64,000 bases of DNA from positions 248,001 through 312,000 of the forward strand of contig JACRQG010000013.1 of assembly GCA_016222805.1 (NCBI GenBank), given 5' to 3'. The translations under genes and the position numbers were made by a program. Origin of the DNA: Verrucomicrobiota bacterium (lineage in GTDB: Bacteria > Verrucomicrobiota > Verrucomicrobiia > Opitutales > Opitutaceae). Positions 1 through 64,000 of the stretch are shown one piece after another (the stretch's first letter is position 1; every line of letters starts with the position of its first letter). The notes under the pieces are model-generated. The model was not told the DNA's origin, made no database searches, and saw only the letters and a list, made by a program, of their open reading frames with translations.

Positions 1-175
1 TCGCATAGCTGCGCAGGAAGCCCCGCGTGTAGATCTCGGTCAGCCCGATGTCGAAGTGGTTGCTTTCGAACTTCTGCAGATAGTCGCCCCGGATCTTGGT
101 GGCCTCGGCTGCTTCCCGAATGGAGATGCCCTTCTTCTTGCGCGCTTCCTCGAGCCGTTCGCCGATGGTCTGCAT
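1..175 (-). CDS. RodZ-like helix-turn-helix protein, N-terminal fragment
   Basis: Only the first 58 codons are in the window; the gene runs off the left edge. The start is the ATG at 175. The visible part is a helix-turn-helix of the HTH_25 type: [18 protein letters not shown], then [18 protein letters not shown] and ending in RGFLRSYA. That pattern opens RodZ-type cytoskeletal adaptors, which link MreB to the membrane and help set rod shape, and some related regulators. The membrane segment that would settle the assignment is outside the window. It lies 73 nt downstream of ftsK on the same strand, so the two may be co-transcribed. Confidence 0.6.
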
Positions 176-248
176 GATACTCCAATAAGTCGTTTGCCGC
201 GGAAAGGGGAAGAAGGATCTGCGGGGGAGGCGCCGGTGCCGGCCCGGT

Positions 249-2813
249 TCAGAGCGAATCCAGGTCGACGAGGATCTCGCGCGGGCTGGAGCCGTTCTCG
301 GGGCCGACGATGCCCTTTTCCTCCATGATCTCCATCAGGCGCGCGGCGCGGTTGTAGCCGATGCGGAGCCGTCGCTGGAGCATCGACGTGCTGGCGCGCT
401 TGGTGGACTTCAGCACGTCGATCGCCTGCTGATACAACTCCTCGTCGTCGCCAAGGTCGCCGTCCTCCTCGCCGCCTTCGCCGTCCTCCTCGTCTTCCCG
501 CGCGGCCCGGTCGATCTGCTGCTGGACGGACTGCGCGTACTGCGGCGGCCCGTTGCGTTTCAGGAACTCGACCATCTCCTGCACCTCCTCGTCGGAGACG
601 TAGGCGCCCTGCGCGCGCACGAGGCGCGAAGTGCCGGGGGGGGAAAAGAGCATGTCACCACGGCCGATCAGGGTGTCCGCACCCTTGGTGTCGAGAATGG
701 TGCGCGAGTCGACCTGCGAGGCGACCTGGAAGGCGATCCGCGACGGCAGGTTGGCCTTGATGACCCCGGTGATGACGTTCACCGACGGACGCTGCGTGGC
801 GATGATCAGGTGGATGCCCGCGGCGCGGGCGAGTTGGGCAAGGCGCGCGATGCTGGTCTCGATCTCCGCGGGGGCGACCATCATCAGGTCGGCGAGTTCG
901 TCGATGATGGCCACGATGTAGGGCAGCCGCTCCGGAATCTCGATGTCATCCAACGGGTCGACTCCCTCGAGCGACGCCTGCGTCTCGGGTGGCGGCGCCT
1001 CGGTCTTGCCGGACTTCTTGCGGTTGTTGAAACCGACGATGTTGCGGACGTTGGCCTTGGCGAAGATCTGATACCGCTGCTCCATCTCGCCCAGGAGCCA
1101 CTTCAGCGCGGCCGGGACCTTCTTCGGCTCGGTCACCACCGGAATCAGCATGTGCGGCAGTGAATTGAAGACCTTCAGCTCGACGACCTTGGGGTCGACC
1201 ATGATCAACCGGAGATCCTTCGGGCTCTTCGAGTAAAGGATCGAGGCGACGATGGAATTGATGCAGACGGATTTTCCGGAGCCGGTGGCGCCCGCGATGA
1301 GCAGGTGCGGCATCTTCGAAAGATCGGAAACGAGCGGCTTGCCGGAGACATCCTTGCCGAGGGCAATCGGGATCTCGGCCTTCACGCCGGCCCAGTCCTC
1401 GCTTTCCAGCAGTTCCCGCATGCCGACCGGCGTCGGGTGCTGATTCGGCACCTCCACGCCAACTGCGGCCTTGCCGGGGATCGGTGCCAGAATGCGCACC
1501 GACTGCGCCCGCATGCCCAGGGCAATGTTCTTGTCGAGGCCGGAGATCTTCTCGACGCGGACGCCCGGGGCCGGAACCACCTCGTAGCGCGTGATGACCG
1601 GGCCGACGTGAATCTCGCCCAAGGTAACGTCGACGCCGAATTCCCCGAGGATCCGGAGGAGGTTCTCGGCATTCTGGCGATGTTCCTCTTCGCTGTTGCT
1701 CGCCGATGGCCGCACCTGCTCCTTCAGCAAGGTCAGCGGCGGGAATTCGTAATTCGCATCGTCGCTCTGGGGCAGCGTGACGCGCGCCGCCTTCTTGGGT
1801 TCCTCGGGTTTGACGATGTTGAGCTCGACTTTGCCGAGTGCGCCGACGGCGAGCGACTTGGTGTCGGTGGCGGGCGCGCCGGGATCGGTCGGGGCGGGGC
1901 GCTTGGCCGGGGCGTCGGACTTGAGCTCGAACTTGGGCGCGGGCGCCGCGGTCGGAGGCGCGGCGGGTTTGGCGGCCTTCGCGGGTTCGGCCTCGGGCGT
2001 CGGCGCTGGAGATGTCGCGGCGGGTCGCGGGGCGGGTGCCTTGGCGAGGGGATCCTCGGCAGGCTTCGGCACAAAGGTCTTCTTTCCGCTGGGGCCGACG
2101 GGTCCCGCGGGGGCGGCCGGGGCGGCGGCAGCAGCGACGGCCGGCGCCGCCTTGAGCCGGGCCTTGGCCTCGATCTCCCGCTCCTTGCGCCGTTGCTCCT
2201 CGCGTTCCGCCTTCAGCTTGGCGCGTTCGGCCCGCCAAGCGCCGAAGTTGGTGAACATCTTCTCAAACTCGCCTCCGATGTCCTTGAAGATGACGAAGAG
2301 CAGTGTCGCCGCGTAGAGGGTGCCGATGATGAGGCCGGATCCGATGTTGCCGAAGAGCTTCTCGGCGCACTCGTGGTAGGTCCACATGCCGACAAATCCC
2401 CCGGAGCCGGCCGGGAACCAATCGGACTTCCATTCGACCGCCATGGCGGCAAGGGCCGAGGACAGAATCGTGGCGATGACCATCGCGATCGCCCGGGTGC
2501 CGTTGGCCTGCTTGGGGCTGCGGACGGCGAGGTAAAGCATCCAAAGCAGAAAGGCGGGAATGCACCACGCGCTGAACCCGAAGACCCGCAGCACGCTCGC
2601 TGCGGCATACGCACCGACGGGCCCGAACGGATTGCCCGCGGTCGGCGCGGGCCGGTGGTCAAAAGGGCTCTGGGACGGGCTGTAGGTGAGCAGGGCGCCG
2701 AGGAGATAGATGCCAAGGACCGCGCAGATCCCAGCGACGAGCCAGTTGGGCGGATACCGCGGGGCCTTGTAAGACGGACCGTCGTTTGGGTTTGAAGTCT
2801 CTGACTTGGGCAT
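249..2813 (-). CDS. ftsK: DNA translocase FtsK/SpoIIIE
   Basis: Septal DNA pump that clears and aligns chromosome ends during division. The 854-aa protein has hydrophobic N-terminal segments (residues about 24-190), a charged coiled stretch (about 195-225), an Ala/Pro-rich linker (about 225-330) and then the motor. Walker A is GATGSGKS near residue 507 and the Walker B region is IIDELADLM near 635. The last 65 residues form the winged-helix gamma domain that reads polarity sequences ([20 protein letters not shown]). An acidic Glu/Asp/Gly patch precedes gamma. Length and domain order are normal for a full FtsK. The start ATG at 2813 faces manA across a 104-nt divergent gap. Confidence 0.96.
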
Positions 2814-2917
2814 TTGTGTGAGCCGCGGCGCAGTTAGCTGGGCATTCCACGCTTTCGAGACAGACGGTCAAATGTAAACACCCCGCGGGGACTTTTCACA
2901 AAAATTCGTCAAATCTC

Positions 2918-3907
2918 ATGCGCGAACTTCTGCGCTTTCATGCGCTGTATCAGGAACGCGTCTGGGGCGGACAAGCCCTCGCCACGGCGCTGGGCAGGAC
3001 ACTTCCGCCAGGACGGCCGATTGGGGAGAGCTGGGAGATTGTGGATCGCCCCGAGGCGCAATCCGTGGTGTGCGGCGGCGGATTCGACGGACGGACGTTG
3101 CGGGAGGTGCTGGCAAGCCATGCCGCCGACGTCATGGGTCCGGGCTGGCGGGCCGATCGGCCTTTTCCAATTCTGGTCAAGTGGCTGGACTGCCGAGAGC
3201 GCCTCAGCCTGCAGGTGCACCCGCCGGCGGCGGTCGCGGCGGAACTGCAGGGCGAGCCCAAGACCGAGAACTGGTACATCGCCGACACCGTGCCGGGGGC
3301 GCAGCTCATCGTCGGCCTGCGCCGCGGCGTCACGCGGGAAGGCTTCGAGCGGGCGCTGCGGGAGAATACGCTGGAACAATGCGTGCATCACTTCCGGGTG
3401 GCGGCGGGCGATTCCATCTTGGTGCACAGCGGGCAGGTCCATGCCATCGACGCGGGAAATCTGATCCTCGAGATCCAGCAAAACTCCGACACGACCTACC
3501 GGGTGTACGACTGGGGGCGTGTGGGGCTCGACGGGAAGCCCCGGCAATTGCACGTCGAGCAGTCGCTGCGTTCGATCGCGTGGAGTGACTACGAGCCGGC
3601 TCCCCTGCGGGCGGCACCGACCTCGGGGGTGATTGCCGACTGCGCGGAGTTTCGGATTCGCCGGGTGGTGCTGGGAGCCGGCGAACGCCTGCATTTCCGG
3701 TCGAGGGAGGAGGCGCGGCTGCTGAGCGTGGTCAGTGGCGCGGTGCGGGTGGTGGCGGAAGGCGCGGGGTCGCGCGCTCCCACGGGCCAGAAGCTCAGCC
3801 GGGGCGACAACGCGCTGGTGCCCTATGCCGGGTCTTTCACCGCCGCCGCCGAGGGCATGTCGATCCTGCTGGTGACCGAGGGGTTTTCGCCGGGGGCCGG
3901 CGCCTGA
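2918..3907 (+). CDS. manA: Class I mannose-6-phosphate isomerase
   Basis: Interconverts fructose-6-phosphate and mannose-6-phosphate, feeding GDP-sugar and polysaccharide synthesis. The 329-aa cupin enzyme shows the class I hallmarks: LVKWLDCRERLSLQVHPP around residues 84-101 with the Gln/His zinc ligands, and the signature HAIDAGNLILEIQQNSDTTY near residues 175-195 followed by RVYDWGR. The size fits the short bacterial form. It is transcribed away from ftsK; I see no strong Shine-Dalgarno before the ATG. It could act on related aldoses, but the motif set is typical of ManA. Confidence 0.9.
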   Translation: MRELLRFHALYQERVWGGQALATALGRTLPPGRPIGESWEIVDRPEAQSVVCGGGFDGRTLREVLASHAADVMGPGWRADRPFPILVKWLDCRERLSLQVHPPAAVAAELQGEPKTENWYIADTVPGAQLIVGLRRGVTREGFERALRENTLEQCVHHFRVAAGDSILVHSGQVHAIDAGNLILEIQQNSDTTYRVYDWGRVGLDGKPRQLHVEQSLRSIAWSDYEPAPLRAAPTSGVIADCAEFRIRRVVLGAGERLHFRSREEARLLSVVSGAVRVVAEGAGSRAPTGQKLSRGDNALVPYAGSFTAAAEGMSILLVTEGFSPGAGA

Positions 3908-4036
3908 GCCGGTGACCTCTGGGGAGCACCCGCCGGCCCGCGTTTGCGCGAGCGCCTGAGACCCAGGCGTCGCCGGGCGCGAAGGTGCGACTTGAAGTAT
4001 GCGGGAAGGCGGTGTTACTTCGGCCCCTTTTGCATC

Positions 4037-4633
4037 ATGCCTGAGCCTGAATCCACTCCACCCGCGACGACTTCCGCGTCCACGCCCGCGCCGGCGCCCG
4101 CGGCCGAGCCCAAATCCGCCGCCGGAGATCCAGTTCAGGGCAAGGACGGCCTCGCGGAGCAACTGGCCGCCGCCCGGGCGGAAGCGACCGCCAATTATGA
4201 CCGGTTTTTGCGGGCGGCCGCCGACCTTGAGAATTTCCGGCGCCGCACGGTGCGCGAGAAAGAGGATCTGCGCACCGCTGCTGTGGGACGGGTCCTGGAG
4301 GACGTCTTCCCGGTGCTCGACACCCTGGGGATGGCGATCGGGGCCGCGAAGCAACCCGGGGCCGATCTGAAGTCTCTCGTCGGCGGTGTGGAGATGGTGC
4401 TTTCCCAGCTTCGGACGGCCCTGAACAACCACGGACTGAAGGAAATCAACCCGGTTGGCCTGCCGTTTGACCCGCACCAGCACGAAGCCATTTCCCACCT
4501 GCCGAGCGCCGAGATCAAGGAGGAGCACGTGATGACGGTGGTCCGGAGCGGCTATCAGCTGAACGGCCGCCTGCTGCGTCCGGCGTCGGTAGTGGTGTCG
4601 AGCGGCCCGGCCAAGGAGGGCGGAAAGGCCTAG
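4037..4633 (+). CDS. grpE: Nucleotide exchange factor GrpE
   Basis: Co-chaperone that drives ADP release from DnaK. I chose the ATG at 4037 (198 aa); the open frame extends upstream to 3944 but that part is Arg-rich and unlike the family. Residues 1-40 are an Ala/Pro-rich tail, 45-95 the long helix ([20 protein letters not shown]), and the C-terminal beta domain holds the family motif [15 protein letters not shown]. dnaJ follows 67 nt downstream, so this is a heat-shock pair. No CIRCE repeat is visible in the 130 nt upstream. Confidence 0.95.
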
Positions 4634-4700
4634 GCGCACCAGGCCGGACCGGCGCCGTTGGCGCCGGCGGTCATGCCCTCGCATCTGCCGCAACATCCCC

Positions 4701-5843
4701 ATGGCGAAAGAAGACTACTACGAATTGCTTGGCGTGGAGCGCACCGCCTCGGCGGAGGAGATGAAGAAGGCCTATCGCAAGAAGGCCGTGCAGTACCACC
4801 CGGACAAGAATCCCGGCAACAAGGAGGCCGAGGAGATGTTCAAGAAGGTGTCGCATGCCTACGAGGTGCTGAGCGACGCCGAGAAGCGGGCGGCCTACGA
4901 TCGATACGGCCCGGCGGCGTTTGAAGGAGGAGGCGGTGCCGGTCCGCGCGGGCCCGGCGGCATGGGCGGCGGTTTCCACGATCCCTTCGACATCTTCCGC
5001 GAAGTGTTCGGGCAGCAGGCGGGCCGCGGCGGCGGGATCTTCGATGAGATGTTCGGCGGCGGAGGAGGCGGTCGCGACGGCGCGGACCTGCGGTACGATC
5101 TCGAAATCACCCTGGAGGAAGCCGCGCGGGGCGTGGAGAAGGAGATTTCGTTCCGCAAGAACATGACCTGCGAGCACTGCGACGGCTCCGGGGCGGAGCC
5201 CGGTTCGAAGCGTGTGAATTGCCCGACCTGTCGCGGAGCCGGGCAGATTCGGCGGTCGGGTGGCATCATCACGTTCACGCAGACCTGTCCCACCTGCGGC
5301 GGCGCCGGGACCAAGATCGAGAAGGCCTGTCGCGAGTGCCGCGGCGAGGGGCGGGTGCCGAAGACCACCAAGCTCAATGTCCGCATTCCTCCCGGGGTCG
5401 ACACCGGCTCGCGGCTGCGCTCCTCCGGCAACGGCGAGGCGGGGCTTTCCGGCGGCCAGCCGGGTGATCTCTACATCGTGCTGACGGTGAAGGAGCACGA
5501 GCTGTTCGAACGCCAGGGCGAGGATCTCTTCTGCGAAATCCCGATCAAGTTCACGCTTGCGACCCTGGGCGGGACCATCGAGGTGCCGACCCTGTCCGGC
5601 AAGGCCTCGCTGAAGATTCCGGCGGCCACCCAGAGCGGGACCACCTTCCGGCTGCGCGGCAAGGGCATGCCCAGTTTGCGCGGCGGGAACCAGGGGGACC
5701 AGCTGGTGCGCGTGCACGTCGAGGTGCCGACGTCGCTGAACAGCGAGCAGCGGCGGATCCTCGAGGAGTTCGCCCGGGTGAGTGGCGATGCCAACGAGCC
5801 GACTTCGCGCTCGTTCTTCGAGAAGGCGAAGAAGTTCTTCTAG
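4701..5843 (+). CDS. dnaJ: Chaperone DnaJ (Hsp40)
   Basis: Full-length 380-aa type I J-protein that delivers substrates to DnaK and stimulates its ATPase. The J domain (residues 1-70) includes the HPD tripeptide in [10 protein letters not shown] Gly/Phe-rich segment follows (about 75-120), with Gly runs. The zinc domain has four CxxCxGxG repeats: [24 protein letters not shown] and CRECRGEG (about 155-220). The C-terminal substrate-binding domains complete it. The stop codon overlaps the convergent xylH stop by 4 nt, leaving no room for a separate terminator between them. Confidence 0.97.
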
Positions 5844-6979
5844 TCCCGCGGCGCGTCGGCGCCGAGCCGCACGTCCATCCACACCGCCAGCGCGAGCACC
5901 AGGCCGCGCGCGATGAATTTGATCTCCGGCGAGACGGCGAGGAGGGTCATGCCGTTGAGGAGCGCGGTCATGATCAGCGCCCCGAAGATCACGCCGCCCA
6001 CCGTGCCCCGGCCGCCGCGGAGGGCGGTGCCCCCGATCACGCAGGCGGCAATGGCGTCGAGTTCCATCAGGTCGCCGACCGTGGTGGTGGAGGCGCCGGA
6101 GTAGGCCGTGGTCATGAAGCCGGTGAGGGCGACGGTCACACCCATCAGCACGTAGGCCCCCACCAGCACCCGGGGCACGGCGATGCCCGAAAGCACGGCC
6201 GCCTCCTCGTTGCCGCCGATGGCATAGAGGTAGCGGCCGAACGGAGTGTGCCGCGTGAGAAAGTACACGCACCCGGCGGTGGCGGCGAGAATCAGCAGCG
6301 GGAGCGGCACGCCCCGGAAGCGGTTGCAGACTTCCACGAGCCCGACGACGCCAATCGCGGTGGCGACCCCGGCGAGCGCGACGAAGCGCGGGGAACGCAC
6401 CGGGAGCCCGTGGGCGCGGCGGGCAGAGCGGCTGCGCCAGAGGGCCAGGCCCAGGCCGGCCAGCACCACGCCGGCCAGCGCCCGGCCCGCGTCACGGGGA
6501 AGATAATACGTGGTGAGGAGCGAATAGAGGTTGTCCTGCTCGCCCCGCAGGACCGGCACGGTGGAATTCTGGATCACGAGCCAGAAGAGCCCCTTGAACA
6601 CCAGGAGCCCGCCCAGGGTAATGATGAACGACGGGATGCGCTGCCGGACGATCAGGGTGCCCATCAGCGTCCACAGCAGCACCGCGACGAGGAAGGCCGC
6701 GCCGAGCGCCCCGGCGGCGGGCCAGGCGTGGTGGAACACCAGCACGGCGGCGATACCGCCAATCAGTCCGACCCCGCTGCCGACCGAGAGATCGATCTGC
6801 CCGGTCAGCAGAATCATGAACATGCCCAGGGCCAGGGTGCCGGTGATCGAGAACTCCACGAGCCACTGCGTCAGGTTGCGCGGGCCGAGGAAGGCGCTTT
6901 CGCGCAGGGCGAAAAACATGCAGATGCCGGCGAGCGCGAGCGGCATGCTGAGGTGGCGGAGCAGGCGGGCGGAATTCAT
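5840..6979 (-). CDS. xylH: Xylose-type sugar ABC transporter permease
   Basis: Inner-membrane channel of a sugar importer. The 379-aa protein is almost wholly hydrophobic, with about 10-12 membrane segments, and contains the BPD_transp_2 hallmark [20 protein letters not shown] near residues 62-80. It is the last gene of xylF-xylG-xylH; the xylG stop lies 8 nt upstream of its ATG. The family also carries ribose and galactose, so the substrate is inferred from the XylF-like partner. No xylose isomerase, kinase or sugar-responsive regulator is adjacent. Confidence 0.88.
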
Positions 6980-6987
6980 GGCGCGAG

Positions 6988-8571
6988 TCAGGCGGCCCGC
7001 GGGGCGGGGCGGGCCATGGCGGCGGCGAGCAGGGACTCCTGCGAAAATTCTCCGCGGCGGAACTCCCCCCCGAGTCGGCCGCCGGCGAGCATGAGGATGC
7101 GATCGCTCAGGCCCATCAGCTCCGGGAGTTCGCTCGAGACCACGATCACGGCGCGGCCCTCGGCCGTCAGCCGCCGGATCAGGGCGTAGACCTCCTGTTT
7201 GGCGCCGATGTCGATCCCGCGGGTCGGTTCATCGAGGAGGACGACCGCGGGTTCGGTCATGAGCGCCTTGCCGAGCACCACCTTCTGCTGGTTGCCGCCG
7301 GACAGGCCGCCGGTGCGGGCAAACAGGCCTGGTGCCTTGATGCGCAGCGACTCGAAGAGCCGCTGGTTGCCGCGCTGTTCGGCGACCTGGTCAATCCACC
7401 CGCCGGGTCGGCGGAAGTTCCGGAGGTGCGAGAGCGAGAGGTTGAAGCCCACCCCCTGGTCGAGCACCAGCCCGTACCGCCGGCGATCCTCCGTGGTGAG
7501 CACGAGCCCGCGCGCAATCGAATCCCGGGGGCCGGTTGGCGCGTGGGGTTGGCCGAGGAGCCGCACCTCGCCCTGGATCCGACAGCCCCAGGCGCCGAAC
7601 AGGTGCAGCAGGAGCTCGGTGCGACCGGCACCCATCAAGCCGCCGATCCCGAGCACTTCGCCGCGACGAAGTTCGAAGGAAATTCCCTGCAGCCTTGGCG
7701 GGGCGTGCCGAAACGGGGCGACGGACAGATCGCGCACGACCAACACGGGCTCGCGACCGGTGTCCTCCGGGCGCGGTGGGGTCGGAGGCGGGAATTGCTC
7801 GGTGATTTCGCGGCCCACCATGTGGCGGATGAGACGGGGGATGGTCGCTTCCGTCCGGTGCAGCGTCATGATGCTGGCTCCATCGCGGAGCACGGTGATG
7901 CGGTCGGCAATCGCCAGGACCTCGTCGAGCTTGTGGGAGATGTAGATGCACGCCGTTCCCTGCGCGCGCAGCCGGCGGAGATGATCGAGCAGCACGGCCA
8001 CCTCCTGCTCGGTGAGGGCCGCGGTGGGTTCGTCGAGCACCAGGATGCGCGATCGCTTGTCCATCGCGCGCACGATCTCGATCAGTTGTTTCTGCCCGAT
8101 GCCCAGGTCCCGGACCGGAGTCTCGGGTGAAAGGTCCAGGCCAAAGTCCGCCAGCAGCACGGCGGCGCGTCGGTGGAGTTCCAGCCAGTCGACGCGGAGG
8201 CCGCGGCGGGGTGGGCGGCCGAGAAAGATGTTCTCCGCCACGCTCAACTCCTCGATCAGCGCGAACTCCTGGGTGATCACCGCGATCCCGGCGGCTTCGG
8301 CGTCGCGGATGGAGCGGAATTCCGTCGGTCGCCCATCGACGTGCAACTCCCCCTCGTAGGTGCCGTGCGGATGGATGCCGCCCAGCAGTTTGATCAAGGT
8401 CGACTTGCCGGCGCCGTTCTCGCCGCAGAGCGCGTGGACCTCCGCCGGGGCAAGGGCGAAGTTCACCTCGCGCAGCGCGACCACGCCGGGAAACCGCTTG
8501 GTCAGGCAACGCGCTTCAAAGACCGGCGGCATGGCGGGGAGGTCGGGCGCCGGGACCGCGGAGTCGGTCAC
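6988..8571 (-). CDS. xylG: Xylose-type sugar ABC transporter ATP-binding protein
   Basis: Tandem ATPase that powers the importer. The first domain has Walker A GENGAGKSTLIK; the second has the degenerate GLMGAGRTELLL usual for this family. The signature LSGGNQQKVVLGKAL and a Walker B VVLLDEPTRGID lie in the second half. I use the GTG at 8571, whose GTGA overlaps the xylF stop and implies translational coupling. The ATG at 8532 (MPPVFEARCLTKRF) gives 514 aa, closer to the usual XylG length, and is an equally good alternative. Confidence 0.88.
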   Translation of the reverse strand: MTDSAVPAPDLPAMPPVFEARCLTKRFPGVVALREVNFALAPAEVHALCGENGAGKSTLIKLLGGIHPHGTYEGELHVDGRPTEFRSIRDAEAAGIAVITQEFALIEELSVAENIFLGRPPRRGLRVDWLELHRRAAVLLADFGLDLSPETPVRDLGIGQKQLIEIVRAMDKRSRILVLDEPTAALTEQEVAVLLDHLRRLRAQGTACIYISHKLDEVLAIADRITVLRDGASIMTLHRTEATIPRLIRHMVGREITEQFPPPTPPRPEDTGREPVLVVRDLSVAPFRHAPPRLQGISFELRRGEVLGIGGLMGAGRTELLLHLFGAWGCRIQGEVRLLGQPHAPTGPRDSIARGLVLTTEDRRRYGLVLDQGVGFNLSLSHLRNFRRPGGWIDQVAEQRGNQRLFESLRIKAPGLFARTGGLSGGNQQKVVLGKALMTEPAVVLLDEPTRGIDIGAKQEVYALIRRLTAEGRAVIVVSSELPELMGLSDRILMLAGGRLGGEFRRGEFSQESLLAAAMARPAPRAA

Positions 8572-9569
8572 TTCAGGTCGGCCGCGCGATGGAAGCCGTC
8601 GGCGACGACGGTGGCCTCCAGGTTGGAGCGATCCACGGTGACGATCGCCTCGAAGATCGAGGGCACGTCCTTGAGACCGTTGTGCAGGGTGGAGGTGGCG
8701 GCCGGGCGGCCGCCTTTCGCGACTTCCACCGCCACGCGCGCGGCGAGCGAGGCAAGGTTCTTCAGTGGCTTGTACACCGTCATTGCCTGGGTGCCGCGGA
8801 GGATGCGGTGGCACGCGGCCAGATCGGCATCCTGGCCGGTGACGAGCACCTTGCCGGCGAGACCATCCTCCTGGAGGGCCTGGATGGCCCCTCCGGCGGT
8901 GCCGTCGTTGGAAACGACCACGGCATCGATGGCGCGTCCGGCCTTGGTGACGGCGGCGTTCATGATCTTCTTGGCGTTTTCCGGTTTCCAATCGAGCGCC
9001 CAGTCCTCATGCACGACCTGCACCCGGCCGGCCTGAATCAAGGGACGGAGGATATTGTCCTGTCCCTGCTTGAAGAGCTTGGCGTTGTTGTCCGTCGGAG
9101 CGCCGTAGATTCTGACGATGCGGGCGGGACGATCCTGCGGGAGCCGGTCGGCCGCATACCGCGCCTGGGCCTCGCCGACCTTCACGTTGTCAAAGGTGAG
9201 GTAGTAATCGATCGCGGAGTTCAGAATCAACCGGTCGTAGGCGATGACCGGGATCTTCGCCTCGTTGGCCGACTTCACCGCGCGTGTCATCGCCTCGCCG
9301 TTGTGCGGCACGATTACCAGCACGTCGACCTGGCGGCTGATGAGTGATTCCACGTCGCGAATCTGGCGGGTGTCGTCGCTATTGGCGGACTGCACGATGA
9401 CGGAGGCGCCGAGCTTTTTCGCCTCGGCGATGAAGGTGTCGCGATCGCGCTGCCAGCGCTCCTCCTTGAGCGTGTCCAGCGAGAGCCCGATGACGGGCTG
9501 GGCGCGGGAGGCGAAGGCGGCGGTGGCGCCTGCGAGGAAGAGGAGGAGCAGGGCGGAAAGGTGGCGCAT
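8568..9569 (-). CDS. xylF: Xylose-type periplasmic sugar-binding protein
   Basis: Periplasmic binding protein (333 aa) that captures sugar for XylGH. A cleavable signal peptide is evident (MRHLSALLLLFLAGATAAFA). The mature part is a Peripla_BP_4 fold with GLSLDTLKEERWQRDRD, the hinge-proximal LVIVPHNGEAM and VIAYDRLI, which resemble XylF more than RbsB. First gene of the xylFGH operon; it diverges from the nucleotidyltransferase at 9624 over a 54-nt gap that must hold both promoters. Confidence 0.88.
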   Translation of the reverse strand: MRHLSALLLLFLAGATAAFASRAQPVIGLSLDTLKEERWQRDRDTFIAEAKKLGASVIVQSANSDDTRQIRDVESLISRQVDVLVIVPHNGEAMTRAVKSANEAKIPVIAYDRLILNSAIDYYLTFDNVKVGEAQARYAADRLPQDRPARIVRIYGAPTDNNAKLFKQGQDNILRPLIQAGRVQVVHEDWALDWKPENAKKIMNAAVTKAGRAIDAVVVSNDGTAGGAIQALQEDGLAGKVLVTGQDADLAACHRILRGTQAMTVYKPLKNLASLAARVAVEVAKGGRPAATSTLHNGLKDVPSIFEAIVTVDRSNLEATVVADGFHRAADLK

Positions 9570-9623
9570 GACAGACGGGAGAGGGATTTACATCCGGTCG
9601 GGAATCGTGAGGCTTGCAGGCGC

Positions 9624-10121
9624 GTGACCCTCGACAATCCAAAACTGCACACCCTGGCCGGCGCGATGGAGTGGCGGGAGCGCGAGCGGGCGGCGGGCCG
9701 GCGCGTGGTGCTGACCAACGGGGTCTTCGATCTCCTGCACACCGGGCACTTGTACTATCTGCAGCAGGCGCGGCGGCTGGGCGGGGCCCTGATCATCGCG
9801 CTTAATGCCGACGCCAGTGTGCGGGCGCTGAAGGGGCCGACCCGGCCGGTGCAGTCGGAGGAACAGCGGGCGTATGCGCTCGGGGCGCTGGCCTGCGTGG
9901 ATGCCGTGGTGATTTTCCGAGAACCGCGGCTCGTGGCGGAAATCGAGTCCTTGCGGCCCGACGTCTATTGCAAGGCGGGGGATTATACCCTGGAGAAGCT
10001 GGATCCCGGCGAACGGGCGGCGCTCGAGCGAGCCGGAGCGCGGATCGAGTTCCTGCCCTTCCTGCCCGGGTTCAGCACGACCAGCCTGATCGCGCGGATC
10101 AAGGCGGCGGGCGAGATCTGA
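9624..10121 (+). CDS. rfaE2: D-glycero-beta-D-manno-heptose 1-phosphate nucleotidyltransferase
   Basis: Activates heptose-1-phosphate with a nucleotide for lipopolysaccharide core synthesis. The 165-aa protein is a stand-alone RfaE domain II. TNGVFDLLHTGHLYYLQQAR near residues 30-50 is the cytidylyltransferase-family motif with HTGH, and NADASVRALKGPTRPV is the usual nucleotide-site segment. I place the start at the GTG at 9624, preceded by CAGG; the longer frame from 9561 overlaps the xylF start and looks random. The kinase half (RfaE domain I) is not adjacent. purN follows after 6 nt. Confidence 0.88.
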   Translation: MTLDNPKLHTLAGAMEWRERERAAGRRVVLTNGVFDLLHTGHLYYLQQARRLGGALIIALNADASVRALKGPTRPVQSEEQRAYALGALACVDAVVIFREPRLVAEIESLRPDVYCKAGDYTLEKLDPGERAALERAGARIEFLPFLPGFSTTSLIARIKAAGEI

Positions 10122-10127
10122 TTCACC

Positions 10128-10706
10128 ATGCGTGTCGTCATCCTTGGTTCCGGTCGCGGCTCGAATGCCGAGGCGATTCTCGTGGCACAGCAGGCCGGGC
10201 GGCTGGGCCGGGCCCAAGTCGTCCAGATCTTCAGCGACCAGCCCGGGGCCGGGATTCTGAACCTCGGACCACGGTTCGGGGTGCCCGCGGCCTTCCTGGA
10301 CGCGGCGCCGTTCAAGACCAAGCTCGATGGCGAGGGGGAGCAACGGTACGTCGCGGCGATCGAGGCATGTGCGCCGGACCTGATTGTGCTCGCGGGCTTC
10401 ATGCGGGTGTTGAAGCCGCCGTTTCTTGGCCGCTTTGCGGGCCGCGTCATCAACCTGCACCCGAGCCTGCTGCCGAGTTTCCCGGGCCTGGACGGCATCG
10501 GCCAGGCCTTCCGGCGCGGCGTGAAGATCACCGGCTGCACGGTGCACCACGTGACGCCAGAGGTGGACGGCGGGCCGATCATCGACCAGGCGGCGGTCCG
10601 CATCGAACCCACGGATACCCTGGAGACCCTCGCCGCCAAGGTGCATGCGGCGGAGCACGCCCTGCTGCCGGCGGTCATCGCGCGGCTGAGCGAGGCGGCG
10701 GGGTGA
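10128..10706 (+). CDS. purN: Phosphoribosylglycinamide formyltransferase
   Basis: Transfers a formyl group from 10-formyl-THF to GAR in purine synthesis. The 192-aa protein shows the N-terminal phosphate loop LGSGRGSNAE, the FMRVLKPPFL segment and the catalytic region INLHPSLLPSFPGLDG carrying the essential Asn/His pair, followed by GCTVHHVTPEVDGGPII with the conserved Asp. Length is normal. It sits in a run of tightly spaced genes (6 nt before, 6 nt after) with the response regulator gene downstream. Confidence 0.95.
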   Translation: MRVVILGSGRGSNAEAILVAQQAGRLGRAQVVQIFSDQPGAGILNLGPRFGVPAAFLDAAPFKTKLDGEGEQRYVAAIEACAPDLIVLAGFMRVLKPPFLGRFAGRVINLHPSLLPSFPGLDGIGQAFRRGVKITGCTVHHVTPEVDGGPIIDQAAVRIEPTDTLETLAAKVHAAEHALLPAVIARLSEAAG

Positions 10707-10712
10707 GCAAAG

Positions 10713-11420
10713 ATGGAAGGACGTCCGCGCATCCTGATCATCGAGGACGAGCCGGCGATTGCGGACACGCTCCTCTACGCCCTTCGGACGGAGGGCTTCG
10801 ACCCCGAATGGTGCGCGACCGGGCGGGCGGGTCTCGCGGCGCTGGCCGCCAAGCCCTTCGCGCTCGTGGTGCTGGATGTGGGGTTGCCAGATGGATCCGG
10901 CTTCGAGGTCTGCAAACGGATCCGGACCACGTCCGCCGTGCCGGTGATCTTCCTCACCGCGCGGAACTCCGAACTGGATCGGGTCCTGGGCCTGGAGATA
11001 GGCGGGGACGACTACCTCGTGAAACCCTTCAGCCCGCGGGAGCTCACCGCCCGGGTGAAGGCGGTGCTCCGGCGCAGCGCGACGGCGCCGACGTCCGGGG
11101 CTGCCGCGGTGCCGCCGCCCCCAGTCGCACCCGGACTGATGGTGGATGAGGAACGGTGCACCGTCACGTTTCACGGTTGTCCGCTCGAGCTGACCCGCTA
11201 CGAGTTCCGGCTGCTGCGCGTGCTGGCGGCCAAACCTGGGAGGGTGTTTTCGCGCGAGCAACTCATGGCCGCGGCTTGGGAGGATCCCGGTGCCAGCCTC
11301 GACCGCACGGTCGACGCCCACATCAAGCTGGTGCGCGCGAAGCTGCGCGCCGTGGCCCCGGAGGCGGACCCGATTGTGACGCATCGCGGACTGGGGTACT
11401 CATGGCGCGCAGGCGGCTGA
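10713..11420 (+). CDS. OmpR/CreB-type response regulator
   Basis: DNA-binding response regulator (235 aa). The receiver has the acidic pair in IIEDEPAI, the phospho-acceptor Asp in VVLDVGLPDGSG (about residue 54), Thr in FLTARN and Lys in DDYLVKPFSPREL. A short Ala/Pro linker leads to a winged-helix Trans_reg_C domain ending in THRGLGYSWRAGG. Overall it most resembles CreB. The partner kinase begins 10 nt downstream. A shortened creD-like gene exists 18 kb away at 30537. Confidence 0.88.
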   Translation: MEGRPRILIIEDEPAIADTLLYALRTEGFDPEWCATGRAGLAALAAKPFALVVLDVGLPDGSGFEVCKRIRTTSAVPVIFLTARNSELDRVLGLEIGGDDYLVKPFSPRELTARVKAVLRRSATAPTSGAAAVPPPPVAPGLMVDEERCTVTFHGCPLELTRYEFRLLRVLAAKPGRVFSREQLMAAAWEDPGASLDRTVDAHIKLVRAKLRAVAPEADPIVTHRGLGYSWRAGG

Positions 11421-11430
11421 GGGGGATGCC

Positions 11431-12807
11431 TTGAAGGTCCGCACGGCCATCTTCGGGGTCTACGCCAGCGCATTGGTGCTGGGCTTTGCGGCGATGACGG
11501 TGCTCGTCCTGCGGGACGTGCGGCTGCGGTACGTGGAGTCGATGCGGCGGACGATGGGGGACACCGCGGCGTTTCTGGCCGCTTTCGTGGCGACGGAGGG
11601 GGGGGCAGTGGCGGGCTGGCCGGTGCGCTTGGGGCAGCTCCCGCCTCGCGCGGAACTCCTGCGGGTGTTTGCCTGCGATGCCAACGGAGTCGTGGTTTTC
11701 GACTCGGCGCACGGACAGGCCGTCGGGCAGACGTACCAGTGGCCGATGCGTGGCGGCGGGCCGGTGGCGTCGGAAAACTACACCGTTTCAAACGTCGCCG
11801 AGGTGGCGGGGGAACTCCGGGTGGCGGCTCCGGTGCGGCGACAGGGGCAGCTCCTTGGCTGGGTGGGAGTGGGGCGTCCGCTGGCGGCAGTGGCGCCCGG
11901 GATTGCGGAGGCCCGGCGGAAGTTGGTGTGGTCCCTTGGCGGCGTCGCGTTGGTGATGGCGGCGGCAGGGTGGTGGGTGGCGTCGCGGCTCACGCATTCC
12001 CTGGAGCGGTTGACGGAGTATGCCCGCATCGTGCGGGATGGTGGCGCGGCCACGCCGCCGGTGTCGCGCGCGCGCGAGGTCGCGACCCTGGCGCGGACGT
12101 TTGAGGAGATGCGCGTGGCCCTGGAGGGCAAGGCGTACGTCGAACACTACACGCAGGCTCTGGCCCATGCCCTGAAGGCGCCGCTTTCGGGCCTGCGGGG
12201 GGCGGCGGAACTGCTGGCCGAGAATCCGCCGGAGGAGGCACGGGTCCGCTTTGTCGCCAACCTGCGGGCGGAGACGGAACGGCTGCAGCAACTGGTTGAT
12301 CGTCTGCTGGAACTGGCGGCGCTGGAGTCGCGGCGGGCGGGAGTGGGGCAGTCGGAGGTGGATCTGGGCGAGATTGTGCGGGCGGTGGAGGAAGCGGTGC
12401 AGGGTACGGCCGCGGCTCGCGGCATCACGCTTTCGGTTGCGTCCGGAACCGGCGGATTCGTGCGCGGGGAGAAGTTCCTGCTGCAGCAGGCGGTCGAGAA
12501 CCTGGTGCTGAACGCGCTGGCGTTCACCCCGGCCGGCGGAAAGGTCGGGGTGGCGGTGCAACCTGGGGAGCAGGAGCTGGCGGTCGTGGTGGAGGACAGT
12601 GGTCCGGGCGTGCCGGACTATGCGCTGCCGCAGGTATTCGATCGTTTCTATTCTCTGCCGCGCCCGGACACCGGGCGGAAAAGCAGCGGGCTGGGCCTGA
12701 GCATCACGCGGGAAATCGCGCGCCTCCACGGGGGACGGGTCAGCCTGGCCAACCGCGATGGGGGCGGCGCGAGGGCGGAGTTTGTGCTCCCGCGCGCCCG
12801 TCCCTGA
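11431..12807 (+). CDS. CreC-like sensor histidine kinase
   Basis: Membrane sensor (458 aa) for the preceding regulator. The start is the TTG at 11431, preceded by GGGGGAT and opening KVRTAIFGVYASALVLGF; no better ATG exists before the first membrane helix. Layout: TM1 (about 5-27), a periplasmic sensor (about 28-165), TM2 (about 168-190), HAMP, the H-box QALAHALKAPLSGL with phospho-His near residue 248, N-box ENLVLNALAF, G1 DSGPGVPD and G2 GLGLSITREIARLHGG. The TM and sensor layout is CreC-like; the signal is unknown. Confidence 0.85.
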   Translation: MKVRTAIFGVYASALVLGFAAMTVLVLRDVRLRYVESMRRTMGDTAAFLAAFVATEGGAVAGWPVRLGQLPPRAELLRVFACDANGVVVFDSAHGQAVGQTYQWPMRGGGPVASENYTVSNVAEVAGELRVAAPVRRQGQLLGWVGVGRPLAAVAPGIAEARRKLVWSLGGVALVMAAAGWWVASRLTHSLERLTEYARIVRDGGAATPPVSRAREVATLARTFEEMRVALEGKAYVEHYTQALAHALKAPLSGLRGAAELLAENPPEEARVRFVANLRAETERLQQLVDRLLELAALESRRAGVGQSEVDLGEIVRAVEEAVQGTAAARGITLSVASGTGGFVRGEKFLLQQAVENLVLNALAFTPAGGKVGVAVQPGEQELAVVVEDSGPGVPDYALPQVFDRFYSLPRPDTGRKSSGLGLSITREIARLHGGRVSLANRDGGGARAEFVLPRARP

Positions 12808-13409
12808 GCGGCTTGCCGGGATTCTCGTGGGTCTCTTCGCGGAGGAGGCCGGGCAGGGTGGAAAGCAGGACGCGAAAACCCCGGTTCGATTGACGCCGGA
12901 AGGTGATTTGAACTCCCCGATTCCGAACACGCCCGCCGCCGGGCGGGGAATCCCCTGCGATTTTCTCCGGGGACAAACCTGGCGACGGGTGGTCCTCCCA
13001 TAGCCCCGAGGCATCGCTGCCCAAGGCAGTGGGTATTGGCGCGTGTTACCAACTTCTGGTTCAATACTGCGGTGATACAGTCACATAGCAGAGTCGTGTT
13101 TTCCCGGGGCGGTGTTACCGGCGGCGGTTCTGCCGCGAGGGCGATGAACTCCCTTGCGTTCATGCGGCGCTGGACCCGGGTCGCCGGCGGGTCAGGTCCG
13201 TGGAATCGTCTCTTGGCCGAACCGCTGGTTCCGGCGGGCGGCACTTCGCCGGTTCCGCTGCCGCAAGAGGCAAATCCGGAATCCGGACGTACCTGTTCGC
13301 CATGCGCGTCAGCCAACGCGCCGCGCGTCGCGCGCCGACTCGTGCGAAACGTGCGCCGGGTTCCCCGGATCGGACCGCCGCGGCCGGCCGGCGGCAGATG
13401 GAGTTCTTG
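12808..13409 (+). other. 602-nt intergenic region with regulatory element E
   Basis: No convincing gene. Just after creC is a weak terminator-like hairpin, CCCGCC/GGCGGG around GCCG at 12932-12947, without a T run. Element E (13000-13039) follows. An open frame from ATG 13144 to 13410 (88 codons, Arg/Pro/Ala-rich) ends in TGATG, overlapping the sugar transferase start; it may be a translated leader or chance. Confidence 0.5.
13000..13039 (+). promoter_or_regulatory. Conserved 40-nt regulatory element, copy E
   Basis: Begins ATAGCC and ends GGTATTGG, with GGCATCG at 11-17 and CCAAGG at 22-27. Points at the sugar transferase (13410), 370 nt away, or at the leader frame at 13144. It shares ends and exact length with four other copies in the window and is closest in sequence to copy D. 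Confidence 0.7.
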
Positions 13410-14186
13410 ATGCCAAGGAAGCGCCAAGGGTGGACCAGTGGCTTCGCTCAATGGCCGAGACTCGCAGCGGGGACCTTCCGCGGCGGGCGCGCATGCCCTG
13501 GGAACGGGGCCAGGGCGTCAGGGGCAGAAGCAGCGTCGGACCGCGGTCGCCTTTGGGTCCCGGGTTGGAAGCGAGGAATCGACCTCCTTTGTTGCGTCGT
13601 CGGCATTCCACTCTTTGCGATCGTGACCCTCGGCTGGGCGTTGGTGCTCCGTCTTTCCTCTCCCGGCCCGCTTCTGTTCCGGCAGGAACGGGTCGGGCGC
13701 TTGGGGGTCCGGTTTCAGATCTTCAAGTTCCGCACGATGCAGCACTCCGGAGGGGCGAACAAGCACCGGCAACACATGACCCGGATGATCGAGAACAACG
13801 CTCCCATGCACAAGTTGGACACCACGGGTGACTCGCGGCTGATCCCGGGTGGCTGGCTGCTGCGCGCACTCGGTCTGGACGAGATTCCCCAGCTCGTGAA
13901 CGTCTGGCGGGGTGAGATGAGCATCGTCGGACCACGACCGTGCATTCCGTACGAATACGAGTACTACACCGAGATCCAGCGCGAGCGCTTTCACGGCGTC
14001 CCGGGGCTCACCGGATTGTGGCAGGTGTCCGGCAAGAACCGAACCACCTTCGAGGAGATGATCCACCTCGACCGTGAGTACCTCCGGCGCCAGTGCCTGC
14101 TGCTCGATCTGTGGATCATTGTCCTGACCATCCCGGCACTGTGCGTTCAGCTTGGAGATACCCTCAGAAGCCGGCTCTGCCGCTAG
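13410..14186 (+). CDS. Undecaprenyl-phosphate sugar transferase (exopolysaccharide initiation)
   Basis: Bacterial sugar transferase that loads the first sugar-phosphate on undecaprenyl phosphate. The 258-aa protein has one membrane helix (LLCCVVGIPLFAIVTLGWALVL) and the family core: SSPGPLLFRQERVGRLG, FKFRTM, LDEIPQLVNVWRGEMSIVGP and the PGLTGLWQVSGKNR block. I chose the ATG at 13410 because GGAG lies 6 nt before it; ATG 13398 or starts further upstream are possible. There is no multi-pass N-terminus of the WcaJ kind. Element E lies upstream. No polymerase, flippase or other glycosyltransferase gene is next to it, so it is an orphan here. Confidence 0.88.
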   Translation: MPRKRQGWTSGFAQWPRLAAGTFRGGRACPGNGARASGAEAASDRGRLWVPGWKRGIDLLCCVVGIPLFAIVTLGWALVLRLSSPGPLLFRQERVGRLGVRFQIFKFRTMQHSGGANKHRQHMTRMIENNAPMHKLDTTGDSRLIPGGWLLRALGLDEIPQLVNVWRGEMSIVGPRPCIPYEYEYYTEIQRERFHGVPGLTGLWQVSGKNRTTFEEMIHLDREYLRRQCLLLDLWIIVLTIPALCVQLGDTLRSRLCR

Positions 14187-14420
14187 CGCCCATGCACGCC
14201 GGGACTTCTGCGATTAAGGGTCGGTCGAATGAGAAGCGCTGGCGAAGGTGCCGCCGCGGAAAGCCCGAAATCCCACGCCCGAACGCCGTTCTGCCAGTGG
14301 TACGGACGGGCCAGACGGTGGGCCGGGATCCCGGCTGGTGGGCCGGGCGCCGTCCCGGCGGCCGAGCAACCGCCGGTCTCCCGTGCCGACCTGCAGTCGG
14401 CGGCGATCCCGCCCTTTCTC

Positions 14421-14900
14421 ATGAGTGATCTGAGTCGATATGGTGGCGCGTGCCGTTGCCTGCTGCGCCTGCGGGAGAACCTCGGGGCTCCCGGCCGGTC
14501 GGATGCCGCCTTCATCGCGGAGTTTCTGCCGCGCTATCCCGAGTGGCGGGATTTTCCCGGCGCCACCGACCTTTTCGCGCTGCTGGAACTTGCGAAGGCG
14601 CTGCTTCCCCAGACGGCAGGGCGTTTCGAGGTTTTTCGCGACTACGCCCGCATCCTGCGGGAGCATCGGTCCGGACAGGGGATCATCATCTACACTGAAC
14701 GCGCTCCGGAGCAAAACGAACTGACCCTGGAGGACCAGCGGCATGTGCTTTTGCTGGTCGAGGCGGACGAGGACGCCTTTGTGGTGTGGTGCCCGTATCG
14801 CAGTGGACAGTCGGCACTGCTTCCGCGGGCGGAGCGGCGTTGGTGGGACAGGTGGCTGGCCATCGGCATCGTCCTCCAGCCCCCGGGCATGATTCGGTGA
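14421..14900 (+). CDS. Hypothetical protein, possible C39-like fold
   Basis: Not recognised with confidence. The 159-aa product has a Cys-containing start (YGGACRCLLRL), a helical middle, then a beta-rich end with GIIIYTERAPEQN, DQRHVLLLVEADEDAFVVWC and YRSGQSALL. The order Cys, a His before a hydrophobic strand, then a short strand-turn recalls papain-like C39 domains, but the usual Asp is not clear and activity is not implied. The start ATG at 14421 follows a long in-frame extension that looks non-coding. It follows the sugar transferase by 234 nt, a gap in which I see nothing. Confidence 0.5.
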   Translation: MSDLSRYGGACRCLLRLRENLGAPGRSDAAFIAEFLPRYPEWRDFPGATDLFALLELAKALLPQTAGRFEVFRDYARILREHRSGQGIIIYTERAPEQNELTLEDQRHVLLLVEADEDAFVVWCPYRSGQSALLPRAERRWWDRWLAIGIVLQPPGMIR

Positions 14901-15019
14901 GGTCGCGGCGTCCGTCCGGTGCCCGTTTTCGGGAAGCCCGACGGCACTTTCGGCTGGGCGCACGTTCAGCTGCGGAGGATGACGGTGCCGGTCGGACTCA
15001 GCCCCATCGCCTGGGCGGC

Positions 15020-15331
15020 TTACTCCATTAGCTGGAGCAGGGCGGGAGTAGTGCCAGTGGTTGTGCCAAAGGACAAGAGTCGCACGCCTGTTGCGACCGG
15101 AGGAACCGCCGACGTCGCCGTGTTCTGCACGGAGCATTGCCGGTCGAGCTCCGTCTCATCGGTCAGTTCCCGTTTGGCCTCTTCGTAGTCGACTTGATCC
15201 ACTTGCGGTGGAACGCGGCCGGCGCGCAGCGCCAGTTCGCGGGTGCGGGTGAGGATCACTTCTCGGGTCACCGGTGCCAAAGGGCAAGAGTTCGCGGACG
15301 GGAGTGAAGGCAGGTGGGAGTTCGGATTCAT
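15020..15331 (-). CDS. DUF2934-like small protein
   Basis: A 103-aa product whose middle, TREVILTRTRELALRAGRVPPQVDQVDYEEAKREL, resembles the short helical DUF2934 domain (R-A-x-x-L-x-x-x-G-R ... D-x-x-x-A-x-R-E-L). Such proteins are of unknown function and are common near stress genes in soil and plant-associated bacteria (from memory). The C-terminal third is low-complexity Thr/Val/Gly. No clear ribosome-binding site precedes the ATG. It is the last in a minus-strand series that starts at element B. Confidence 0.5.
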   Translation of the reverse strand: MNPNSHLPSLPSANSCPLAPVTREVILTRTRELALRAGRVPPQVDQVDYEEAKRELTDETELDRQCSVQNTATSAVPPVATGVRLLSFGTTTGTTPALLQLME

Positions 15332-15375
15332 GAGATCAAAGGGTGAGCATGGGTAGAAATCGGGCAGTGGCCTCG

Positions 15376-15597
15376 CTAGCGCGCAAACAGCGCCTCGAGG
15401 CCCGCTCGCGACATTTGCCGCCGAGCCCCGACGACTGCCATCGCGACGTCTAACTGGGGTTCAGTTGCGTCACGCAGCACTGCTAGGCCAAAGAGTTGCC
15501 GGCGCACGTCGTTTGCGTCGCACGCGGCGACGAAAATTTCGAGGGCGCCGTTGGTGGCCTGCTGGGAAGGGGTGATTGGGGATTCGCGGTGGTACAT
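15376..15597 (-). CDS. Small hypothetical protein
   Basis: Unrecognised 73-aa product beginning MYHRESPITPSQQATNGAL. It is predicted to be mainly helical (EIFVAACDANDVRRQLFGLAV, then QLDVAMAVVGARRQMSRAGLEALF). The open frame continues upstream to 15711, but that extension overlaps the omega-like gene at 15669 and is Pro-rich. It sits between the omega-like gene and the DUF2934 gene. Coding potential is inferred from composition only. Confidence 0.4.
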   Translation of the reverse strand: MYHRESPITPSQQATNGALEIFVAACDANDVRRQLFGLAVLRDATEPQLDVAMAVVGARRQMSRAGLEALFAR

Positions 15598-15668
15598 GGA
15601 ATGCGGCGGATCGGGGAGAGGTAACGCGCACCAAAGGGGGGACCGACAGGCCGGGCGCGGATTCGGTT

Positions 15669-15941
15669 TCACGAAGGGGAAGGTAGCCCCGGGTTTGGGT
15701 CCGGGGGCCACACCGGTGGATTGCCGCCCCGAGGCGGCGGATCCTGCCGGGGCAGCGCATAGGTGATTCGGCCTTCGGCGATCTCGCGCAGGGCGATGTC
15801 CGTGGGAGAGAGTTTTTCCAGCGACACCACCAGTGGGCGGAAGCCGCGTTTCAGCTGTTTTACACGCCGGGAAACGACGTTTACCAAGATGTTCGGGTCG
15901 TCGATGACTTGGAGCGCACTCTGGAGATAGTCGTTTCTCAT
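15669..15941 (-). CDS. rpoZ: RNA polymerase omega subunit-like protein
   Basis: A 90-aa protein whose first 63 residues match omega: DPNILVNVVSRRVKQLKRGFR with the conserved helix, followed by LSPTDIALREIAEGRITYAL. Omega aids assembly of beta-prime and, in many bacteria, mediates ppGpp effects. The tail (PRQDPPPRGGNPPVWPPDPN) is Pro-rich and atypical. Its place among stress and hypothetical genes, not beside gmk or coaBC as is common, suggests a paralogue; I cannot see whether the genome has another copy. No Shine-Dalgarno is evident before ATG 15941. Confidence 0.75.
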   Translation of the reverse strand: MRNDYLQSALQVIDDPNILVNVVSRRVKQLKRGFRPLVVSLEKLSPTDIALREIAEGRITYALPRQDPPPRGGNPPVWPPDPNPGLPSPS

Positions 15942-16011
15942 GGGGTGTGGTTTTGGATGAGTACCGCCGTCTTCGGCGCGGGCGGACGGGGTGCCAAGTT
16001 CCCTGTGGGCA

Positions 16012-16665
16012 TCATGGACGGTCCAGGATGGTTCGGCTGCTCCCCGACGGCTGGGCCGGAGTCGCTTTGTCGGGCAACTCGTGATCCGCCGGGGGGCCGC
16101 TCCCTTTGCGAGGGCCGGGCGACGCCAATGGTCCCAGTAGGACGGAGCTGAGGCTCGGGTGTTGCTCGAAGAACCCCGCGAGACTTGGGTGGGCCATCAA
16201 GAAATCTCCGGCGACGATCTGAGATGGAGCATCGTCGAGCTTCCGTCGAATCTCGGGGTTCGCCCGCAGAAACGTGTCGAACGCGATCATGTCGGCCCGA
16301 AGTAGCGGACCCCTCGTGCGCCGCAGGACGTGGCGGTAGATCAGGAAATGTCGTTCAACCTTAAGCGCGGGTACGATGCCCGGGCGTTGGATCAGCAAGA
16401 TCTCGATTTCCGGCATCGAACGGCGGAATCGCTCATCGTCCATCCGGTCGATGCTCGTCCGCAGCACGTCCTCCAGCGCCGGTTTGCTGTCCAGGAGGCG
16501 GTCCAACTCCACCAACTCCCGCCGGACCGTCTCATCTGTAGTCAGGATGGCGTCCGTAATCCTGGAAATTCCCGGGGGCGCCGGTCCGGAGGCACTGCAG
16601 AGATTGATCGCGAAGCAGAGGCCCAGCGGCAGACGCAGCAGGCCGGTGAAGGAGCGGATTTTCAT
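16012..16665 (-). CDS. Secreted helical protein of unknown function
   Basis: Not a family I can name. The 217-aa product begins with a signal peptide (MKIRSFTGLLRLPLGLCFAINLCSA). The mature part is helical with a repeated pattern of FLxxNP/HP turns: FDTFLRANPEIRRKL, FLMAHPSLAGFF and EQHPSLSSVLL, plus MPEIEILLIQRPGIVPAL earlier. The end is Pro/Ser-rich. The start may instead be ATG 16674 (three residues longer). Element B ends 24-33 nt before these starts. The secreted helical repeat suggests an envelope or binding role. Confidence 0.6.
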   Translation of the reverse strand: MKIRSFTGLLRLPLGLCFAINLCSASGPAPPGISRITDAILTTDETVRRELVELDRLLDSKPALEDVLRTSIDRMDDERFRRSMPEIEILLIQRPGIVPALKVERHFLIYRHVLRRTRGPLLRADMIAFDTFLRANPEIRRKLDDAPSQIVAGDFLMAHPSLAGFFEQHPSLSSVLLGPLASPGPRKGSGPPADHELPDKATPAQPSGSSRTILDRP

Positions 16666-16698
16666 GAGCCCCATGATGCCTGCCAGTCGACCGGCCTC

Positions 16699-16738
16699 CC
16701 AATACCTTGTTCGCATCGGGCCGATAGTCGTGGACTAT
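16699..16738 (-). promoter_or_regulatory. Conserved 40-nt regulatory element, copy B
   Basis: On the minus strand it begins ATAGTCC and ends AACAAGGTATTGG, with TATCGG at 13-18. It lies 24 nt before ATG 16674 and 33 nt before ATG 16665, a normal promoter-to-start distance, and 36 nt after the stop of the 82-aa repeat gene. Closest to copy A. Confidence 0.72.
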
Positions 16739-16774
16739 GGCCGGGCCCACGCGTGCGCCGCGGGTGACCGGCGG

Positions 16775-17023
16775 TCAGGTGGCGGTCCCGTGCAAGCCGA
16801 GGCCGTCTGGTCCGTGAATCGCGATCGTGCCGTCCTGTCTGATGCGGCCGTGGTAGTAGGTGCCGTGCGGACCGTGCAACGAGACTTGCCCGTCTCCTTG
16901 CGTGTCGCCGTGGACGTAACCACCTCCGGACATGCGGAGTGAGAAATCGCCGGTGGCCGAAAGCGTGCCGTGCATGCAGATTCCACCGGGGCCGTGCAGT
17001 GAGACACTTCGCTCGGTGTTCAT
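16775..17023 (-). CDS. His/Gly repeat protein with exact 20-residue period
   Basis: Unrecognised 82-aa protein made almost entirely of four 20-residue repeats. Residues 9-19, 29-39, 49-59 and 69-79 align as LHGPGGICMHG, LRMSGGGYVHG, LHGPHGTYYHG and IHGPDGLGLHG. His at the last-but-one position is invariant (18, 38, 58, 78), and His/Arg at the second position is near-invariant (10, R30, 50, 70). Such regular short repeats usually fold as a beta-solenoid. There is no signal peptide. It follows the oxidoreductase by 79 nt and is probably the last gene of the hsp20 operon. A metal-binding or scaffold role is speculative. Confidence 0.6.
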   Translation of the reverse strand: MNTERSVSLHGPGGICMHGTLSATGDFSLRMSGGGYVHGDTQGDGQVSLHGPHGTYYHGRIRQDGTIAIHGPDGLGLHGTAT

Positions 17024-17102
17024 GTGAATCGCCCGCGAAAGTCATGATCTGCACTGGGGCCAGGCTGCGGTGACACGGCGATCAGCGGCGGCGGCACGGG
17101 CG

Positions 17103-18041
17103 CTAGACGACTCGCAGCACGATCTTGCCCCGCGTATGGCCGAGCTCGCCCAGTTGGTGCCCGCGGGCGGCATCGCAGAGCGGAAGGATTTTTCCGACCG
17201 TGGCGGCGAGGTGGCCGGCGTCGACCAGCTTGGCCAGCTCGGCCAACTGGGTCGCATTCGGCTGGGAACGCACCCACGCCTGCCGGACACCGTGGCTGGC
17301 CGCGATCTCCGCCGATGGAGGATCGACGAGTGAAACCAGGATGCCTCCTTTCTTGATCAGCTTCCAGGAGCGCGCCTGGACGTCTCCGCCCAGCGTGTCG
17401 AGGACCACGTCAACCGGGCCCGTGACCTGCTCGAAGGGCGCCGCCTGGTAGTCGACGACTTCGTCGGCGCCGAGACGCCGGAGCAAGCGGTGGTCGCGGG
17501 CCGAGGACACGGCGATGACGTGCGCGCCGGTTCGCTTCGCCAGCTGGACCGCCAGCAATCCGACACTTCCCGCCGCCGCGTGGATCAACACCGCCTGGCC
17601 CGCTCCGAGGTGGGCGGTGTCGAAAAGCGCCTGCCACGCGGCCAGCCCGGCGAGGGGCAGCGCCGCCGCGTGGACGTGGTCGATGGACTGCGGTTTCAAT
17701 GCCACTTCGGTTTCCCGCACCACGATGAACTCGGCGTAGGCCCCGTCACGCGACGTATCCGGCCGGCTGAAGACCCCGTCGCCGACGTTCAGACGGAGAA
17801 CGCCGGAACCGACGATTTCCACCTGGCCGGATAAGTCCCAGCCCAACACCAGCGGCAGCGTGTGGTGGAGCATGGCCTGGAGGTGTCCTTCGCGGACCTT
17901 CCAATCGATCGGGTTGATTCCGGCGGCATGCACCCGGATCAGCACTTCGCCTGGGCCTGGACGCGGGCACGGCATCTCCTGGTAGACGAGGACACCGGGT
18001 CCGCCGTAGGAGTAGATGCACACTGCTTTCATGGTTCTCAT
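17103..18041 (-). CDS. NADPH:quinone oxidoreductase-like MDR protein
   Basis: Zinc-independent medium-chain dehydrogenase/reductase, 312 aa. N-terminal GroES-like domain (PGEVLIRVHAAGINPIDWKVREG), then a Rossmann domain with AAAGSVGLLAVQLAKRTGAHVIAV for NADPH; the GHE zinc motif is absent. Members reduce quinones and reactive carbonyls, so a detoxifying role fits the stress context. The start ATG at 18041 overlaps the stop of the preceding gene as ATGA, implying translational coupling; ATG 18032 is an alternative. Confidence 0.85.
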   Translation of the reverse strand: MRTMKAVCIYSYGGPGVLVYQEMPCPRPGPGEVLIRVHAAGINPIDWKVREGHLQAMLHHTLPLVLGWDLSGQVEIVGSGVLRLNVGDGVFSRPDTSRDGAYAEFIVVRETEVALKPQSIDHVHAAALPLAGLAAWQALFDTAHLGAGQAVLIHAAAGSVGLLAVQLAKRTGAHVIAVSSARDHRLLRRLGADEVVDYQAAPFEQVTGPVDVVLDTLGGDVQARSWKLIKKGGILVSLVDPPSAEIAASHGVRQAWVRSQPNATQLAELAKLVDAGHLAATVGKILPLCDAARGHQLGELGHTRGKIVLRVV

Positions 18042-18784
18042 GGCGCAGTCTCTTTCCGGGAGGCATAGAATGCCCGTGCCTTGGCGAGCAATTGACCGGC
18101 GGAAAGGTGCTTTTCGTCCACGACTACCGACCCGATGATGCGGCCAGCCAGGTCGGGCCGATGGAGACCGGCCCAGGCGATGAATTGATCCATCTCGCTG
18201 CTCATGCCGGTGCCTGCCCCGAACACGAGGATCGGGCCGCCCTCCGGGAGGGCACTCGCCACGGCGGCAAAGAAACTGATCGGGTCCGGCTTTTCCCTGC
18301 CGCGGGTGAAGTTCCGCGAGTTGGGCGCCGGACGAAAGTTGTCCGCCGGGGGATGCGGCAGGATTCGCTCCGGAATCGCCTTCTTGATTTCGGAGCGGAA
18401 GACCCGGGCTTCGTGGTGGTTGATCACGAGCAGCCAATGCACTGCAGGGTCCTCTGCGTCCGGCGAAATTGCCTCGGATTGCTCCAAGTACCGGCGAAGG
18501 GCCGCCAGCTCATCCGGTGAGGCGAAATCAGCCTCGTTGCGCGGCGGATGCAGGATGAAGACCCGACCGCGGCGGATCACTCTCAGGTTGCCGGACGGAT
18601 CCTGCATCACCCGACCAAGGGTCTTCAGCAACCTTCGCAGCGCCCCCCACTCCAGCGGGAGAAGGTCCGGGGTTGCCGCCCCTGCGTGGCGAATGCGCCG
18701 TGGCTTGCCGTTCTGATCCGTCGTCGAGGGCATGTTCCGGGGTTGGGGGCTGGTTGCTGGATTGCGGTCGGGCCGCTGGCGCAT
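18038..18784 (-). CDS. baeRF / host-attachment-like (eRF1-fold) protein
   Basis: The 248-aa protein resembles the bacterial eRF1-like (baeRF) family, often labelled host attachment protein. Supporting parts are LEWGALRRLLKTLGR, an N-domain ending in RYLEQSEA, then VHWLLVINHHEARVFRSEI (typical strand-turn of the family) and GPILVFGAGTGMSSEMDQFI. The family is proposed to act on stalled ribosomes, but this is not experimentally firm. The start ATG at 18784 has GAGGAA 5 nt upstream, better than ATG 18733. It lies 24 nt after hsp20 and is coupled to the oxidoreductase gene. Confidence 0.65.
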   Translation of the reverse strand: MRQRPDRNPATSPQPRNMPSTTDQNGKPRRIRHAGAATPDLLPLEWGALRRLLKTLGRVMQDPSGNLRVIRRGRVFILHPPRNEADFASPDELAALRRYLEQSEAISPDAEDPAVHWLLVINHHEARVFRSEIKKAIPERILPHPPADNFRPAPNSRNFTRGREKPDPISFFAAVASALPEGGPILVFGAGTGMSSEMDQFIAWAGLHRPDLAGRIIGSVVVDEKHLSAGQLLAKARAFYASRKETAP

Positions 18785-18808
18785 TCGTTCCTCGGCGGAG
18801 CCGGCACC

Positions 18809-19264
18809 TCACCCGAGCTTGACTTCGACCGGTCGCGGCTGGGCTTTCGCCTCCTTGTTCAAGTGAACCGTCAGGATGCCATCCTTGAACTCGGCGCTGA
18901 CCTTCTCCGGACTGGTGTCCGCCGGCAGCGAGAAGCTGCGCGCAAAGCTACCGTAGGTGCATTCCACCCGATGGTACCTCCGGCCTTTCTCCTCTTTCTC
19001 GAACTTGCGTTCGCCACTGATGGTGAGCGTGCCCTCCTGCGCCGTGACCTTGACGTCCTCCTTTCTCACCTCCGGTAACTCGGCCTTGATCCGGTACTCC
19101 ACGTCGTCCTCGCTGATGTCGACGAGCGGGGCCCATTCGGCCACCGCAATCGGTTCCTGCTGGCCCTCTGGCCAGTGCGTGGGCGTGCGATTGAGCAGGT
19201 TGCCGAGGCTGAGTTCCAGGGCTTCCAGCTGTTTTCTCTGTTTCCAGCGGGTTAGTGCATTCAT
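18809..19264 (-). CDS. Small heat-shock protein Hsp20/IbpA
   Basis: ATP-independent holdase. The 151-aa protein has the alpha-crystallin domain (about 42-140): APLVDISEDDVEYRIKAELP, VRKEDVKVTAQEGTLTISGER, GSFARSFSLP and the conserved FKDGILTVHLNK with a G-I-L core. The ATG at 19264 is preceded by AAAAGGAACC. First gene of an operon hsp20-baeRF-oxidoreductase (-repeat protein). Element A lies 130 nt upstream on the same strand, so this operon is probably a target of that system. Confidence 0.95.
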   Translation of the reverse strand: MNALTRWKQRKQLEALELSLGNLLNRTPTHWPEGQQEPIAVAEWAPLVDISEDDVEYRIKAELPEVRKEDVKVTAQEGTLTISGERKFEKEEKGRRYHRVECTYGSFARSFSLPADTSPEKVSAEFKDGILTVHLNKEAKAQPRPVEVKLG

Positions 19265-19647
19265 GGTTCCTTTTTGTGGGCGGTGGCGGTTTCACGCCCA
19301 AGGGGGGCCGCCCTTTAAGGGTCCGGACTTCGGCGGTCATCCCGTGGCGCGCGATTCTCGTCGGCAGGAGGATAACCCTGCTTTCAGCGGCGCCCCAATA
19401 CCTTGTTGGCATGGGGCCAATACGCGCCGGCTATCGCGCCCCGGGGGGCGACGCGGACCCGGCCCCGGGAGCGAGGGTGAGAGGGGCGGAAGTCCGCCCG
19501 CCCTGGCCGGGTGCCGCGACGGTCTCTCGTGATCCGCCTCCGCCCGATCAGGCGTCGTGGCCTGCCGGAGTCTGCCGGGTGAAGAGATCGTCGAGGGTAC
19601 CGGAACCGCCGACAGAACGCTGGCGCGCTCTGGGAGCGGCCGTGAGC
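19265..19647 (-). other. 383-nt intergenic region with element A
   Basis: Between the hsp20 start and the LysR stop. It contains regulatory element A (19395-19434), the presumed 130-nt hsp20 leader with a GC-rich tract at 19297-19330, and no open frame I would support. Confidence 0.5.
19395..19434 (-). promoter_or_regulatory. Conserved 40-nt regulatory element, copy A
   Basis: Read on the minus strand it starts ATAGCCGG and ends AACAAGGTATTGG, with GTATTGG also at 12-18, giving a direct repeat 22 nt apart. It points at hsp20 (start 19264), 130 nt away. Ends and length are identical to the other four copies. Confidence 0.72.
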
Positions 19648-20550
19648 TCAGGTTCGGACCATCGCTTCCGCTTTTACGACCTCGATGTACTGCGCCAGGG
19701 CCTTTGAACGGTTGCTGCTGTGCCAGGCGATCCAGAAATCCGCCCGCGCGGTCGGGGCCAGGGGACGGAAGACGACGCCCGGATGGGGGAGGTGGCGGAT
19801 CTGCTCGCGCGCGAGGGTGACGCCCAACCCTTCCGCCACGAAGGTCATCAGGCCCGCCTCGAACTCCACATCCTGCAGAACCCGGGGGGTGAAGCCGGCT
19901 TCCGCGCAGAGGGCTGACAACCAGTCGCGCGAGCCGGGGTGAGTCTGTTCGGACAGTGCCACAAAGAAATACGGTTTGAGATCCCGCAGGAGGATGGTCC
20001 GTTTCCGGGCCAGGGGGTGCCCGGCCTGCAGGACGACGACGACCTGGTGATGGGCGACGCATTCCCAGGTGAGCATGCCGGGGTTCTGTGCGCTGGCCGG
20101 CGGACGCAGGCCGACAAACCCCAGGTCGATCTTCCGCGCCTCGAGGGCGCGAAGCTGTTCGGCGGGGGACATGTCGAACAGATTCACGGCAATCTCCGGC
20201 CGGACTCGATAGAAGGTGGCGAGGGTTCCCGGCAGGAGGTCGAAGTTGAACCGGAACAGGTAGCCGAGATTCAGCTGGCCGGACTCACCGCGGCTAAAGC
20301 GCTGCACCGCCTCGACGCTTTCGAGACTCAGGGTCACGAGCCGCCGGGCATCCACCAGAAAACTCCGGCCCTCGTCGGTGAGAGTGATTCGGCTCTTGCT
20401 GCGATCCAGCAGCCGGACCCCCAGTTCTTCCTCCAGGCTCTGGATTTGCCGCGTGAGCGACGGCTGGGCCACGTGCAGTCGTTCCGCCGCACGGGTGAAG
20501 TTAAGTTCATCCGCCACCGCCACGAAATAGCGCAGGTGACGCAGTTCCAT
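19648..20550 (-). CDS. LysR-family transcriptional regulator
   Basis: 300-aa regulator. The N-terminal winged HTH is textbook (MELRHLRYFVAVADELNFTRAAERLHVAQPSLTRQIQSLEEELG), followed by a periplasmic-binding-protein-like effector domain. The ATG at 20550 begins the conserved HTH; the open frame upstream to 20754 runs through element C and is not coding. It diverges from the radical SAM gene at 20837. LysR proteins often control the divergent neighbour, so that gene is a candidate target; the effector cannot be inferred. Confidence 0.92.
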   Translation of the reverse strand: MELRHLRYFVAVADELNFTRAAERLHVAQPSLTRQIQSLEEELGVRLLDRSKSRITLTDEGRSFLVDARRLVTLSLESVEAVQRFSRGESGQLNLGYLFRFNFDLLPGTLATFYRVRPEIAVNLFDMSPAEQLRALEARKIDLGFVGLRPPASAQNPGMLTWECVAHHQVVVVLQAGHPLARKRTILLRDLKPYFFVALSEQTHPGSRDWLSALCAEAGFTPRVLQDVEFEAGLMTFVAEGLGVTLAREQIRHLPHPGVVFRPLAPTARADFWIAWHSSNRSKALAQYIEVVKAEAMVRT

Positions 20551-20621
20551 ATCCAGGACCCTAATATTCCCGGGGCGCGTTGTGCTCAACCCGAAAGCAC
20601 CTTTTTCCCGCCTTTGGGCCA

Positions 20622-20661
20622 ATAGCTGCCGGGCATGGTCACCCAAGAAAAAAGGTATTGG
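20622..20661 (+). promoter_or_regulatory. Conserved 40-nt regulatory element, copy C
   Basis: Starts ATAGCTGCC and ends AAAAAAGGTATTGG, with GGCATGG at 11-17 and CCAAG at 22-26. Located between the divergent LysR gene and the radical SAM gene and oriented to the latter, whose ATG is 175 nt downstream. Confidence 0.7.
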
Positions 20662-20836
20662 CCGGCTTCCGATGACCGGAGGAGAATGGAGCGATGATGC
20701 GGAGAGCGTACGGCAACCGATGTCTTCCCCAACGGCACGAGACCGTCGTCGCAACCGCGCCCGTGCTATCCGTTGGCGATGCGGCCGGGCCGGGATTCGG
20801 GCGCCTGCAGGGTTACTCGTGCGGGGGTCTCCGACG

Positions 20837-22336
20837 ATGAACGCGCTTCTCCTCTATCCCGAGTTTCCGTCCACCTTCTGGAGCTTCAAGCATGCGTTGA
20901 AGTTCATCTGCAAACGCGCCTCGCTGCCGCCGCTCGGGCTCCTCACGGTTGCGGCTCTGCTGCCGCGCTCCTGGCGTCTCCGTCTGGTCGATCTGAACGT
21001 GCGTGCGCTTTCCGATCGTGATCTGGCGTGGGCCGATCTCGTGTGCCTCAGTGCGATGATGGCGCAGGGCGCCTCGGCGCGGGCGGTGATCGCGCGCTGC
21101 CGCGCCGCGGGCAAGATTATCATCGCGGGCGGCCCGCTCTTTACCAGCGCATCCGCGGACTTCCCGGAGGTGAATCATTTCGTGCTCAACGAGGCGGAAT
21201 TGACGCTGCCCGAGTTCCTCCATGATTTCGCGCGCGGGAGTCCCCGGCGCCTCTATGCAACCGCCCAGTTTGCCGACATTCGCCAGAGCCCGACGCCTCG
21301 CTGGGACCTCGCCGAGGTGCGACGGTATGCGTCTTTGTCGCTCCAGTTCTCGCGGGGCTGCCCGTTCGACTGCGAGTTCTGCGACGTCACCGCGAAGTTC
21401 GGCCGCCTGCCGCGCAGCAAGTCGGCGGACCAGGTCATCCGGGAATTGGAGGCGATCCGCACCACCGGCTGGCGAGGCCCGGTCTTCTTCGTCGACGACA
21501 ACCTGATCGGGAACAAGCGGGCCCTGCAGCTGGAACTGCTGCCGGCCTTGCGGGCGTGGCAGCGCGCCCAGCGCCACCGCTTCCCTTTCTTCACCGAAAC
21601 TTCCGTCAATGTGGCAGACGACGAGGGACTCCTGCACCAGCTGGCGGACGCAGGCTTCGACACGGTCTTCGTCGGAATCGAAACCCCGGATGCTGCGTCC
21701 CTCGCGGAATGCAACAAGCGCCAGAACCAGGGGCGCGACCTCCTGGCCGATGTGAAACGCATCCAGCGCGCCGGCCTGCAGGTCCAGGGCGGGTTCATCG
21801 TCGGCTTCGACAGCGACGTTCCGAGTGTCTTTCAGCGCCAGGTGGAGTTCATCCAGCAGAGCGGCATCGTGACAGCGATGGTGGGTCTGCTCAACGCCCT
21901 GCCCGATACCAAGCTCCATGCGCGACTCCAGCGGGAAGGCCGCCTGCTGGGCACGTCGACAGGCGACAACGTCGATGGCACGACGAACTTCAAACCGCGG
22001 ATGGCGATGGACCAGTTGATGGAGGGCTACCACTCGATCCTGCGCCGCATCTACGCGCCCGGGCCGTACTACCAGCGGATCCGGACCTTCCTGCGGGAGT
22101 ACCGGCGGCCGCGGGTCGCCGCCCCGCTCAGCTGGCGCCATGCCTTTGCGTTCGCCTGGTCGAGCGTGCGGTTGGGCCTCATCGGTTGCGAGCGCCTCCA
22201 GTACTGGCGGTTGATCGGCTGGACCCTCTGCCATCGACCGGCCCTGCTGCAACTGGCGGTGACGCTCTCGATCTATGGCCTGCATTTCCGCAAGTGCTGC
22301 GACGCCCTGGGGGCCGGATCCTCGGCCACTTCATAG
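20837..22336 (+). CDS. B12-binding-domain radical SAM protein (DUF4070 type)
   Basis: 499-aa enzyme. An N-terminal cobalamin-binding-like domain (about 1-140) precedes the radical SAM core with C175xxxC179xxC182 in SRGCPFDCEFCDVTAKFGR, which binds the 4Fe-4S cluster. FVDDNLIGNK, ETSVNVA and FVGIETP are strand motifs of the barrel; the tail (about 370-490) is the DUF4070 region. Related enzymes methylate or rearrange unactivated carbons, for example the hopanoid methylase HpnP; the substrate here is unknown. The ATG at 20837 is chosen because conserved sequence begins there (MNALLLYPEF). The stop overlaps the start of element D. Confidence 0.85.
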   Translation: MNALLLYPEFPSTFWSFKHALKFICKRASLPPLGLLTVAALLPRSWRLRLVDLNVRALSDRDLAWADLVCLSAMMAQGASARAVIARCRAAGKIIIAGGPLFTSASADFPEVNHFVLNEAELTLPEFLHDFARGSPRRLYATAQFADIRQSPTPRWDLAEVRRYASLSLQFSRGCPFDCEFCDVTAKFGRLPRSKSADQVIRELEAIRTTGWRGPVFFVDDNLIGNKRALQLELLPALRAWQRAQRHRFPFFTETSVNVADDEGLLHQLADAGFDTVFVGIETPDAASLAECNKRQNQGRDLLADVKRIQRAGLQVQGGFIVGFDSDVPSVFQRQVEFIQQSGIVTAMVGLLNALPDTKLHARLQREGRLLGTSTGDNVDGTTNFKPRMAMDQLMEGYHSILRRIYAPGPYYQRIRTFLREYRRPRVAAPLSWRHAFAFAWSSVRLGLIGCERLQYWRLIGWTLCHRPALLQLAVTLSIYGLHFRKCCDALGAGSSATS

Positions 22337-22372
22337 CTGCAGGGCATCGCTGACCAAGGAAGAAGGTATTGG
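22333..22372 (+). promoter_or_regulatory. Conserved 40-nt regulatory element, copy D
   Basis: Starts ATAGCTGC, whose TAG is the stop of the radical SAM gene, and ends AGAAGGTATTGG. GGCATCG at 11-17 and CCAAGG at 22-27 match copy E. It ends 32 nt before the osmC ATG, a promoter-like distance, and would drive the osmC-nfeD-slipin-hpt-phosphorylase series. Confidence 0.75.
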
Positions 22373-22404
22373 TACGGCAGCGCGGGGCGTGGGAAGGTAC
22401 ACTC

Positions 22405-22902
22405 ATGAAGCTGATCCTTCGACGGGCTGCAGTGCGTTGGACTGCCGGGAAGCGGGGCGACTTTCGCCTGGTGACGACCGACAGCGGGGCCCTGAGCCTG
22501 GCACCGTTCTCTTCAACTCTCCGGCAGAGCAATGTTTCGGATGGAAACACCGCCGTGCTCATCGCCGCGGCGCACGCAGCCAGCTTTTCACAGGCCCTGG
22601 CGCAGGAACTCGGGAAGGCGGCACTCCTGGGCGGCGACATTCTCACGTTGGCCCTGGTGACGATGGAGCTACTCCCGGCGGGATGGACGATGGTGAACAC
22701 CCATCTGAATGTCGTCGCTCGGTTGCCGCACGCGACGCAGGGCCGCTTTATCGATGCGGCAGTCCGGGCCAAGACTCTCTGCCCGGTTTCGCGCGCCTTA
22801 CGCGTCACCATTTCGATGAATGCCAAGCTCGAGCGGGAGGTCCGCCGCCGGAGGTCCGGGCGCAAGACCCCGCAGCCCGGAGTGACGGCACGAAAGGCGT
22901 AA
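22405..22902 (+). CDS. osmC: OsmC/Ohr-family protein lacking the first catalytic Cys
   Basis: OsmC-type proteins reduce organic hydroperoxides with two cysteines. This 165-aa protein aligns along its length: LSLAPFSSTLR, LIAAAHAASFSQALAQELG, and KTLCPVSRAL with the second Cys at residue 126. At the first Cys site (E. coli OsmC Cys59, in HAACFSM) it has Ser60, codon AGC. Peroxidase activity by the usual mechanism is therefore doubtful. The C-terminus is basic. GGGAAGG lies 9 nt before the ATG. It heads an operon; nfeD begins 14 nt downstream, and element D lies 32 nt upstream. Confidence 0.85.
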   Translation: MKLILRRAAVRWTAGKRGDFRLVTTDSGALSLAPFSSTLRQSNVSDGNTAVLIAAAHAASFSQALAQELGKAALLGGDILTLALVTMELLPAGWTMVNTHLNVVARLPHATQGRFIDAAVRAKTLCPVSRALRVTISMNAKLEREVRRRRSGRKTPQPGVTARKA

Positions 22903-22916
22903 CCAAAGGTCCCCCC

Positions 22917-24377
22917 ATGTGCCCCAACGCCAATCCAGCCCTCCTCGCCGACCCCCGGCGCCGTGAAGGCCACTGTGGCCTGGCCGCAGTCGGCGACAAC
23001 TCTGGCGGCGGGCGATTCTTCTGGCGCGCACCGGCCTCGGTCCAATGGGGTGCGCTGGCGCTGGTACTGGCCTGCCTACCGGTCGGCGCAGCCGAAACGG
23101 CGTTTGCCGCGGTCCCGGGGGTGGTGCACGTGATTCGCCTGGAGGGCGCGATCGGGCCAGCCGCCGCCAGCTATGTCGCGCGGGCGACGCAGGCCGCTGG
23201 TGCCGCGCGGGCTCAGTGCCTCATTGTCGAACTGGATACCCCCGGCGGCCTCCTCGATTCCACCAAGGCGATCGTCCAGGCGTTCTACGCGGCTGAGGTT
23301 CCGGTGGTGATCTTTGTCTCTCCGACTGGGGCCAATGCTGGCAGCGCCGGCTGCATCATCACCCTCGCCGCTGACGTCGCTGCGATGGCTCCCCACACGA
23401 GCATCGGGGCCGCCCATCCGGTTGAGCTCGGGAGCCCCGGGGGAGGAGCGTCCGACACCATCATGGCGAAGAAACTCGAGAACTTCACCTCCAGCTATGT
23501 CGAGGCCATCGCGGAGAAGCGCCATCGTAATGTGGCGTGGTCCATCGCCGCGGTGCGAGAGAGCGCCAGCATCACGGCAGAAACCGCGCTGGCGTCGCAC
23601 GTGATCGATGTTATCGCCCGCGACGTGCCCGATCTGCTGCGCCAGATCGACCGCCGGGAAGTGGGGGGACGTACCATGCGGACCCTGGGCGCCACGGTCG
23701 AACGCCTGCCGATGCTCATTCGCGAGCGGGTCTTTCAAACGCTGTGGCGGCCTGAGGTCATGTTCATTCTCATGTTGATCGCGATCTATGGGATCATCGG
23801 TGAACTGGGTAACCCGGGCGCGATTCTTCCCGGCGTGGCGGGCGCCGTTGCGTTGGTCCTGGTACTCTACATGGCCTCGGTCCTGCCGGTCACCACCGCA
23901 GGCCTCGCCTTGATCGGGTTGGCGATCGGTCTCTTCGTGGTGGACCTGTTTGCGGCCACCCATGGCATTCTCACCGCCGGGGGCATCGTGGCGTTCTTTC
24001 TCGGCTCGCTCCTGCTGTTTGACGGTGCGGGTCCGGCCTATCGCCTGCCGGTGGCGCTAATCCTTCCGGCCACTGTCGTGACGACGCTGTTTCTCGGCGG
24101 GGTGGTGGGTGCCGGGCTGCGGGCGCAAAAACTCCCGGTCCGCGCCGGGCGCGAGACTCTGCTGGGCCAGACCGTGCCGGCCCTGACCGCCATCAACGCC
24201 ACATCCGGCTGGGTCGTGATCGAGGGCGAGACCTGGGGGGCGCGGAGCGTTGTTCCGATCGAGGCGGGGCAGGCCGTGGAGGTCGTTGCGGCCCACGGCC
24301 TGGTCCTGCAGGTGGTCGCGACTCCCTTGGAGGTTCTATGCAAACAAAATTCTGGATCGATTTCCTCTCCTGGCTGA
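22917..24377 (+). CDS. NfeD-type membrane-bound serine protease
   Basis: Long-form NfeD (486 aa). Signal/anchor near residues 40-60, then a ClpP-class protease domain: [24 protein letters not shown], the nucleophile region [13 protein letters not shown], and a candidate catalytic Lys in IMAKKLENF. Several membrane helices follow (about 280-410), and an OB-fold NfeD domain ends the protein ([21 protein letters not shown]). The archaeal homologue cleaves stomatin, and the gene for the stomatin-like partner overlaps the last 40 nt. The start ATG at 22917 lies directly after osmC. Confidence 0.88.
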
Positions 24378-25126
24378 TTCCCCTGATTGTGATCGGCACG
24401 ATTGTGCTGCCATCGGCCGTCCGCATCCTTCGCGAATACGAGCGCGGCGTCGTCTTCCGGCTCGGCAAGCTGCTGGGGGCGAAAGGCCCGGGCCTCGTGT
24501 TCCTGATTCCAATTGTCGACCGCATGGTCCGGATGGACCTGCGCGTTGTCACCATCGACGTTCCCAAGCAGGAGATGATGACGCGCGACAACGTGCCGGT
24601 GACCGTCGACGCCGTGGTCTACTTTCGCGTGGTCGATCCGGAAGCGGCGGTCGTCAAGGTCGAGCACTTTCTCAAGGCGAGTTCACTCATTGCACAGACC
24701 ACGCTCCGCAGCGTGATTGGCCAGGCCGAACTCGACGACCTGCTCGCCCGCCGCGACCGGATCAACCAGACGCTGCAGGAGATCATCGATCGGCAGACGG
24801 ATCCCTGGGGCGTCAAGGTCACCGCGGTCGAGGTCAAGGACGTGGTCCTGCCCGACGACATGAAACGCTCGATGGCCCGGCAGGCGGAGAGCGAGCGCGA
24901 GCGTCGTGCCAAGATCATCAGCGCCGAGGGCGAATACCAGGCGGCGGAGAAGCTCGTGCAGGCCGCGGCCATGATCACCACCCAGCCCATCGCCCTGCAG
25001 CTTCGTTTCCTGCAGACCATGCGTGAAATCTCCAGCGAGCACAACACGACGACATTCCTCCCGGTTCCCATCGACCTGTTCACTCCCTTCCTCAAGAGGA
25101 GCCTGGCGGAGCCGGCGAAGCAATGA
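24338..25126 (+). CDS. Slipin (stomatin-like SPFH protein)
   Basis: 262-aa SPFH/band-7 protein: one N-terminal membrane segment ([18 protein letters not shown]), then [30 protein letters not shown], the diagnostic opening, and the helical region [27 protein letters not shown]. Such proteins organise membrane microdomains and oligomerise; NfeD proteases are their usual partners. The start overlaps nfeD by 40 nt, which couples expression. It could be cleaved near its C-terminus, as in Pyrococcus; this is an inference from the pairing. Confidence 0.92.
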
Positions 25127-25287
25127 GGAGGGAGGCTGTCCGATCCCTGAGATCCAATGCAAGTAGTGATGACATCGCCGCGTTCTCCCTGGGCGGTGGC
25201 TGGCTCCGTCCGGAACCGCGGTCCTGGGCGCACCCCCCACGCGGCGGTGCGGCTCGTGCCCCTGCCTGCCGCCGGAATCCGCAAGCC

Positions 25288-25845
25288 ATGCCGCCGCAAG
25301 CCCAGAATCACCGGTTGAACGTGTCACACGTGCTGGTCTCCACCGAACGGATCCAGCAGCGGGTGGATGAGCTCGCCCGGCAGATCAGTCGCGACTACGC
25401 GACCGTCGGTGAGCCCCTGCTCGTGGGGGTGCTGCGGGGTGCCTTCATCTTCCTCGCCGACCTCACCCGCCGGCTGTCCGTGTCCCATACCGTCGACTTC
25501 ATGGCGCTGAGCAGCTACGATGGAAGACGTAATCTGGGCGAGGTCCGCCTCGTGATGGACCTGCGGGAACCCGTGCAGGGCCGGCATCTGCTGCTGGTGG
25601 AGGACATCATCGACAGTGGAAGAACGCTCGAATACCTCCACCGCATCCTCCAGACGCGACAGCCCGCCTCGATCCGCACCTGTGTGCTGGTGCGGAAAAG
25701 TCGCTCCGGTGGTGACGTTCCCGTCGACTACCTGGGCTTTGAGCTTCCGGATGTCTGGCTGGTTGGCTACGGCCTGGATTACGCTGACCGGCATCGCACG
25801 CTGCCGCATATTGCTGAACTCCGGGCGGAGACCGTTCCACCATGA
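25288..25845 (+). CDS. hpt: Hypoxanthine phosphoribosyltransferase
   Basis: Purine-salvage enzyme, 185 aa from ATG 25288. The PRPP loop is [17 protein letters not shown], with the flexible loop in FMALSSYDG and the base-binding end [17 protein letters not shown]. An in-frame ATG at 25123 overlaps the slipin stop (ATGA) and would add 55 poorly conserved residues; I prefer 25288 because family sequence starts just after it. A purine-salvage gene inside a stress operon is a recurring arrangement next to glucan phosphorylase, and may serve nucleotide recovery during dormancy (inference). Confidence 0.88.
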
Positions 25846-26045
25846 GCGCCGATCCGGCAGCGGCGCACACAAGGGCGCGAGATCACGGGCAGGGCGGTCT
25901 GGCGAGGATTGTCGCCGCGCACCTCGCGGGCTCCGGTGCCGTCTCCAGCCGATGTGGGGAAGGGGCAAGCCCTGTCCACGACCCGCCCCGCGCTCGGGCG
26001 GACTGGTCCGCTGCCAGGCGCTGCGGCGCCTGCTCGCTTCCATGA
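25842..26045 (+). CDS. Possible 67-aa protein between hpt and glucan phosphorylase
   Basis: Open frame whose start overlaps the hpt stop (ATGA) and whose stop overlaps the phosphorylase start (ATGA). The product has His/Ala-rich and Arg-rich parts and ends RRCGACSLP with a CxxC. No similarity recognised. The double 4-nt overlap argues for translation as a coupling cistron, but composition is unremarkable for GC-rich DNA and it may be a passive link. Confidence 0.35.
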
Positions 26046-27757
26046 GCCCACCGCCGCTTGTGGCGTATTTTTCGATGGAGATCGGCCTCAATCCGGCCAT
26101 GCCGACCTACGCTGGTGGCCTCGGGTTGCTGGCGGGCGATACGATTCGCTCGGCCGCCGATCTCAAGGTGCCGATGGTGGCGGTGACGTTGCTCCACCGA
26201 AAAGGCTACTTCACCCAGGTCCTCGACGAAAGGGGCTGGCAGACGGAGCGTCCGGTGGAGTGGCCCATCGAGCAGTTCTGCCGGGAATTGCCCGGGCGGG
26301 TGGAGGTGGAGATTGAAGGGCGGTCCGTGCAGCTGCGCGCGTGGGAATATCTCGTCACGGGTGTCGGCGGCCGCGAGGTTCCGGTCGTTTTGCTCGACAC
26401 CGACCTGCCGGAGAATGCGGCGTGGGACCGCACCTTGACGCATTACCTGTACGGAGGGGATTCCTGGTACCGGTTGTGCCAGGAAATCGTCCTCGGCGTC
26501 GGCGGGGTGCGGATGCTCCGCCGGCTGGGCTACCGGGAGATCCCGCGGTTCCACATGAATGAAGGCCACGCCGCGCTGCTCGGCCTGGAACTGCTGTCCG
26601 AGCGGGCGCAGCGCTTGGGACGAAAGGCATTTACCGACGACGATGTGCAGTCCATCCGCCGGCGCTGCGTGTTCACGACGCACACGCCGGTGCCCGCCGG
26701 TCATGACAAGTTCCCCCTGGAAACGGTGGTCCGTGCCCTCGGGCCGGTCGACTTCGCCGCGCATCAGGATGTGTTCTGCTGCGGAGGGGAACTCAACATG
26801 ACGTATCTTGCCCTGAATCTCAGCCACTACGTCAACGGCGTGGCCAAGAAACACGGCGAGGTTTCCCGGCTCCTGCTGCAACCGAAGGATGGTTTTCATC
26901 ATTACCAGATCGACCACATCACGAACGGTGTTCACCTCGCGACCTGGATCGCGCCGCCGTTTGCGGAGCTGTTTGACCGTCAGGTGGACGGCTGGCGTGA
27001 GGACAATGCGAGCTTGCGGGGAGCACTCAACATCCCGAAGGCGGAGGTATGGGAGGCGCACCTTCAGACCAAGACGCGGCTGCTCCGCGAGGTCAACCGG
27101 CGGACGGGCTCGGACTTCGACTTGGAGACCATCACGCTCGGCTTTGCCCGTCGGGCGGCGGCCTACAAGCGCGCCCCGCTCCTCCTCTCCGACGCGGCGG
27201 AGCTGAAACGCCTCGCGGCGGGCCCGGGGCGGCTGCAGATCCTCTACGCGGGCAAGGCGCATCCCCGCGACGATGCCGGCAAGCGGATCATCCAACAGAT
27301 TGCGCGGTCGCGCGACTCGCTCCGGCCGGAAGTGAGGTTGGCCTATCTCGAGGACTACGATTGGGAGCTGGCCCGGCTGCTCGTCGCAGGTGTGGACGTG
27401 TGGGTCAACACGCCGGAGCCTCCCCTGGAGGCGAGCGGGACCAGCGGGATGAAGGCGGCCCTCCATGGAGTGCCCAGCTTGAGCATCCTCGACGGCTGGT
27501 GGCTGGAGGGCTGCATCGAGCATGTCACCGGCTGGGCCGTGGGCGGGAATAGCCCACCCGGCGTCACCGCGGCGGCACGCGACGAACGCGATGCGGCCTC
27601 CTTGTACCAGAAACTGGGTGCGGTCATCCTCCCGACCTTCTACCAGCGACGCGACGACTGGTTGCGCATCATGTGCCACGCCATCGCGCTCAATGCCTCA
27701 CATTTCAACACGCAGCGGATGGTCCTGGAGTACGTCCTGAAGGCCTACTACGAATAG
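26042..27757 (+). CDS. Alpha-glucan phosphorylase (short GT35 type)
   Basis: Releases glucose-1-phosphate from glycogen or maltodextrin. The 571-aa protein is the short phosphorylase type (TIGR02094-like) without the DUF3417 N-terminal domain. Motifs: [51 protein letters not shown], and the PLP/phosphate region [19 protein letters not shown], whose Lys would hold PLP. It is the distal gene of the element D operon and converges with glgC (34-nt gap), a locus pairing glycogen breakdown with a defective-looking synthesis gene. Confidence 0.9.
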
Positions 27758-27791
27758 GAGGTCGGCGGGCGGCCGCGCGTTGGCCGCGGGA

Positions 27792-28910
27792 TTATTCAAG
27801 TTGTTCCCCTTTGGCGACGACCACCACGCCGGATGCCGTCACCGGGAAGCGCCGGGCGTCCGCTTCCGCCGCGAATCCGATGGTGGCGCCGGCGGGAATC
27901 CTGACGCCCTTGTCGATGATGGCCCGGCGAATCCGGGCATGACGTCCAACATCCACCCGGTCGAAGAGGATCGAGTCCTCCACCGTGGAATACGAGTGGA
28001 TGCGCACATCGGGGGACAGGATGGAACGCTCCACGCGCCCACCGCTGATGATGCAGCCGTTGCAAACGAGGGAATCGTGGGCGACCCCGATGCGCCCGGG
28101 TTCCCCGCCGGCGAAGACCGTTTTGGACGGCGGGCGCGGCCGGACCAGCGAGTGAACGGGAAAGGTCGTGTCGTAGAGATTGAAGGGCGGCGCGACCCTC
28201 AGGAGATCCATGCTCGCTTCGTAGTAGGAATCCAGGGTGCCGATGTCGCGCCAGTAATTGCTGACCCCGTCGCGGAACGGGTGGGCGAAAACCGAACGCC
28301 GGCGGACGGCCCGGGGGAGGATGTCACGGCCGAAGTCGCGCACCACGCCGCGGCGGCCCCCGCCGGTAACCCAGCGGATCAATGCATCGGTCTCGAAGAC
28401 GTACACTCCCATGTTGACCCAGGCGAGGTCTGGTTGCCCCGGAATGGCCCGGGGTCGGGCCGGCTTTTCCTGGAAGGACACAATGCGATTGTCCGCGGCA
28501 ACCGTCACGACACCCATGCGACGGGCGGAAGACCAGACACGCCGGGGTTGTCGCATGCGCAGTAGGCCGATGTTCTGGGCGACCGCGTCGGCCGTCCCGA
28601 GGTACCAGGAGGCCCCCGTCCTCAACTGGGGTGGGACCGCAAACAGGAACTCATCAAACGCACTGGAGAAAATGTTCCAGCCGAGGCGAAGGTGATCGTC
28701 CAACGATTGGCTCTTGTACTGGGTGAGAACGTAGATGCGCTTGAGGCCCGAGTTGATGCAGTTCGACAGGGTGAAGTCGATGATGCGATAGAGGCCCCCG
28801 AAGGGCACCGCCGGCTTGGCTCGATCCCTGGTCAGCGGAGCAAGTCGCTCTCCTTGGCCGCCGGCCAGGATCAGCGTCAGCGTTTCCTTCAGCAGCAGCG
28901 CGGTGCTCAT
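27792..28910 (-). CDS. glgC: Glucose-1-phosphate adenylyltransferase with internal deletion
   Basis: GlgC makes ADP-glucose for glycogen. Start MSTALLLKETLTLILAGGQG, then KPAVPFGGLYRIIDFTLSNC and the left-handed-helix C-terminus are normal. The protein is only 372 aa. After ASWYLGTADAVAQNI and QPRRV125 it jumps to ARRMGVVTVAADNRIVSFQEKP. The stretch that should carry the invariant GDH-[IV]-Y motif, with the catalytic Asp, is absent: roughly 40-45 residues missing in frame. The enzyme is probably inactive, unless this is an assembly error. It converges with the glucan phosphorylase. Confidence 0.85.
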   Translation of the reverse strand: MSTALLLKETLTLILAGGQGERLAPLTRDRAKPAVPFGGLYRIIDFTLSNCINSGLKRIYVLTQYKSQSLDDHLRLGWNIFSSAFDEFLFAVPPQLRTGASWYLGTADAVAQNIGLLRMRQPRRVWSSARRMGVVTVAADNRIVSFQEKPARPRAIPGQPDLAWVNMGVYVFETDALIRWVTGGGRRGVVRDFGRDILPRAVRRRSVFAHPFRDGVSNYWRDIGTLDSYYEASMDLLRVAPPFNLYDTTFPVHSLVRPRPPSKTVFAGGEPGRIGVAHDSLVCNGCIISGGRVERSILSPDVRIHSYSTVEDSILFDRVDVGRHARIRRAIIDKGVRIPAGATIGFAAEADARRFPVTASGVVVVAKGEQLE

Positions 28911-29198
28911 GTTCCTTTTATAACCGGCGGGACGGGGGAGAGCAATGGGCATCGCAAGGCTCCGTCGCCGGAGCCCGGGAAGCAAAGCGCTCCGACGAGG
29001 CCGCGGCGGCGCGGCGAAGTTGTGAGCAGAGGTGGGGCCACGGATCGGAAAAGCGGTGGATTCCGGCGCCACGACCAGAGGGCGGTTGACCACCTTGGCG
29101 GAAACATGCGGCGCCGGCCTCCATCCGGAGGAAAACGGTCGGTGGTGTCGTCGGAGATCATCGACATGGCGGAGTCTCCGGGCTAGAATCCGGCTCGC

Positions 29199-30356
29199 AT
29201 GGAGCCCATCGTTGATCTGGTTCGAGGCGCCGCCGACGGTTCGGCCAGCAAGGTACGGCAGTACTGCGGTGAAGTCGTCTACATCTATGCGTATGACGTC
29301 GCCTACGACATGACGCGCCAGCCGATCCGCGCGCTGCTCGGCCAGCCCGTCGCGCCTTTTGCCATCGATGCCAGCAAGCGCAGCCCGCGCCAGTTTCTCT
29401 TTTACCGACCCCAGATGGTGCGGCTTCCTCCGGTCGAACGGATTGGCCCGCACGGTCCGGTACGCGTGGACCGCTCGATCAAGCTCCTGCCCGTGGGGGC
29501 GTTGAGTATCACGGTGCGCGTCCCGTTTTCCGCCGCTCACCTCGAGGATCTTGTGGCTTACTATGATCTCAAACTCGACGGTGGCTCGCTCCACGCCGAG
29601 GTCGGCCAACTGGCGGAACAGGTCGGGGCGGAGCTGAAGGACTATTATGTTCGTCCGCACCCGCGCCTGTTCGAGGAGGAGGCGTACACGGTCTTTTGCA
29701 TCGGGGCGCCGCTCCGCACCCAGGAGGGCACGCGCGTCAGCGCGGAACAGTGGTTTGAGTCGCACCGTCGCCAAGTGGCGGCGCTGCTCACGCAGGAAGC
29801 AGAAAGCGAGCGCCTGTCGAAACAGGAAACCGAAGAATCAACCGGCCACGCGCTGAGCTATTACGAGGATGACCTGGTGGTGGTGGATTGGAACGCCGCC
29901 CTGCTGATCGACGAGCCAGCCGACTTTGACGAGACGCTTTACATCATGGAATTGGCCAATCTGCAACTGGCGGAACTGGAGGCCTACGACCGCCTGCTGG
30001 ACGCCGCTCTGGAGCGATCCTACCGCGATCTCGGCGAACGCCCCTTGCTGTCGCGAGCCGGCACCCTGCGGGAGCTCCGGGAAATCCGCATCGATATGGC
30101 GCGGTTCAACGACGAGATGTCCAACATCACGAAGTTCTTTGGCGACTGGCACCTGGCACGCATCTACGAGCGCCTCTCCTTTCGGTTCCACCTGGCTGAC
30201 TGGCACCGGACGATCAACGGGAAGCTCAAGACTCTCGACGATCTGTATCAGTTACTTAAACACGACCAGACCAACAGTTGGATGATGATCCTGGAAGTGA
30301 CCATTGTCCTCTTGTTCATCATCGATCTGGTGGTGCTGTTCCTGGGCCTGAAGTAG
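29199..30356 (+). CDS. RMD1/YagE-family (DUF155) membrane-anchored protein
   Basis: 385-aa protein of the DUF155 family known from yeast Rmd1 and bacterial YagE-like proteins. Evidence: VVYIYAYDVAYD at the start, YYEDDLVVVDWNAALLID in the middle, and the C-terminal signature LYQLLKHDQTNSWMMILEVTIVLLFIIDLVVLFLG, one hydrophobic helix near the end. Function in bacteria is unknown; the eukaryotic member affects mitochondrial translation and sporulation. The start ATG at 29199 opens the conserved region. It lies between glgC (divergent, 288 nt) and creD. Confidence 0.8.
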   Translation: MEPIVDLVRGAADGSASKVRQYCGEVVYIYAYDVAYDMTRQPIRALLGQPVAPFAIDASKRSPRQFLFYRPQMVRLPPVERIGPHGPVRVDRSIKLLPVGALSITVRVPFSAAHLEDLVAYYDLKLDGGSLHAEVGQLAEQVGAELKDYYVRPHPRLFEEEAYTVFCIGAPLRTQEGTRVSAEQWFESHRRQVAALLTQEAESERLSKQETEESTGHALSYYEDDLVVVDWNAALLIDEPADFDETLYIMELANLQLAELEAYDRLLDAALERSYRDLGERPLLSRAGTLRELREIRIDMARFNDEMSNITKFFGDWHLARIYERLSFRFHLADWHRTINGKLKTLDDLYQLLKHDQTNSWMMILEVTIVLLFIIDLVVLFLGLK

Positions 30357-30536
30357 GGGGCGGGGGCGTCCACTCGAGCGGCAGGCGAACAGGGCCGCGC
30401 GTGCCACCGGCAAGGTGAGGGCCGTTCCCGCCCCCAGACCGTGACCCGCACCGGGGAGTGGCACGCCCTCGGAATTCACGCGCATTTCTCGGGGATTTCA
30501 TGCTGCTTTCACCGAAGGGAGGCAAAGTGCGCCGCT

Positions 30537-31271
30537 ATGGAAACCACCCCCTCCGTAGAGAACCGCGCCAAGTTTCGCCGCCGCAATGCCGTGACGCTGA
30601 AGTTGCTCTTCGTTGCCGGGCTGGTGCTCGGACTGCTGGTGCCCCTGCAACTCGTCAATGTCCTCCGGCAGGAAAGGGCGGAGAACCGCTGGCGGGCCCT
30701 GCACCCCGAGGCAGCCGCACCTGGGGTGGTGACGGTGCCGGCCAGACGGAGCCCGGCCGACATTGCGGTTCGGCGGGTCGATCCCAAGGACGAGGTCGCC
30801 CTCGAGGGCTACCGCATGGTCGAACGTTCACTCAAACATGGCGCGCTCGTGCTGGCGCTGGTGTTCACGGCTTTCTTCCTGTTTGAGGTGCTCGCGAGCC
30901 TGCGCCTGCACCCGGTGCATTACGGTTTGGTGGGAGCGGCGCTGTGCCTGTTCTACCTGGCGCTGCTGGCCCTGGGGGAGATCCTGCAGCCCGGTCCGGC
31001 GTATGTCGGTGCGGCTTCCGCTTCCTCCTTGTTGATTACCCTGTATAGCGGCGCCGTCCTGCGGACGTGGGTGCGGGCTGGCTTGATCGCCGGCCTGTTG
31101 GGCGCCGTGCATAGCGTGCTGTATGTCGTGCTGCGGATGGAGGAGTTTGCGCTGCTGGCGGGAACGGCCGCGCTCTTCGCGGCGCTTGGTGCGGTGATGT
31201 TCTTCACCCGGAAGATTGACTGGTTCGCGCATGAAGAAGGATCTCCGATTCCGCCGCTGCCCGCGTCATGA
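30537..31271 (+). CDS. creD: Shortened CreD-like inner-membrane protein
   Basis: CreD is an inner-membrane protein controlled by CreBC. This 244-aa version has the N-terminal helix (VTLKLLFVAGLVLGLLVPLQLV) and the complete C-terminal five-helix part: VERSLKHGALVLALVFTAFF, SLRLHPVHYGLVGAALCLFY and a final RKIDWF. Usual CreD is about 450 aa with a large periplasmic domain between these parts; here only about 65 residues lie between, so about 200 residues are missing. The join is in frame and both halves are intact, so this may be a real variant. The likely regulators are at 10713-12807. Confidence 0.75.
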   Translation: METTPSVENRAKFRRRNAVTLKLLFVAGLVLGLLVPLQLVNVLRQERAENRWRALHPEAAAPGVVTVPARRSPADIAVRRVDPKDEVALEGYRMVERSLKHGALVLALVFTAFFLFEVLASLRLHPVHYGLVGAALCLFYLALLALGEILQPGPAYVGAASASSLLITLYSGAVLRTWVRAGLIAGLLGAVHSVLYVVLRMEEFALLAGTAALFAALGAVMFFTRKIDWFAHEEGSPIPPLPAS

Positions 31272-31469
31272 TCACCAAGGCCAAACGTCTGCCCCGGCTG
31301 TGGTGCGCGCTGCAGGGCGTGCTACCGCTGGAAGGGCGGGCCGTCATCGACCCGGAGAAGGGCTCGCCCGTCCTTCCTTCTTCCGGCTCGGGGCGGAACG
31401 GTGCCGGGCTGGGCAGCGCTCCGCGAAAAGTCGTTGCGATGCCTGCGCCAGAGCGGGACGGTGGAGGGA

Positions 31470-32351
31470 ATGGCGCTCTTCGAACTGAAGGTTGAAATCC
31501 CGGCGACCGCCGCCGGCACGGTGGACGAGATCCTGGTCGAGCACGGTTGCGAAGACTGGAGCGTCTTCGACGACGTGATTGTGCGCCGGGCGTGGCTGGT
31601 GGGTATCGGCACAGATCCCGTCGAAGGGGAGGCGCAGTGGCGGCAGATCGAAGTCTGGTTGCAGGCGGCGGGTGTCGCGATCGTGGCGCCGCCGGAGCGA
31701 CGCGTGCTGACGGACGCGGACTGGCGGGAAAGCTACAAGGCTCACTTTCATCCGTGGCAGTTTGGCCGCCTGCATTGGGTGCCGGTCTGGCAGCGGGAAA
31801 GCTACCTCGTGCCACCGGGCGATGCCGTCCTGTGGCTGGACCCGGGGATGGCGTTTGGCACCGGCAATCACGAGACCACCCGTCTGTGTGTCGAGCGGCT
31901 GGTGGCTTGGGTGGAGGCCCGTGGCTGCGACGGCCGGGTCGTGGATGCGGGGTGCGGTTCGGGCATCCTCGCGTTGTCGGCGGCGCTGCTGGGCTTTCGG
32001 GACGTGGTGGGATTCGACAACGATCCGGAGGCGGTGCGGGTGAGCGACGAGAACGCCGCGGCCAACGGCCTGGCGGCAAGGGTGCGGTTCCAGGTGGCGG
32101 ATCTCGTGACGGGCCTGACGGGGATGGAGGCGGAAGTCCTGCTGGCCAACATCCAGGCGGATGTGCTGCTCCGGTTTGCGCGGGAATTGTGCGCGGCGGT
32201 GCGGCCCGGCGGGGCGCTGGTGCTCAGCGGCATTCTCGCCGTGGAGAACGAGAAGGTGCGCGATGGCTTCGCGGTGTTTGCGCCGAACTGGCGTTGCGAG
32301 CACCGGAACCTGGGCGAGTGGAGCGACGTGCTGCTTGTGCGGCCGGAGTGA
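31470..32351 (+). CDS. prmA: Ribosomal protein L11 methyltransferase
   Basis: SAM-dependent enzyme that trimethylates L11 lysines. The 293-aa protein begins MALFELKVEIPA, with GTGGAGGGA just before the ATG. An N-terminal L11-recognition domain (LVEHGCEDWSVFDD) is followed by a class I methyltransferase domain: DPGMAFGTGNHETT is the PrmA signature, VVDAGCGSGILALSAALLG is SAM motif I, and EVLLANIQADVLLRF the catalytic N-x-x motif region. Length is normal. The frame extends upstream to 31401 but is not PrmA-like. Confidence 0.94.
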   Translation: MALFELKVEIPATAAGTVDEILVEHGCEDWSVFDDVIVRRAWLVGIGTDPVEGEAQWRQIEVWLQAAGVAIVAPPERRVLTDADWRESYKAHFHPWQFGRLHWVPVWQRESYLVPPGDAVLWLDPGMAFGTGNHETTRLCVERLVAWVEARGCDGRVVDAGCGSGILALSAALLGFRDVVGFDNDPEAVRVSDENAAANGLAARVRFQVADLVTGLTGMEAEVLLANIQADVLLRFARELCAAVRPGGALVLSGILAVENEKVRDGFAVFAPNWRCEHRNLGEWSDVLLVRPE

Positions 32352-32368
32352 GGCCGCGCCGGCTGGGC

Positions 32369-33028
32369 TCAGGGAAACAGCTGGAGCTGGCGGCGTTGCT
32401 CGGCCGCGAGCCGGGCGAGGTACTCATCGCGCGGAACCTCCCGCGCTCCGAGGGCCGCGAGGTGGGGCGTGAGTTGCTGGATGTCGAGCCAGGTGGCGCC
32501 GCGCGCCTGCAGGTGCGAAGCCAAGTGCAGCAGGCAGAGCTTCGATCCATCGTCGATGTGGTGAAACATGCTTTCGCCGGCGAAGACGCCCCCCGCCGAG
32601 ACGCCGTAGAGACCCGCCACGAGACGATCTCCCTCCCAGGCCTCGATGCTGTGGGCCCCTCCCCGGTGGTGAACTTCGACATAGGTCGCCACCATTGCCG
32701 GGGTGATCCAGGTTCCGCGCTGGCCCGGCCGGGCGGCGAGGGAACAGGCGCGGATCACCGCCCCGAAGGCCGAGTCGATCGTGAACCGCAGGTGGGCGAG
32801 GCGACGTCGCGCCTGCCGAAGACTACGGGGAAGGTGCAGGGCGGAGAATTCGAGGATCGCCCGCCGCGGGGGGCAAACCCATGGAATCGGATGGCGGGGG
32901 TGTCCATCAGGCCACGGGAAGATCCCTTGGCGGTAGGCGGAGATGACCCGTTCGGGCGTGAGGTTATGGTCGAGGGCGACCAGGCCGAACTCGTCCGCGG
33001 GATCCGGTCTTGGCCAGACGCTTGCCAT
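32369..33028 (-). CDS. aat: Leucyl/phenylalanyl-tRNA-protein transferase
   Basis: Adds Leu or Phe to N-terminal Arg/Lys as an N-degron for ClpAP. The 219-aa protein shows FGLVALDHNLTPERVISAYRQGIFPW, the PIPWVCPPRRAIL block replacing the common WWSPDPR, and GLYGVSAGGVFAGESMFHH. The WWSP aromatic pair is partly lost (PWVCPPRR), a deviation of unknown effect. Start ATG 33028 gives the closest fit; the frame extends to 33109 with a Pro-rich addition. It converges with prmA (17-nt gap). Confidence 0.88.
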   Translation of the reverse strand: MASVWPRPDPADEFGLVALDHNLTPERVISAYRQGIFPWPDGHPRHPIPWVCPPRRAILEFSALHLPRSLRQARRRLAHLRFTIDSAFGAVIRACSLAARPGQRGTWITPAMVATYVEVHHRGGAHSIEAWEGDRLVAGLYGVSAGGVFAGESMFHHIDDGSKLCLLHLASHLQARGATWLDIQQLTPHLAALGAREVPRDEYLARLAAEQRRQLQLFP

Positions 33029-33155
33029 CAGGGGACGGAGAGGCCGCTGCGGTCGGGGCAGGGCATTGGGGCTGGGTGTTTCACGGGGGCGGTGGGGCAC
33101 GAACGACACCTAATGACTTGCCTGGTGCCTTTGGTCGTCACTTCGTTCGGCGCAC

Positions 33156-34385
33156 ATGCGGGACTATTCACCCCAATCGCTGCCGGGCAAGACGCGCCGT
33201 GTGCTGCAGGCGCGCGTGGGGCCGCGCTGCGGATTGAAGGAGTACCGGGTACTCTGGCTGATCGGGTGCCTGCTCGGCTGGTTGGCGGGACTGGGGGTCG
33301 CCGAGAGTCGGGCGCACGATCCGGGACTCAGCACCGTGCAGGGGGAGTGGAGCGGCGATCGGCTGTCTTTGGTGGCGGGTTTCGCCCCGGCAGACGTGGA
33401 GAGTCTCCTGCCGCCGGCCGCGCCGCGGGCGGAACGCTGGGGAGCGGAGGAGTTTGCCGCGGTGCGGGGGCACTTGCAGGCGGTGGCGCCGAGGCTGTGG
33501 GAAATCAGCTCGGACGGTTCGCCGGTTCCCGCGGGCGAAGCCACGGTCGAGTTACTGCCGGGAGACAACGTCAGCTTTCGAGTGGCCGTGCGCCTGCCGC
33601 CCGCGACCTCGACCGTGAGCCTGCGGGCGGCCAGGCTTCCGGAGCTACCGGCCGGCCACCGCCAGTTCCTGATTGTGACCGATGAACGGGGCTCCGTCCT
33701 GGCCAAGAAGCTGCTCAGCGCCCGGGATGCGGTCATCGAGGTTTCGCGCGGACCGGCCACGGCCCCGAAACAGCCTGCGACCTCAACCCCCGGGGCTGCT
33801 CCGGTGGCGGAGGCTTCGGACCTGCCCGGGGCGCTGGAGTTTGTGCGGCTCGGCATCGAGCATATCTGGACGGGGTACGACCATCTCCTGTTCCTCTTTG
33901 CGCTCCTGGTGGTCTGCCGGACCTTCCGGTCGATCGTGGGGATCGTGACGTGCTTCACGGTGGCCCATTCGCTGACGCTGGCCCTGGCCACGCTGGAATG
34001 GGTGAGCGTGCCCGCCCGCGTCGTGGAGCCGCTGGTGGCGGCGTCGATCGTCTTTGTCGGGGTGGAGAATCTCCTGAGTCGAGGTGCCGAGCCGAAGGGG
34101 CGGTGGGCCCTCACGTTTGGCTTCGGACTGATCCATGGCTTCGGCTTTGCGAGTGTTTTGCGCGACCTGGGGCTCGGCAGTGGCGGCCAGGGAGTCGCCC
34201 TGCCGCTGTTCACGTTCAATCTCGGAGTGGAGTTGGGCCAGATCGCACTTGCCGGGGTGGTGATGCCCGTCGTCTGGCACCTGCGCCGCAGTCCGGCCTT
34301 CCTGGCTCGGGGCGTCCCGGCGATTTCGGCCGTGGTCGCCGTCGCCGGGCTCTACTGGCTCGCGCAGCGCGTGGTGTTTTCCTAG
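33156..34385 (+). CDS. HupE/UreJ-family membrane protein
   Basis: 409-aa protein with a signal-like first hydrophobic helix (VLWLIGCLLGWLAGLGV), a large extracytoplasmic region (about 50-225) and a C-terminal HupE/UreJ_2 membrane domain: LGIEHIWTGYDHLLFLFALL, FTVAHSLTLALATL and FGLIHGFGFASVLRDLGL, with conserved Asp and His residues in membrane helices. The family is linked to nickel/cobalt handling but its role is unproven. No urease or hydrogenase genes are visible here. A start within 33156-33240 other than ATG 33156 is possible. Confidence 0.82.
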   Translation: MRDYSPQSLPGKTRRVLQARVGPRCGLKEYRVLWLIGCLLGWLAGLGVAESRAHDPGLSTVQGEWSGDRLSLVAGFAPADVESLLPPAAPRAERWGAEEFAAVRGHLQAVAPRLWEISSDGSPVPAGEATVELLPGDNVSFRVAVRLPPATSTVSLRAARLPELPAGHRQFLIVTDERGSVLAKKLLSARDAVIEVSRGPATAPKQPATSTPGAAPVAEASDLPGALEFVRLGIEHIWTGYDHLLFLFALLVVCRTFRSIVGIVTCFTVAHSLTLALATLEWVSVPARVVEPLVAASIVFVGVENLLSRGAEPKGRWALTFGFGLIHGFGFASVLRDLGLGSGGQGVALPLFTFNLGVELGQIALAGVVMPVVWHLRRSPAFLARGVPAISAVVAVAGLYWLAQRVVFS

Positions 34386-34409
34386 CGCGCTTTCGCCGGT
34401 CCGCACTCG

Positions 34410-36161
34410 TCAGAGGCGCGGGGCGGCGGGCTTGAACGGCGCGGCCCACGCGTTGGCTCCGGTGAGGTTCAGCCGTCGGCGGTACACCTTGTCGTTACAG
34501 CTGGCGTACAACGTGTCGAACTTGTCCCCGCCGAACACGAGATTGGTGCAGCGGCCGTTGGGGGTGGGCAGGATAAGATTTACCCGTCCGGCCGGGTCGC
34601 AGACCTGGATCCCGAGGCGGGTCGCGACCCAGAGGTTGCCGTGGCGGTCGACCTTGAGGCCGTCGGCATAGGCTTGGTCGTTGGTGTCGGGCTCGTGGAG
34701 CCAGAAGTAGCGTTGTTTGTGCGCCAGGGTGCCGTCGGGCTGCACGACATAGCTGTAGACCCAGTGGGATTGGTAGTCGGCCACGTAGAGCAGGGACTGA
34801 TCCGGCGAGAGAGCGATGCCGTTGGCGTATTTCAACCCCGAGTCGACCACCTGTTTCGAACCGTCGGGGCGTACCAGCCAGATGCGGCTGGGATCGCGGC
34901 TCGCGCCAGAGGGCGGGTGGGTCACGTAGAGGTTGCCGTTATGGGCCACGACAAGATCGTTGCCGGCGATCTCGCTGGCGATGACGGCAACCTTGCCCTC
35001 AGGCCCGTAGGCCAGGACCTGCTGGGTCGCGGTCGCCACCGCGTAGAGCCGCCCGTCCGGGCCGAAGGCCTGTCCGTTGGCGCGCTTGGTGTCGGCAAGG
35101 TACTCGACCGGGCGGCCGTCGGGGGCGATCCGGTAGCACTTGCTGGCGGGAATGTCGGTGAAGAACACTTCGCCACGGGCGTTGACCGCCGTGCCTTCGC
35201 TCAGGCGGTACCCTTCGCCGACGAGCTGCCAGCCTTCGCCCGGGATGAGGATCGGGCCGAGGCGTTCCAGCGGGGGCTGGCCCGCCTTGACCGGCTGCGG
35301 CCATCCCTGCCAAAGCCAGCGCAGGGCATCGGGGAACAACATGGCGCCGTGCTTGCTGCTGTGACCTCCGTCCCCCCACTGGTGGCGCACCTCGTAGTGG
35401 GCGTAGGTGAGCGCGCGGAGCATGGTGTTGTTCGCCATCCACCAGTCGCCGGCATAGATGTTCAGGTCCTGGTCTCCGTCCTGCAGGAAGATCCGCAGGG
35501 CCTTCGGCTCGGTCTTGCGGATGAGCGTCGGGTAGCGGTCGCCCCCGCGCAGGCCGACGTAGGTGCCGATGCAGCTGAAGACGCGCGAAAACGCGTCGGG
35601 CCGCTCCCACGCGGCGGTAAACGCGGCGATGGCCCCGCTGCTCGACCCGCCGATGGCGCGGTCGTTTCCCGACTTCGAGAGCCGGATCGCACGGCCATCG
35701 GGTAGGGAGCGGGCTTCGACTGCCGGCAGCACTTCTTCAAGCAGGAAGCGGGCATAGGCGTCGCCAAGCCCGTCGTACTCGTAGCTGCGGTTGAAGCGGT
35801 CGAGGGAGCGGGCAGAGTCCCCTGCCTTGACCACGCCGGGGCGGACGAACACGCCAATGATGACGGGGAGTTCCCCACGGGCGATCAGGTTGTCGAAGAC
35901 GACGTTGGCGTTCCACTGGAGGCCGTCCTGGTTCACATAAACGCAGGCGGGTTTGGAACCGTCGTACTGGCGGGGGACGTAGACGGTGATCTCGCGGGTC
36001 GTGCCGGGGAAGATCTTCGAATCGGCGAATTCGAACTTGAGCAGTTCGCCCTGCGGCACGCCCGGTTGAACCTTGGAATCAGGACCGGGCGGAAAATCAT
36101 CGGCGCACCGAAGGGGCGGCGTCGCAGCAATCAGGACGGCGAGCAGGAGAGGGGATTTCAT
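34410..36161 (-). CDS. Secreted esterase fused to SMP-30/gluconolactonase domain
   Basis: 583-aa protein with a signal peptide (MKSPLLLAVLIAATPPLRCA). The N-terminal half is an alpha/beta hydrolase of the enterochelin-esterase/Fes type: REITVYVPRQYDG, nucleophile motif GGSSSGAIAAF and a late His in DGGHSSKHGAMLFP. The C-terminal half (about 305-583) is a six-bladed SMP-30/gluconolactonase propeller: LSEGTAVNARGEVFFTDIP, and YANGIALSPDQSLLYVADYQ with metal-type Asn/Asp. It probably releases and hydrolyses lactone or ester groups from plant polysaccharides outside the cytoplasm. Not a common architecture to my knowledge. Confidence 0.85.
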   Translation of the reverse strand: MKSPLLLAVLIAATPPLRCADDFPPGPDSKVQPGVPQGELLKFEFADSKIFPGTTREITVYVPRQYDGSKPACVYVNQDGLQWNANVVFDNLIARGELPVIIGVFVRPGVVKAGDSARSLDRFNRSYEYDGLGDAYARFLLEEVLPAVEARSLPDGRAIRLSKSGNDRAIGGSSSGAIAAFTAAWERPDAFSRVFSCIGTYVGLRGGDRYPTLIRKTEPKALRIFLQDGDQDLNIYAGDWWMANNTMLRALTYAHYEVRHQWGDGGHSSKHGAMLFPDALRWLWQGWPQPVKAGQPPLERLGPILIPGEGWQLVGEGYRLSEGTAVNARGEVFFTDIPASKCYRIAPDGRPVEYLADTKRANGQAFGPDGRLYAVATATQQVLAYGPEGKVAVIASEIAGNDLVVAHNGNLYVTHPPSGASRDPSRIWLVRPDGSKQVVDSGLKYANGIALSPDQSLLYVADYQSHWVYSYVVQPDGTLAHKQRYFWLHEPDTNDQAYADGLKVDRHGNLWVATRLGIQVCDPAGRVNLILPTPNGRCTNLVFGGDKFDTLYASCNDKVYRRRLNLTGANAWAAPFKPAAPRL

Positions 36162-36214
36162 GGGGGGTAAGCGATGTGTCCACCGCCCCGGACCGCCCAG
36201 CGACCGACCTGAGA

Positions 36215-37579
36215 TCAGGCGAAGAGATCCGACGCGGTCCGGCTGAGGAAATCCTCCATGTACGCCGTCGTGGCTTTGCCTTCGATGAAGACCGGGTCAG
36301 CCATGATGGCGCGGTGGAGGGGAATGGTGGTCTTGATGCCGCGAATCAGATACTCGCTCAGGGCGCGGTAGGCGCGCTCCAGTGCGGTCTTCCGGGACGA
36401 CCCGACGCAGATCAGCTTTCCAATCATCGAGTCGTAGTAGGGCGGGATCGTATAACCGCTGTAGACGTGGGAGTCGACACGAACGCCGTGGCCGCCGGGG
36501 GCGTAGTAGAGCCCGATGGTGCCGGGGGAAGGGGCAAAGTTGCGCGAGGGGTCCTCGGCGTTGATCCGGCACTCGATCGCGTGCTTTTCGAATTTCACGT
36601 CCCCCTGGTCGAAATCGAGCTTCTCGCCATTCGCGACCCGGATCTGCTGCTTGATCAGGTCGATGCCCGTGACTTCCTCCGTCACGGGGTGCTCGACCTG
36701 GATCCGCGTGTTCATCTCGATGAAGTAGAAGTTCCCCTTGGCATCGACGATGAACTCGATCGTGCCGGCATTCTCGTATTCCGCGGCCTCGGCCGCCTTG
36801 ACGGCCGCCTTGCCCATCCGCTTGCGCAGATCGGCGGTCACGAACGGCGACGGGGATTCCTCGATCAGTTTCTGGTGCCGGCGCTGCACCGAGCAGTCGC
36901 GCTCCCCCAGATGCAGGACTTTGCCATGGGAATCGGCGAGGATCTGAAACTCGATATGCCGGGGGCGCTCGACGTACTTCTCGATGTACACCGCCCCGTT
37001 TCCGAAGGCCTTTTCGGCTTCTCCGCGGGCCACATGGTACTCCTTGGCGAAGGAGACATCGTTGTGAGCGATGCGCATGCCTCGTCCCCCGCCGCCCGCC
37101 ACGGCCTTGATGATGACGGGGTAGCCGATTTTGCGCGCCACCTTGACCGCGTCGGCCTCCGAATCGACCGGGCCGTCAGAGCCCGGCACGATCGGCACGC
37201 CCGCCTTGCGCACAGTGTCCTTGGCTACCGACTTATCGCCCATCATTTTGATGGACTTGGATTTGGGGCCAATGAACTTAATGTTACATGATTCGCACTG
37301 TTCGGCGAACTTGGCATTCTCCGACAGGAAGCCGTAACCGGGATGGATCGCATCCACGTCGGCGATTTCGGCCGCGCTGATGATTCGGTCCGCGCGCAAA
37401 TAGCTGTCAGCACTGCGGTTACCACCGATGCAGATGGCCTCGTCGGCGAGTTGGACGTGCAGTGACTGCACGTCGGCTTCCGAGTACACCGCGAGGGTCT
37501 TGATCCCCAACTCGCGACAGGCTCGAACGATGCGCAGGGCGATTTCGCCGCGGTTGGCGATCAGTACTTTCTGAATCAT
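36215..37579 (-). CDS. accC: Acetyl-CoA carboxylase, biotin carboxylase subunit
   Basis: ATP-grasp enzyme that carboxylates biotin on AccB, the first step of fatty acid synthesis. The 454-aa protein has [25 protein letters not shown], the Gly loop [27 protein letters not shown] with the catalytic Glu/Arg/His, and [14 protein letters not shown]. Length normal. Its ATG overlaps the accB stop (TGATG), so translation is coupled. It ends 53 nt before the esterase gene start on the same strand, which may read through. Confidence 0.97.
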
Positions 37580-38073
37580 CAGGAGCTCTGCTTGATCTTG
37601 AACAGACGCTGGCCGTATTCGACCGGCTGGCCGTTATCCACCAGCACCTCCAGCACGGTCCCCTTGGTTTCGGCCTGGATCTCGTTCATGATCTTCATCG
37701 CCTCGATGATGCAGACGACCGAGTTTTCCACGATTTTCGCGCCGACATCTGTGAAAGGCTTACTTTCCGGGGAGGCGGCGCGATAGAAGGTACCCACCAT
37801 GGGGGACTTGATGTAGCTCACCCCTGCTTCTTCAGCCGCGGCGGCGGCCGGGGCTGGTGCGGGAGCGGCAGCGGCCGCCACCGGCAGGGGCATCGGGGGA
37901 ACCGTGTCGACCTGCACAAACGGCGGATTGGAGCCCCGGACGGTGCTCACCACCGGCAGTCCATTCGTCCCCCGTCGAATCTTGAGCTTAAAACCCTCTT
38001 CTTCCACCGCGAACTCGGTCAACTCCGAGCGCTTCATCAACTCGATGATCTGTTTGATCTGTTTGAGGTCCAA
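37579..38073 (-). CDS. accB: Acetyl-CoA carboxylase, biotin carboxyl carrier protein
   Basis: Biotin-bearing subunit, 164 aa. The family start [30 protein letters not shown] corresponds to the TTG at 38073; the open frame upstream to 38217 is not conserved. An Ala/Pro linker ([18 protein letters not shown]) leads to the lipoyl-type domain with the biotin site EAMKIMNE. It heads the accB-accC operon. The promoter must lie in 38074-38195, which I could not resolve further. Confidence 0.93.
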
Positions 38074-38194
38074 AGGAAGCCTTGGTTGTGTGTTGAGTGG
38101 GCTGGAAGCGTTAGTGTGCTTTTGCGGAGGGCCGTTCAAAAGAAAGCCGCGGCTGCGCGCAATACCTGATTTTTCTCCTCTTGCCGAGAATTGG

Positions 38195-38220
38195 CAAAAG
38201 CGCCCGAAAGCGGGCATTTT
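38195..38220 (-). terminator. Possible terminator downstream of htpG
   Basis: Hairpin GCCCG/CGGGC with a four-base loop at 38202-38215. On the minus strand the stem is followed by GCTTTTG; on the plus strand by ATTTTC. It lies about 230 nt past the htpG stop and upstream of accB, so it could close htpG transcription in either view. Confidence 0.4.
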
Positions 38221-38234
38221 CTGCGCAGAATCAG

Positions 38235-38353
38235 GCGAAAATGGCCCAAAAGCCCGGAATTTTCCTCAAATTCGCGATGGCAATTTCGCGAGACTCGATG
38301 GGAAGAATCGCGCGATTTTCGGCGTTTTTTCGCCCTTTTTGGCCATTTTGCGC
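38235..38353. repeat. Imperfect long inverted repeat in the accB-htpG gap
   Basis: Arms of 18-19 nt, GCGAAAATGGCCCAAAAG (38235-38252) and CTTTTTGGCCATTTTGCGC (38335-38353), complementary apart from two differences, with 82 nt between. The inner part carries smaller palindromes (AATCGCGCGATT; CGCGA..TCGCG). The area is visibly more A/T-rich than its surroundings. Nothing else occupies the 369-nt gap 38074-38442 except the hairpin at 38202. Confidence 0.6.
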
Positions 38354-38442
38354 GGTTTTTCGTATCCGGCGAATGAGGACCGGTTCGGCGTCAACACTGA
38401 CGCCGGTGTCTCCCAAAACCGCCTCGGTACCTGACGAAAGGG

Positions 38443-40284
38443 TCAGACGCTTTCGAGCAATTTGTTCAGACGAGCCACCATTGCGGTCGGGTCGTCGAGC
38501 AGCCCGGCGGCGATCAGGGCGTTGTCGAGCAGTTGTTCGCCGACAAGTTTGGCCCGGTCCGGGTTGGCGGTGTGCGTCTCGAAGAGGCGCTTGATCACAG
38601 GGTGCCGCGGGTTGATCTCGAGGTTGACCCTCAGCGGACTGTCGGCGCCATCGCGGTTCAGCGCCTTCATCATGCGCCGCATGTGCGGCGACATAAACTT
38701 GTCGGCGTTCAGGGCCAGAACGGGTGAGTTGACCAAGCGGTCGCTTGCCTTCACCTCTGCGACTCTTTCTCCCAAGGTCTCCTTCAGCCAGGCGGTGAGT
38801 TTCTTGGTGTCGTCTTCGCTCAGTGCGCCCTCCGCCTGAGGGAGATCCGCGAGTTTGACGTCGGCGTGGTCGGCCGCCGTGAGTTTCTTCCCTTCAAACT
38901 CCCGGACGTTGTTCATCACGTACTCATCCACGGCTTCGTAGCAAAACAATACCTCCAGGTTACGGGCTTTGAGTCCCTCCAGATAGGGCCCGCTTTCAAT
39001 GGCCGCACGGTTAGGGCCGACCAAGTAATAGATCTCCTTTTGGTCGGCGCCCATTCGCGACACATAGTCCGCCAGCGATGTCGACTTGCCCTTCTCGGTA
39101 AGCGATGATTCAAAGCGCAAGAGCTTGGTCAGTTGATCCTTATGCGTGTAGTCGAGCGCGGCTCCCTCTTTGAGGAAGTGGCCAAACTCCTGGTAGAAGT
39201 CCGCGAACCCTTCAGGACGATTGCGTGCTTCCTCTTCCAGGAATTTCAGGAAGCGCTTGGTTATGACCTTGTTAAGCTTCTCGATCAGGGACTTGTCCTG
39301 CATCGTCTCCCGCGAGATGTTCAGCGGAAGATCCTCGCTATCGACGACCCCTTTCAGGAACCGAAGCCACTCCGGGAGCAGGTCCTTCGGCTTGGCATCA
39401 ATCAGGACCTTTCGGCAATAGAGGGAAACCGACGGTTCAAGACGCGAGAAGCCCAACTTTTCCGTGTTGTCCTTGGGGACAAACAGCAGGGAGTTGATGG
39501 CCAGCGGCGCGTCGGCGCTGAAATGAAGTCGGAGGCGGGGATCATCCACCGCGTGAGCCTGAAACTTGTAGAACTCGGTGTATTCCTCGTCCTTGACCTC
39601 GTTCTTGTTGCGGAGCCAGAGGGCCTGAACGGTATTGATCCGCTTGCCGTTGAGATTGATGGGAAAGGAGACGAAGGCGCTGTAGCGTTCGAGGATCCCC
39701 TTGATCTTCCAATCCTGGGCGAAGTCGGCGCATTCATCCTTCAACTCGATGACGATCTTGGCGCCGCGCCTTTCGCCCTCGCTGGCCTCGATCTCATAGC
39801 TGCCGGAACCGTCGCTTGACCACACCTGGCCGGGCTCCGCGGTCCGCCAGGAGTGGGAATACACCTTGACCGACTTGGCCACCATGAAGGCGGAGTAGAA
39901 GCCCACGCCGAACTGGCCGATTAGGTTGGCGTTCTTCTGGGCGCCTTCGCCCAACGCCTTGAGGAAGGCCTTGGAGCCGGAATGGGCGATCGTCCCGAGA
40001 TTTTCGATGAGTTCGGAACGAGACATGCCCACCCCGAAATCCTGGATCGTGATCCGCTTGGCCTTGTCGTCGGTGGTGACGTTGATCTCGAGGTCGAGCT
40101 TCTCGTCGAAGATCTCCTTTTCCGTGAGCTGGAGGTGGCGGAGTTTCTCCAGGGCGTCGGAGGCATTCGAAATCAGCTCGCGAACGAAGATCTCCTTCTC
40201 GGTGTAGAGCGAGTGGATGACGATATCGAGCAGCTGCTTGATCTCGGCTTGGAATTCGAACTTCTGAGGCGTGGAGGTGGACAT
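38443..40284 (-). CDS. htpG: Chaperone HtpG (Hsp90)
   Basis: Full Hsp90 homologue, 613 aa from ATG 40284 (a GTG at 40314 would add ten residues). The GHKL ATPase domain opens EFQAEIKQLLDIVIHSLYTEKE, with the ATP-site Asn in ELISNASDALEKL, the Asp in IQDFGVGM and the lid GQFGVGFYSAFMV. Middle domain catalytic Arg region NISRETMQ and a C-terminal dimerisation domain follow. It works with the DnaK system (grpE-dnaJ at 4 kb) but is transcribed alone here. Confidence 0.97.
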   Translation of the reverse strand: MSTSTPQKFEFQAEIKQLLDIVIHSLYTEKEIFVRELISNASDALEKLRHLQLTEKEIFDEKLDLEINVTTDDKAKRITIQDFGVGMSRSELIENLGTIAHSGSKAFLKALGEGAQKNANLIGQFGVGFYSAFMVAKSVKVYSHSWRTAEPGQVWSSDGSGSYEIEASEGERRGAKIVIELKDECADFAQDWKIKGILERYSAFVSFPINLNGKRINTVQALWLRNKNEVKDEEYTEFYKFQAHAVDDPRLRLHFSADAPLAINSLLFVPKDNTEKLGFSRLEPSVSLYCRKVLIDAKPKDLLPEWLRFLKGVVDSEDLPLNISRETMQDKSLIEKLNKVITKRFLKFLEEEARNRPEGFADFYQEFGHFLKEGAALDYTHKDQLTKLLRFESSLTEKGKSTSLADYVSRMGADQKEIYYLVGPNRAAIESGPYLEGLKARNLEVLFCYEAVDEYVMNNVREFEGKKLTAADHADVKLADLPQAEGALSEDDTKKLTAWLKETLGERVAEVKASDRLVNSPVLALNADKFMSPHMRRMMKALNRDGADSPLRVNLEINPRHPVIKRLFETHTANPDRAKLVGEQLLDNALIAAGLLDDPTAMVARLNKLLESV

Positions 40285-40433
40285 GGAGTGAAAGGGAGTC
40301 GGTTCGACGGACACGAGTGCCCGCCGTCCGGATGGAAGCCGCTACTTTAGCAGGCAGAAGGAAAAATCAAGCAGACGCTGGGCGGGGGCGGTTGGCGAGC
40401 CCGCGGATCCCGCGGCCCACCGCAGCCTCCCGG

Positions 40434-41957
40434 CTACCGGCCAATCTGGGAGGCCAGGGCTCGTTCGAACTGCTCGGCGCCCTGACGGCGGGGCCAGTCG
40501 GGCGGCATGTCGCGCAAGGCCTGCCGGGCATCCTCCAGCGCACCGACAAGGTTTCCCATCTGCTGGCGAAACGAAGCGCGTTGAAGGCGCGCATCATAAA
40601 GTGCGGGCGAGAGGCCGAGCGCGCGGTCCAGCTCCCGCAGGCCCTCGTCGCGTCGGCCGGAGAGGAAGAACAGGATGCCGCGGTTCGCGATGGATTTGGC
40701 GTGGCGGGGGGCGAAGCGCAGCGCGATCTCGTTGGCGGCCAGGGCGCGGTCCGGGTGGCCATTCTGGAGGTGGTCGATCGAGCGGCGATTGTAGGTATCA
40801 GGATTCGCGAAGTCCGGCGGGTTGCCGACACGTTCCAGTTCGGCGGTGACCGACAGCACCGGCACGCTGTGCCAGAGTGCGGTGGTCCCGGGCGCGGCGA
40901 TGATATGCTGGGCGGGTAGCAGCAGGTTTCCGGCGCCGAGCCACGGCAGCAACCGCCGGGCCCGGTCGGGCGAGTCCCGCCAAAGCACCAATCCGCCGGC
41001 GATGACAGCGGGAAGGGCGACGGAGGCAGATCGGCTGAGATCATCCGCGACGCAGAGGCTGACCCAGACCGCCAGCAGCACGAACGCCGCGCTGATCCGG
41101 CGGAGCCGGTCCCGTGGCGCAAGCAGAACGCTGCAGGCCAGGAGGACCCAGCCCAGGCGCAGTCCGTTCCAAAGGCCCCAGCCCATGACCCAGATCGGAG
41201 CCGGCAGGAGCGGCCGGTCGCCCCAATAGCGGGAGCTGGTCGCGCGGAAGCCGGAGAGCTCACAGCCCAACCGGACGGCTGCGTAGGGAGCGATGCCGGC
41301 GAGCAGCAGGCCGGCGGCCTTCAGCAGTTCTCCGCGCGTCGGCGGGCTCGGGCGATCGGCGCCGAGGGCGCGCACCGCCAGGCAGAGGGGCAGCGACAGC
41401 AGGAAACGCTCGTCGATCCATGGAGCAACCAGGGCGGCCAGGAGCAGGGTCGCCCCGTGCCGCCCGAAACACGCGAGCAGGATTGCGAGGATCAGCCACG
41501 AATCGTGATACGCCAGCCAACCGGTGGAGACGAAAAACCACGACGAGGTGGCAGCGAGCACGGTGAGGGCCACCGTGGGCAGGAGGTCGCGGGTGGATCG
41601 CCAGACTAGGCCGGCGGTTGCGAACACGGTGGCGAGGCAACCGATGTGAGGCAACGCGAGGTACCAGGCCGGAGGCAGAGCAAGGTAGTGCCCGATCACC
41701 GGCCAAAACAGCCGCCACTCGATCACGCGGTTCACCGGGTCGTCGATGCGTTGCCAGGGATCGGCCAACTGGCGCAAGGCGTGGAACGCCCGATGAAACT
41801 CCGGTTGCAGGGCGACAATGTCACCCAGCGGCGCGCCTGCCGCGGGCCAGAGCCAGAAGCGCGGGCTGAAGCACGTGATCGTCAGCAACACTACGCCAGT
41901 GCCGGTCAGCGCGACCACCCGCGTGGCGGGCCACGAGTTCACGCGATCGAATCGCAT
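40434..41957 (-). CDS. Polytopic membrane protein with TPR-like tail
   Basis: Not assigned. The 507-aa protein has about 10 hydrophobic helices in the first 370 residues (for example VVALTGTGVVLLTITCF, ILLACFGRHGATLLLAALV) and a soluble C-terminal region (about 385-507) with TPR-like alpha-alpha repeats: ALAANEIALRFAPRHAKSIANRGILFFLSGRRDEGLRELDRALGLSP. The layout recalls oligosaccharide- or mannosyltransferase-like membrane enzymes with TPR tails, but no catalytic Asp-Asp or Asp-x-Glu motif is clear. It follows the CorC-like gene by 7 nt, so the two share a transcript. Confidence 0.6.
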   Translation of the reverse strand: MRFDRVNSWPATRVVALTGTGVVLLTITCFSPRFWLWPAAGAPLGDIVALQPEFHRAFHALRQLADPWQRIDDPVNRVIEWRLFWPVIGHYLALPPAWYLALPHIGCLATVFATAGLVWRSTRDLLPTVALTVLAATSSWFFVSTGWLAYHDSWLILAILLACFGRHGATLLLAALVAPWIDERFLLSLPLCLAVRALGADRPSPPTRGELLKAAGLLLAGIAPYAAVRLGCELSGFRATSSRYWGDRPLLPAPIWVMGWGLWNGLRLGWVLLACSVLLAPRDRLRRISAAFVLLAVWVSLCVADDLSRSASVALPAVIAGGLVLWRDSPDRARRLLPWLGAGNLLLPAQHIIAAPGTTALWHSVPVLSVTAELERVGNPPDFANPDTYNRRSIDHLQNGHPDRALAANEIALRFAPRHAKSIANRGILFFLSGRRDEGLRELDRALGLSPALYDARLQRASFRQQMGNLVGALEDARQALRDMPPDWPRRQGAEQFERALASQIGR

Positions 41958-41964
41958 GGAGCCT

Positions 41965-43284
41965 TCAGGCCCGCCCGGCGGGCAGGCGTTCGACCTTGAT
42001 GCGGCGCGGGTTCTCGGCCGAGACCTCGGTCGCCGTGACCCGAAAGTCCCCGATGAGGAAGGCCTCGCCTCGTTTCAGGGGTTTTCCTTGGTGGCGTTCG
42101 GCCCAGGCGGCGACGGTCTCCCGCGGCTGCCATTCGAACGCCCAGCCCGTCTCCGCCTGGAGTTCGCGCATGGTGAAGAGGCCGCTGACCACGATATGGT
42201 TGTCGTCCTGGGCAAAGACCGGTCCGCGGCCGAGGTCGAGTTCATCGCGGATGTCGCCGACGATCTCTTCCAGCACGTCTTCGAAACTGACGATGCCCAC
42301 GGTCTTCAGCTCCGCATCCAGCACGATGGCCAGGTGGACGCGCGAGGTGCGGAAGAGCTCGATCATCGTATGGATCGGCGTCTTGAGCATGAAGGTGAGG
42401 ACCGGCCGGACCAGTGGCTCGAACGAGGCGTCGGGACCCAGGAGCTGGGTTTGCCAAAGCCACTCGCGCACCAGGACGACGCCCCGGACATCGTCCAGCG
42501 AACCGGCGCAGACCGGAAAGCGGCTGAAGCCCGCGGTCTGGGCCGTCCGCATGTTCTCGGCCATCGGTTTGTCGAGCCACAGGGCGATGATCTGCTCGCG
42601 GGGGCGCATCACCTGCTGCGCCGTAACCGTGCGCAGGCGCAGGGAGCGCACCATGATGCGGTTGATCAGGGCATCCCCGGGGTGGGAGTGACGGGCGTGA
42701 CTGAAGACGAACTCGAGTTCCTCGGAACTGAAGGTGTGTTCGCCTTCCTGACCGGGCTCGATCCCGAACCAGCGCAGGATCCGGTTGGCCGCGCCGTTGA
42801 GCAGCCAGATGAAGGGAAAGAAGAGGTAGTGAAACACCATCAGCGGCGCCGAAAGCCACAGGGTGGCGGCGCGGGCGTGCTGGATCGCGAACATCTTCGG
42901 TGCCTGTTCCCCGAGGACGATGTGCAGCGACGTGATCAGCACGAAGGCCGCGAGAAACGAGATCGAGTGCACCACCGTCGGGTCGGTGATGCCCCAGTCG
43001 GCGAGCCACGGTGACATCCGGCGGGCAATGAACGGCTCGCCCACCCAGCCGAGGCCCAGGCTCGCGAGCGTGATCCCGAGCTGGGTGGCGGAGAGGGCGG
43101 AGTCGAGATGATCGGTCGCCTTCAGCGCGAACTTGATCTTCCAGCCACCGGATTTCACCAGCGGGCGCAGCTGGCTGGCGCGGATCTTCACCAGGGCGAA
43201 CTCCGCCGCGACGAAGAAACCGTTGGCCGCCACCAGGGCGAGCACGAGCAGGACTTCCAGCAGGAACTTGAGAAACTCCGGCAT
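41965..43284 (-). CDS. CorC/HlyC-type (CNNM-CBS) membrane protein
   Basis: 439-aa protein with the DUF21/CNNM membrane domain (residues about 5-190; VAANGFFVAAEFALVKIRASQL, ASLGLGWVGEPFIA), two CBS domains (about 210-345; VMRPREQIIALWLD, LTFMLKTPIHTMIELF) and a CorC_HlyC tail (HIVVSGLFTMRELQAETGW). Family members export Mg/Co or modulate it; the hemolysin name is historical. Start ATG 43284. Operon with the membrane protein that follows. Confidence 0.9.
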   Translation of the reverse strand: MPEFLKFLLEVLLVLALVAANGFFVAAEFALVKIRASQLRPLVKSGGWKIKFALKATDHLDSALSATQLGITLASLGLGWVGEPFIARRMSPWLADWGITDPTVVHSISFLAAFVLITSLHIVLGEQAPKMFAIQHARAATLWLSAPLMVFHYLFFPFIWLLNGAANRILRWFGIEPGQEGEHTFSSEELEFVFSHARHSHPGDALINRIMVRSLRLRTVTAQQVMRPREQIIALWLDKPMAENMRTAQTAGFSRFPVCAGSLDDVRGVVLVREWLWQTQLLGPDASFEPLVRPVLTFMLKTPIHTMIELFRTSRVHLAIVLDAELKTVGIVSFEDVLEEIVGDIRDELDLGRGPVFAQDDNHIVVSGLFTMRELQAETGWAFEWQPRETVAAWAERHQGKPLKRGEAFLIGDFRVTATEVSAENPRRIKVERLPAGRA

Positions 43285-43480
43285 CAGCGGGCCACTTCCA
43301 CGCAGTCGGGCAGGGACATCACCTCCAGCCTGCGGGCGACGCTCCGGCGCACAAACGATTTTTTCCAGCCGCGGCGAGGTGACGCGGCTGGTTCTGCTGC
43401 GCTCCGGGTGAAGGGATCAGCACTTGCCCATGCGCCGCCGGACCAAGCCGGGGGTGGGGAAGCCGCCGTTCCTCCAGCGA

Positions 43481-46075
43481 TTACTCCGGTCGCGGGCGGA
43501 GGGGCGTGAGCGTTACCGGGCCGAGCAGGCCCGACGGGGTGAGCGGCCAGCCGGAGGCGTCGAACGGCTTGTAGTTGATATTCACGAAATTGATCTCGCG
43601 CATGATCTTCCACTTCTCCTTCCGCGCATCCATGTCGCGGATGCGGTTGGCGGCGAGGTTGGTGACCTCGAGTTCGAGGACGTGTCTTCCCGGGGCGAGA
43701 GGACCGCCGAGGCGCACCCGCATCGGCAGGCTCCACACCGTGCCGAGATCCCGCCCGTCGAGCCGCACCCGCGCGCTTTCGCGCACGTCACCGAGGTGTA
43801 GCATCCAGTCATCAGCGCGGGCGGCCGGAGCCTCAAACTCCAGCCGGTACCTAGCGGTGCCGGCAAAGCGCCTGGCGTCCTCGCTTCCAAGTTCAGTCCA
43901 CGATTTCAAGGCCGTGGTCTGCAGCGGCGCAGGCAGCGCCGGCCCACCCTTGAGGAACGTGATCGCCCAGTTGCCTGAAAGGGTCACCGGCGCGCCGGCG
44001 GGGTCCAGGACCGGCCACGCGGCGATTGCTCCAGTCGCGGCCGCGGAACTCGCCCGGAGCAGCAGCGATTCCCCCGGAGCAAGTTGCAGGAAGACCTCCA
44101 GTTCATTCTCACCGTTGGAACGGCTCCTGGCGACGCCGAACCGGCCGTCGAGTGGGTTCAGCACGAGGTAGCGGGCGGCATTGGCGAGGCCGAACCAGCC
44201 TTGCACGGGCTTGGCGGTGAGGTTCGTGAGAAAGTAGGCGCGGCCCTCCGGGGTCAGCCGGCGGATGAAGTTCAAGCCGGAATCGGCGAGGGATTCCCGG
44301 CGCACCCGAGTGGCGACCGTCGCCATGGGATCGGCGCGGACGATTGCCGTCGTCGCGGAAAGTTGCGCCAGCGCTTTCCGGAACGCGGCACGACGGGACT
44401 CCAACCGCCCGAAGCCCGGCACGTCTTCGGGGAGTTTCTCGAAGATCACGGTGGCTCCGTCCCGGGCGAGCGCGGCGAGCTTCTCGAGCGTGGCGACCGG
44501 CATCCGACGCGTCGCTGGCACGAGGATCATTTGGTAGCGCGATCCGGGCGTGCGGAGGGTGCCGCCCTCGAATCGCGTCTGTGCCAGCTGCGCATCCGAG
44601 ATGTAATCGAAGCCGTAGCCACGCTCCGTGAGGGCGCGGGCCAGGCGGCCGACCGGCTGGCCCGTGAGCCAGTCGACGTGGTGCACGGTCAGCATCCGGG
44701 CGAGACCGTCGGGGCTGTCCCAGATGTCCGCCAGCGGCCAGTACAGCAGGATGTCGTTGTCGGGTTGGCCGCGCTGCAGCACTGACTGCACGCGGGTGAG
44801 GTAGGCGTTGAGCGCCGAGAAGTCATCCCACCACGGGTTGTTGGGATTGAACTGCGTCGAGGCGTAGAAGAGCCACCCCGGCCAGGGGGCATCCTGCGGG
44901 GAAAACACGGTTCCGTGAAAGAAGATGTGGTTGATGCCCTCGGCGAGGATGCGATCGAGTTCGGGCTTGGTGTAGGCGAGGGACTCCTTCCAGTGATCGC
45001 GCAGCCAGGTGGCGCTTTCGCTCGAGGCGAGCGGACGGCCCAACACGTGGGCGGCGGACGAAGCCATGCGCACGACCAGCGATTCCGGCAGATCCTGGTC
45101 GTGGCGGACCTCGTCGGCGGCGCGGCGCAGGCCGGGGATGGGAAACGGCGTGGAGCCGAAGACCTCGGTCTCCGGAATGTCGACCGAGCCGTACAGGTCG
45201 AGGAGGTTGGCCGGGGCTCCGTGCGACTGGTTGCGGACGACGAAGCCATGGCGATGCGACCAGTCGATCCAGGTGCGGAGGAAGTCGAGGTGCAGCCGGC
45301 CGAGCGACTCGCGATAGTCGGCCTTGATGCGGGCCAGGGTGTCGCGGTCGAGGGACTTCACGTCGGCCGCGTTGCGGGTGGTCAGTGCCTCGGCGTAGGT
45401 TTGCAGATCATACCCGTGCATCTCTCGAAAGACTTCCGGGAGACGGGCGGTCCAGTTGGCATTAAAGTACTCGAAGGAGTCGTGAAATTGCCCGCGCACG
45501 AGGCCGCGCGGGAAGCTGGCGAAGGCGCGCGAGAAAGGCGCGAGGTACCTCTCCAGGGCGGCGGGCGAGAAGGGATCCACCACCAGGCCTTCGCCGCCCG
45601 GCGCCGCGCGCTTGACCATCATCTTGCCCGGTTCGCCGACCAGCTTGCCCTCCCGAAGGGCGACGCGCTGCAGACCGTCCGTGGCCGTGATCCAGGGGCC
45701 GCCGAAGGGCCAGCCGGTGCCGGTGGCCATATCGACCCCCAAGCCGAGCCGCTGCGCCTCGCGCCCGGTGTGCTCGAGCATCTCCATCCACTGGGGGGAA
45801 AGAAACTCCAGGTAGCGCGACTCGTAGCCGTTGGCGCCGTAGATCGGCGTGATTTCAACGCCGCCGACGCCGGCCCGGGCGAGTTTCTCCAGCTGCCACG
45901 TGAGGCTGGCCTTGTCGACCGCGCTCCCGGGCCACCACCAGCGCGTCCAGGGCTTGTTTTCGCGGGTGACCGCCGGCCAGGGGGAGGGCGGAGCAACGGG
46001 AGACGCCGCCGGAGCGGAAACGGTGGTGAGGGCGGACAGGGCGAGGAGCGCGAGCAGAAGGCGAAGAGGACGCAT
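43481..46075 (-). CDS. GH106-like glycoside hydrolase (alpha-L-rhamnosidase type)
   Basis: 864-aa secreted protein with a signal peptide (LLLALLALSALTTVSAPAA). The catalytic part opens KPWTRWWWPGSAVDKASLTWQLEKLARAGVGGVEITPIYG, characteristic of the GH106 / large GH2-like family; FHDSFEYFNANWTARLPEVFREMHGYD follows near 200 with conserved Asp/Glu, and beta-sandwich domains end it (LHLGDVRESARVRLDGRDLGTVW). GH106 enzymes release rhamnose from pectin rhamnogalacturonan. That substrate matches the pectate lyase locus 10 kb away. Family is recognised by pattern only. Confidence 0.82.
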   Translation of the reverse strand: MRPLRLLLALLALSALTTVSAPAASPVAPPSPWPAVTRENKPWTRWWWPGSAVDKASLTWQLEKLARAGVGGVEITPIYGANGYESRYLEFLSPQWMEMLEHTGREAQRLGLGVDMATGTGWPFGGPWITATDGLQRVALREGKLVGEPGKMMVKRAAPGGEGLVVDPFSPAALERYLAPFSRAFASFPRGLVRGQFHDSFEYFNANWTARLPEVFREMHGYDLQTYAEALTTRNAADVKSLDRDTLARIKADYRESLGRLHLDFLRTWIDWSHRHGFVVRNQSHGAPANLLDLYGSVDIPETEVFGSTPFPIPGLRRAADEVRHDQDLPESLVVRMASSAAHVLGRPLASSESATWLRDHWKESLAYTKPELDRILAEGINHIFFHGTVFSPQDAPWPGWLFYASTQFNPNNPWWDDFSALNAYLTRVQSVLQRGQPDNDILLYWPLADIWDSPDGLARMLTVHHVDWLTGQPVGRLARALTERGYGFDYISDAQLAQTRFEGGTLRTPGSRYQMILVPATRRMPVATLEKLAALARDGATVIFEKLPEDVPGFGRLESRRAAFRKALAQLSATTAIVRADPMATVATRVRRESLADSGLNFIRRLTPEGRAYFLTNLTAKPVQGWFGLANAARYLVLNPLDGRFGVARSRSNGENELEVFLQLAPGESLLLRASSAAATGAIAAWPVLDPAGAPVTLSGNWAITFLKGGPALPAPLQTTALKSWTELGSEDARRFAGTARYRLEFEAPAARADDWMLHLGDVRESARVRLDGRDLGTVWSLPMRVRLGGPLAPGRHVLELEVTNLAANRIRDMDARKEKWKIMREINFVNINYKPFDASGWPLTPSGLLGPVTLTPLRPRPE

Positions 46076-46499
46076 GGCGAAAGTCGGTTCTCAGGAGGTT
46101 GAGAGGATTACAGCAGTGAGGCTCAGCGCCCCGCGGCAAAAACGCGAAGGCGGAACTGGCGGGGCAAGGTCGCTCCGTCCACATGAATCCGGTGGCGCCG
46201 CGAGACGGGGGAGAGTCACAAATCGAGGTTGTTGCCGCGCCCGCACGCGGCAACGGAGGAGGACCCGGACAGTCCAGAAGGCGCGGCGCGCCGGTGACGA
46301 CCCGGAAGCACCCCCTGCGGCGCTCGTACACAGGCAAAGGTGAATCACGCAGGAGGTAGCCGGCTTCGGTGGGGCCGACTTCTGCCGCGCCAATCGCAGG
46401 TGCCGGCCGGGGTCGGCGCCCTCGGCTACATGAGAATCGTCGCGACCGGGTGTGCAGACGATAGACCTTGGCACACCTCCACGGTGGGAGGCTTGCAGG
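46076..46499. other. 424-nt intergenic region with GC hairpin
   Basis: Between the GH106-like gene start and the livF stop. At 46231-46254 a perfect 9-bp stem GTTGCCGCG/CGCGGCAAC encloses a six-base loop, a strong hairpin without a T run. A smaller hairpin, CCTCC/GGAGG, lies near 46475-46491 just after livF. No gene or riboswitch is recognised. Confidence 0.45.
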
Positions 46500-47213
46500 C
46501 TATCCACCCAGGTAGGTGGCCTTGAGCTGGGGGTCCGCGCGGAGCTGCGGACTCGGGCCGGACAGCGCGACGCGGCCGGTCTCCAGCACGTAGGCGTGTG
46601 ACGAGATTTCGAGGGCCAGGTTGGCATTCTGCTCGACGAGCAGGATGGTGATGCCCTGGGTCCGGTTGATCTCCACAATCTTCTCGAAGATGGTGCTGAT
46701 GAGCCGCGGGGCGATCCCGAGCGACGGTTCGTCGAGCATCAGGAATCGCGGCTGGCCCATGAGCGCCCGGCCGATCGCGAGCATCTGCTGCTCCCCGCCG
46801 GAAAGGGTGCCGGCGGTCTGGCGCAGGCGTTCCTGGAGGCGTGGAAAGATCGAGAACACGTAGTCGCGGGTCCGGGCCGTGCGGGCGGCGTCGTGCTGGA
46901 GGTACGCCCCCATCGCGAGGTTCTCGTCGACGGTGAGATTGGAGAAGACCATGCGCCCTTCCGGCACGTGACACAGGCCTCGCGCCACGATCGCATGCGG
47001 TGGCAGCGTGGTGATGTCGTCCCCGGCGAAGGTGATGCGGCCGGACCGTGCCCGCAGCAGCCCAGAAATCGTGCGCAGGGCGGTGGTTTTTCCCGCGCCG
47101 TTGCCGCCGAGCAGCGTCACGATGGCGCCGGCTTCGATCGCAAACGTCACGCCCGTGAGCGCGGTGATCGCGCCATAGGAGACGTGGAGATCCTCGACGC
47201 GCAGCATGGTCAA
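46500..47213 (-). CDS. livF: Branched-chain amino-acid-type ABC transporter ATPase LivF
   Basis: 237-aa single-domain ATPase of the HAAT importer. Walker A GGNGAGKTTALRTISG, signature LSGGEQQMLAIGRALM, Walker B FLMLDEPSLGIAPRLI. The typical LivF length and start (MLRVEDLHVSYGAITALTGVTF). The start ATGA overlaps the livG stop, so the two ATPases are coupled. Last gene in the liv operon. Confidence 0.94.
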   Translation of the reverse strand: MTMLRVEDLHVSYGAITALTGVTFAIEAGAIVTLLGGNGAGKTTALRTISGLLRARSGRITFAGDDITTLPPHAIVARGLCHVPEGRMVFSNLTVDENLAMGAYLQHDAARTARTRDYVFSIFPRLQERLRQTAGTLSGGEQQMLAIGRALMGQPRFLMLDEPSLGIAPRLISTIFEKIVEINRTQGITILLVEQNANLALEISSHAYVLETGRVALSGPSPQLRADPQLKATYLGG

Positions 47214-47995
47214 TGATGGGCCAGCGAGTTCCGGTGGTCCTCGCCGAGGTAGGCCTCGATGACCTTGGGATCGGCCTGGATCTGCGCCGGGCTGCCCTCG
47301 GCGATCTTCACGCCGTAGTCGAGCACGGCAATCCGCTGGCAGCAGGCCATGACCACCTTCATCGAGTGTTCGACCAGCAGGATCGAAAGGCGGAAGTCCC
47401 GCTGGATTTGCTGAATGAGCCGGACGAGTTCGGCCTTCTCCGTCGGATTCATGCCGGCGGCAGGTTCGTCGAGCAGGAGCAGCTTGGGACGCGTGGCGAG
47501 CCCGCGCACGATTTCGAGGCGGCGTTGTTCACCGTAGGGCAGGCTGCGGGCCGGCACGTCGCGGACCCGTCCGAGATGGAAGAGCTCGAGCAGTTCCTCG
47601 GCGCGGCGGCGGATGGCAGCCTCGTCATCGCGAAACGCCCCGAGCCGCACGAGGGCCTGCCAGGGTGCGGTGCCACGATGCAGGTTGCAGGCGACGCGGA
47701 CGTTATCGAAGACCGAGAGCGAGCCGAACAGGCGGATGTTCTGAAACGTGCGGGCGATGCCGAGGCCCACCACCTCGTCAACCCGGCGGCCCCGCAGATC
47801 GCGCCCGGCGAAGGAAATCGTCCCGTCGGTCGGTGGATAGACGCCGGTGATGAGATTGAAGACCGTGGTCTTGCCGGCGCCGTTGGGGCCGATCAACCCG
47901 CACAGTTCCCCCTCCTCGACGGCAAAGTCCACGGCGTTGACGGCAGTGAGGCCGCCGAAACGGATGGTGACCTGATCGAGTTCCAGCAGCGGCAT
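47210..47995 (-). CDS. livG: Branched-chain amino-acid-type ABC transporter ATPase LivG
   Basis: 261-aa ATPase. MPLLELDQVTIRFGGLTAVNAVDF opens it, Walker A is GPNGAGKTTVFNLITG, signature LPYGEQRRLEIVRGLA, Walker B LLLLDEPAAGMNPTEK. The helical insertion typical of LivG (HRGTAPWQALVRLGAF) is present. Pairs with LivF as the motor for LivHM. Starts 12 nt after livM. Confidence 0.94.
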   Translation of the reverse strand: MPLLELDQVTIRFGGLTAVNAVDFAVEEGELCGLIGPNGAGKTTVFNLITGVYPPTDGTISFAGRDLRGRRVDEVVGLGIARTFQNIRLFGSLSVFDNVRVACNLHRGTAPWQALVRLGAFRDDEAAIRRRAEELLELFHLGRVRDVPARSLPYGEQRRLEIVRGLATRPKLLLLDEPAAGMNPTEKAELVRLIQQIQRDFRLSILLVEHSMKVVMACCQRIAVLDYGVKIAEGSPAQIQADPKVIEAYLGEDHRNSLAHH

Positions 47996-48007
47996 CGGTG
48001 GAGGGCG

Positions 48008-48955
48008 TCAGCGGGACGCGCGGGATCCGATTCGGAACGTGAGCAACCCCTGCGGGCGCCACAGCATGAGGAGGATTAGGAGCAGCGAGTACAGGATCAT
48101 CCGATATTCCGCGACCGGCCGCAGCACCTCCGGCAGCACGGTGAGGAGAATGGCGGCGAGAATGACGCCCAGGGTGTGGCCCATGCCCCCGAGGATGACC
48201 ATGACGACGATTTCGATGCTGCGGGTGAAATCAAAGCCCGTGGGGGTGATGGTGAGCTTGAAATGTCCGTAGAGCCCCCCGGCGATACCCGCGAAGAAGG
48301 CGCCAATCACAAAGGCGACGATCTTGTAGCGGGTGGGATTCAGGCCGATGGCGGCGCTGGCGATCTCGTCGTCATGGGTGGCAAGGAAGCCGCGACCGTA
48401 GGTGGAATCGACCAGGCAGGTGACGACGAAGACGGTGATCGCGACAAAGGCCAGGACCCAGAAGATCGTCGTGTAGGCGGGAATGGCGTTGAGGCCGAGT
48501 GCGCCTCCCAGGACCTCGAGATTCTGGAAGAGGACACGGATGATCTCGCCGAAGCCCAGCGTGACGAGAGCGAGGTAGTCGCCGCGCAGGCGCAACGAAG
48601 GAGCACCGACCAGCAGGCCGGCCAAGGCGGCCGCCACGCCGCCGGTCGCGAGCGCGAGGAGAAAAGCGCCCCCTTGCAGCACCGGGCCGGCCGCCGAGAG
48701 GTTGCCGAAAATCCGGGGCGCGAGGAAGAGGGAGACCGCCGCCGAAAGGTAGGCGCCGACGGACATGAAGCCCGCGTGGCCGAGCGAAAACTGTCCCGTG
48801 TGCCCGTTCACGAGGTTGAGGGACACGGCCAGGATGACGTTGATGCCAACCCCGATGAGCACATCGAGGAAGTAGGGGTCGATGCGCGCCGAGAACTGCG
48901 ACAACACCGCGGCGCCAATCAGGCTGAGCAGCAGGGCGAGGTGCGGGCGGGGCAT
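48008..48955 (-). CDS. livM: Branched-chain amino-acid-type ABC transporter permease LivM
   Basis: 315-aa permease with about 9-10 membrane helices. The family motif LNLVNGHTGQFSLGHAGFMSVGAY lies near residue 45-68, and the EAA-like cytoplasmic loop includes LRLRGDYLALVTLGFGEI. It forms a heterodimeric channel with LivH. Starts 15 nt after the livH stop on the same strand. Substrate may be branched-chain amino acids, urea or amides; the sequence does not decide. Confidence 0.93.
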   Translation of the reverse strand: MPRPHLALLLSLIGAAVLSQFSARIDPYFLDVLIGVGINVILAVSLNLVNGHTGQFSLGHAGFMSVGAYLSAAVSLFLAPRIFGNLSAAGPVLQGGAFLLALATGGVAAALAGLLVGAPSLRLRGDYLALVTLGFGEIIRVLFQNLEVLGGALGLNAIPAYTTIFWVLAFVAITVFVVTCLVDSTYGRGFLATHDDEIASAAIGLNPTRYKIVAFVIGAFFAGIAGGLYGHFKLTITPTGFDFTRSIEIVVMVILGGMGHTLGVILAAILLTVLPEVLRPVAEYRMILYSLLLILLMLWRPQGLLTFRIGSRASR

Positions 48956-48970
48956 GGGACGGGCGGGGGT

Positions 48971-49861
48971 TCAGACCTTTTCGACCGTGAACCGCCCCAG
49001 CAGGCCGGCCGGGCGGAAGAGCAGGATCGCAATCAGGATCGTAAAGGCGATCGCGTCCTTGTAGGTCGACCACTGGCTTCCGCCCACGAATGTTTCGACG
49101 GTGCCGAGCAACAGGCCGCCCAGCGCGGCGCCCGGCAGGTTGCCGATTCCTCCGAGGACGGCGGCGACGAAGGCCTTCAGCCCGGGCATCACGCCCATGA
49201 GGGGATCGATCGAGGGATAGTTGAGGGAGTAGAGGATTCCGCCGGCAGCCGCGAGGGCGGATCCCAGGCCGAAGGTAAACGTGATCACGACGTCGTTGTT
49301 CACCCCCACGAGCTGGGCCGCCTGGGGATTGAGGGAGACGGCGCGCATCGCCGTGCCGATGCGCGTGCGGTGCACCACGAACTGAAGTCCGAGCATCAGC
49401 AGGACCGCGACAATGATCACCAGGAGCTGGTTGGTGGAGAGCACGAGCCCGCCGAGACTGAAATGGGCCACCGGAAACACGGCGGGAAACGTCCGTGAGG
49501 CCGCCCCGAACAGCCGCTGTCCACTGTATTCCAGCAGCAGCGAGACGCCGATGGCGGTAATCAACACGTTGAGCGTCGGCGCGTGGCGCAGCGGGCGGTA
49601 GGCCAGCCGCTCGATGACGATCCCGAGGAGGGCGCAACCCAACATGGCGGCCAGCAGGACCAGGATCCCCCCCCAGAGGGTGCCTTCGGGCACGAGCCGA
49701 CCGAGATAATAGCCAACATAGGCGCCGACCATGAAGATGTCGGAATGCGCGAAATTGATGAAGCGCAGCACCCCGTAGACCATGGTGTAGCCCAGGGCGA
49801 TCAGGGCGTAGATGGCCCCGAGCGAAAGGCCGTTCAGGAGTTGCTGTAGGAATTCAGTCAC
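48971..49861 (-). CDS. livH: Branched-chain amino-acid-type ABC transporter permease LivH
   Basis: 296-aa permease from GTG 49861 (VTEFLQQLLNGLSLGAIYALIALGYTMVYGVL). The usual LivH motif INFAHSDIFMVGAY follows at about residue 35. I prefer the GTG over the frame's earlier start at 49915 because family sequence begins at once after it. First permease after the binding-protein gene (70-nt gap). Confidence 0.92.
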   Translation of the reverse strand: MTEFLQQLLNGLSLGAIYALIALGYTMVYGVLRFINFAHSDIFMVGAYVGYYLGRLVPEGTLWGGILVLLAAMLGCALLGIVIERLAYRPLRHAPTLNVLITAIGVSLLLEYSGQRLFGAASRTFPAVFPVAHFSLGGLVLSTNQLLVIIVAVLLMLGLQFVVHRTRIGTAMRAVSLNPQAAQLVGVNNDVVITFTFGLGSALAAAGGILYSLNYPSIDPLMGVMPGLKAFVAAVLGGIGNLPGAALGGLLLGTVETFVGGSQWSTYKDAIAFTILIAILLFRPAGLLGRFTVEKV

Positions 49862-49931
49862 GCGGGCGGGTGCCGTGGGCTCCGGAGTTGTGCGCCTTCC
49901 GGCTCGGACGCTCAACCCCCAACTGGGCCGG

Positions 49932-51071
49932 TCACGGCTCGATGCGCGTCACGAACTTGAACTGGCCGTCTTTGACGGTGAGCACCACGGCCGCCTTGCT
50001 GGCATTGCGCTGGGCATCGAGCGTGGTCACGCCGGTCACCCCGGCGTGACCCTGGGTGGCCGCGAGGGCATCGCGCAGACGCGATCCCTCGGTGCCGCCG
50101 GCGCGTTGCAGCGCGGCGGCCAGGATCATGATCGAGTCGTAGCCGAGGGCGGCCATCGCGTCGGGCACCTCCCCGTTCCAGCGCTGCTTGAAGCGGTTCA
50201 CGAAGGCGACGACCGCGGGCGACTGATCCTCGGGGGAATAGTGCGTCGAGTAATAGGTGCCCTCGACCGCCGCGCCACCGATCTCCATCAGCTGCGGTGC
50301 CTCCCAGCCGTCGCCGCCGAAGATCGGCAGCGCGATCCCCAGATCCCGCGCCTGTTTGCAGATCAGGGCCGCCTCCGTGTAGTAGCCGGGGACGAAGATG
50401 CCTTGCACGCCCGCGGCCTTCACCGCGGTGAGCTGGGCCTTGAAGTCCTTGTCGCCCTCCGAGTATTTCTGCTCGAGGGTCACGATCCCGCCGCGGCGGA
50501 CGAACTCCTCCTTGAAGTAGCGGGCCAGGCCCACGCTGTAGGCGGAGGAGACCGACGTCAGCAGCGCGACGCGGTTGAGCTTGAGGTGCTCCCGGGCGAA
50601 CTTGGCCATCACCACGCCCTGAAACGGATCGATGAAACAGACGCGGAAGATGTAGTTGCCGATTTCCGTCACCGCGGCGTTGGTCGACGAAGGGGAGATC
50701 AGCGGGATCTTCGCCTGCTGGGCGATCGGCGCCGCCTCGAGCGAACGAGGCGAGGCGACCTCACCGACGAGGGCGACGACCTTGTCCCGCGAAATCAGCT
50801 TCTTGACGACCGTGGCGGACTCGCCCGGCTTCGACTGGTTGTCCTCGGTGATGAGTTCCAGCTGGCGCCCCAGCACCCCGCCGGCCGCGTTCAGTTCCTC
50901 GACCGCCAGGAGCGTGCCCTTGTGGGAAGACTGGCCGAAGGCGGCCTCCTTGCCGGTGAGCGAGGCGTATTCACCAATCCGGAGGGTGTCGCTCCGGGGC
51001 GCGCAGCCGGCGAGGAATGCGGCGATCAAGGCCAGGAAAGGGCGCAGAGGCGGAAGGGACGGGCGGATCAT
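49932..51071 (-). CDS. ABC transporter substrate-binding lipoprotein (LivJ/K-like)
   Basis: 379-aa Peripla_BP_6 protein. From ATG 51071 it opens MIRPSLPPLRPFLALIAAFLAGC, a lipoprotein signal with the lipobox LAGC. The mature protein shows LRIGEYASLTGKEAAFGQSSHKGTLLAVEELNAAGGV, VALVGEVASPRSLEAAPIAQ and LISPSSTN, typical of amino-acid or amide binding. First gene of the operon with livHMGF. A GTG at 51107 is a possible longer start. Confidence 0.9.
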   Translation of the reverse strand: MIRPSLPPLRPFLALIAAFLAGCAPRSDTLRIGEYASLTGKEAAFGQSSHKGTLLAVEELNAAGGVLGRQLELITEDNQSKPGESATVVKKLISRDKVVALVGEVASPRSLEAAPIAQQAKIPLISPSSTNAAVTEIGNYIFRVCFIDPFQGVVMAKFAREHLKLNRVALLTSVSSAYSVGLARYFKEEFVRRGGIVTLEQKYSEGDKDFKAQLTAVKAAGVQGIFVPGYYTEAALICKQARDLGIALPIFGGDGWEAPQLMEIGGAAVEGTYYSTHYSPEDQSPAVVAFVNRFKQRWNGEVPDAMAALGYDSIMILAAALQRAGGTEGSRLRDALAATQGHAGVTGVTTLDAQRNASKAAVVLTVKDGQFKFVTRIEP

Positions 51072-51223
51072 GCGGGAGAGTGGGGAGCAGAAAGTGGGCC
51101 GGGACACAAAGGAAGCGCGGGGGGCATTTCAACCGAAGAGTTGGCGGAGGGGCCCGGGGGGCGGGAGGGGAGGGACGCTTTGTTCTTTCCGGGGCGGGAA
51201 GGGGCGGTTGAACTCGGGGCCCC

Positions 51224-52339
51224 GTGAACACCTTTGACCGGCATCTCCTCCGCGAGTGGCTCCAGATTTTCGGTCTGGTGCTGGCCGCCACCGGTGGGCT
51301 GCTGCTCGTGCAGGTTTTCTACGACGATTTCCGGCAGTTGAGCGACCTCGGGGCCCGCGCACCGGTCCTGGCGCGGTACGTGGCGGTGCGGGTTCCCAGC
51401 TTCCTGACCGTGGTGCTGCCGCTGTCCCTGCTGGTCTCGCTCCTCTACGTGCTCGGAAAACTCCACCGCGCGAACGAGCTGACGGCCATGCGCGCCGCGG
51501 GGGTCGGCTTCGGCCGGATGATGGCGCCCGTCTGGGTGGCCGGCCTGCTGTGCTGCGGCCTGTCGTGGTGGCTCAACACGACCGTGGTTCCCTGGTCGGT
51601 GGAGGAGTCGCGGGCGATGAAGGAGGAACTCGAATTCCAAAGCCAGTCGGCGAAGGCGCTTTCGCCGGATCGAATCGGGGCCGTCTACAGCGTGGCCTTC
51701 GACAATCCCGACGGCCGGCGGATGTGGTTCTTCAACCGGTACAGCAAGAGCCGGCAGCGGGGCTACGGCGTCTCGGTCTCCGAACTCGACGTGCGCCGGC
51801 GGGAGCGGCTGCGGCTCACCGCGGCCGAGGCGTGGTTCGACGAGGCGCGGCGCGGGTGGGTGTTCAAGGACGGACGCGAGCTGGTCTTCGCGGTCGAGAC
51901 CGGGGAGGCGGTGGCCTCCACGCCCTTCGCCGAGAAGTTTGCCCCGAACTACCGCGAGGATCCCGAGCTGATGCTGCTGATCGACCGGAAGCCGTCGCGC
52001 CTGTCCCTCTGGGAACTCCGGGCGCTGATCACCCACCTCGAGATCGAGCGCAGCCCCAAGCTTCCGATGTATGCGGTGAGGTACTACAGCCTGATCGCCG
52101 ACGTCGTCGGCCCCCTGATCGTCATCGCGATCGCGATCCCGTTCGCCGTCGCGGGGGTGCGGGTCAACCCGGCGGTGGGCGTTTCGAAGTCGATCGGACT
52201 TTTTCTGCTCTATTACGTCTTCACGACCGCTGCCACGACCCTGGCGACGCGCGGGACGGTCGATCCCGCTGTGGCCGCCTGGCTGCCGCACGGCGGGATG
52301 GCCCTGATCGCGGTGTGGCTGTTTGTGCGGCTGCGGTAG
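51224..52339 (+). CDS. LptF/LptG-family permease (YjgP/YjgQ)
   Basis: 371-aa inner-membrane component of the lipopolysaccharide export bridge. It starts at GTG 51224 (NTFDRHLLREWLQIFGLVLAATGGLLLVQVFYD), the normal LptF/G opening, followed by VPSFLTVVLPLSLLVSLLYVLG. A large periplasmic jellyroll-like domain (about 125-265) precedes three C-terminal helices. LptF versus LptG cannot be decided; the other permease and LptB are outside the window. The presence of LptFG and RfaE2 indicates a lipopolysaccharide-type outer membrane. Confidence 0.88.
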   Translation: MNTFDRHLLREWLQIFGLVLAATGGLLLVQVFYDDFRQLSDLGARAPVLARYVAVRVPSFLTVVLPLSLLVSLLYVLGKLHRANELTAMRAAGVGFGRMMAPVWVAGLLCCGLSWWLNTTVVPWSVEESRAMKEELEFQSQSAKALSPDRIGAVYSVAFDNPDGRRMWFFNRYSKSRQRGYGVSVSELDVRRRERLRLTAAEAWFDEARRGWVFKDGRELVFAVETGEAVASTPFAEKFAPNYREDPELMLLIDRKPSRLSLWELRALITHLEIERSPKLPMYAVRYYSLIADVVGPLIVIAIAIPFAVAGVRVNPAVGVSKSIGLFLLYYVFTTAATTLATRGTVDPAVAAWLPHGGMALIAVWLFVRLR

Positions 52340-52401
52340 CCGGGCGCCGGGACGGGGCGCTTTGAGCTCTCCTTTTCCCGCGGAGCGGCTCACCCTGCGG
52401 G

Positions 52402-54144
52402 ATGGAAAAACGCCCGTTCGACCAACTCGGCCTCTCCTCCGAGACCCTCAAAGCCGTCGCCAAGATGGGCTTTGAGGAGGCCTCGCCCATCCAGACGGCG
52501 GTGATTCCCGTGGCCCTCACCGGGCGCGACATCGTGGGCATGTCGTCCACTGGTTCGGGCAAGACGGCGGCGTTTGCGATTCCCGCGATCGAGAAGGTGG
52601 ACGCGCACCAGCGGGCGGTGCAGGTGCTGATCTTGTGTCCGACGCGCGAACTCGCGGTGCAAGTCGCGGAAGAGACCGGCAAGCTCGCCTTCTTCAAGCG
52701 CGGCGTGCGCGAGGTGCCGATTTACGGCGGCCAGAGTTACGACCGGCAGTTTCGGGCGCTGGAATCGGGGGTGCAGATCGTGATTGGCACGCCGGGCCGC
52801 GTGATGGACCACATGGAACGCGGCACGCTGCGCCTGGACGCCCTGCGGCTGGTGATACTCGACGAGACCGACCGCATGCTCGACATGGGGTTTCGCGACG
52901 ACATCGAGCACATCCTCAAGGCGGTGCCGGCGACGCGCCAGCTGATGTTCTTTTCGGCGACCATCCCGCGCGCGATCCAGGATCTGATCGGCCGCTACTC
53001 CCAAGACCCGGCGTGGATCAAGATCGAGTCGGTGGCCCAGAACGCCCCGCAGGTCGAGCAGACCTACTTCGAGGTCGACCGGCGCTCGAAGCTCGAGGCG
53101 CTGACGCGGTTGATCGACGTGAACGACTTCCGGTTCGGGATCATCTTCTGCAGCACGAAGATCATGGTCGACGACCTGGACGAGCACCTGCATTCGCGCG
53201 GCTATGCGGTTGACCGACTGCACGGCGACATCACGCAGGCGCAGCGCAACCGGGTGATGGAGAAGTTCCGCGAGCGGAAGTTCGAATTCCTGATCGCCAC
53301 CGATGTCGCGGCGCGCGGCCTCGACGTCGATGATCTCGAGGTGGTCTTCAACTTCGACCTGCCGAACGACGCCGAGGACTACACCCACCGCATTGGCCGC
53401 ACGGGACGGGCGGGGCGGAAGGGCAAGGCCTTCACGTTCGTGAGCGGGCAGGAGATCTACAAGCTGCAGAGCATGGTGCGCTGGGCGAAGCTCGACATCC
53501 GCCGTGGCAAGATCCCCTCGCTCGACGAGGTGGAGGAGGCGCGGACGAACGTGTTCTTCGAGAAGATCCGCACGACCCTGGAGGCGCGGGAATTCAAGCC
53601 GCACGATCGCATGATCGACCGCCTGCTGGATCAGGGCTACGCGAGCACCGACATCTGTTCGGCGTTGATCCACCTGCTGCAGGGGACGGGCGGCCCGGCG
53701 CCGGCAGCCAAGGCGTCGAAACCGTCGGGGGATCGTCCGGCGTGGGTTCCGACGGAGATGAAGATTCCCGCGAAGGAAAGAGCCGCACCGCCGGCCTCCG
53801 CCCCGCGCGCGGCGGCCGCGGCTCCGGCGCCGGTGGTCACGAAACCGAAATATGAGCGCCCGGTGCGGACAGGGCGCGAACCGGGGATGACCACCGTGTT
53901 TTTCAATGTCGGGAGCAAGCAGCTCGTCACGCCGGCGGACCTGGTCGGAAAGATCGCGGGCGTCACGCGACTGCCGGCGGACGTCGTCGGGGCAATCGAC
54001 ATCCACCCGCGGCATTCCCTGGTCGATGTGGCGGACAAGTCGGCGATGGTGGTGGTGCAGAAGCTCGCCGGGATCCGGGTGAAGGGAGTGACCCTGGAGC
54101 CCGCGCTGGCGGGCGAGACGCCGCTCGAGCAGAAGAAGGAGTGA
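52402..54144 (+). CDS. DEAD-box RNA helicase with DbpA RNA-binding domain
   Basis: 580-aa ATP-dependent RNA helicase. The Q motif region is FEEASPIQTAV; motif I SSTGSGKT; motif Ia CPTRELAVQV; motif III FFSATIP; motif VI HRIGRTGRAGR. Motif II reads VILDETDRMLDMGF, DETD in place of DEAD, a conservative change that still keeps the two acids. An Ala/Pro/Lys linker (about 430-490) leads to a DbpA-type RNA-binding fold (TTVFFNVGSKQLVTPADLVGKIAG), which in DbpA targets 23S rRNA. Probable role in ribosome assembly. Confidence 0.92.
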   Translation: MEKRPFDQLGLSSETLKAVAKMGFEEASPIQTAVIPVALTGRDIVGMSSTGSGKTAAFAIPAIEKVDAHQRAVQVLILCPTRELAVQVAEETGKLAFFKRGVREVPIYGGQSYDRQFRALESGVQIVIGTPGRVMDHMERGTLRLDALRLVILDETDRMLDMGFRDDIEHILKAVPATRQLMFFSATIPRAIQDLIGRYSQDPAWIKIESVAQNAPQVEQTYFEVDRRSKLEALTRLIDVNDFRFGIIFCSTKIMVDDLDEHLHSRGYAVDRLHGDITQAQRNRVMEKFRERKFEFLIATDVAARGLDVDDLEVVFNFDLPNDAEDYTHRIGRTGRAGRKGKAFTFVSGQEIYKLQSMVRWAKLDIRRGKIPSLDEVEEARTNVFFEKIRTTLEAREFKPHDRMIDRLLDQGYASTDICSALIHLLQGTGGPAPAAKASKPSGDRPAWVPTEMKIPAKERAAPPASAPRAAAAAPAPVVTKPKYERPVRTGREPGMTTVFFNVGSKQLVTPADLVGKIAGVTRLPADVVGAIDIHPRHSLVDVADKSAMVVVQKLAGIRVKGVTLEPALAGETPLEQKKE

Positions 54145-54461
54145 GCGAGGCGACTACCGCGCCCGATCTCGGACCGAGAAACGGACGCTGGTTGAAATGA
54201 AGTGCCGCCGCGTTGGCGATTGGAACCCCGCAGGCTCAGCGAAGCTGAAAGCGTGGCCCACCGACGGTGGGCAGGCGACCACGCGCTCCTCGGGCCGTCA
54301 CGCCTTTGCTTACGGCGGAAGTGCGGCGACAGAAAAGGGGAGGAACGCGAGACCGCGGCGGTCCCGGCTTTGACGTGAACTCCGGCCTCGGTACGGTCAG
54401 ACTCCCGCGGCATTCCGAGGGTCCGCGCGGGCCCGAAGTGCAGGAACTTCGGCGGTCGAGG
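54145..54461. other. Intergenic region with nested palindrome (terminator-like)
   Basis: 317-nt gap between convergent genes. At 54256-54272 there is a perfect palindrome, GCCCACCG-A-CGGTGGGC, flanked by GCGTGG/CCACGC arms, and a CAGCGAAGCTG hairpin just before. It is the likely bidirectional end for the helicase and DUF1080 genes, though no T run follows. Nothing else seen. Confidence 0.5.
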
Positions 54462-55253
54462 TTACTTTTTGTCCGTCCCGGGGGATTTCTTGGCCGGTGG
54501 ATTCTTGCCTTGGGCGCCAACGACCTTGGGCTTGTCGATTTTTTTCGCGCCCGGGGGCAGGGCGGCGGCGTCAAAGGGCTGGACCGGGCTGTCCGCGAGA
54601 GTCTTGAGCAGGATCTGCTTCACGTAGACCCGGTGCGCGTTGCCGGCGTGGAGTTGGATGGCAATAAGGCCGGCGAGGGCGCGGTTCCTCTCGTCGTGAT
54701 CGATGAAGACTGAGGTGGTGCGGCCGTTGACCTTGTGTTCCAGGCGGTTGCCGCGGGCGATCACGGTGAACTCGTTCCATTGAGCGAGGTCGACGGCGAC
54801 GCGCGGCCGCTCGCCCACCAGCCATCGTTGCCCGGACGGGTCCATGATCACGTCGCTGCCGTTGTAGCCGAAGATGCCGCGGCCGCGTTCTTCGTAGGTC
54901 ATCGCGGTGTGGACCTCGACGGGGTGGATGTCGCACTGGTAGCCGAGGATGGTCCATGGCGTGATTTCCGGCAGACGACGGCTGCGGTACTGGAGGCCGG
55001 AGTTGTTGTCGCCGACGACGCGGACGGTGGCGCGCAGTTCGAAGTCCCTGACCGTGCCCTGCCAGATGAGGAACGAATTGGTCTTCGGCCGGCCCGGTTC
55101 GCTGGTGCCGACGATTACCCCGTGCTCAACCTGCCAGAGGCCGGGCTCCCCGTCCCAGCCCGTGAGGTCGCGGCCATTGAAAAGGGAAATGAAGCCGTCC
55201 TGGGCCAACGCCGGCAGGCTGCCGGTGAGCAGCAATACGAAGAAGAATTTCAT
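54462..55253 (-). CDS. Secreted DUF1080 protein (3-keto-disaccharide hydrolase-like)
   Basis: 263-aa secreted protein from ATG 55253 with a signal peptide (MKFFFVLLLTGSLPALA). The DUF1080 core, a concanavalin-like beta-sandwich, shows FISLFNGRDLTGWDGEPGLWQVEHGVIVG, LRATVRVVGDNNSGLQYRS, and the end GLIAIQLHAGNAHRVYVKQILLK. Recent work assigns some members to 3-keto-glucoside hydrolysis. The tail is Lys/Pro-rich. The frame extends upstream to 56234, but this is unrelated sequence. Common in Verrucomicrobia and Planctomycetes. Confidence 0.85.
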   Translation of the reverse strand: MKFFFVLLLTGSLPALAQDGFISLFNGRDLTGWDGEPGLWQVEHGVIVGTSEPGRPKTNSFLIWQGTVRDFELRATVRVVGDNNSGLQYRSRRLPEITPWTILGYQCDIHPVEVHTAMTYEERGRGIFGYNGSDVIMDPSGQRWLVGERPRVAVDLAQWNEFTVIARGNRLEHKVNGRTTSVFIDHDERNRALAGLIAIQLHAGNAHRVYVKQILLKTLADSPVQPFDAAALPPGAKKIDKPKVVGAQGKNPPAKKSPGTDKK

Positions 55254-55516
55254 TGGGGTGTTCCGACGATGGTGGCGTGGCGGCCGGAATCCAACCTTCC
55301 CGCGGGGGAAAGCCAGTGTTTGCCGACGGGTGAGTCGAAGAAGTGAGGGTGATCTCGTTCGCGCGGGACGCCCACGGCGGCCGCGGCGGGGCCACACTCC
55401 TGCGAGCGGTGCGGCACGCAGGGACGGGGGCACCGCCCTGCGCTGGTGGGCTCTTTTGGCACGCGGCTGCGCGCCCAGATTCCGGTGCGAGTTCCGGTGG
55501 TGTGAGGGGGTAGTAT

Positions 55517-55876
55517 CTATCCGGTCGGATAACCGAGGTCCCGCAGACAGGCGAGGATCTCGCGCTCCCGTACTCCCAGTGGCTTGAAGACAAGTTCCGC
55601 CGGAAAACTCGCGACACTGTGCCGAATCCGAACTCCGCCGAAAAACCAGGGATAAAACCCGCCCCGGCCGAGCTTCGTTACTGTGGATCGTGGCAGGTGA
55701 AAGGTTCCGCGGGTGCCTGCGAGGATTAGGTGATTGGCGTCGGCACTGAGGAACGCGAGGGGTTCGAGTCCGTAGGTCGATCCCACGCCGTCGGACATAT
55801 GTCCGTCCCATTTGTGACTGCCGGAATTTGAGGAGAGGGCGAGGCCTTGCGGTGTTTCTGGCGAGGAGTTTTTCAC
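55517..55876 (-). CDS. Hypothetical protein
   Basis: 119-aa product not assigned. It looks protein-like: beta-rich with ANHLILAGTRGTFHLPRSTVTKLGRGGFYPWFFGGVRIRH in part, then a helical end RERE-ILACLRDLGYP. The GGVRIRH and terminal LRxLGYP patterns recall small uncharacterised proteins in Verrucomicrobia. Composition is less GC-biased and less Arg/Pro-rich than shadow frames. Start ATG 55876 is tentative. Confidence 0.5.
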   Translation of the reverse strand: MKNSSPETPQGLALSSNSGSHKWDGHMSDGVGSTYGLEPLAFLSADANHLILAGTRGTFHLPRSTVTKLGRGGFYPWFFGGVRIRHSVASFPAELVFKPLGVREREILACLRDLGYPTG

Positions 55877-56358
55877 GGGAGGTTGCTGCCGCCGGCCGGG
55901 TAGAGCTGCCAGATCGGGTGCGGGACCAGCAGTCGGCCCGACGTCGCCCCATCAGATACAGCCTTGCCCCTCCCAGCGGTGGATTTTCGAGACGGCGGCC
56001 CGACCGTCTCATTTGCCTCCGGGAAAACTTATTCCCGAACCCGGGAAGAAACGGACAGGAGATCCGCGTTGAAGCAAGCGCACACGGCGAGTTTGCGCCG
56101 AATCGAGAAAGCATGCCGGTTGCCACTGCCTCCGGTGCCGTGGGTCCCAGCGCAAGAAACGGTGGGCCCTCGCGTCCTCTCGGGGGTGCTTTCTCGGATT
56201 CGTGAAGGCGGTGCGTCTTCAGCCGGCAGCGCAAATGGCTGAGCCCGCTTGGCGCGCGGCAGGGCCGCCCCGATCACCAGAAATCCGCGACGACTTCTTG
56301 CCACGTGACCAAGTGGTACTCGGATGCGAGCGCGGAGCGGCGACACGGCCGAGCCTGG
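55877..56358. other. 482-nt intergenic region
   Basis: Between the 119-aa gene and the pectate lyase stop. It includes a TTCCCG/CGGGAA hairpin with AACC loop near 56033-56048. No gene is supported; frames here are Arg/Pro-rich shadows. Confidence 0.4.
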
Positions 56359-57903
56359 CTAAAACCACTCGAGGTAGTCGCTGGTGCGGCCTTTCTGCCA
56401 CCAGTGCGCGGTGAAGTACTTCTTTCCGGCATACTGCGGCGGAACCACATCCCTCTCCGCGCCGCGCAGCGCGGCCACCAGGTGCAGCAGGGCCAGGGGC
56501 TCGGCCGAACCGAGCCGGGCGAAGCGCTGGTTGGGCCGCTCGACGAACATCCCGTGCACGTACCGATCGCGCAGGATGCCCCGGCCCACCGCCATCGCGG
56601 CGCCGAGGAAGTGATCGGCGCCACTCCGGCGATGCAGTTCCAGCAGCGCGAGCAGCGTGAAGGGATCGCCCCCGGAAGCGGGGCCGGTCGCACCGCCGTG
56701 AAACAACCCGCCCCATCCCAAACCGCGGGCCATGGCCGCCACCACCGGTTCGCATCGGGAGTCGCCGGAAAGGCGCAGCGCCTTGGCATAGGCCCAGAAC
56801 AAGACCGGTCCGGCGGGGTAGGGGGCGAGATTCTCCGGGACATAGTAGCCCGGGCGCCGCACGTCCTCCGGAGCCAGCCGAGTTCCGTCGCGCAGCACCG
56901 CCCTCACCTGGTTGCTCGCGGGCTCATAGGCGTGTCGCGCAAAGGCGAGGAGGTCTTCCGTGATGCTGGTGCCCAGCTGCTGGCCGAGGCTGCCGCCGAT
57001 CATCTCAGCCAGTCCGAGCTGACAGAGCGCGATCGTGCCGTAGACCCGTTCGGCCCGAGTCCGATCGAGCATGGTGTGCTCCCGCGCGCGATCGCCAAAC
57101 TCCGGCCCGAACTGCGCGGCAGCGCGGTCGTGGGCGATCTGACTGTACTGGTAACCGGTCAGGCCGCTGCGGGGATCCCGGGTTTCCTCGTAGCGCCGGA
57201 TCAGCCGCACGGCCCAGTGCAACGGACCGGGCTCACCCGCCAGCCGGCCGAGGTGGGCCGCCGCAAAGAAGAGATCGCTGCCGGTATTCTTGAACGAGAG
57301 GCCTTCGCCGACGAAGAAGACCGGCGCCAAGATCTGCGGTCGCGTCCACGGCACCGGCACCGGCGGCGCCGGGCCAAACGTGCCATGGCGGTTCATGTCG
57401 AGGTTGCCCCAATTCAGCACGTGGCGGTTCCAAAACGTCTCAATCAGCCGGCGCGTCGCCGCCGGGTCTACTGCCCAGAGGAGATCGTAGAACGGATAGT
57501 GCGACTTCAGCTCGTGGAAGCCTTCCATCGTGAAGGGGGTGCCGGTCGCGAGGTCGAACGCCGCGTGACCGCCCCAGTAGGGCAGGCCGCTCTCATCGGT
57601 GGCGCGGGCGAACGCCTCCGCCACCGCCGCGTGGGCGGCGGCGGCATAGCGGGAGTCCTGCGTCAGCGCGGTCAGGCCGGCCAGCAGCCGGAGGAGATCC
57701 TGCTGGTTGGCGAGGTTGCTGAGAATCAGCTCGCGTCCATCCGCCGGATGGTGCCAGCGGGGCGGTTCGTCGGTTGCAACCTCGAGCGCGTCGACAAACA
57801 GTTCGGAATCCCGGCGGCCCCAGCGGCCGCGGCCGGCGCGCAGCACGCGGTCCGCATGCGCCCGCACCGCGTCGAGCAGGGGCTCCGCGTCAGCTGCGCG
57901 CAT
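56359..57903 (-). CDS. PL2-family pectate (exo-polygalacturonate) lyase-like protein
   Basis: 514-aa protein of an alpha/alpha toroid type. Motifs match PL2: LPYWGGHAAFD with a metal-type His, MEGFHELKSHYPFYDLLW with Glu, FWNRHVLNWGNLDMNRHG with the Arg-His pair (catalytic Arg and metal His in the Yersinia PL2). There is no signal peptide, in line with intracellular PL2 enzymes that cut short oligogalacturonides after import. ATG 57903 overlaps the LacI gene stop by 14 nt, so the two are one operon. Family assigned by remembered motifs. Confidence 0.72.
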   Translation of the reverse strand: MRAADAEPLLDAVRAHADRVLRAGRGRWGRRDSELFVDALEVATDEPPRWHHPADGRELILSNLANQQDLLRLLAGLTALTQDSRYAAAAHAAVAEAFARATDESGLPYWGGHAAFDLATGTPFTMEGFHELKSHYPFYDLLWAVDPAATRRLIETFWNRHVLNWGNLDMNRHGTFGPAPPVPVPWTRPQILAPVFFVGEGLSFKNTGSDLFFAAAHLGRLAGEPGPLHWAVRLIRRYEETRDPRSGLTGYQYSQIAHDRAAAQFGPEFGDRAREHTMLDRTRAERVYGTIALCQLGLAEMIGGSLGQQLGTSITEDLLAFARHAYEPASNQVRAVLRDGTRLAPEDVRRPGYYVPENLAPYPAGPVLFWAYAKALRLSGDSRCEPVVAAMARGLGWGGLFHGGATGPASGGDPFTLLALLELHRRSGADHFLGAAMAVGRGILRDRYVHGMFVERPNQRFARLGSAEPLALLHLVAALRGAERDVVPPQYAGKKYFTAHWWQKGRTSDYLEWF

Positions 57904-58981
57904 GGCGGCGGGTCTTGTAGCCGGGGACCGCCACCGGCGGTGGTGCCACCGAATCGCGCAGCACCACCTGGGCCTGGACGCACCGCGCTGGCAGCGTCGT
58001 GCCGGGCAGCGACTGCAGCAGTTCGAACAGCATCTCAACCGTCGCCGCAATCATCTCCGGCACCTGCTGATCGACGGTGGAAAGGCGCGGCGCGGTCTGG
58101 GTGGAGATCGGCTGATTGTCGAAACCGAAGATCGAAATGTCGCGCGGCACGACCAGGCCGGCTCGCTGCAACTGCCACATCGCCCCGGTGGCGATCTCAT
58201 CGTTGAGCGCAATCAGCGCGGTCGGCAGCACCGGCCGGCCCAGCAGAAATTCCGCCAGCTCGCGGCCGTAGTCGAACGCCTCGAAGCGACGGTTGGACTG
58301 GATGATGGTGTCGACGCACTCCTCGAAGCGGGCGCCGTGCGCCGACAGTGCGTCGGCCACGCCGTCGCACCGGGGAACGCCGAGGGGGAAGCTGCGATCG
58401 ATGCCCAGCAGCCCAATGTGGCGATGCCCCAGCTGATACAGATGTTCGGTCACGTGCGCCAGGGCGGCCCGGCGATCCAGGAGGATCGCATTGTGGGCGA
58501 CGAGGCCCCGCGGCTCCAGCTGGACGCTGGGGATGCGGTTCTGGGCGAGGAAATCCAGCCAGGGGGCGCTTTCGGCGCCCACGGGTGAGTCCACCAGCAC
58601 GACGCCTTCCGCCCGCATGGCGGCGAAGTGCCGCACCACCTCGAGGCCCGGATCGGAGCCTTCCTCGATCAGCTCGAACAGCGGCCGATAGTGTCGCGCG
58701 CGCAGGAGCTTCTGCATCACCGTGACCTTGCGGACGAGGATCGGCGTCTCCAGCTCGCGAAAACTGACGCCAATCGTGCGCGTGCGTCCGCCGCGCAGGG
58801 CGCGTCCGAACGGGCTCGGCACGAAACCGAGATCCCGCATCGCCGCCTGCACCCGCTGCGTGGTCTCCGCGTTGACTTCCGGGTGTCCGTTGATCGCCCG
58901 GGACACCGTCCAGCGGGAAAGCCCGAGATGCCGGGCGAGGGCGGCGGTCGAATTGACGGAGGTCGGGCGGCGTTTCGGCAT
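57890..58981 (-). CDS. LacI-family transcriptional regulator
   Basis: 363-aa regulator. HTH near the start: STAALARHLGLSRWTVSRAINGHPEVNAETTQRVQAAMRDLGFVP, with the hinge PSPFGRALRGGRT and a Peripla_BP effector domain. Start ATG 58981 (MPKRRPTSVN); a TTG at 58990 is an alternative. It controls the adjacent genes by inference: a CACGTG palindrome lies in its own promoter region (near 59004) and another in front of the TonB receptor gene. Likely effector: an oligogalacturonate or sugar acid. Confidence 0.9.
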   Translation of the reverse strand: MPKRRPTSVNSTAALARHLGLSRWTVSRAINGHPEVNAETTQRVQAAMRDLGFVPSPFGRALRGGRTRTIGVSFRELETPILVRKVTVMQKLLRARHYRPLFELIEEGSDPGLEVVRHFAAMRAEGVVLVDSPVGAESAPWLDFLAQNRIPSVQLEPRGLVAHNAILLDRRAALAHVTEHLYQLGHRHIGLLGIDRSFPLGVPRCDGVADALSAHGARFEECVDTIIQSNRRFEAFDYGRELAEFLLGRPVLPTALIALNDEIATGAMWQLQRAGLVVPRDISIFGFDNQPISTQTAPRLSTVDQQVPEMIAATVEMLFELLQSLPGTTLPARCVQAQVVLRDSVAPPPVAVPGYKTRRHARS

Positions 58982-58994
58982 TGACAGCAAATCG

Positions 58995-59014
58995 TCTCAC
59001 ACACGTGTTTGCTT
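58995..59014. promoter_or_regulatory. Probable LacI operator (divergent promoter)
   Basis: Imperfect palindrome centred at 59004/59005, with CACGTG core and ACACGTGT exact; 6 of 8 flanking positions pair. Between the LacI gene and the isomerase gene. Matches the operator at 60881. Confidence 0.6.
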
Positions 59015-59075
59015 TCCGTCGCAACACAACCCGAAAATTCTCCGCGCCCCGCTGCCCGCCCGCCCGCCCAGCCCC

Positions 59076-59966
59076 ATGATCCCCGCTCCCGACCGTCTGG
59101 TAGCTTCCACCCTCTGTCTGCGGCAAGTGGCGCTGCCGGCGGCTCTGGCGCTGATCAAGGAGGTCGGCCTCACGGCGGTGGATATCGGCGGATTGCCCGG
59201 CTATTGCGATCATTTTGATCCCCGGCGCACGACGGTGGACTCCCTGGCCGAGTGGGCGGAAGCGGTCCACCGGTCCGGGCTGCGGGTGCACACGCTCAAT
59301 GTGGACGTCGGGGCCTTCAACGGCGCGGCGGAGTCCCCGGAACTGGTGCTGGCCCGGGCCCGCCACTGCCTGGCGGCCGCGCGGCGTGTGGGGGCCCACG
59401 GCGTGACCTTCTCGCCCGGCGCGCCCGTGGACCGCACCACCCGACCCCTGGGTGCCGAACTCGCGATGGTGGCTGGCTGGTTCCGGCAAGTGGCGCAGGA
59501 CGCCGCGGCACACGGGTTGGTGATCAGTTTCGAGGCCCCGCATCGGGGTGGGCTGATCCAGAATGCGGCCGAGGCGGCGGCGCTGATGGCCGCTTGTGAC
59601 CATCCCAACGCCCGATTGGTGTTCGATGTCGGGCATCACCGGCGCGTCTCCGACGATCTGCCGGGGGCGGTCCGGTTGCTGGCCCCGGCGATCGACCACG
59701 TGCATCTGAAGGACCAGGCGGGAGGCAAGGGATGTTACCCGCTTGGCGCGGGGGAGGTGGACTTTCCCGGCCTCTTTGCCGCGCTGGATCGCGGCGGCTA
59801 CCGCGGTTGTTTCGCCCTGGAGTTTCCTGACGCGGCGCCAACGCCGGCCGGCGTGGCGGCGCTCCTTCGCGCTTCGCTGGCGTACCTGGAGCGGCTGCGC
59901 ACCGCCTCGGCGGATCACCCGCCGGCGCCGGCCGCGCCGCTGCCCCTGACGCCCCTCTCCCGATGA
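59076..59966 (+). CDS. Sugar phosphate isomerase/epimerase-like TIM-barrel protein
   Basis: 296-aa xylose-isomerase-like AP_endonuc_2 fold. Candidate metal ligands are Glu in VISFEAPHRGG, Asp/His in LVFDVGHHRR, His in HVHLKDQ and Glu in FALEFPDA. Start ATG 59076; the frame extends upstream through the promoter region but without conserved sequence. It overlaps the next gene (ATGA). Related enzymes are hydroxypyruvate isomerase and tagatose epimerase types. In this locus a keto-sugar or hydroxypyruvate step is likely, as the next gene is a tartronate-semialdehyde reductase-like enzyme. Confidence 0.8.
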   Translation: MIPAPDRLVASTLCLRQVALPAALALIKEVGLTAVDIGGLPGYCDHFDPRRTTVDSLAEWAEAVHRSGLRVHTLNVDVGAFNGAAESPELVLARARHCLAAARRVGAHGVTFSPGAPVDRTTRPLGAELAMVAGWFRQVAQDAAAHGLVISFEAPHRGGLIQNAAEAAALMAACDHPNARLVFDVGHHRRVSDDLPGAVRLLAPAIDHVHLKDQAGGKGCYPLGAGEVDFPGLFAALDRGGYRGCFALEFPDAAPTPAGVAALLRASLAYLERLRTASADHPPAPAAPLPLTPLSR

Positions 59967-60841
59967 ACCACACCACCGAAACGGCTCTCGGCTTTCTCGG
60001 CCTTGGGGCCATGGGCGGACCGATGGCACGCCGCCTCCTGGCGGCCGGCCACCGCGTGCAGGTGTTTGATCTTTCGCCGGAACGCCTGGCGGCCGTCGTG
60101 CGGGCCGGCGGAGAGCCGGCCTCCGAGGCCGCCGCGGTCGTGCGGCAGGCCGCGGTGGTGTTCACGAGCCTGCCCACCAACGAGGTTTTCCTCGCGGTGG
60201 CGGCCGAGGTCCTGCTGCCCCACGCCCGACCGGGGCAGGTGTTCGTTGACCTCGGCACCACGATTCCGGGAGAGACCCGGCGCCTGGCTGCGGCCTTTGC
60301 GGCGGTCGGGGCCACCTTGCTGGATGTGCCGGTGAGCGGGGGCGGCGCGGGGGCGGAAAACGGGCGCCTGCGCATGTTCGCCGGGGGCGACGAAGCCGTG
60401 TTCCGGCAGGTGCGTCCGCTGCTCGTGATCCTGGGCGGCGCCGACCGCATCACCTACTGCGGCCCGAGTGGTTGCGGTCAGATCGCCAAGGGAGTGAATC
60501 AGCTCAAGAGTGCCCTGGGGACGGCGGCGATGGTCGAGGCCCTCGCCTTCGCGGTGCGGGCCGGGGTGCCGGCCGCGACGATCGCCGCCGCCTTCGGCGC
60601 CGGTTCCCCCGAAGAGGCCAGCGGCATTGTGAAGTACGCCCGGGCGGTCGCGGCCAATCCCGACGCGCACTTCGGGATCAAGTTCCGGGAACTGCCGTAC
60701 TACCTCGCCGAGGCGCAGGCGGGCGGTTTCTCCCTGCCCCTGACCGCCGCCCTCCACGCCTATTGTGACCGCGGGGAGCGCGTCGTCATCGACGACGGCC
60801 GGCCGGCCCCGTCCTTCTGGCGCGAATTGCGCCTCCGCTGA
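59963..60841 (+). CDS. Beta-hydroxyacid dehydrogenase (tartronate-semialdehyde reductase type)
   Basis: 292-aa NAD(P)-dependent enzyme of the HIBADH family. Rossmann motif GFLGLGAMGGPMARRL, substrate motif LDVPVSGGGAGAENG, catalytic Lys in GVNQLKSALGTAAM, and the C-terminal all-helical domain. Could be 2-hydroxy-3-oxopropionate reductase or 3-hydroxyisobutyrate dehydrogenase; the position after a hydroxypyruvate isomerase-like gene favours the former. Start ATGA overlaps the preceding stop. Confidence 0.85.
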   Translation: MNHTTETALGFLGLGAMGGPMARRLLAAGHRVQVFDLSPERLAAVVRAGGEPASEAAAVVRQAAVVFTSLPTNEVFLAVAAEVLLPHARPGQVFVDLGTTIPGETRRLAAAFAAVGATLLDVPVSGGGAGAENGRLRMFAGGDEAVFRQVRPLLVILGGADRITYCGPSGCGQIAKGVNQLKSALGTAAMVEALAFAVRAGVPAATIAAAFGAGSPEEASGIVKYARAVAANPDAHFGIKFRELPYYLAEAQAGGFSLPLTAALHAYCDRGERVVIDDGRPAPSFWRELRLR

Positions 60842-60859
60842 AATTGTCCGCCTCCGGAC

Positions 60860-60888
60860 TTGACAGATGACGCCGCCCCGTCTCTAAC
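60860..60888 (+). promoter_or_regulatory. Candidate promoter of the TonB receptor gene
   Basis: TTGACA at 60860-60865, 17 nt spacer, TCTAAC at 60883-60888. The -10 overlaps the operator palindrome. Confidence 0.5.
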
Positions 60889-60900
60889 ACGTGTTAGATA
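60881..60900. promoter_or_regulatory. Probable LacI operator over the TonB receptor promoter
   Basis: Near-perfect palindrome; core CTAACACGTGTTAG, 9 of 10 positions pair about 60890/60891. It overlaps the candidate -10 and lies 24 nt before the ATG, as for repression. Same CACGTG centre as the operator at 59004. Confidence 0.7.
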
Positions 60901-60924
60901 ATTTTCGGCGCCGAACCTCACCCC

Positions 60925-63210
60925 ATGAAAAACACCCTGCCTCTCCTGGCCGCCCTGGCGGCCTTGCCTGCCTCCGTGCTGCCCGGCCAGTCGGCCCGGG
61001 TGCCGCCTGCGCCCGCCCGGGACGAAATTGTGCTGCTCTCGGACTTCGTGATCAACGCCGAGGCCAGCAATGGCTACTTCACGGCGAACTCGATCTCGGG
61101 CACGAGAGTCGCCGAGCAGATCAAGAACCTGCCGCTCAACCTGAGCGTGTTGTCGGAGGAGTTCCTGCGCGACGCCGCCATCTTCGATGTCGACAGCATC
61201 CTGCAATGGACCGCCTCCAACACCGGGCCGAACAACCCGCGCATCCGCGGCCTCAACTCCAACACGCGGGTCAACGGCTTTGGCGGCAGCGAACGCGATG
61301 ATGCGATTTCCATCGGACGGGTGGAGGTGATCAAGGGGCCGGGGGCGATCATCTCCGGTTCCGGCGGACCCGGCGGCATCGTGAACGTGCTGACCAAGCG
61401 CCCCGGGGGGAAGAACAGTTTTTCCCTGGCGCAGATTGCCAACGACCGCGGCCTGCTGCGGACCGAGTTGGATGCGACCTACCGCGTCGACCGGAAGCTC
61501 GCGTTCCGCACCGCCGTCGCGCGCGTGCGCGAGAGCGGCTTCAGTTCCCAGCGCCTCAAGCAGGACTATTACGACTACGAGAAATCCGAGATGACCTACT
61601 ACGGGGTGGCGGAGTGGCGGCCGACCCCGCGCACACTGGTCACCGCCGATGTCACCTACCTCACGCAGCAGCGACCGTTCCGCGACCAGCCGAATGTCCG
61701 CTGGGATACTTTCGGCCGGATTGCCCCCGCGACCGGCCAACCGACGGTGTATCTGGTCGAGGCGCCCTTCAACTACCCGAAGTCCTTCGGTTTGAGCGGC
61801 CCGGACGCCATCGACGACATCCACAACCTCCTCTTCGATGTCGAGGTCCTGCAGGAAATCACGCGCGACTTCCAGGCCAAGCTGGTGGTGAACGGAAAGA
61901 AGCGGGCGCGGTTCATCTTCGGCCCCGCCTCGACCGGTCTCGTTACCGCCAATGCCGCGCTCGTGACCGCCAATCCCACCCAGGGCCTGGTGGCCGGCGA
62001 TCGTTACCTCTCCGTGCGCTGGGACCTCAGTGAGCAGGTGAATCCGTGGGCGCTCAACTACGAGCTCGATTTCATCTGGAAACACCGGCTCGGAGGCCTG
62101 GGCGACGGCAAGCTGCTCTTCGGGGGCAACAATGGCTTCGCCCCGTTCTGGTCCGCCAGCGGCCGCGGCCGGGCCGCGGGCACCAACGCCGAACAGCGCT
62201 ACTATTTCCGCCTCGGGGACCTGAACCCGAACCGCGGCCGCCCGGCCGGCCTGAACCTGGTGATGGACGCGGTTCCACCGGGCACCCGCACGACCGAGCG
62301 CAACGCCTTCGTGGTGCACCAAGCCAGCCTCTGGGACGGACAGATGCACACGCTCGCCGGCCTCTTCTATTACGACTACCGGGATCAGCGCGTCACGAAC
62401 AACGTCCTCACGATTGCGAAAAACAACGGCATCAACCCGCAGATCGGCGTGGTGCGCCGACTCACCCGTGCGGTCAGCCTCTATGCGGTGCTGGCCAAGT
62501 CGATTCAGGGCCAGAACCAGCGCAACTCGCGGGGCGAGGTGTTGCCGCCGGTCAAGGGCATCAACTACGAGACGGGCCTGAAGGTGGAGACGGCCGATGG
62601 CCGGTACAGCGGCACGGCGAGCCTGTTCACGACCGATGCGTACAACCGCAACTTCAACGACCCGACCATTCCCGACATCTTCGGCAACACCAACCCCGGC
62701 GAACGCGTCGCGGGCGGGAAGGACCGGAGCAAGGGTGTGGACACGGAATTCGTGCTGACCCCGCGGCCGAACTGGCAGGTGATTCTCGGCTACGCCTACC
62801 TCGACACCCGGGTGGTCGAGGACCGCAAGGACCAGCCCCAGCGCATCGGCCAGCGGATCAACAACCACGCCTTCAACAATTACTCGCTCTGGACGCGTTA
62901 CAACCTGAACCAGGGTGTGCTCAAGGGCGTCTCGTTCGGTGGCGGCATCCGCGGCGACAGCGGCGCCATCCGCCAGTATGTGACCCTGGCCGGCGTGCCG
63001 AAACCGGCGAACGATACCACCGACCCCTACGTCGAACTCTTCGTCGGCTACCAGCACCTGTTCGGCCGGACGAAGTTCTTCTCCACGCTCAACCTCAAGA
63101 ACGTGACGCGGCAGGCGCGGTATTTCCAGTTCAAGGACAACTCCACCGCGCCGTACCTGGTCTGGAAGGACCCGATCGAGCCGTTGCTCCGCGTGGGGTT
63201 CGAATTCTAG
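60925..63210 (+). CDS. TonB-dependent outer-membrane receptor
   Basis: 761-aa receptor with a signal peptide (MKNTLPLLAALAALPASVLP). The plug domain includes GTRVAEQIKNLPLNLSVLSEEF, NPRIRGLNSNTRVNGFGG and VEVIKGPGAIISGSGGPGGIVNVLTKRP; the 22-strand barrel runs to the terminal Phe (LLRVGFEF). It would import oligosaccharides or sugar acids across the outer membrane. Because a LacI operator sits at its promoter, uptake of an oligogalacturonate-like ligand is likely, but siderophore uptake cannot be excluded from sequence alone. Confidence 0.93.
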   Translation: MKNTLPLLAALAALPASVLPGQSARVPPAPARDEIVLLSDFVINAEASNGYFTANSISGTRVAEQIKNLPLNLSVLSEEFLRDAAIFDVDSILQWTASNTGPNNPRIRGLNSNTRVNGFGGSERDDAISIGRVEVIKGPGAIISGSGGPGGIVNVLTKRPGGKNSFSLAQIANDRGLLRTELDATYRVDRKLAFRTAVARVRESGFSSQRLKQDYYDYEKSEMTYYGVAEWRPTPRTLVTADVTYLTQQRPFRDQPNVRWDTFGRIAPATGQPTVYLVEAPFNYPKSFGLSGPDAIDDIHNLLFDVEVLQEITRDFQAKLVVNGKKRARFIFGPASTGLVTANAALVTANPTQGLVAGDRYLSVRWDLSEQVNPWALNYELDFIWKHRLGGLGDGKLLFGGNNGFAPFWSASGRGRAAGTNAEQRYYFRLGDLNPNRGRPAGLNLVMDAVPPGTRTTERNAFVVHQASLWDGQMHTLAGLFYYDYRDQRVTNNVLTIAKNNGINPQIGVVRRLTRAVSLYAVLAKSIQGQNQRNSRGEVLPPVKGINYETGLKVETADGRYSGTASLFTTDAYNRNFNDPTIPDIFGNTNPGERVAGGKDRSKGVDTEFVLTPRPNWQVILGYAYLDTRVVEDRKDQPQRIGQRINNHAFNNYSLWTRYNLNQGVLKGVSFGGGIRGDSGAIRQYVTLAGVPKPANDTTDPYVELFVGYQHLFGRTKFFSTLNLKNVTRQARYFQFKDNSTAPYLVWKDPIEPLLRVGFEF

Positions 63211-63553
63211 CCCGGGACTGGGTCAACCCATGGAGCCTTCTTCCGGCGAACACTCGCCCCGCCCGCCTCCGGCGTGTCGGCGGCGGTCGGGTGGCGCTTT
63301 CGCGCCTCGGAAGGGGTTTTCATGCGAGCTCCTTCGCGCCGGCTCACGACGGTCTTCTGGTCGCCGGGGTCGCCGACCCCGGCCGGTACGGTCGGTTCTC
63401 GTGTCGAAGCCGGCCTCAGCGAGGCCAGCGACAGCCTGCGAGGCTTCTCCCGGGGATGCGGCCGTGGGTCGCGATGGGAGATCCCCGGGCTAGGCTCCAA
63501 TCCTCTCCGTCCTGTTCGTTTCCGCCGCGACCGCCCGGCGGCCGGTATCAATC
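63211..63553. other. 343-nt intergenic region with a perfect palindrome
   Basis: At 63363-63383 there is a 21-nt palindrome (GCCGGGGTCG-C-CGACCCCGGC); a second hairpin GGCCTC/GAGGCC lies near 63415-63429. Possible terminator of the receptor gene or REP-like repeats. No open frame is supported. Confidence 0.45.
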
Positions 63554-64000
63554 ATGTCCGTCTCACCCGATTCGATCCAAGTCGCCTGGTTGCCGCTGAG
63601 CGAGGACCCGGCGTTGCTGGCCTCGGTCCTCGCGCAGGCGGGCCCATGGGGCGTGCGCGCGGTGCATCTTTCGCACGCCCTCTGCCACGATGCCGACGAC
63701 CTGCTGGAGGACGCGGGGCGGGCGGAGCGGATGGCGGAGTTTGTGCGCCGCTGCCGGGCGGCCGGCCTGCGGGTGTGGTGCTGGACGCACGAAATCTGCC
63801 GGCCGCCGGCCGACTGCCTCCAGGCCGGTCAGCTCGACTTCGATGCCCCCGCGCTCTGGCAGCATCTCGCCGCGAAGTACCAGCGGTTTCTGACCGCAGT
63901 GCTGCCGGATCTCGAGGGACTGGTGCTGACCTGCGCCGAGACGGACTTTCTCGTGTATCACGACCGCGATCTGCGCAGCGGCAGCACCCGGCCCGCCCGC
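63554..64000 (+). CDS. Uncharacterised protein, N-terminal fragment
   Basis: Open to the right edge of the window, 149 codons from ATG 63554. The product looks like the start of a TIM-barrel hydrolase (VAWLPLSEDPALL, RAVHLSHALCHDADDLLED, RAAGLRVWCWTHEICRPP, VLPDLEGLVLTCAETDF). I could not place it in a family. Position after the receptor gene suggests a sugar-degrading enzyme of the same locus. Confidence 0.5.
   Translation, partial: MSVSPDSIQVAWLPLSEDPALLASVLAQAGPWGVRAVHLSHALCHDADDLLEDAGRAERMAEFVRRCRAAGLRVWCWTHEICRPPADCLQAGQLDFDAPALWQHLAAKYQRFLTAVLPDLEGLVLTCAETDFLVYHDRDLRSGSTRPAR

Follow-up and report, generated by a model that had tools for sequence, protein, structure and literature searches.

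A repeated 40-nt element in a Verrucomicrobiota gene cluster as a putative operator of the neighbouring LysR-type regulator

Results

Genes and repeated elements at the locus

The window, i.e. the whole 64,000-nt stretch of DNA analysed, contains a 40-nt element in five copies. The genes near the copies are listed below, element positions being counted from the first base of each copy.

13200-14186, open reading frame for a bacterial sugar transferase, downstream of copy 1
16012..16665, minus strand, 217-aa protein, putatively leaderless behind copy 2 (ATG 16663-16665, position 74)
17103-18032, minus strand, zinc-type dehydrogenase, following the 248-aa open reading frame
18038-18784, minus strand, 248-aa open reading frame, following the Hsp20 gene
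18809..19264, minus strand, Hsp20 gene, starting about 130 nt downstream of copy 3
19648..20550, minus strand, LysR-type regulator of 300 aa (start at 20550), the proposed owner of the element
20694..20840, plus strand, 48-codon leader open reading frame, starting at position 73 of copy 4
20837..22336, plus strand, B12-binding/radical SAM protein with DUF4070
22405..22902, plus strand, OsmC-family protein, ATG at position 73 of copy 5

The coordinates and strands of the five copies given in the first-pass annotation were confirmed, as were their fixed bases: ATAG (positions 1-4), AT (14-15), G (17), A (29) and GGTATTGG (33-40) are invariant in 5/5 copies. The copies and the -10-like hexamers behind them are as follows.

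13000..13039, plus strand, candidate operator copy 1 (dyad 13000-13014, second site 13022-13036, TTGG 13036-13039)
13060-13065, plus strand, -10-like TTCAAT of copy 1
16699..16738, minus strand, candidate operator copy 2 (-10-like CATCAT 16673-16678)
19395..19434, minus strand, candidate operator copy 3 (-10-like TATCCT 19369-19374)
20622..20661, plus strand, candidate operator copy 4 (-10-like GAGAAT 20682-20687)
22333..22372, plus strand, candidate operator copy 5 (-10-like GAAGGT 22393-22398)

A pattern search of the window, run without A29 and allowing up to three mismatches, gave 5 matches against 0.26 expected, and none of 100 shuffles reached five. The genome-wide search that had been proposed found five exact matches in 7,906,178 bases, all confined to this one cluster of 9.4 kb. 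When two mismatches were allowed, two extra matches appeared, equal to the two of the reversed-pattern control. The putative regulon is local and not genome-wide. Copy 1 has the lowest matrix score of the five (28.4 against 44.2-48.5). The flanks of the window copies are unrelated and only functional-looking columns are fixed. The single Rfam match in the window at the gathering threshold lies far from the element cluster. All copies had been placed between genes; this fails for copy 5, whose first 4 nt still belong to the end of the radical SAM gene.

The regulator was matched by Pfam HTH_1 (1.2e-25) and LysR_substrate (2.3e-34), and its best matches among solved structures are BenM chains. 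Its only cysteines are at 164 and 215. Copy 4 is divergent from lysR and lies 71 nt from the lysR start.

Among the presumed targets, the OsmC protein scores below the cut-offs (Pfam OsmC 23.1 against 27.5 bits; NCBIfam OsmC 76.4 against 85.8) and is thus a divergent member of the family. The stop codon of the leader open reading frame behind copy 4 overlaps the radical SAM start (ATGA). The 217-aa protein behind copy 2 has, by eye, a signal-peptide-like start; a scan from a longer 234-aa start gave nothing in Pfam or NCBIfam at E<=0.001. Copy 1 had been described as oriented to the sugar transferase; the open reading frame that carries this domain is downstream but begins only at some distance from copy 1. 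A stress regulon is plausible from gene content, that is OsmC and Hsp20 here and ferritin-like, BON, PRC-barrel and KaiC-type genes in relatives; Hsp20, ferritin-like and BON genes stand behind copies of the element. Other genes near the sites, namely sugar transferase, PEPCK, AMP-binding enzyme and AraC/PocR regulators, are not plainly stress genes.

Architecture of the element

Positions 1-15 form a dyad, ATAG-N7-NYAT, and a GTATTGG half-site follows 22 bp further on. This spacing is that of OxyR and of BenM/CatM operators. Over 23 sites the first dyad, centred at position 8, was the best of 160 centres (68%, z 6.2). As these sites were chosen by a pattern that itself fixes some dyad bases, the test was repeated on unfixed pairs only. 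The same dyad was then the best of 148 centres, with 51/92 pairs complementary (z 4.3), and a 17-site subset with less redundancy gave 33/68 and z 3.7. G197 contributes several nearly identical sites and probably represents one genome with L040. For the five window copies alone the signal on unfixed pairs was weak (9/20, rank 7 of 148). T2-N11-A14 inside the dyad is present in 5/5 window copies; across the 23 sites most of it was imposed by the pattern used for selection.

On unfixed pairs the second dyad was not supported in its own right (15/69, z -0.7). The GTAT half at 34-37 is invariant and its site is centred 22 bp from the first, T24 is found in 14/23 sites, and the left half of the second site reads CAAG in window copies 1, 4 and 5. 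A second dimer site would thus be placed here from the spacing, the invariant right half and analogy. The invariant GGTATTGG can be read as the right half of this candidate second binding site running into a -35-like TTGG. It had been put forward as a possible -10, which it probably is not, a conserved -10-like hexamer being found at 61-66, 20-26 nt past the end of the element.

Promoter columns and start codons

The -10-like hexamer at 61-66 lies 18 nt after TTGGnn, with A62 in 20/23 and T66 in 21/23 sites, both columns being untouched by the pattern used for site selection. Fourteen further sites gave A62 in 11/14 and T66 in 8/14; in the 17-site subset A62 was found in 14/17, T66 in 15/17 and an ATG at 72-77 in 11/17. 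An ATG starts within positions 71-76 at 15/23 sites; other six-base windows have 0-4/23, except for 9/23 at 65-70. At position 73, copies 4 and 5 carry an ATG and copy 1 carries a GTG, and copy 2 has an ATG at position 74. No start codon was found at 70-81 at copy 3 nor at two G392 sites. The osmC start is equidistant from the element in four genomes.

Two copies had been said to end 24-33 nt before a start codon. This is correct for copy 5, 33 nt before the OsmC ATG at position 73, but not for copy 2, where the ATG at position 74 is preferable to the start 24 nt beyond the element. The earlier assignment of the element to a promoter or operator region is supported, and element and flank together may be read as a LysR-controlled sigma70 promoter that is often leaderless.

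Occurrence in relatives

A scan of genome contigs found three close LysR orthologues, with 76-79% identity, in other Verrucomicrobia. In all three an element with 1-2 mismatches is divergent from lysR, and neighbouring genes have further copies with 0-1 mismatch. A LysR match at E<=1e-60 is present in 12/384 genomes of the class, and these 12 include all three genomes that have at least two exact copies. With the window's own genome left out, 2 of 2 fall within 11/383 genomes (P about 7.5e-4). Single exact matches in G129, G368 and G067, each without a LysR match at E<=1e-60, were taken as chance; the reversed-pattern control gave 1 match in 384 genomes. Elsewhere in G197 the pattern matched 4 times with one mismatch, as often as the control (4), and these matches were left out.

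In a scan of 127 upstream regions of LysR-type regulators, the best-scoring 19 all had a divergent site, and among the regions listed 10 had z of at least 6.7 over shuffles. Six of those ten (L120, L121, L123, L128, L019 and L020) are outside the training set of the matrix. The element is divergent from lysR at window copy 4 and in L038, L039, L118, L120, L121, L123 and L128. The site beside lysR is degenerate for L119 and was not found for L122. Near the lysR of G277 (54% LysR, adjoining an OsmC) no recognisable site was found. G392 (53% LysR) has a degenerate site beside lysR and seven better ones, six exact and one with one mismatch, 9-34 kb from it.

An OsmC match at E<=1e-12 is present in 51/384 genomes. 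Since OsmC is much commoner than this LysR, mere co-occurrence of the two genes is uninformative. The divergent lysR-osmC pairing, unlike co-occurrence, is informative. It is found in 6/13 of the relatives' lysR neighbourhoods (L038, L039, L142, L150, L152 and L153) and is absent in L148, L151 and L154-L158.

Among 26 genus-mates neither a close LysR orthologue (best 39%) nor an exact element was found. Horizontal acquisition is suggested on the sole basis of these two absences; as to signs of an island, GC stays level between 12 and 24 kb (65.0-67.6%) and there is no tRNA in the window.

Discussion

The repeat, the first dyad, the divergent lysR, the conservation of site and gene, the -10-like columns and the excess of ATG lead to the reading of the element as a LysR operator. 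Very probably it is the operator of the LysR encoded at 19648-20550, which would control a local regulon of stress-type genes from promoters of the sigma70 and often leaderless kind. Binding by LysR, the second dimer, the tetramer, activation and leaderless starts are predictions from the same sequence evidence. The first-pass annotation had not recognised the element; that description no longer holds, for the dyad, the spacing and the divergent placement are those of LysR-type operators.

In the proposed mechanism, one LysR dimer would occupy the dyad ATAG-N7-NYAT (positions 1-15) as the recognition site. The second dimer of the same tetramer would sit on the site ending GTATTGG (23-37), facing the same side of the helix at a distance of two turns. 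It would there be set against the -35-like TTGG (37-42) of a sigma70 promoter with the -10-like hexamer at 61-66, and transcription would start near position 73. As this is the ATG in copies 4 and 5, next to the ATG in copy 2 (74) and the GTG in copy 1, several messages would be leaderless or have a short leader open reading frame. In the presence of its co-inducer the regulator would switch on OsmC and, in the window genome, the Hsp20 operon, the radical SAM protein, the secreted protein and perhaps the sugar transferase.

OxyR redox cysteines are C199 and C208, 9 residues apart, and an OxyR operator consists of two ATAG-N7-CTAT dyads separated by 7-10 bp. Membership in OxyR was rejected, as the cysteines of the LysR protein are at 164 and 215, not 9 residues apart, and as it scores 77.2 bits against an NCBIfam OxyR cut-off of 329. 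In the excerpted account of the OxyR operator, sites of the ATAG-N7-CTAT type stand in tandem at an interval of 7 bp (PMC8787470). As far as that account goes, the first dyad and the interval fit and the OsmC target is likewise peroxide-related, but the second site of the element lacks a good left half and has only the invariant GTAT right half. AlsR, the acetoin regulator of the LysR family, is the best NCBIfam match; at 225.8 bits against a cut-off of 430 the protein is not a member, and the target genes are other ones. In the excerpted description of the BenM/CatM operators of Acinetobacter, a dyad ATAn-N7-nTAT with T-N11-A forms site 1 and a weaker site 2 lies over the -35 region (PMC6628147). 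The geometry of dyad plus putative site 2 would, to the extent of that description, be the same here, and BenM is the nearest solved structure. The differences are ATAC there against ATAG in the element, and catabolic operons there against several neighbourhood targets, stress-type genes and apparent leaderless starts here.

The same operator might instead serve a regulator that is mainly a repressor released on signal, a variant compatible with the operator part of the main reading. LysR-type regulators are capable of both modes and the site beside lysR also permits autoregulation. The element however ends at the -35-like TTGG, where the benA model as excerpted puts its activating site 2 (PMC6628147). 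The repressor variant is rather unlikely.

Much less probable is a promoter recognised by an ECF or SigB-like alternative sigma factor, in which GGTATTGG would be the -10 and ATnG the -35. Such a promoter would account for the fixed 40-nt length, the invariant 3' block, the orientation toward genes and the stress gene content. It needs no dyad, yet positions 1-15 form the best one even on unfixed pairs, and downstream there is a conserved -10-like hexamer closely followed by start codons; for these two reasons it was set aside. Furthermore, the site goes with the LysR gene, and is divergent from it in other families, and 0/20 window proteins scanned around the cluster were sigma factors.

The OmpR-type response regulator/histidine kinase pair at 10713-12807, which is CreB/CreC-like, ends 0.2 kb before copy 1. 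Both proteins are above the NCBIfam CreB and CreC cut-offs, and OmpR-type regulators likewise use repeated sites. The CreB tag is a direct repeat of TTCAC, which by eye is not in the five copies, and the element opens with an inverted repeat. With the tag missing and the relatives' sites going with the LysR gene, ownership by this pair was set aside as highly improbable. The copies might also be a dispersed repeat of the REP/MITE kind, mobile or palindromic and with no role in regulation, for which some G197 copies that are alike beyond the element could speak. This is hardly credible given the unrelated window flanks with only functional-looking columns fixed, the constant distance of the osmC start in four genomes and the association with one regulator gene.

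In the open-licence literature no regulon of this kind described in Verrucomicrobia was found, nor any Verrucomicrobia LysR regulon with OsmC. A search of it for GGTATTGG as a LysR promoter led to a paper on an E. coli sRNA, which is unrelated to judge by its title and the start of its abstract; judged by title or start of abstract, no paper listed for leaderless promoters in Verrucomicrobia deals with this subject.

The LysR operator reading turns an anonymous repeat into a testable regulon with a regulator gene, an exact operator, a predicted start site and a target list. A broader scheme is offered tentatively. This LysR would be scattered across Verrucomicrobia families with a promoter cassette of ~75 bp (operator, -35, -10 and start codon at +1) that would have been copied before unrelated nearby genes. 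The local regulon would vary by genome around an OsmC core, and the promoters of this branch of LysR-type regulators would by design yield leaderless messages. The changing content around the OsmC core makes a good case for the study of local regulon assembly, and the near-constant distance from operator to start codon makes the leaderless claim easy to test. This distance is also nearly constant at distant LysR paralogues.

Distribution of the repeat

The five copies of the 40-nt element reported in the first-pass annotation, at 13000-13039 (+), 16699-16738 (-), 19395-19434 (-), 20622-20661 (+) and 22333-22372 (+), were borne out on re-examination in place, strand and invariant bases. The statement that all are intergenic needed no correction apart from copy 5, which overlaps the end of the radical SAM gene by 4 nt. 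Five pattern matches at up to three mismatches were found in the window against 0.26 expected. The genome-wide search proposed in that annotation gave exactly five exact occurrences in the 7.9-Mb genome, all inside 9.4 kb, and the exact element was absent from all 26 other genomes of the genus searched.

The LysR-type regulator and its relatives

The element cluster encloses a regulator gene:

19648-20550, minus strand, LysR-type gene

Copy 4 starts 71 nt from the lysR start and points away from it. Compared with solved structures, the protein matched BenM chains best; among NCBIfam models AlsR was best, with a score below the cut-off. A contig search with this protein kept 80 loci, three of which hold close orthologues: L038 (79%), L039 (78%) and L040 (76%, Pedosphaera sp. 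RYN_627). The remaining 77 loci matched at no more than 40% over long matches or by a short N-terminal match only. An element lies divergent from lysR in all three close relatives, with two, one and two mismatches respectively, and additional copies occur there at 0-1 mismatch. The contig of L040 is probably the same as one contig of genome G197, so L040 and G197 are not independent data.

A LysR match at E<=1e-60 was present in 12 of 384 genomes of the class and the exact element in six (control, one). At least two exact copies were seen in three genomes (the window's own, five; G197, eight; G392, two), all among those 12; the other three element-bearing genomes have a single copy each and no LysR match at E<=1e-60. 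A slightly less strict pattern finds 10 exact sites in G197, seven of them in a 36-kb span of the lysR contig, and in G392 six exact sites plus one with one mismatch, all lying 9-34 kb from lysR on its contig.

Anatomy of the element

Positions are counted from the first base of the element and run downstream past position 40. Positions 1-15 form an inverted repeat, ATAG-N7-NYAT, containing T-N11-A, the box of LysR-type operators as defined in PMC8407307. GTATTGG, at 34-40, would be the right half of a second site centred 22 bp, or two helical turns, from the first. The left half of this second site reads ATGC in copies 2 and 3, giving a complete T-N11-A, and CAAG in copies 1, 4 and 5, where T-N11-A is incomplete.

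For comparison, 23 sites were gathered at up to one mismatch to a pattern (five from the window, 10 from G197, two each from L038 and L039, four from G392). The first dyad came out top among 160 centres (68%, z 6.2, pattern-fixed bases included). Because the selecting pattern fixes some of the dyad bases, the test was redone on unfixed pairs; the first dyad was again best, of 148 centres, with 51/92 pairs complementary (z 4.3), and gave 33/68 (z 3.7) in a less redundant 17-site subset. On unfixed pairs the second dyad was unsupported (15/69, z -0.7), and in the five window copies alone the first was weak (9/20, rank 7). The first dyad is therefore firm from the comparison of sites, and the putative second site rests on spacing, the invariant right half and analogy.

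With the putative second site included, the layout is that of OxyR operators, for which PMC8787470 describes two ATAG-N7-CTAT repeats separated by 7-10 bp, and of BenM/CatM operators, in PMC6628147 ATAC-N7-GTAT with site 2 over the -35. The explanation is most likely of a known kind, a predicted LysR-type operator with a local regulon. A local regulon of this kind was not found described in the literature searched; what is less usual about it is the number of copies lying close together, its varying gene content and the apparently leaderless format.

The 300 nt ahead of each of 127 LTTR homologues were scored with a matrix built from the 23 sites. The site was divergent in every one of the 19 top-scoring regions, the last few of which were near the background score. 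Among the regions listed, ten had z of at least 6.7 over mononucleotide shuffles, and six of these lie outside the training set: L120, L121, L123 and L128 (40-54% identity) and the paralogues L019 and L020 (32-33%). At L019, L020, L023 and L013 ATAC replaces ATAG and the sites are 7-14 nt from the lysR start. Some results speak against the association: no site was found in the 300 nt upstream at L122 (54% LysR), and L119 (G392, 53% LysR) has just a degenerate site beside lysR. The matrix scan also found no site at L154 of genome G138, where a one-mismatch match does occur nearby; around 9085-9676 of this locus the LysR orthologue seems to be disrupted, its match having a TGA inside it, with the one-mismatch element still adjoining.

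Putative promoter and possible leaderless starts

Beyond the 40 nt, A62 (20/23) and T66 (21/23) stand out as the strongest columns. Both are untouched by the selection pattern, and they correspond to the two bases that are best conserved in a sigma70 -10 hexamer. This -10-like hexamer begins 18 nt after TTGGnn (37-42), and from its placement transcription would be expected to start near position 73. At exactly the place of the -10-like hexamer, L019 and L020 read TAGACT, L023 TATTCT and L013 TAGAAT. Fifteen of the 23 sites have an ATG whose first base falls at 71-76; other six-base windows hold 0-4, save nine at 65-70. The OsmC start falls at position 73 in four genomes of the set and at 72 in G124. 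Fourteen further sites, picked by hand from the better rows of the matrix and pattern scans, gave A62 in 11, T66 in eight and an ATG at 72-77 in eight. Since the expected transcription start coincides with this cluster of ATG and OsmC starts, we infer that many of these putative promoters would yield leaderless messages. A start codon at 70-81 is lacking at copy 3 (Hsp20) and at two sites of G392. In the case of copy 4 and of several G197 sites, the ATG is the start of a short ORF that precedes the main gene:

20694-20840, plus strand, leader ORF of 48 codons whose ATG lies at the predicted +1 of copy 4

The leader's stop codon and the start codon of the radical SAM gene overlap (ATGA), suggesting that their translation is coupled. 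At L143 of G197, two promoter copies (6637-6780 and 15855-16000) also share, by eye, much of the next 100 nt, with a short ORF that begins ATGAATTC, ahead of different genes, as if a promoter-leader cassette had been duplicated.

Genes near the sites

In the window the sites lie near genes for a sugar transferase, a secreted protein, Hsp20-248 aa-dehydrogenase, radical SAM, and OsmC, after which come NfeD and SPFH proteins. Twenty site-neighbour proteins scanned in relatives comprised OsmC, PRC-barrel, BON, ferritin-like, single-domain receivers, KaiC-type ATPase, PAS, RNB exoribonuclease, AMP-binding enzyme, AraC/PocR regulators, ATP-type PEPCK and SCO1; one of the 20 had no family. Six of 13 relatives retain the divergent lysR-osmC pair, and other content varies. 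The proposal of a stress regulon is plausible in that the gene set would form a local regulon leaning towards stress functions, OsmC being its commonest member; this is not proof of a stress response.

Other features of the window

10713-12807, plus strand, response regulator and kinase that pass the NCBIfam CreB and CreC cut-offs
16775-17023, minus strand, ORF of 82 aa with many repeated HGP/HG motifs, lying immediately upstream of copy 2 and on its strand
55990-56042, minus strand, nhaA-I RNA, a putative riboswitch (Rfam RF03057; 50.9 bits, gathering score 37)

The nhaA-I RNA sits far from the element cluster. At 38001-40000 the GC content drops to 57.7%, compared with about 65-69% across most of the window.
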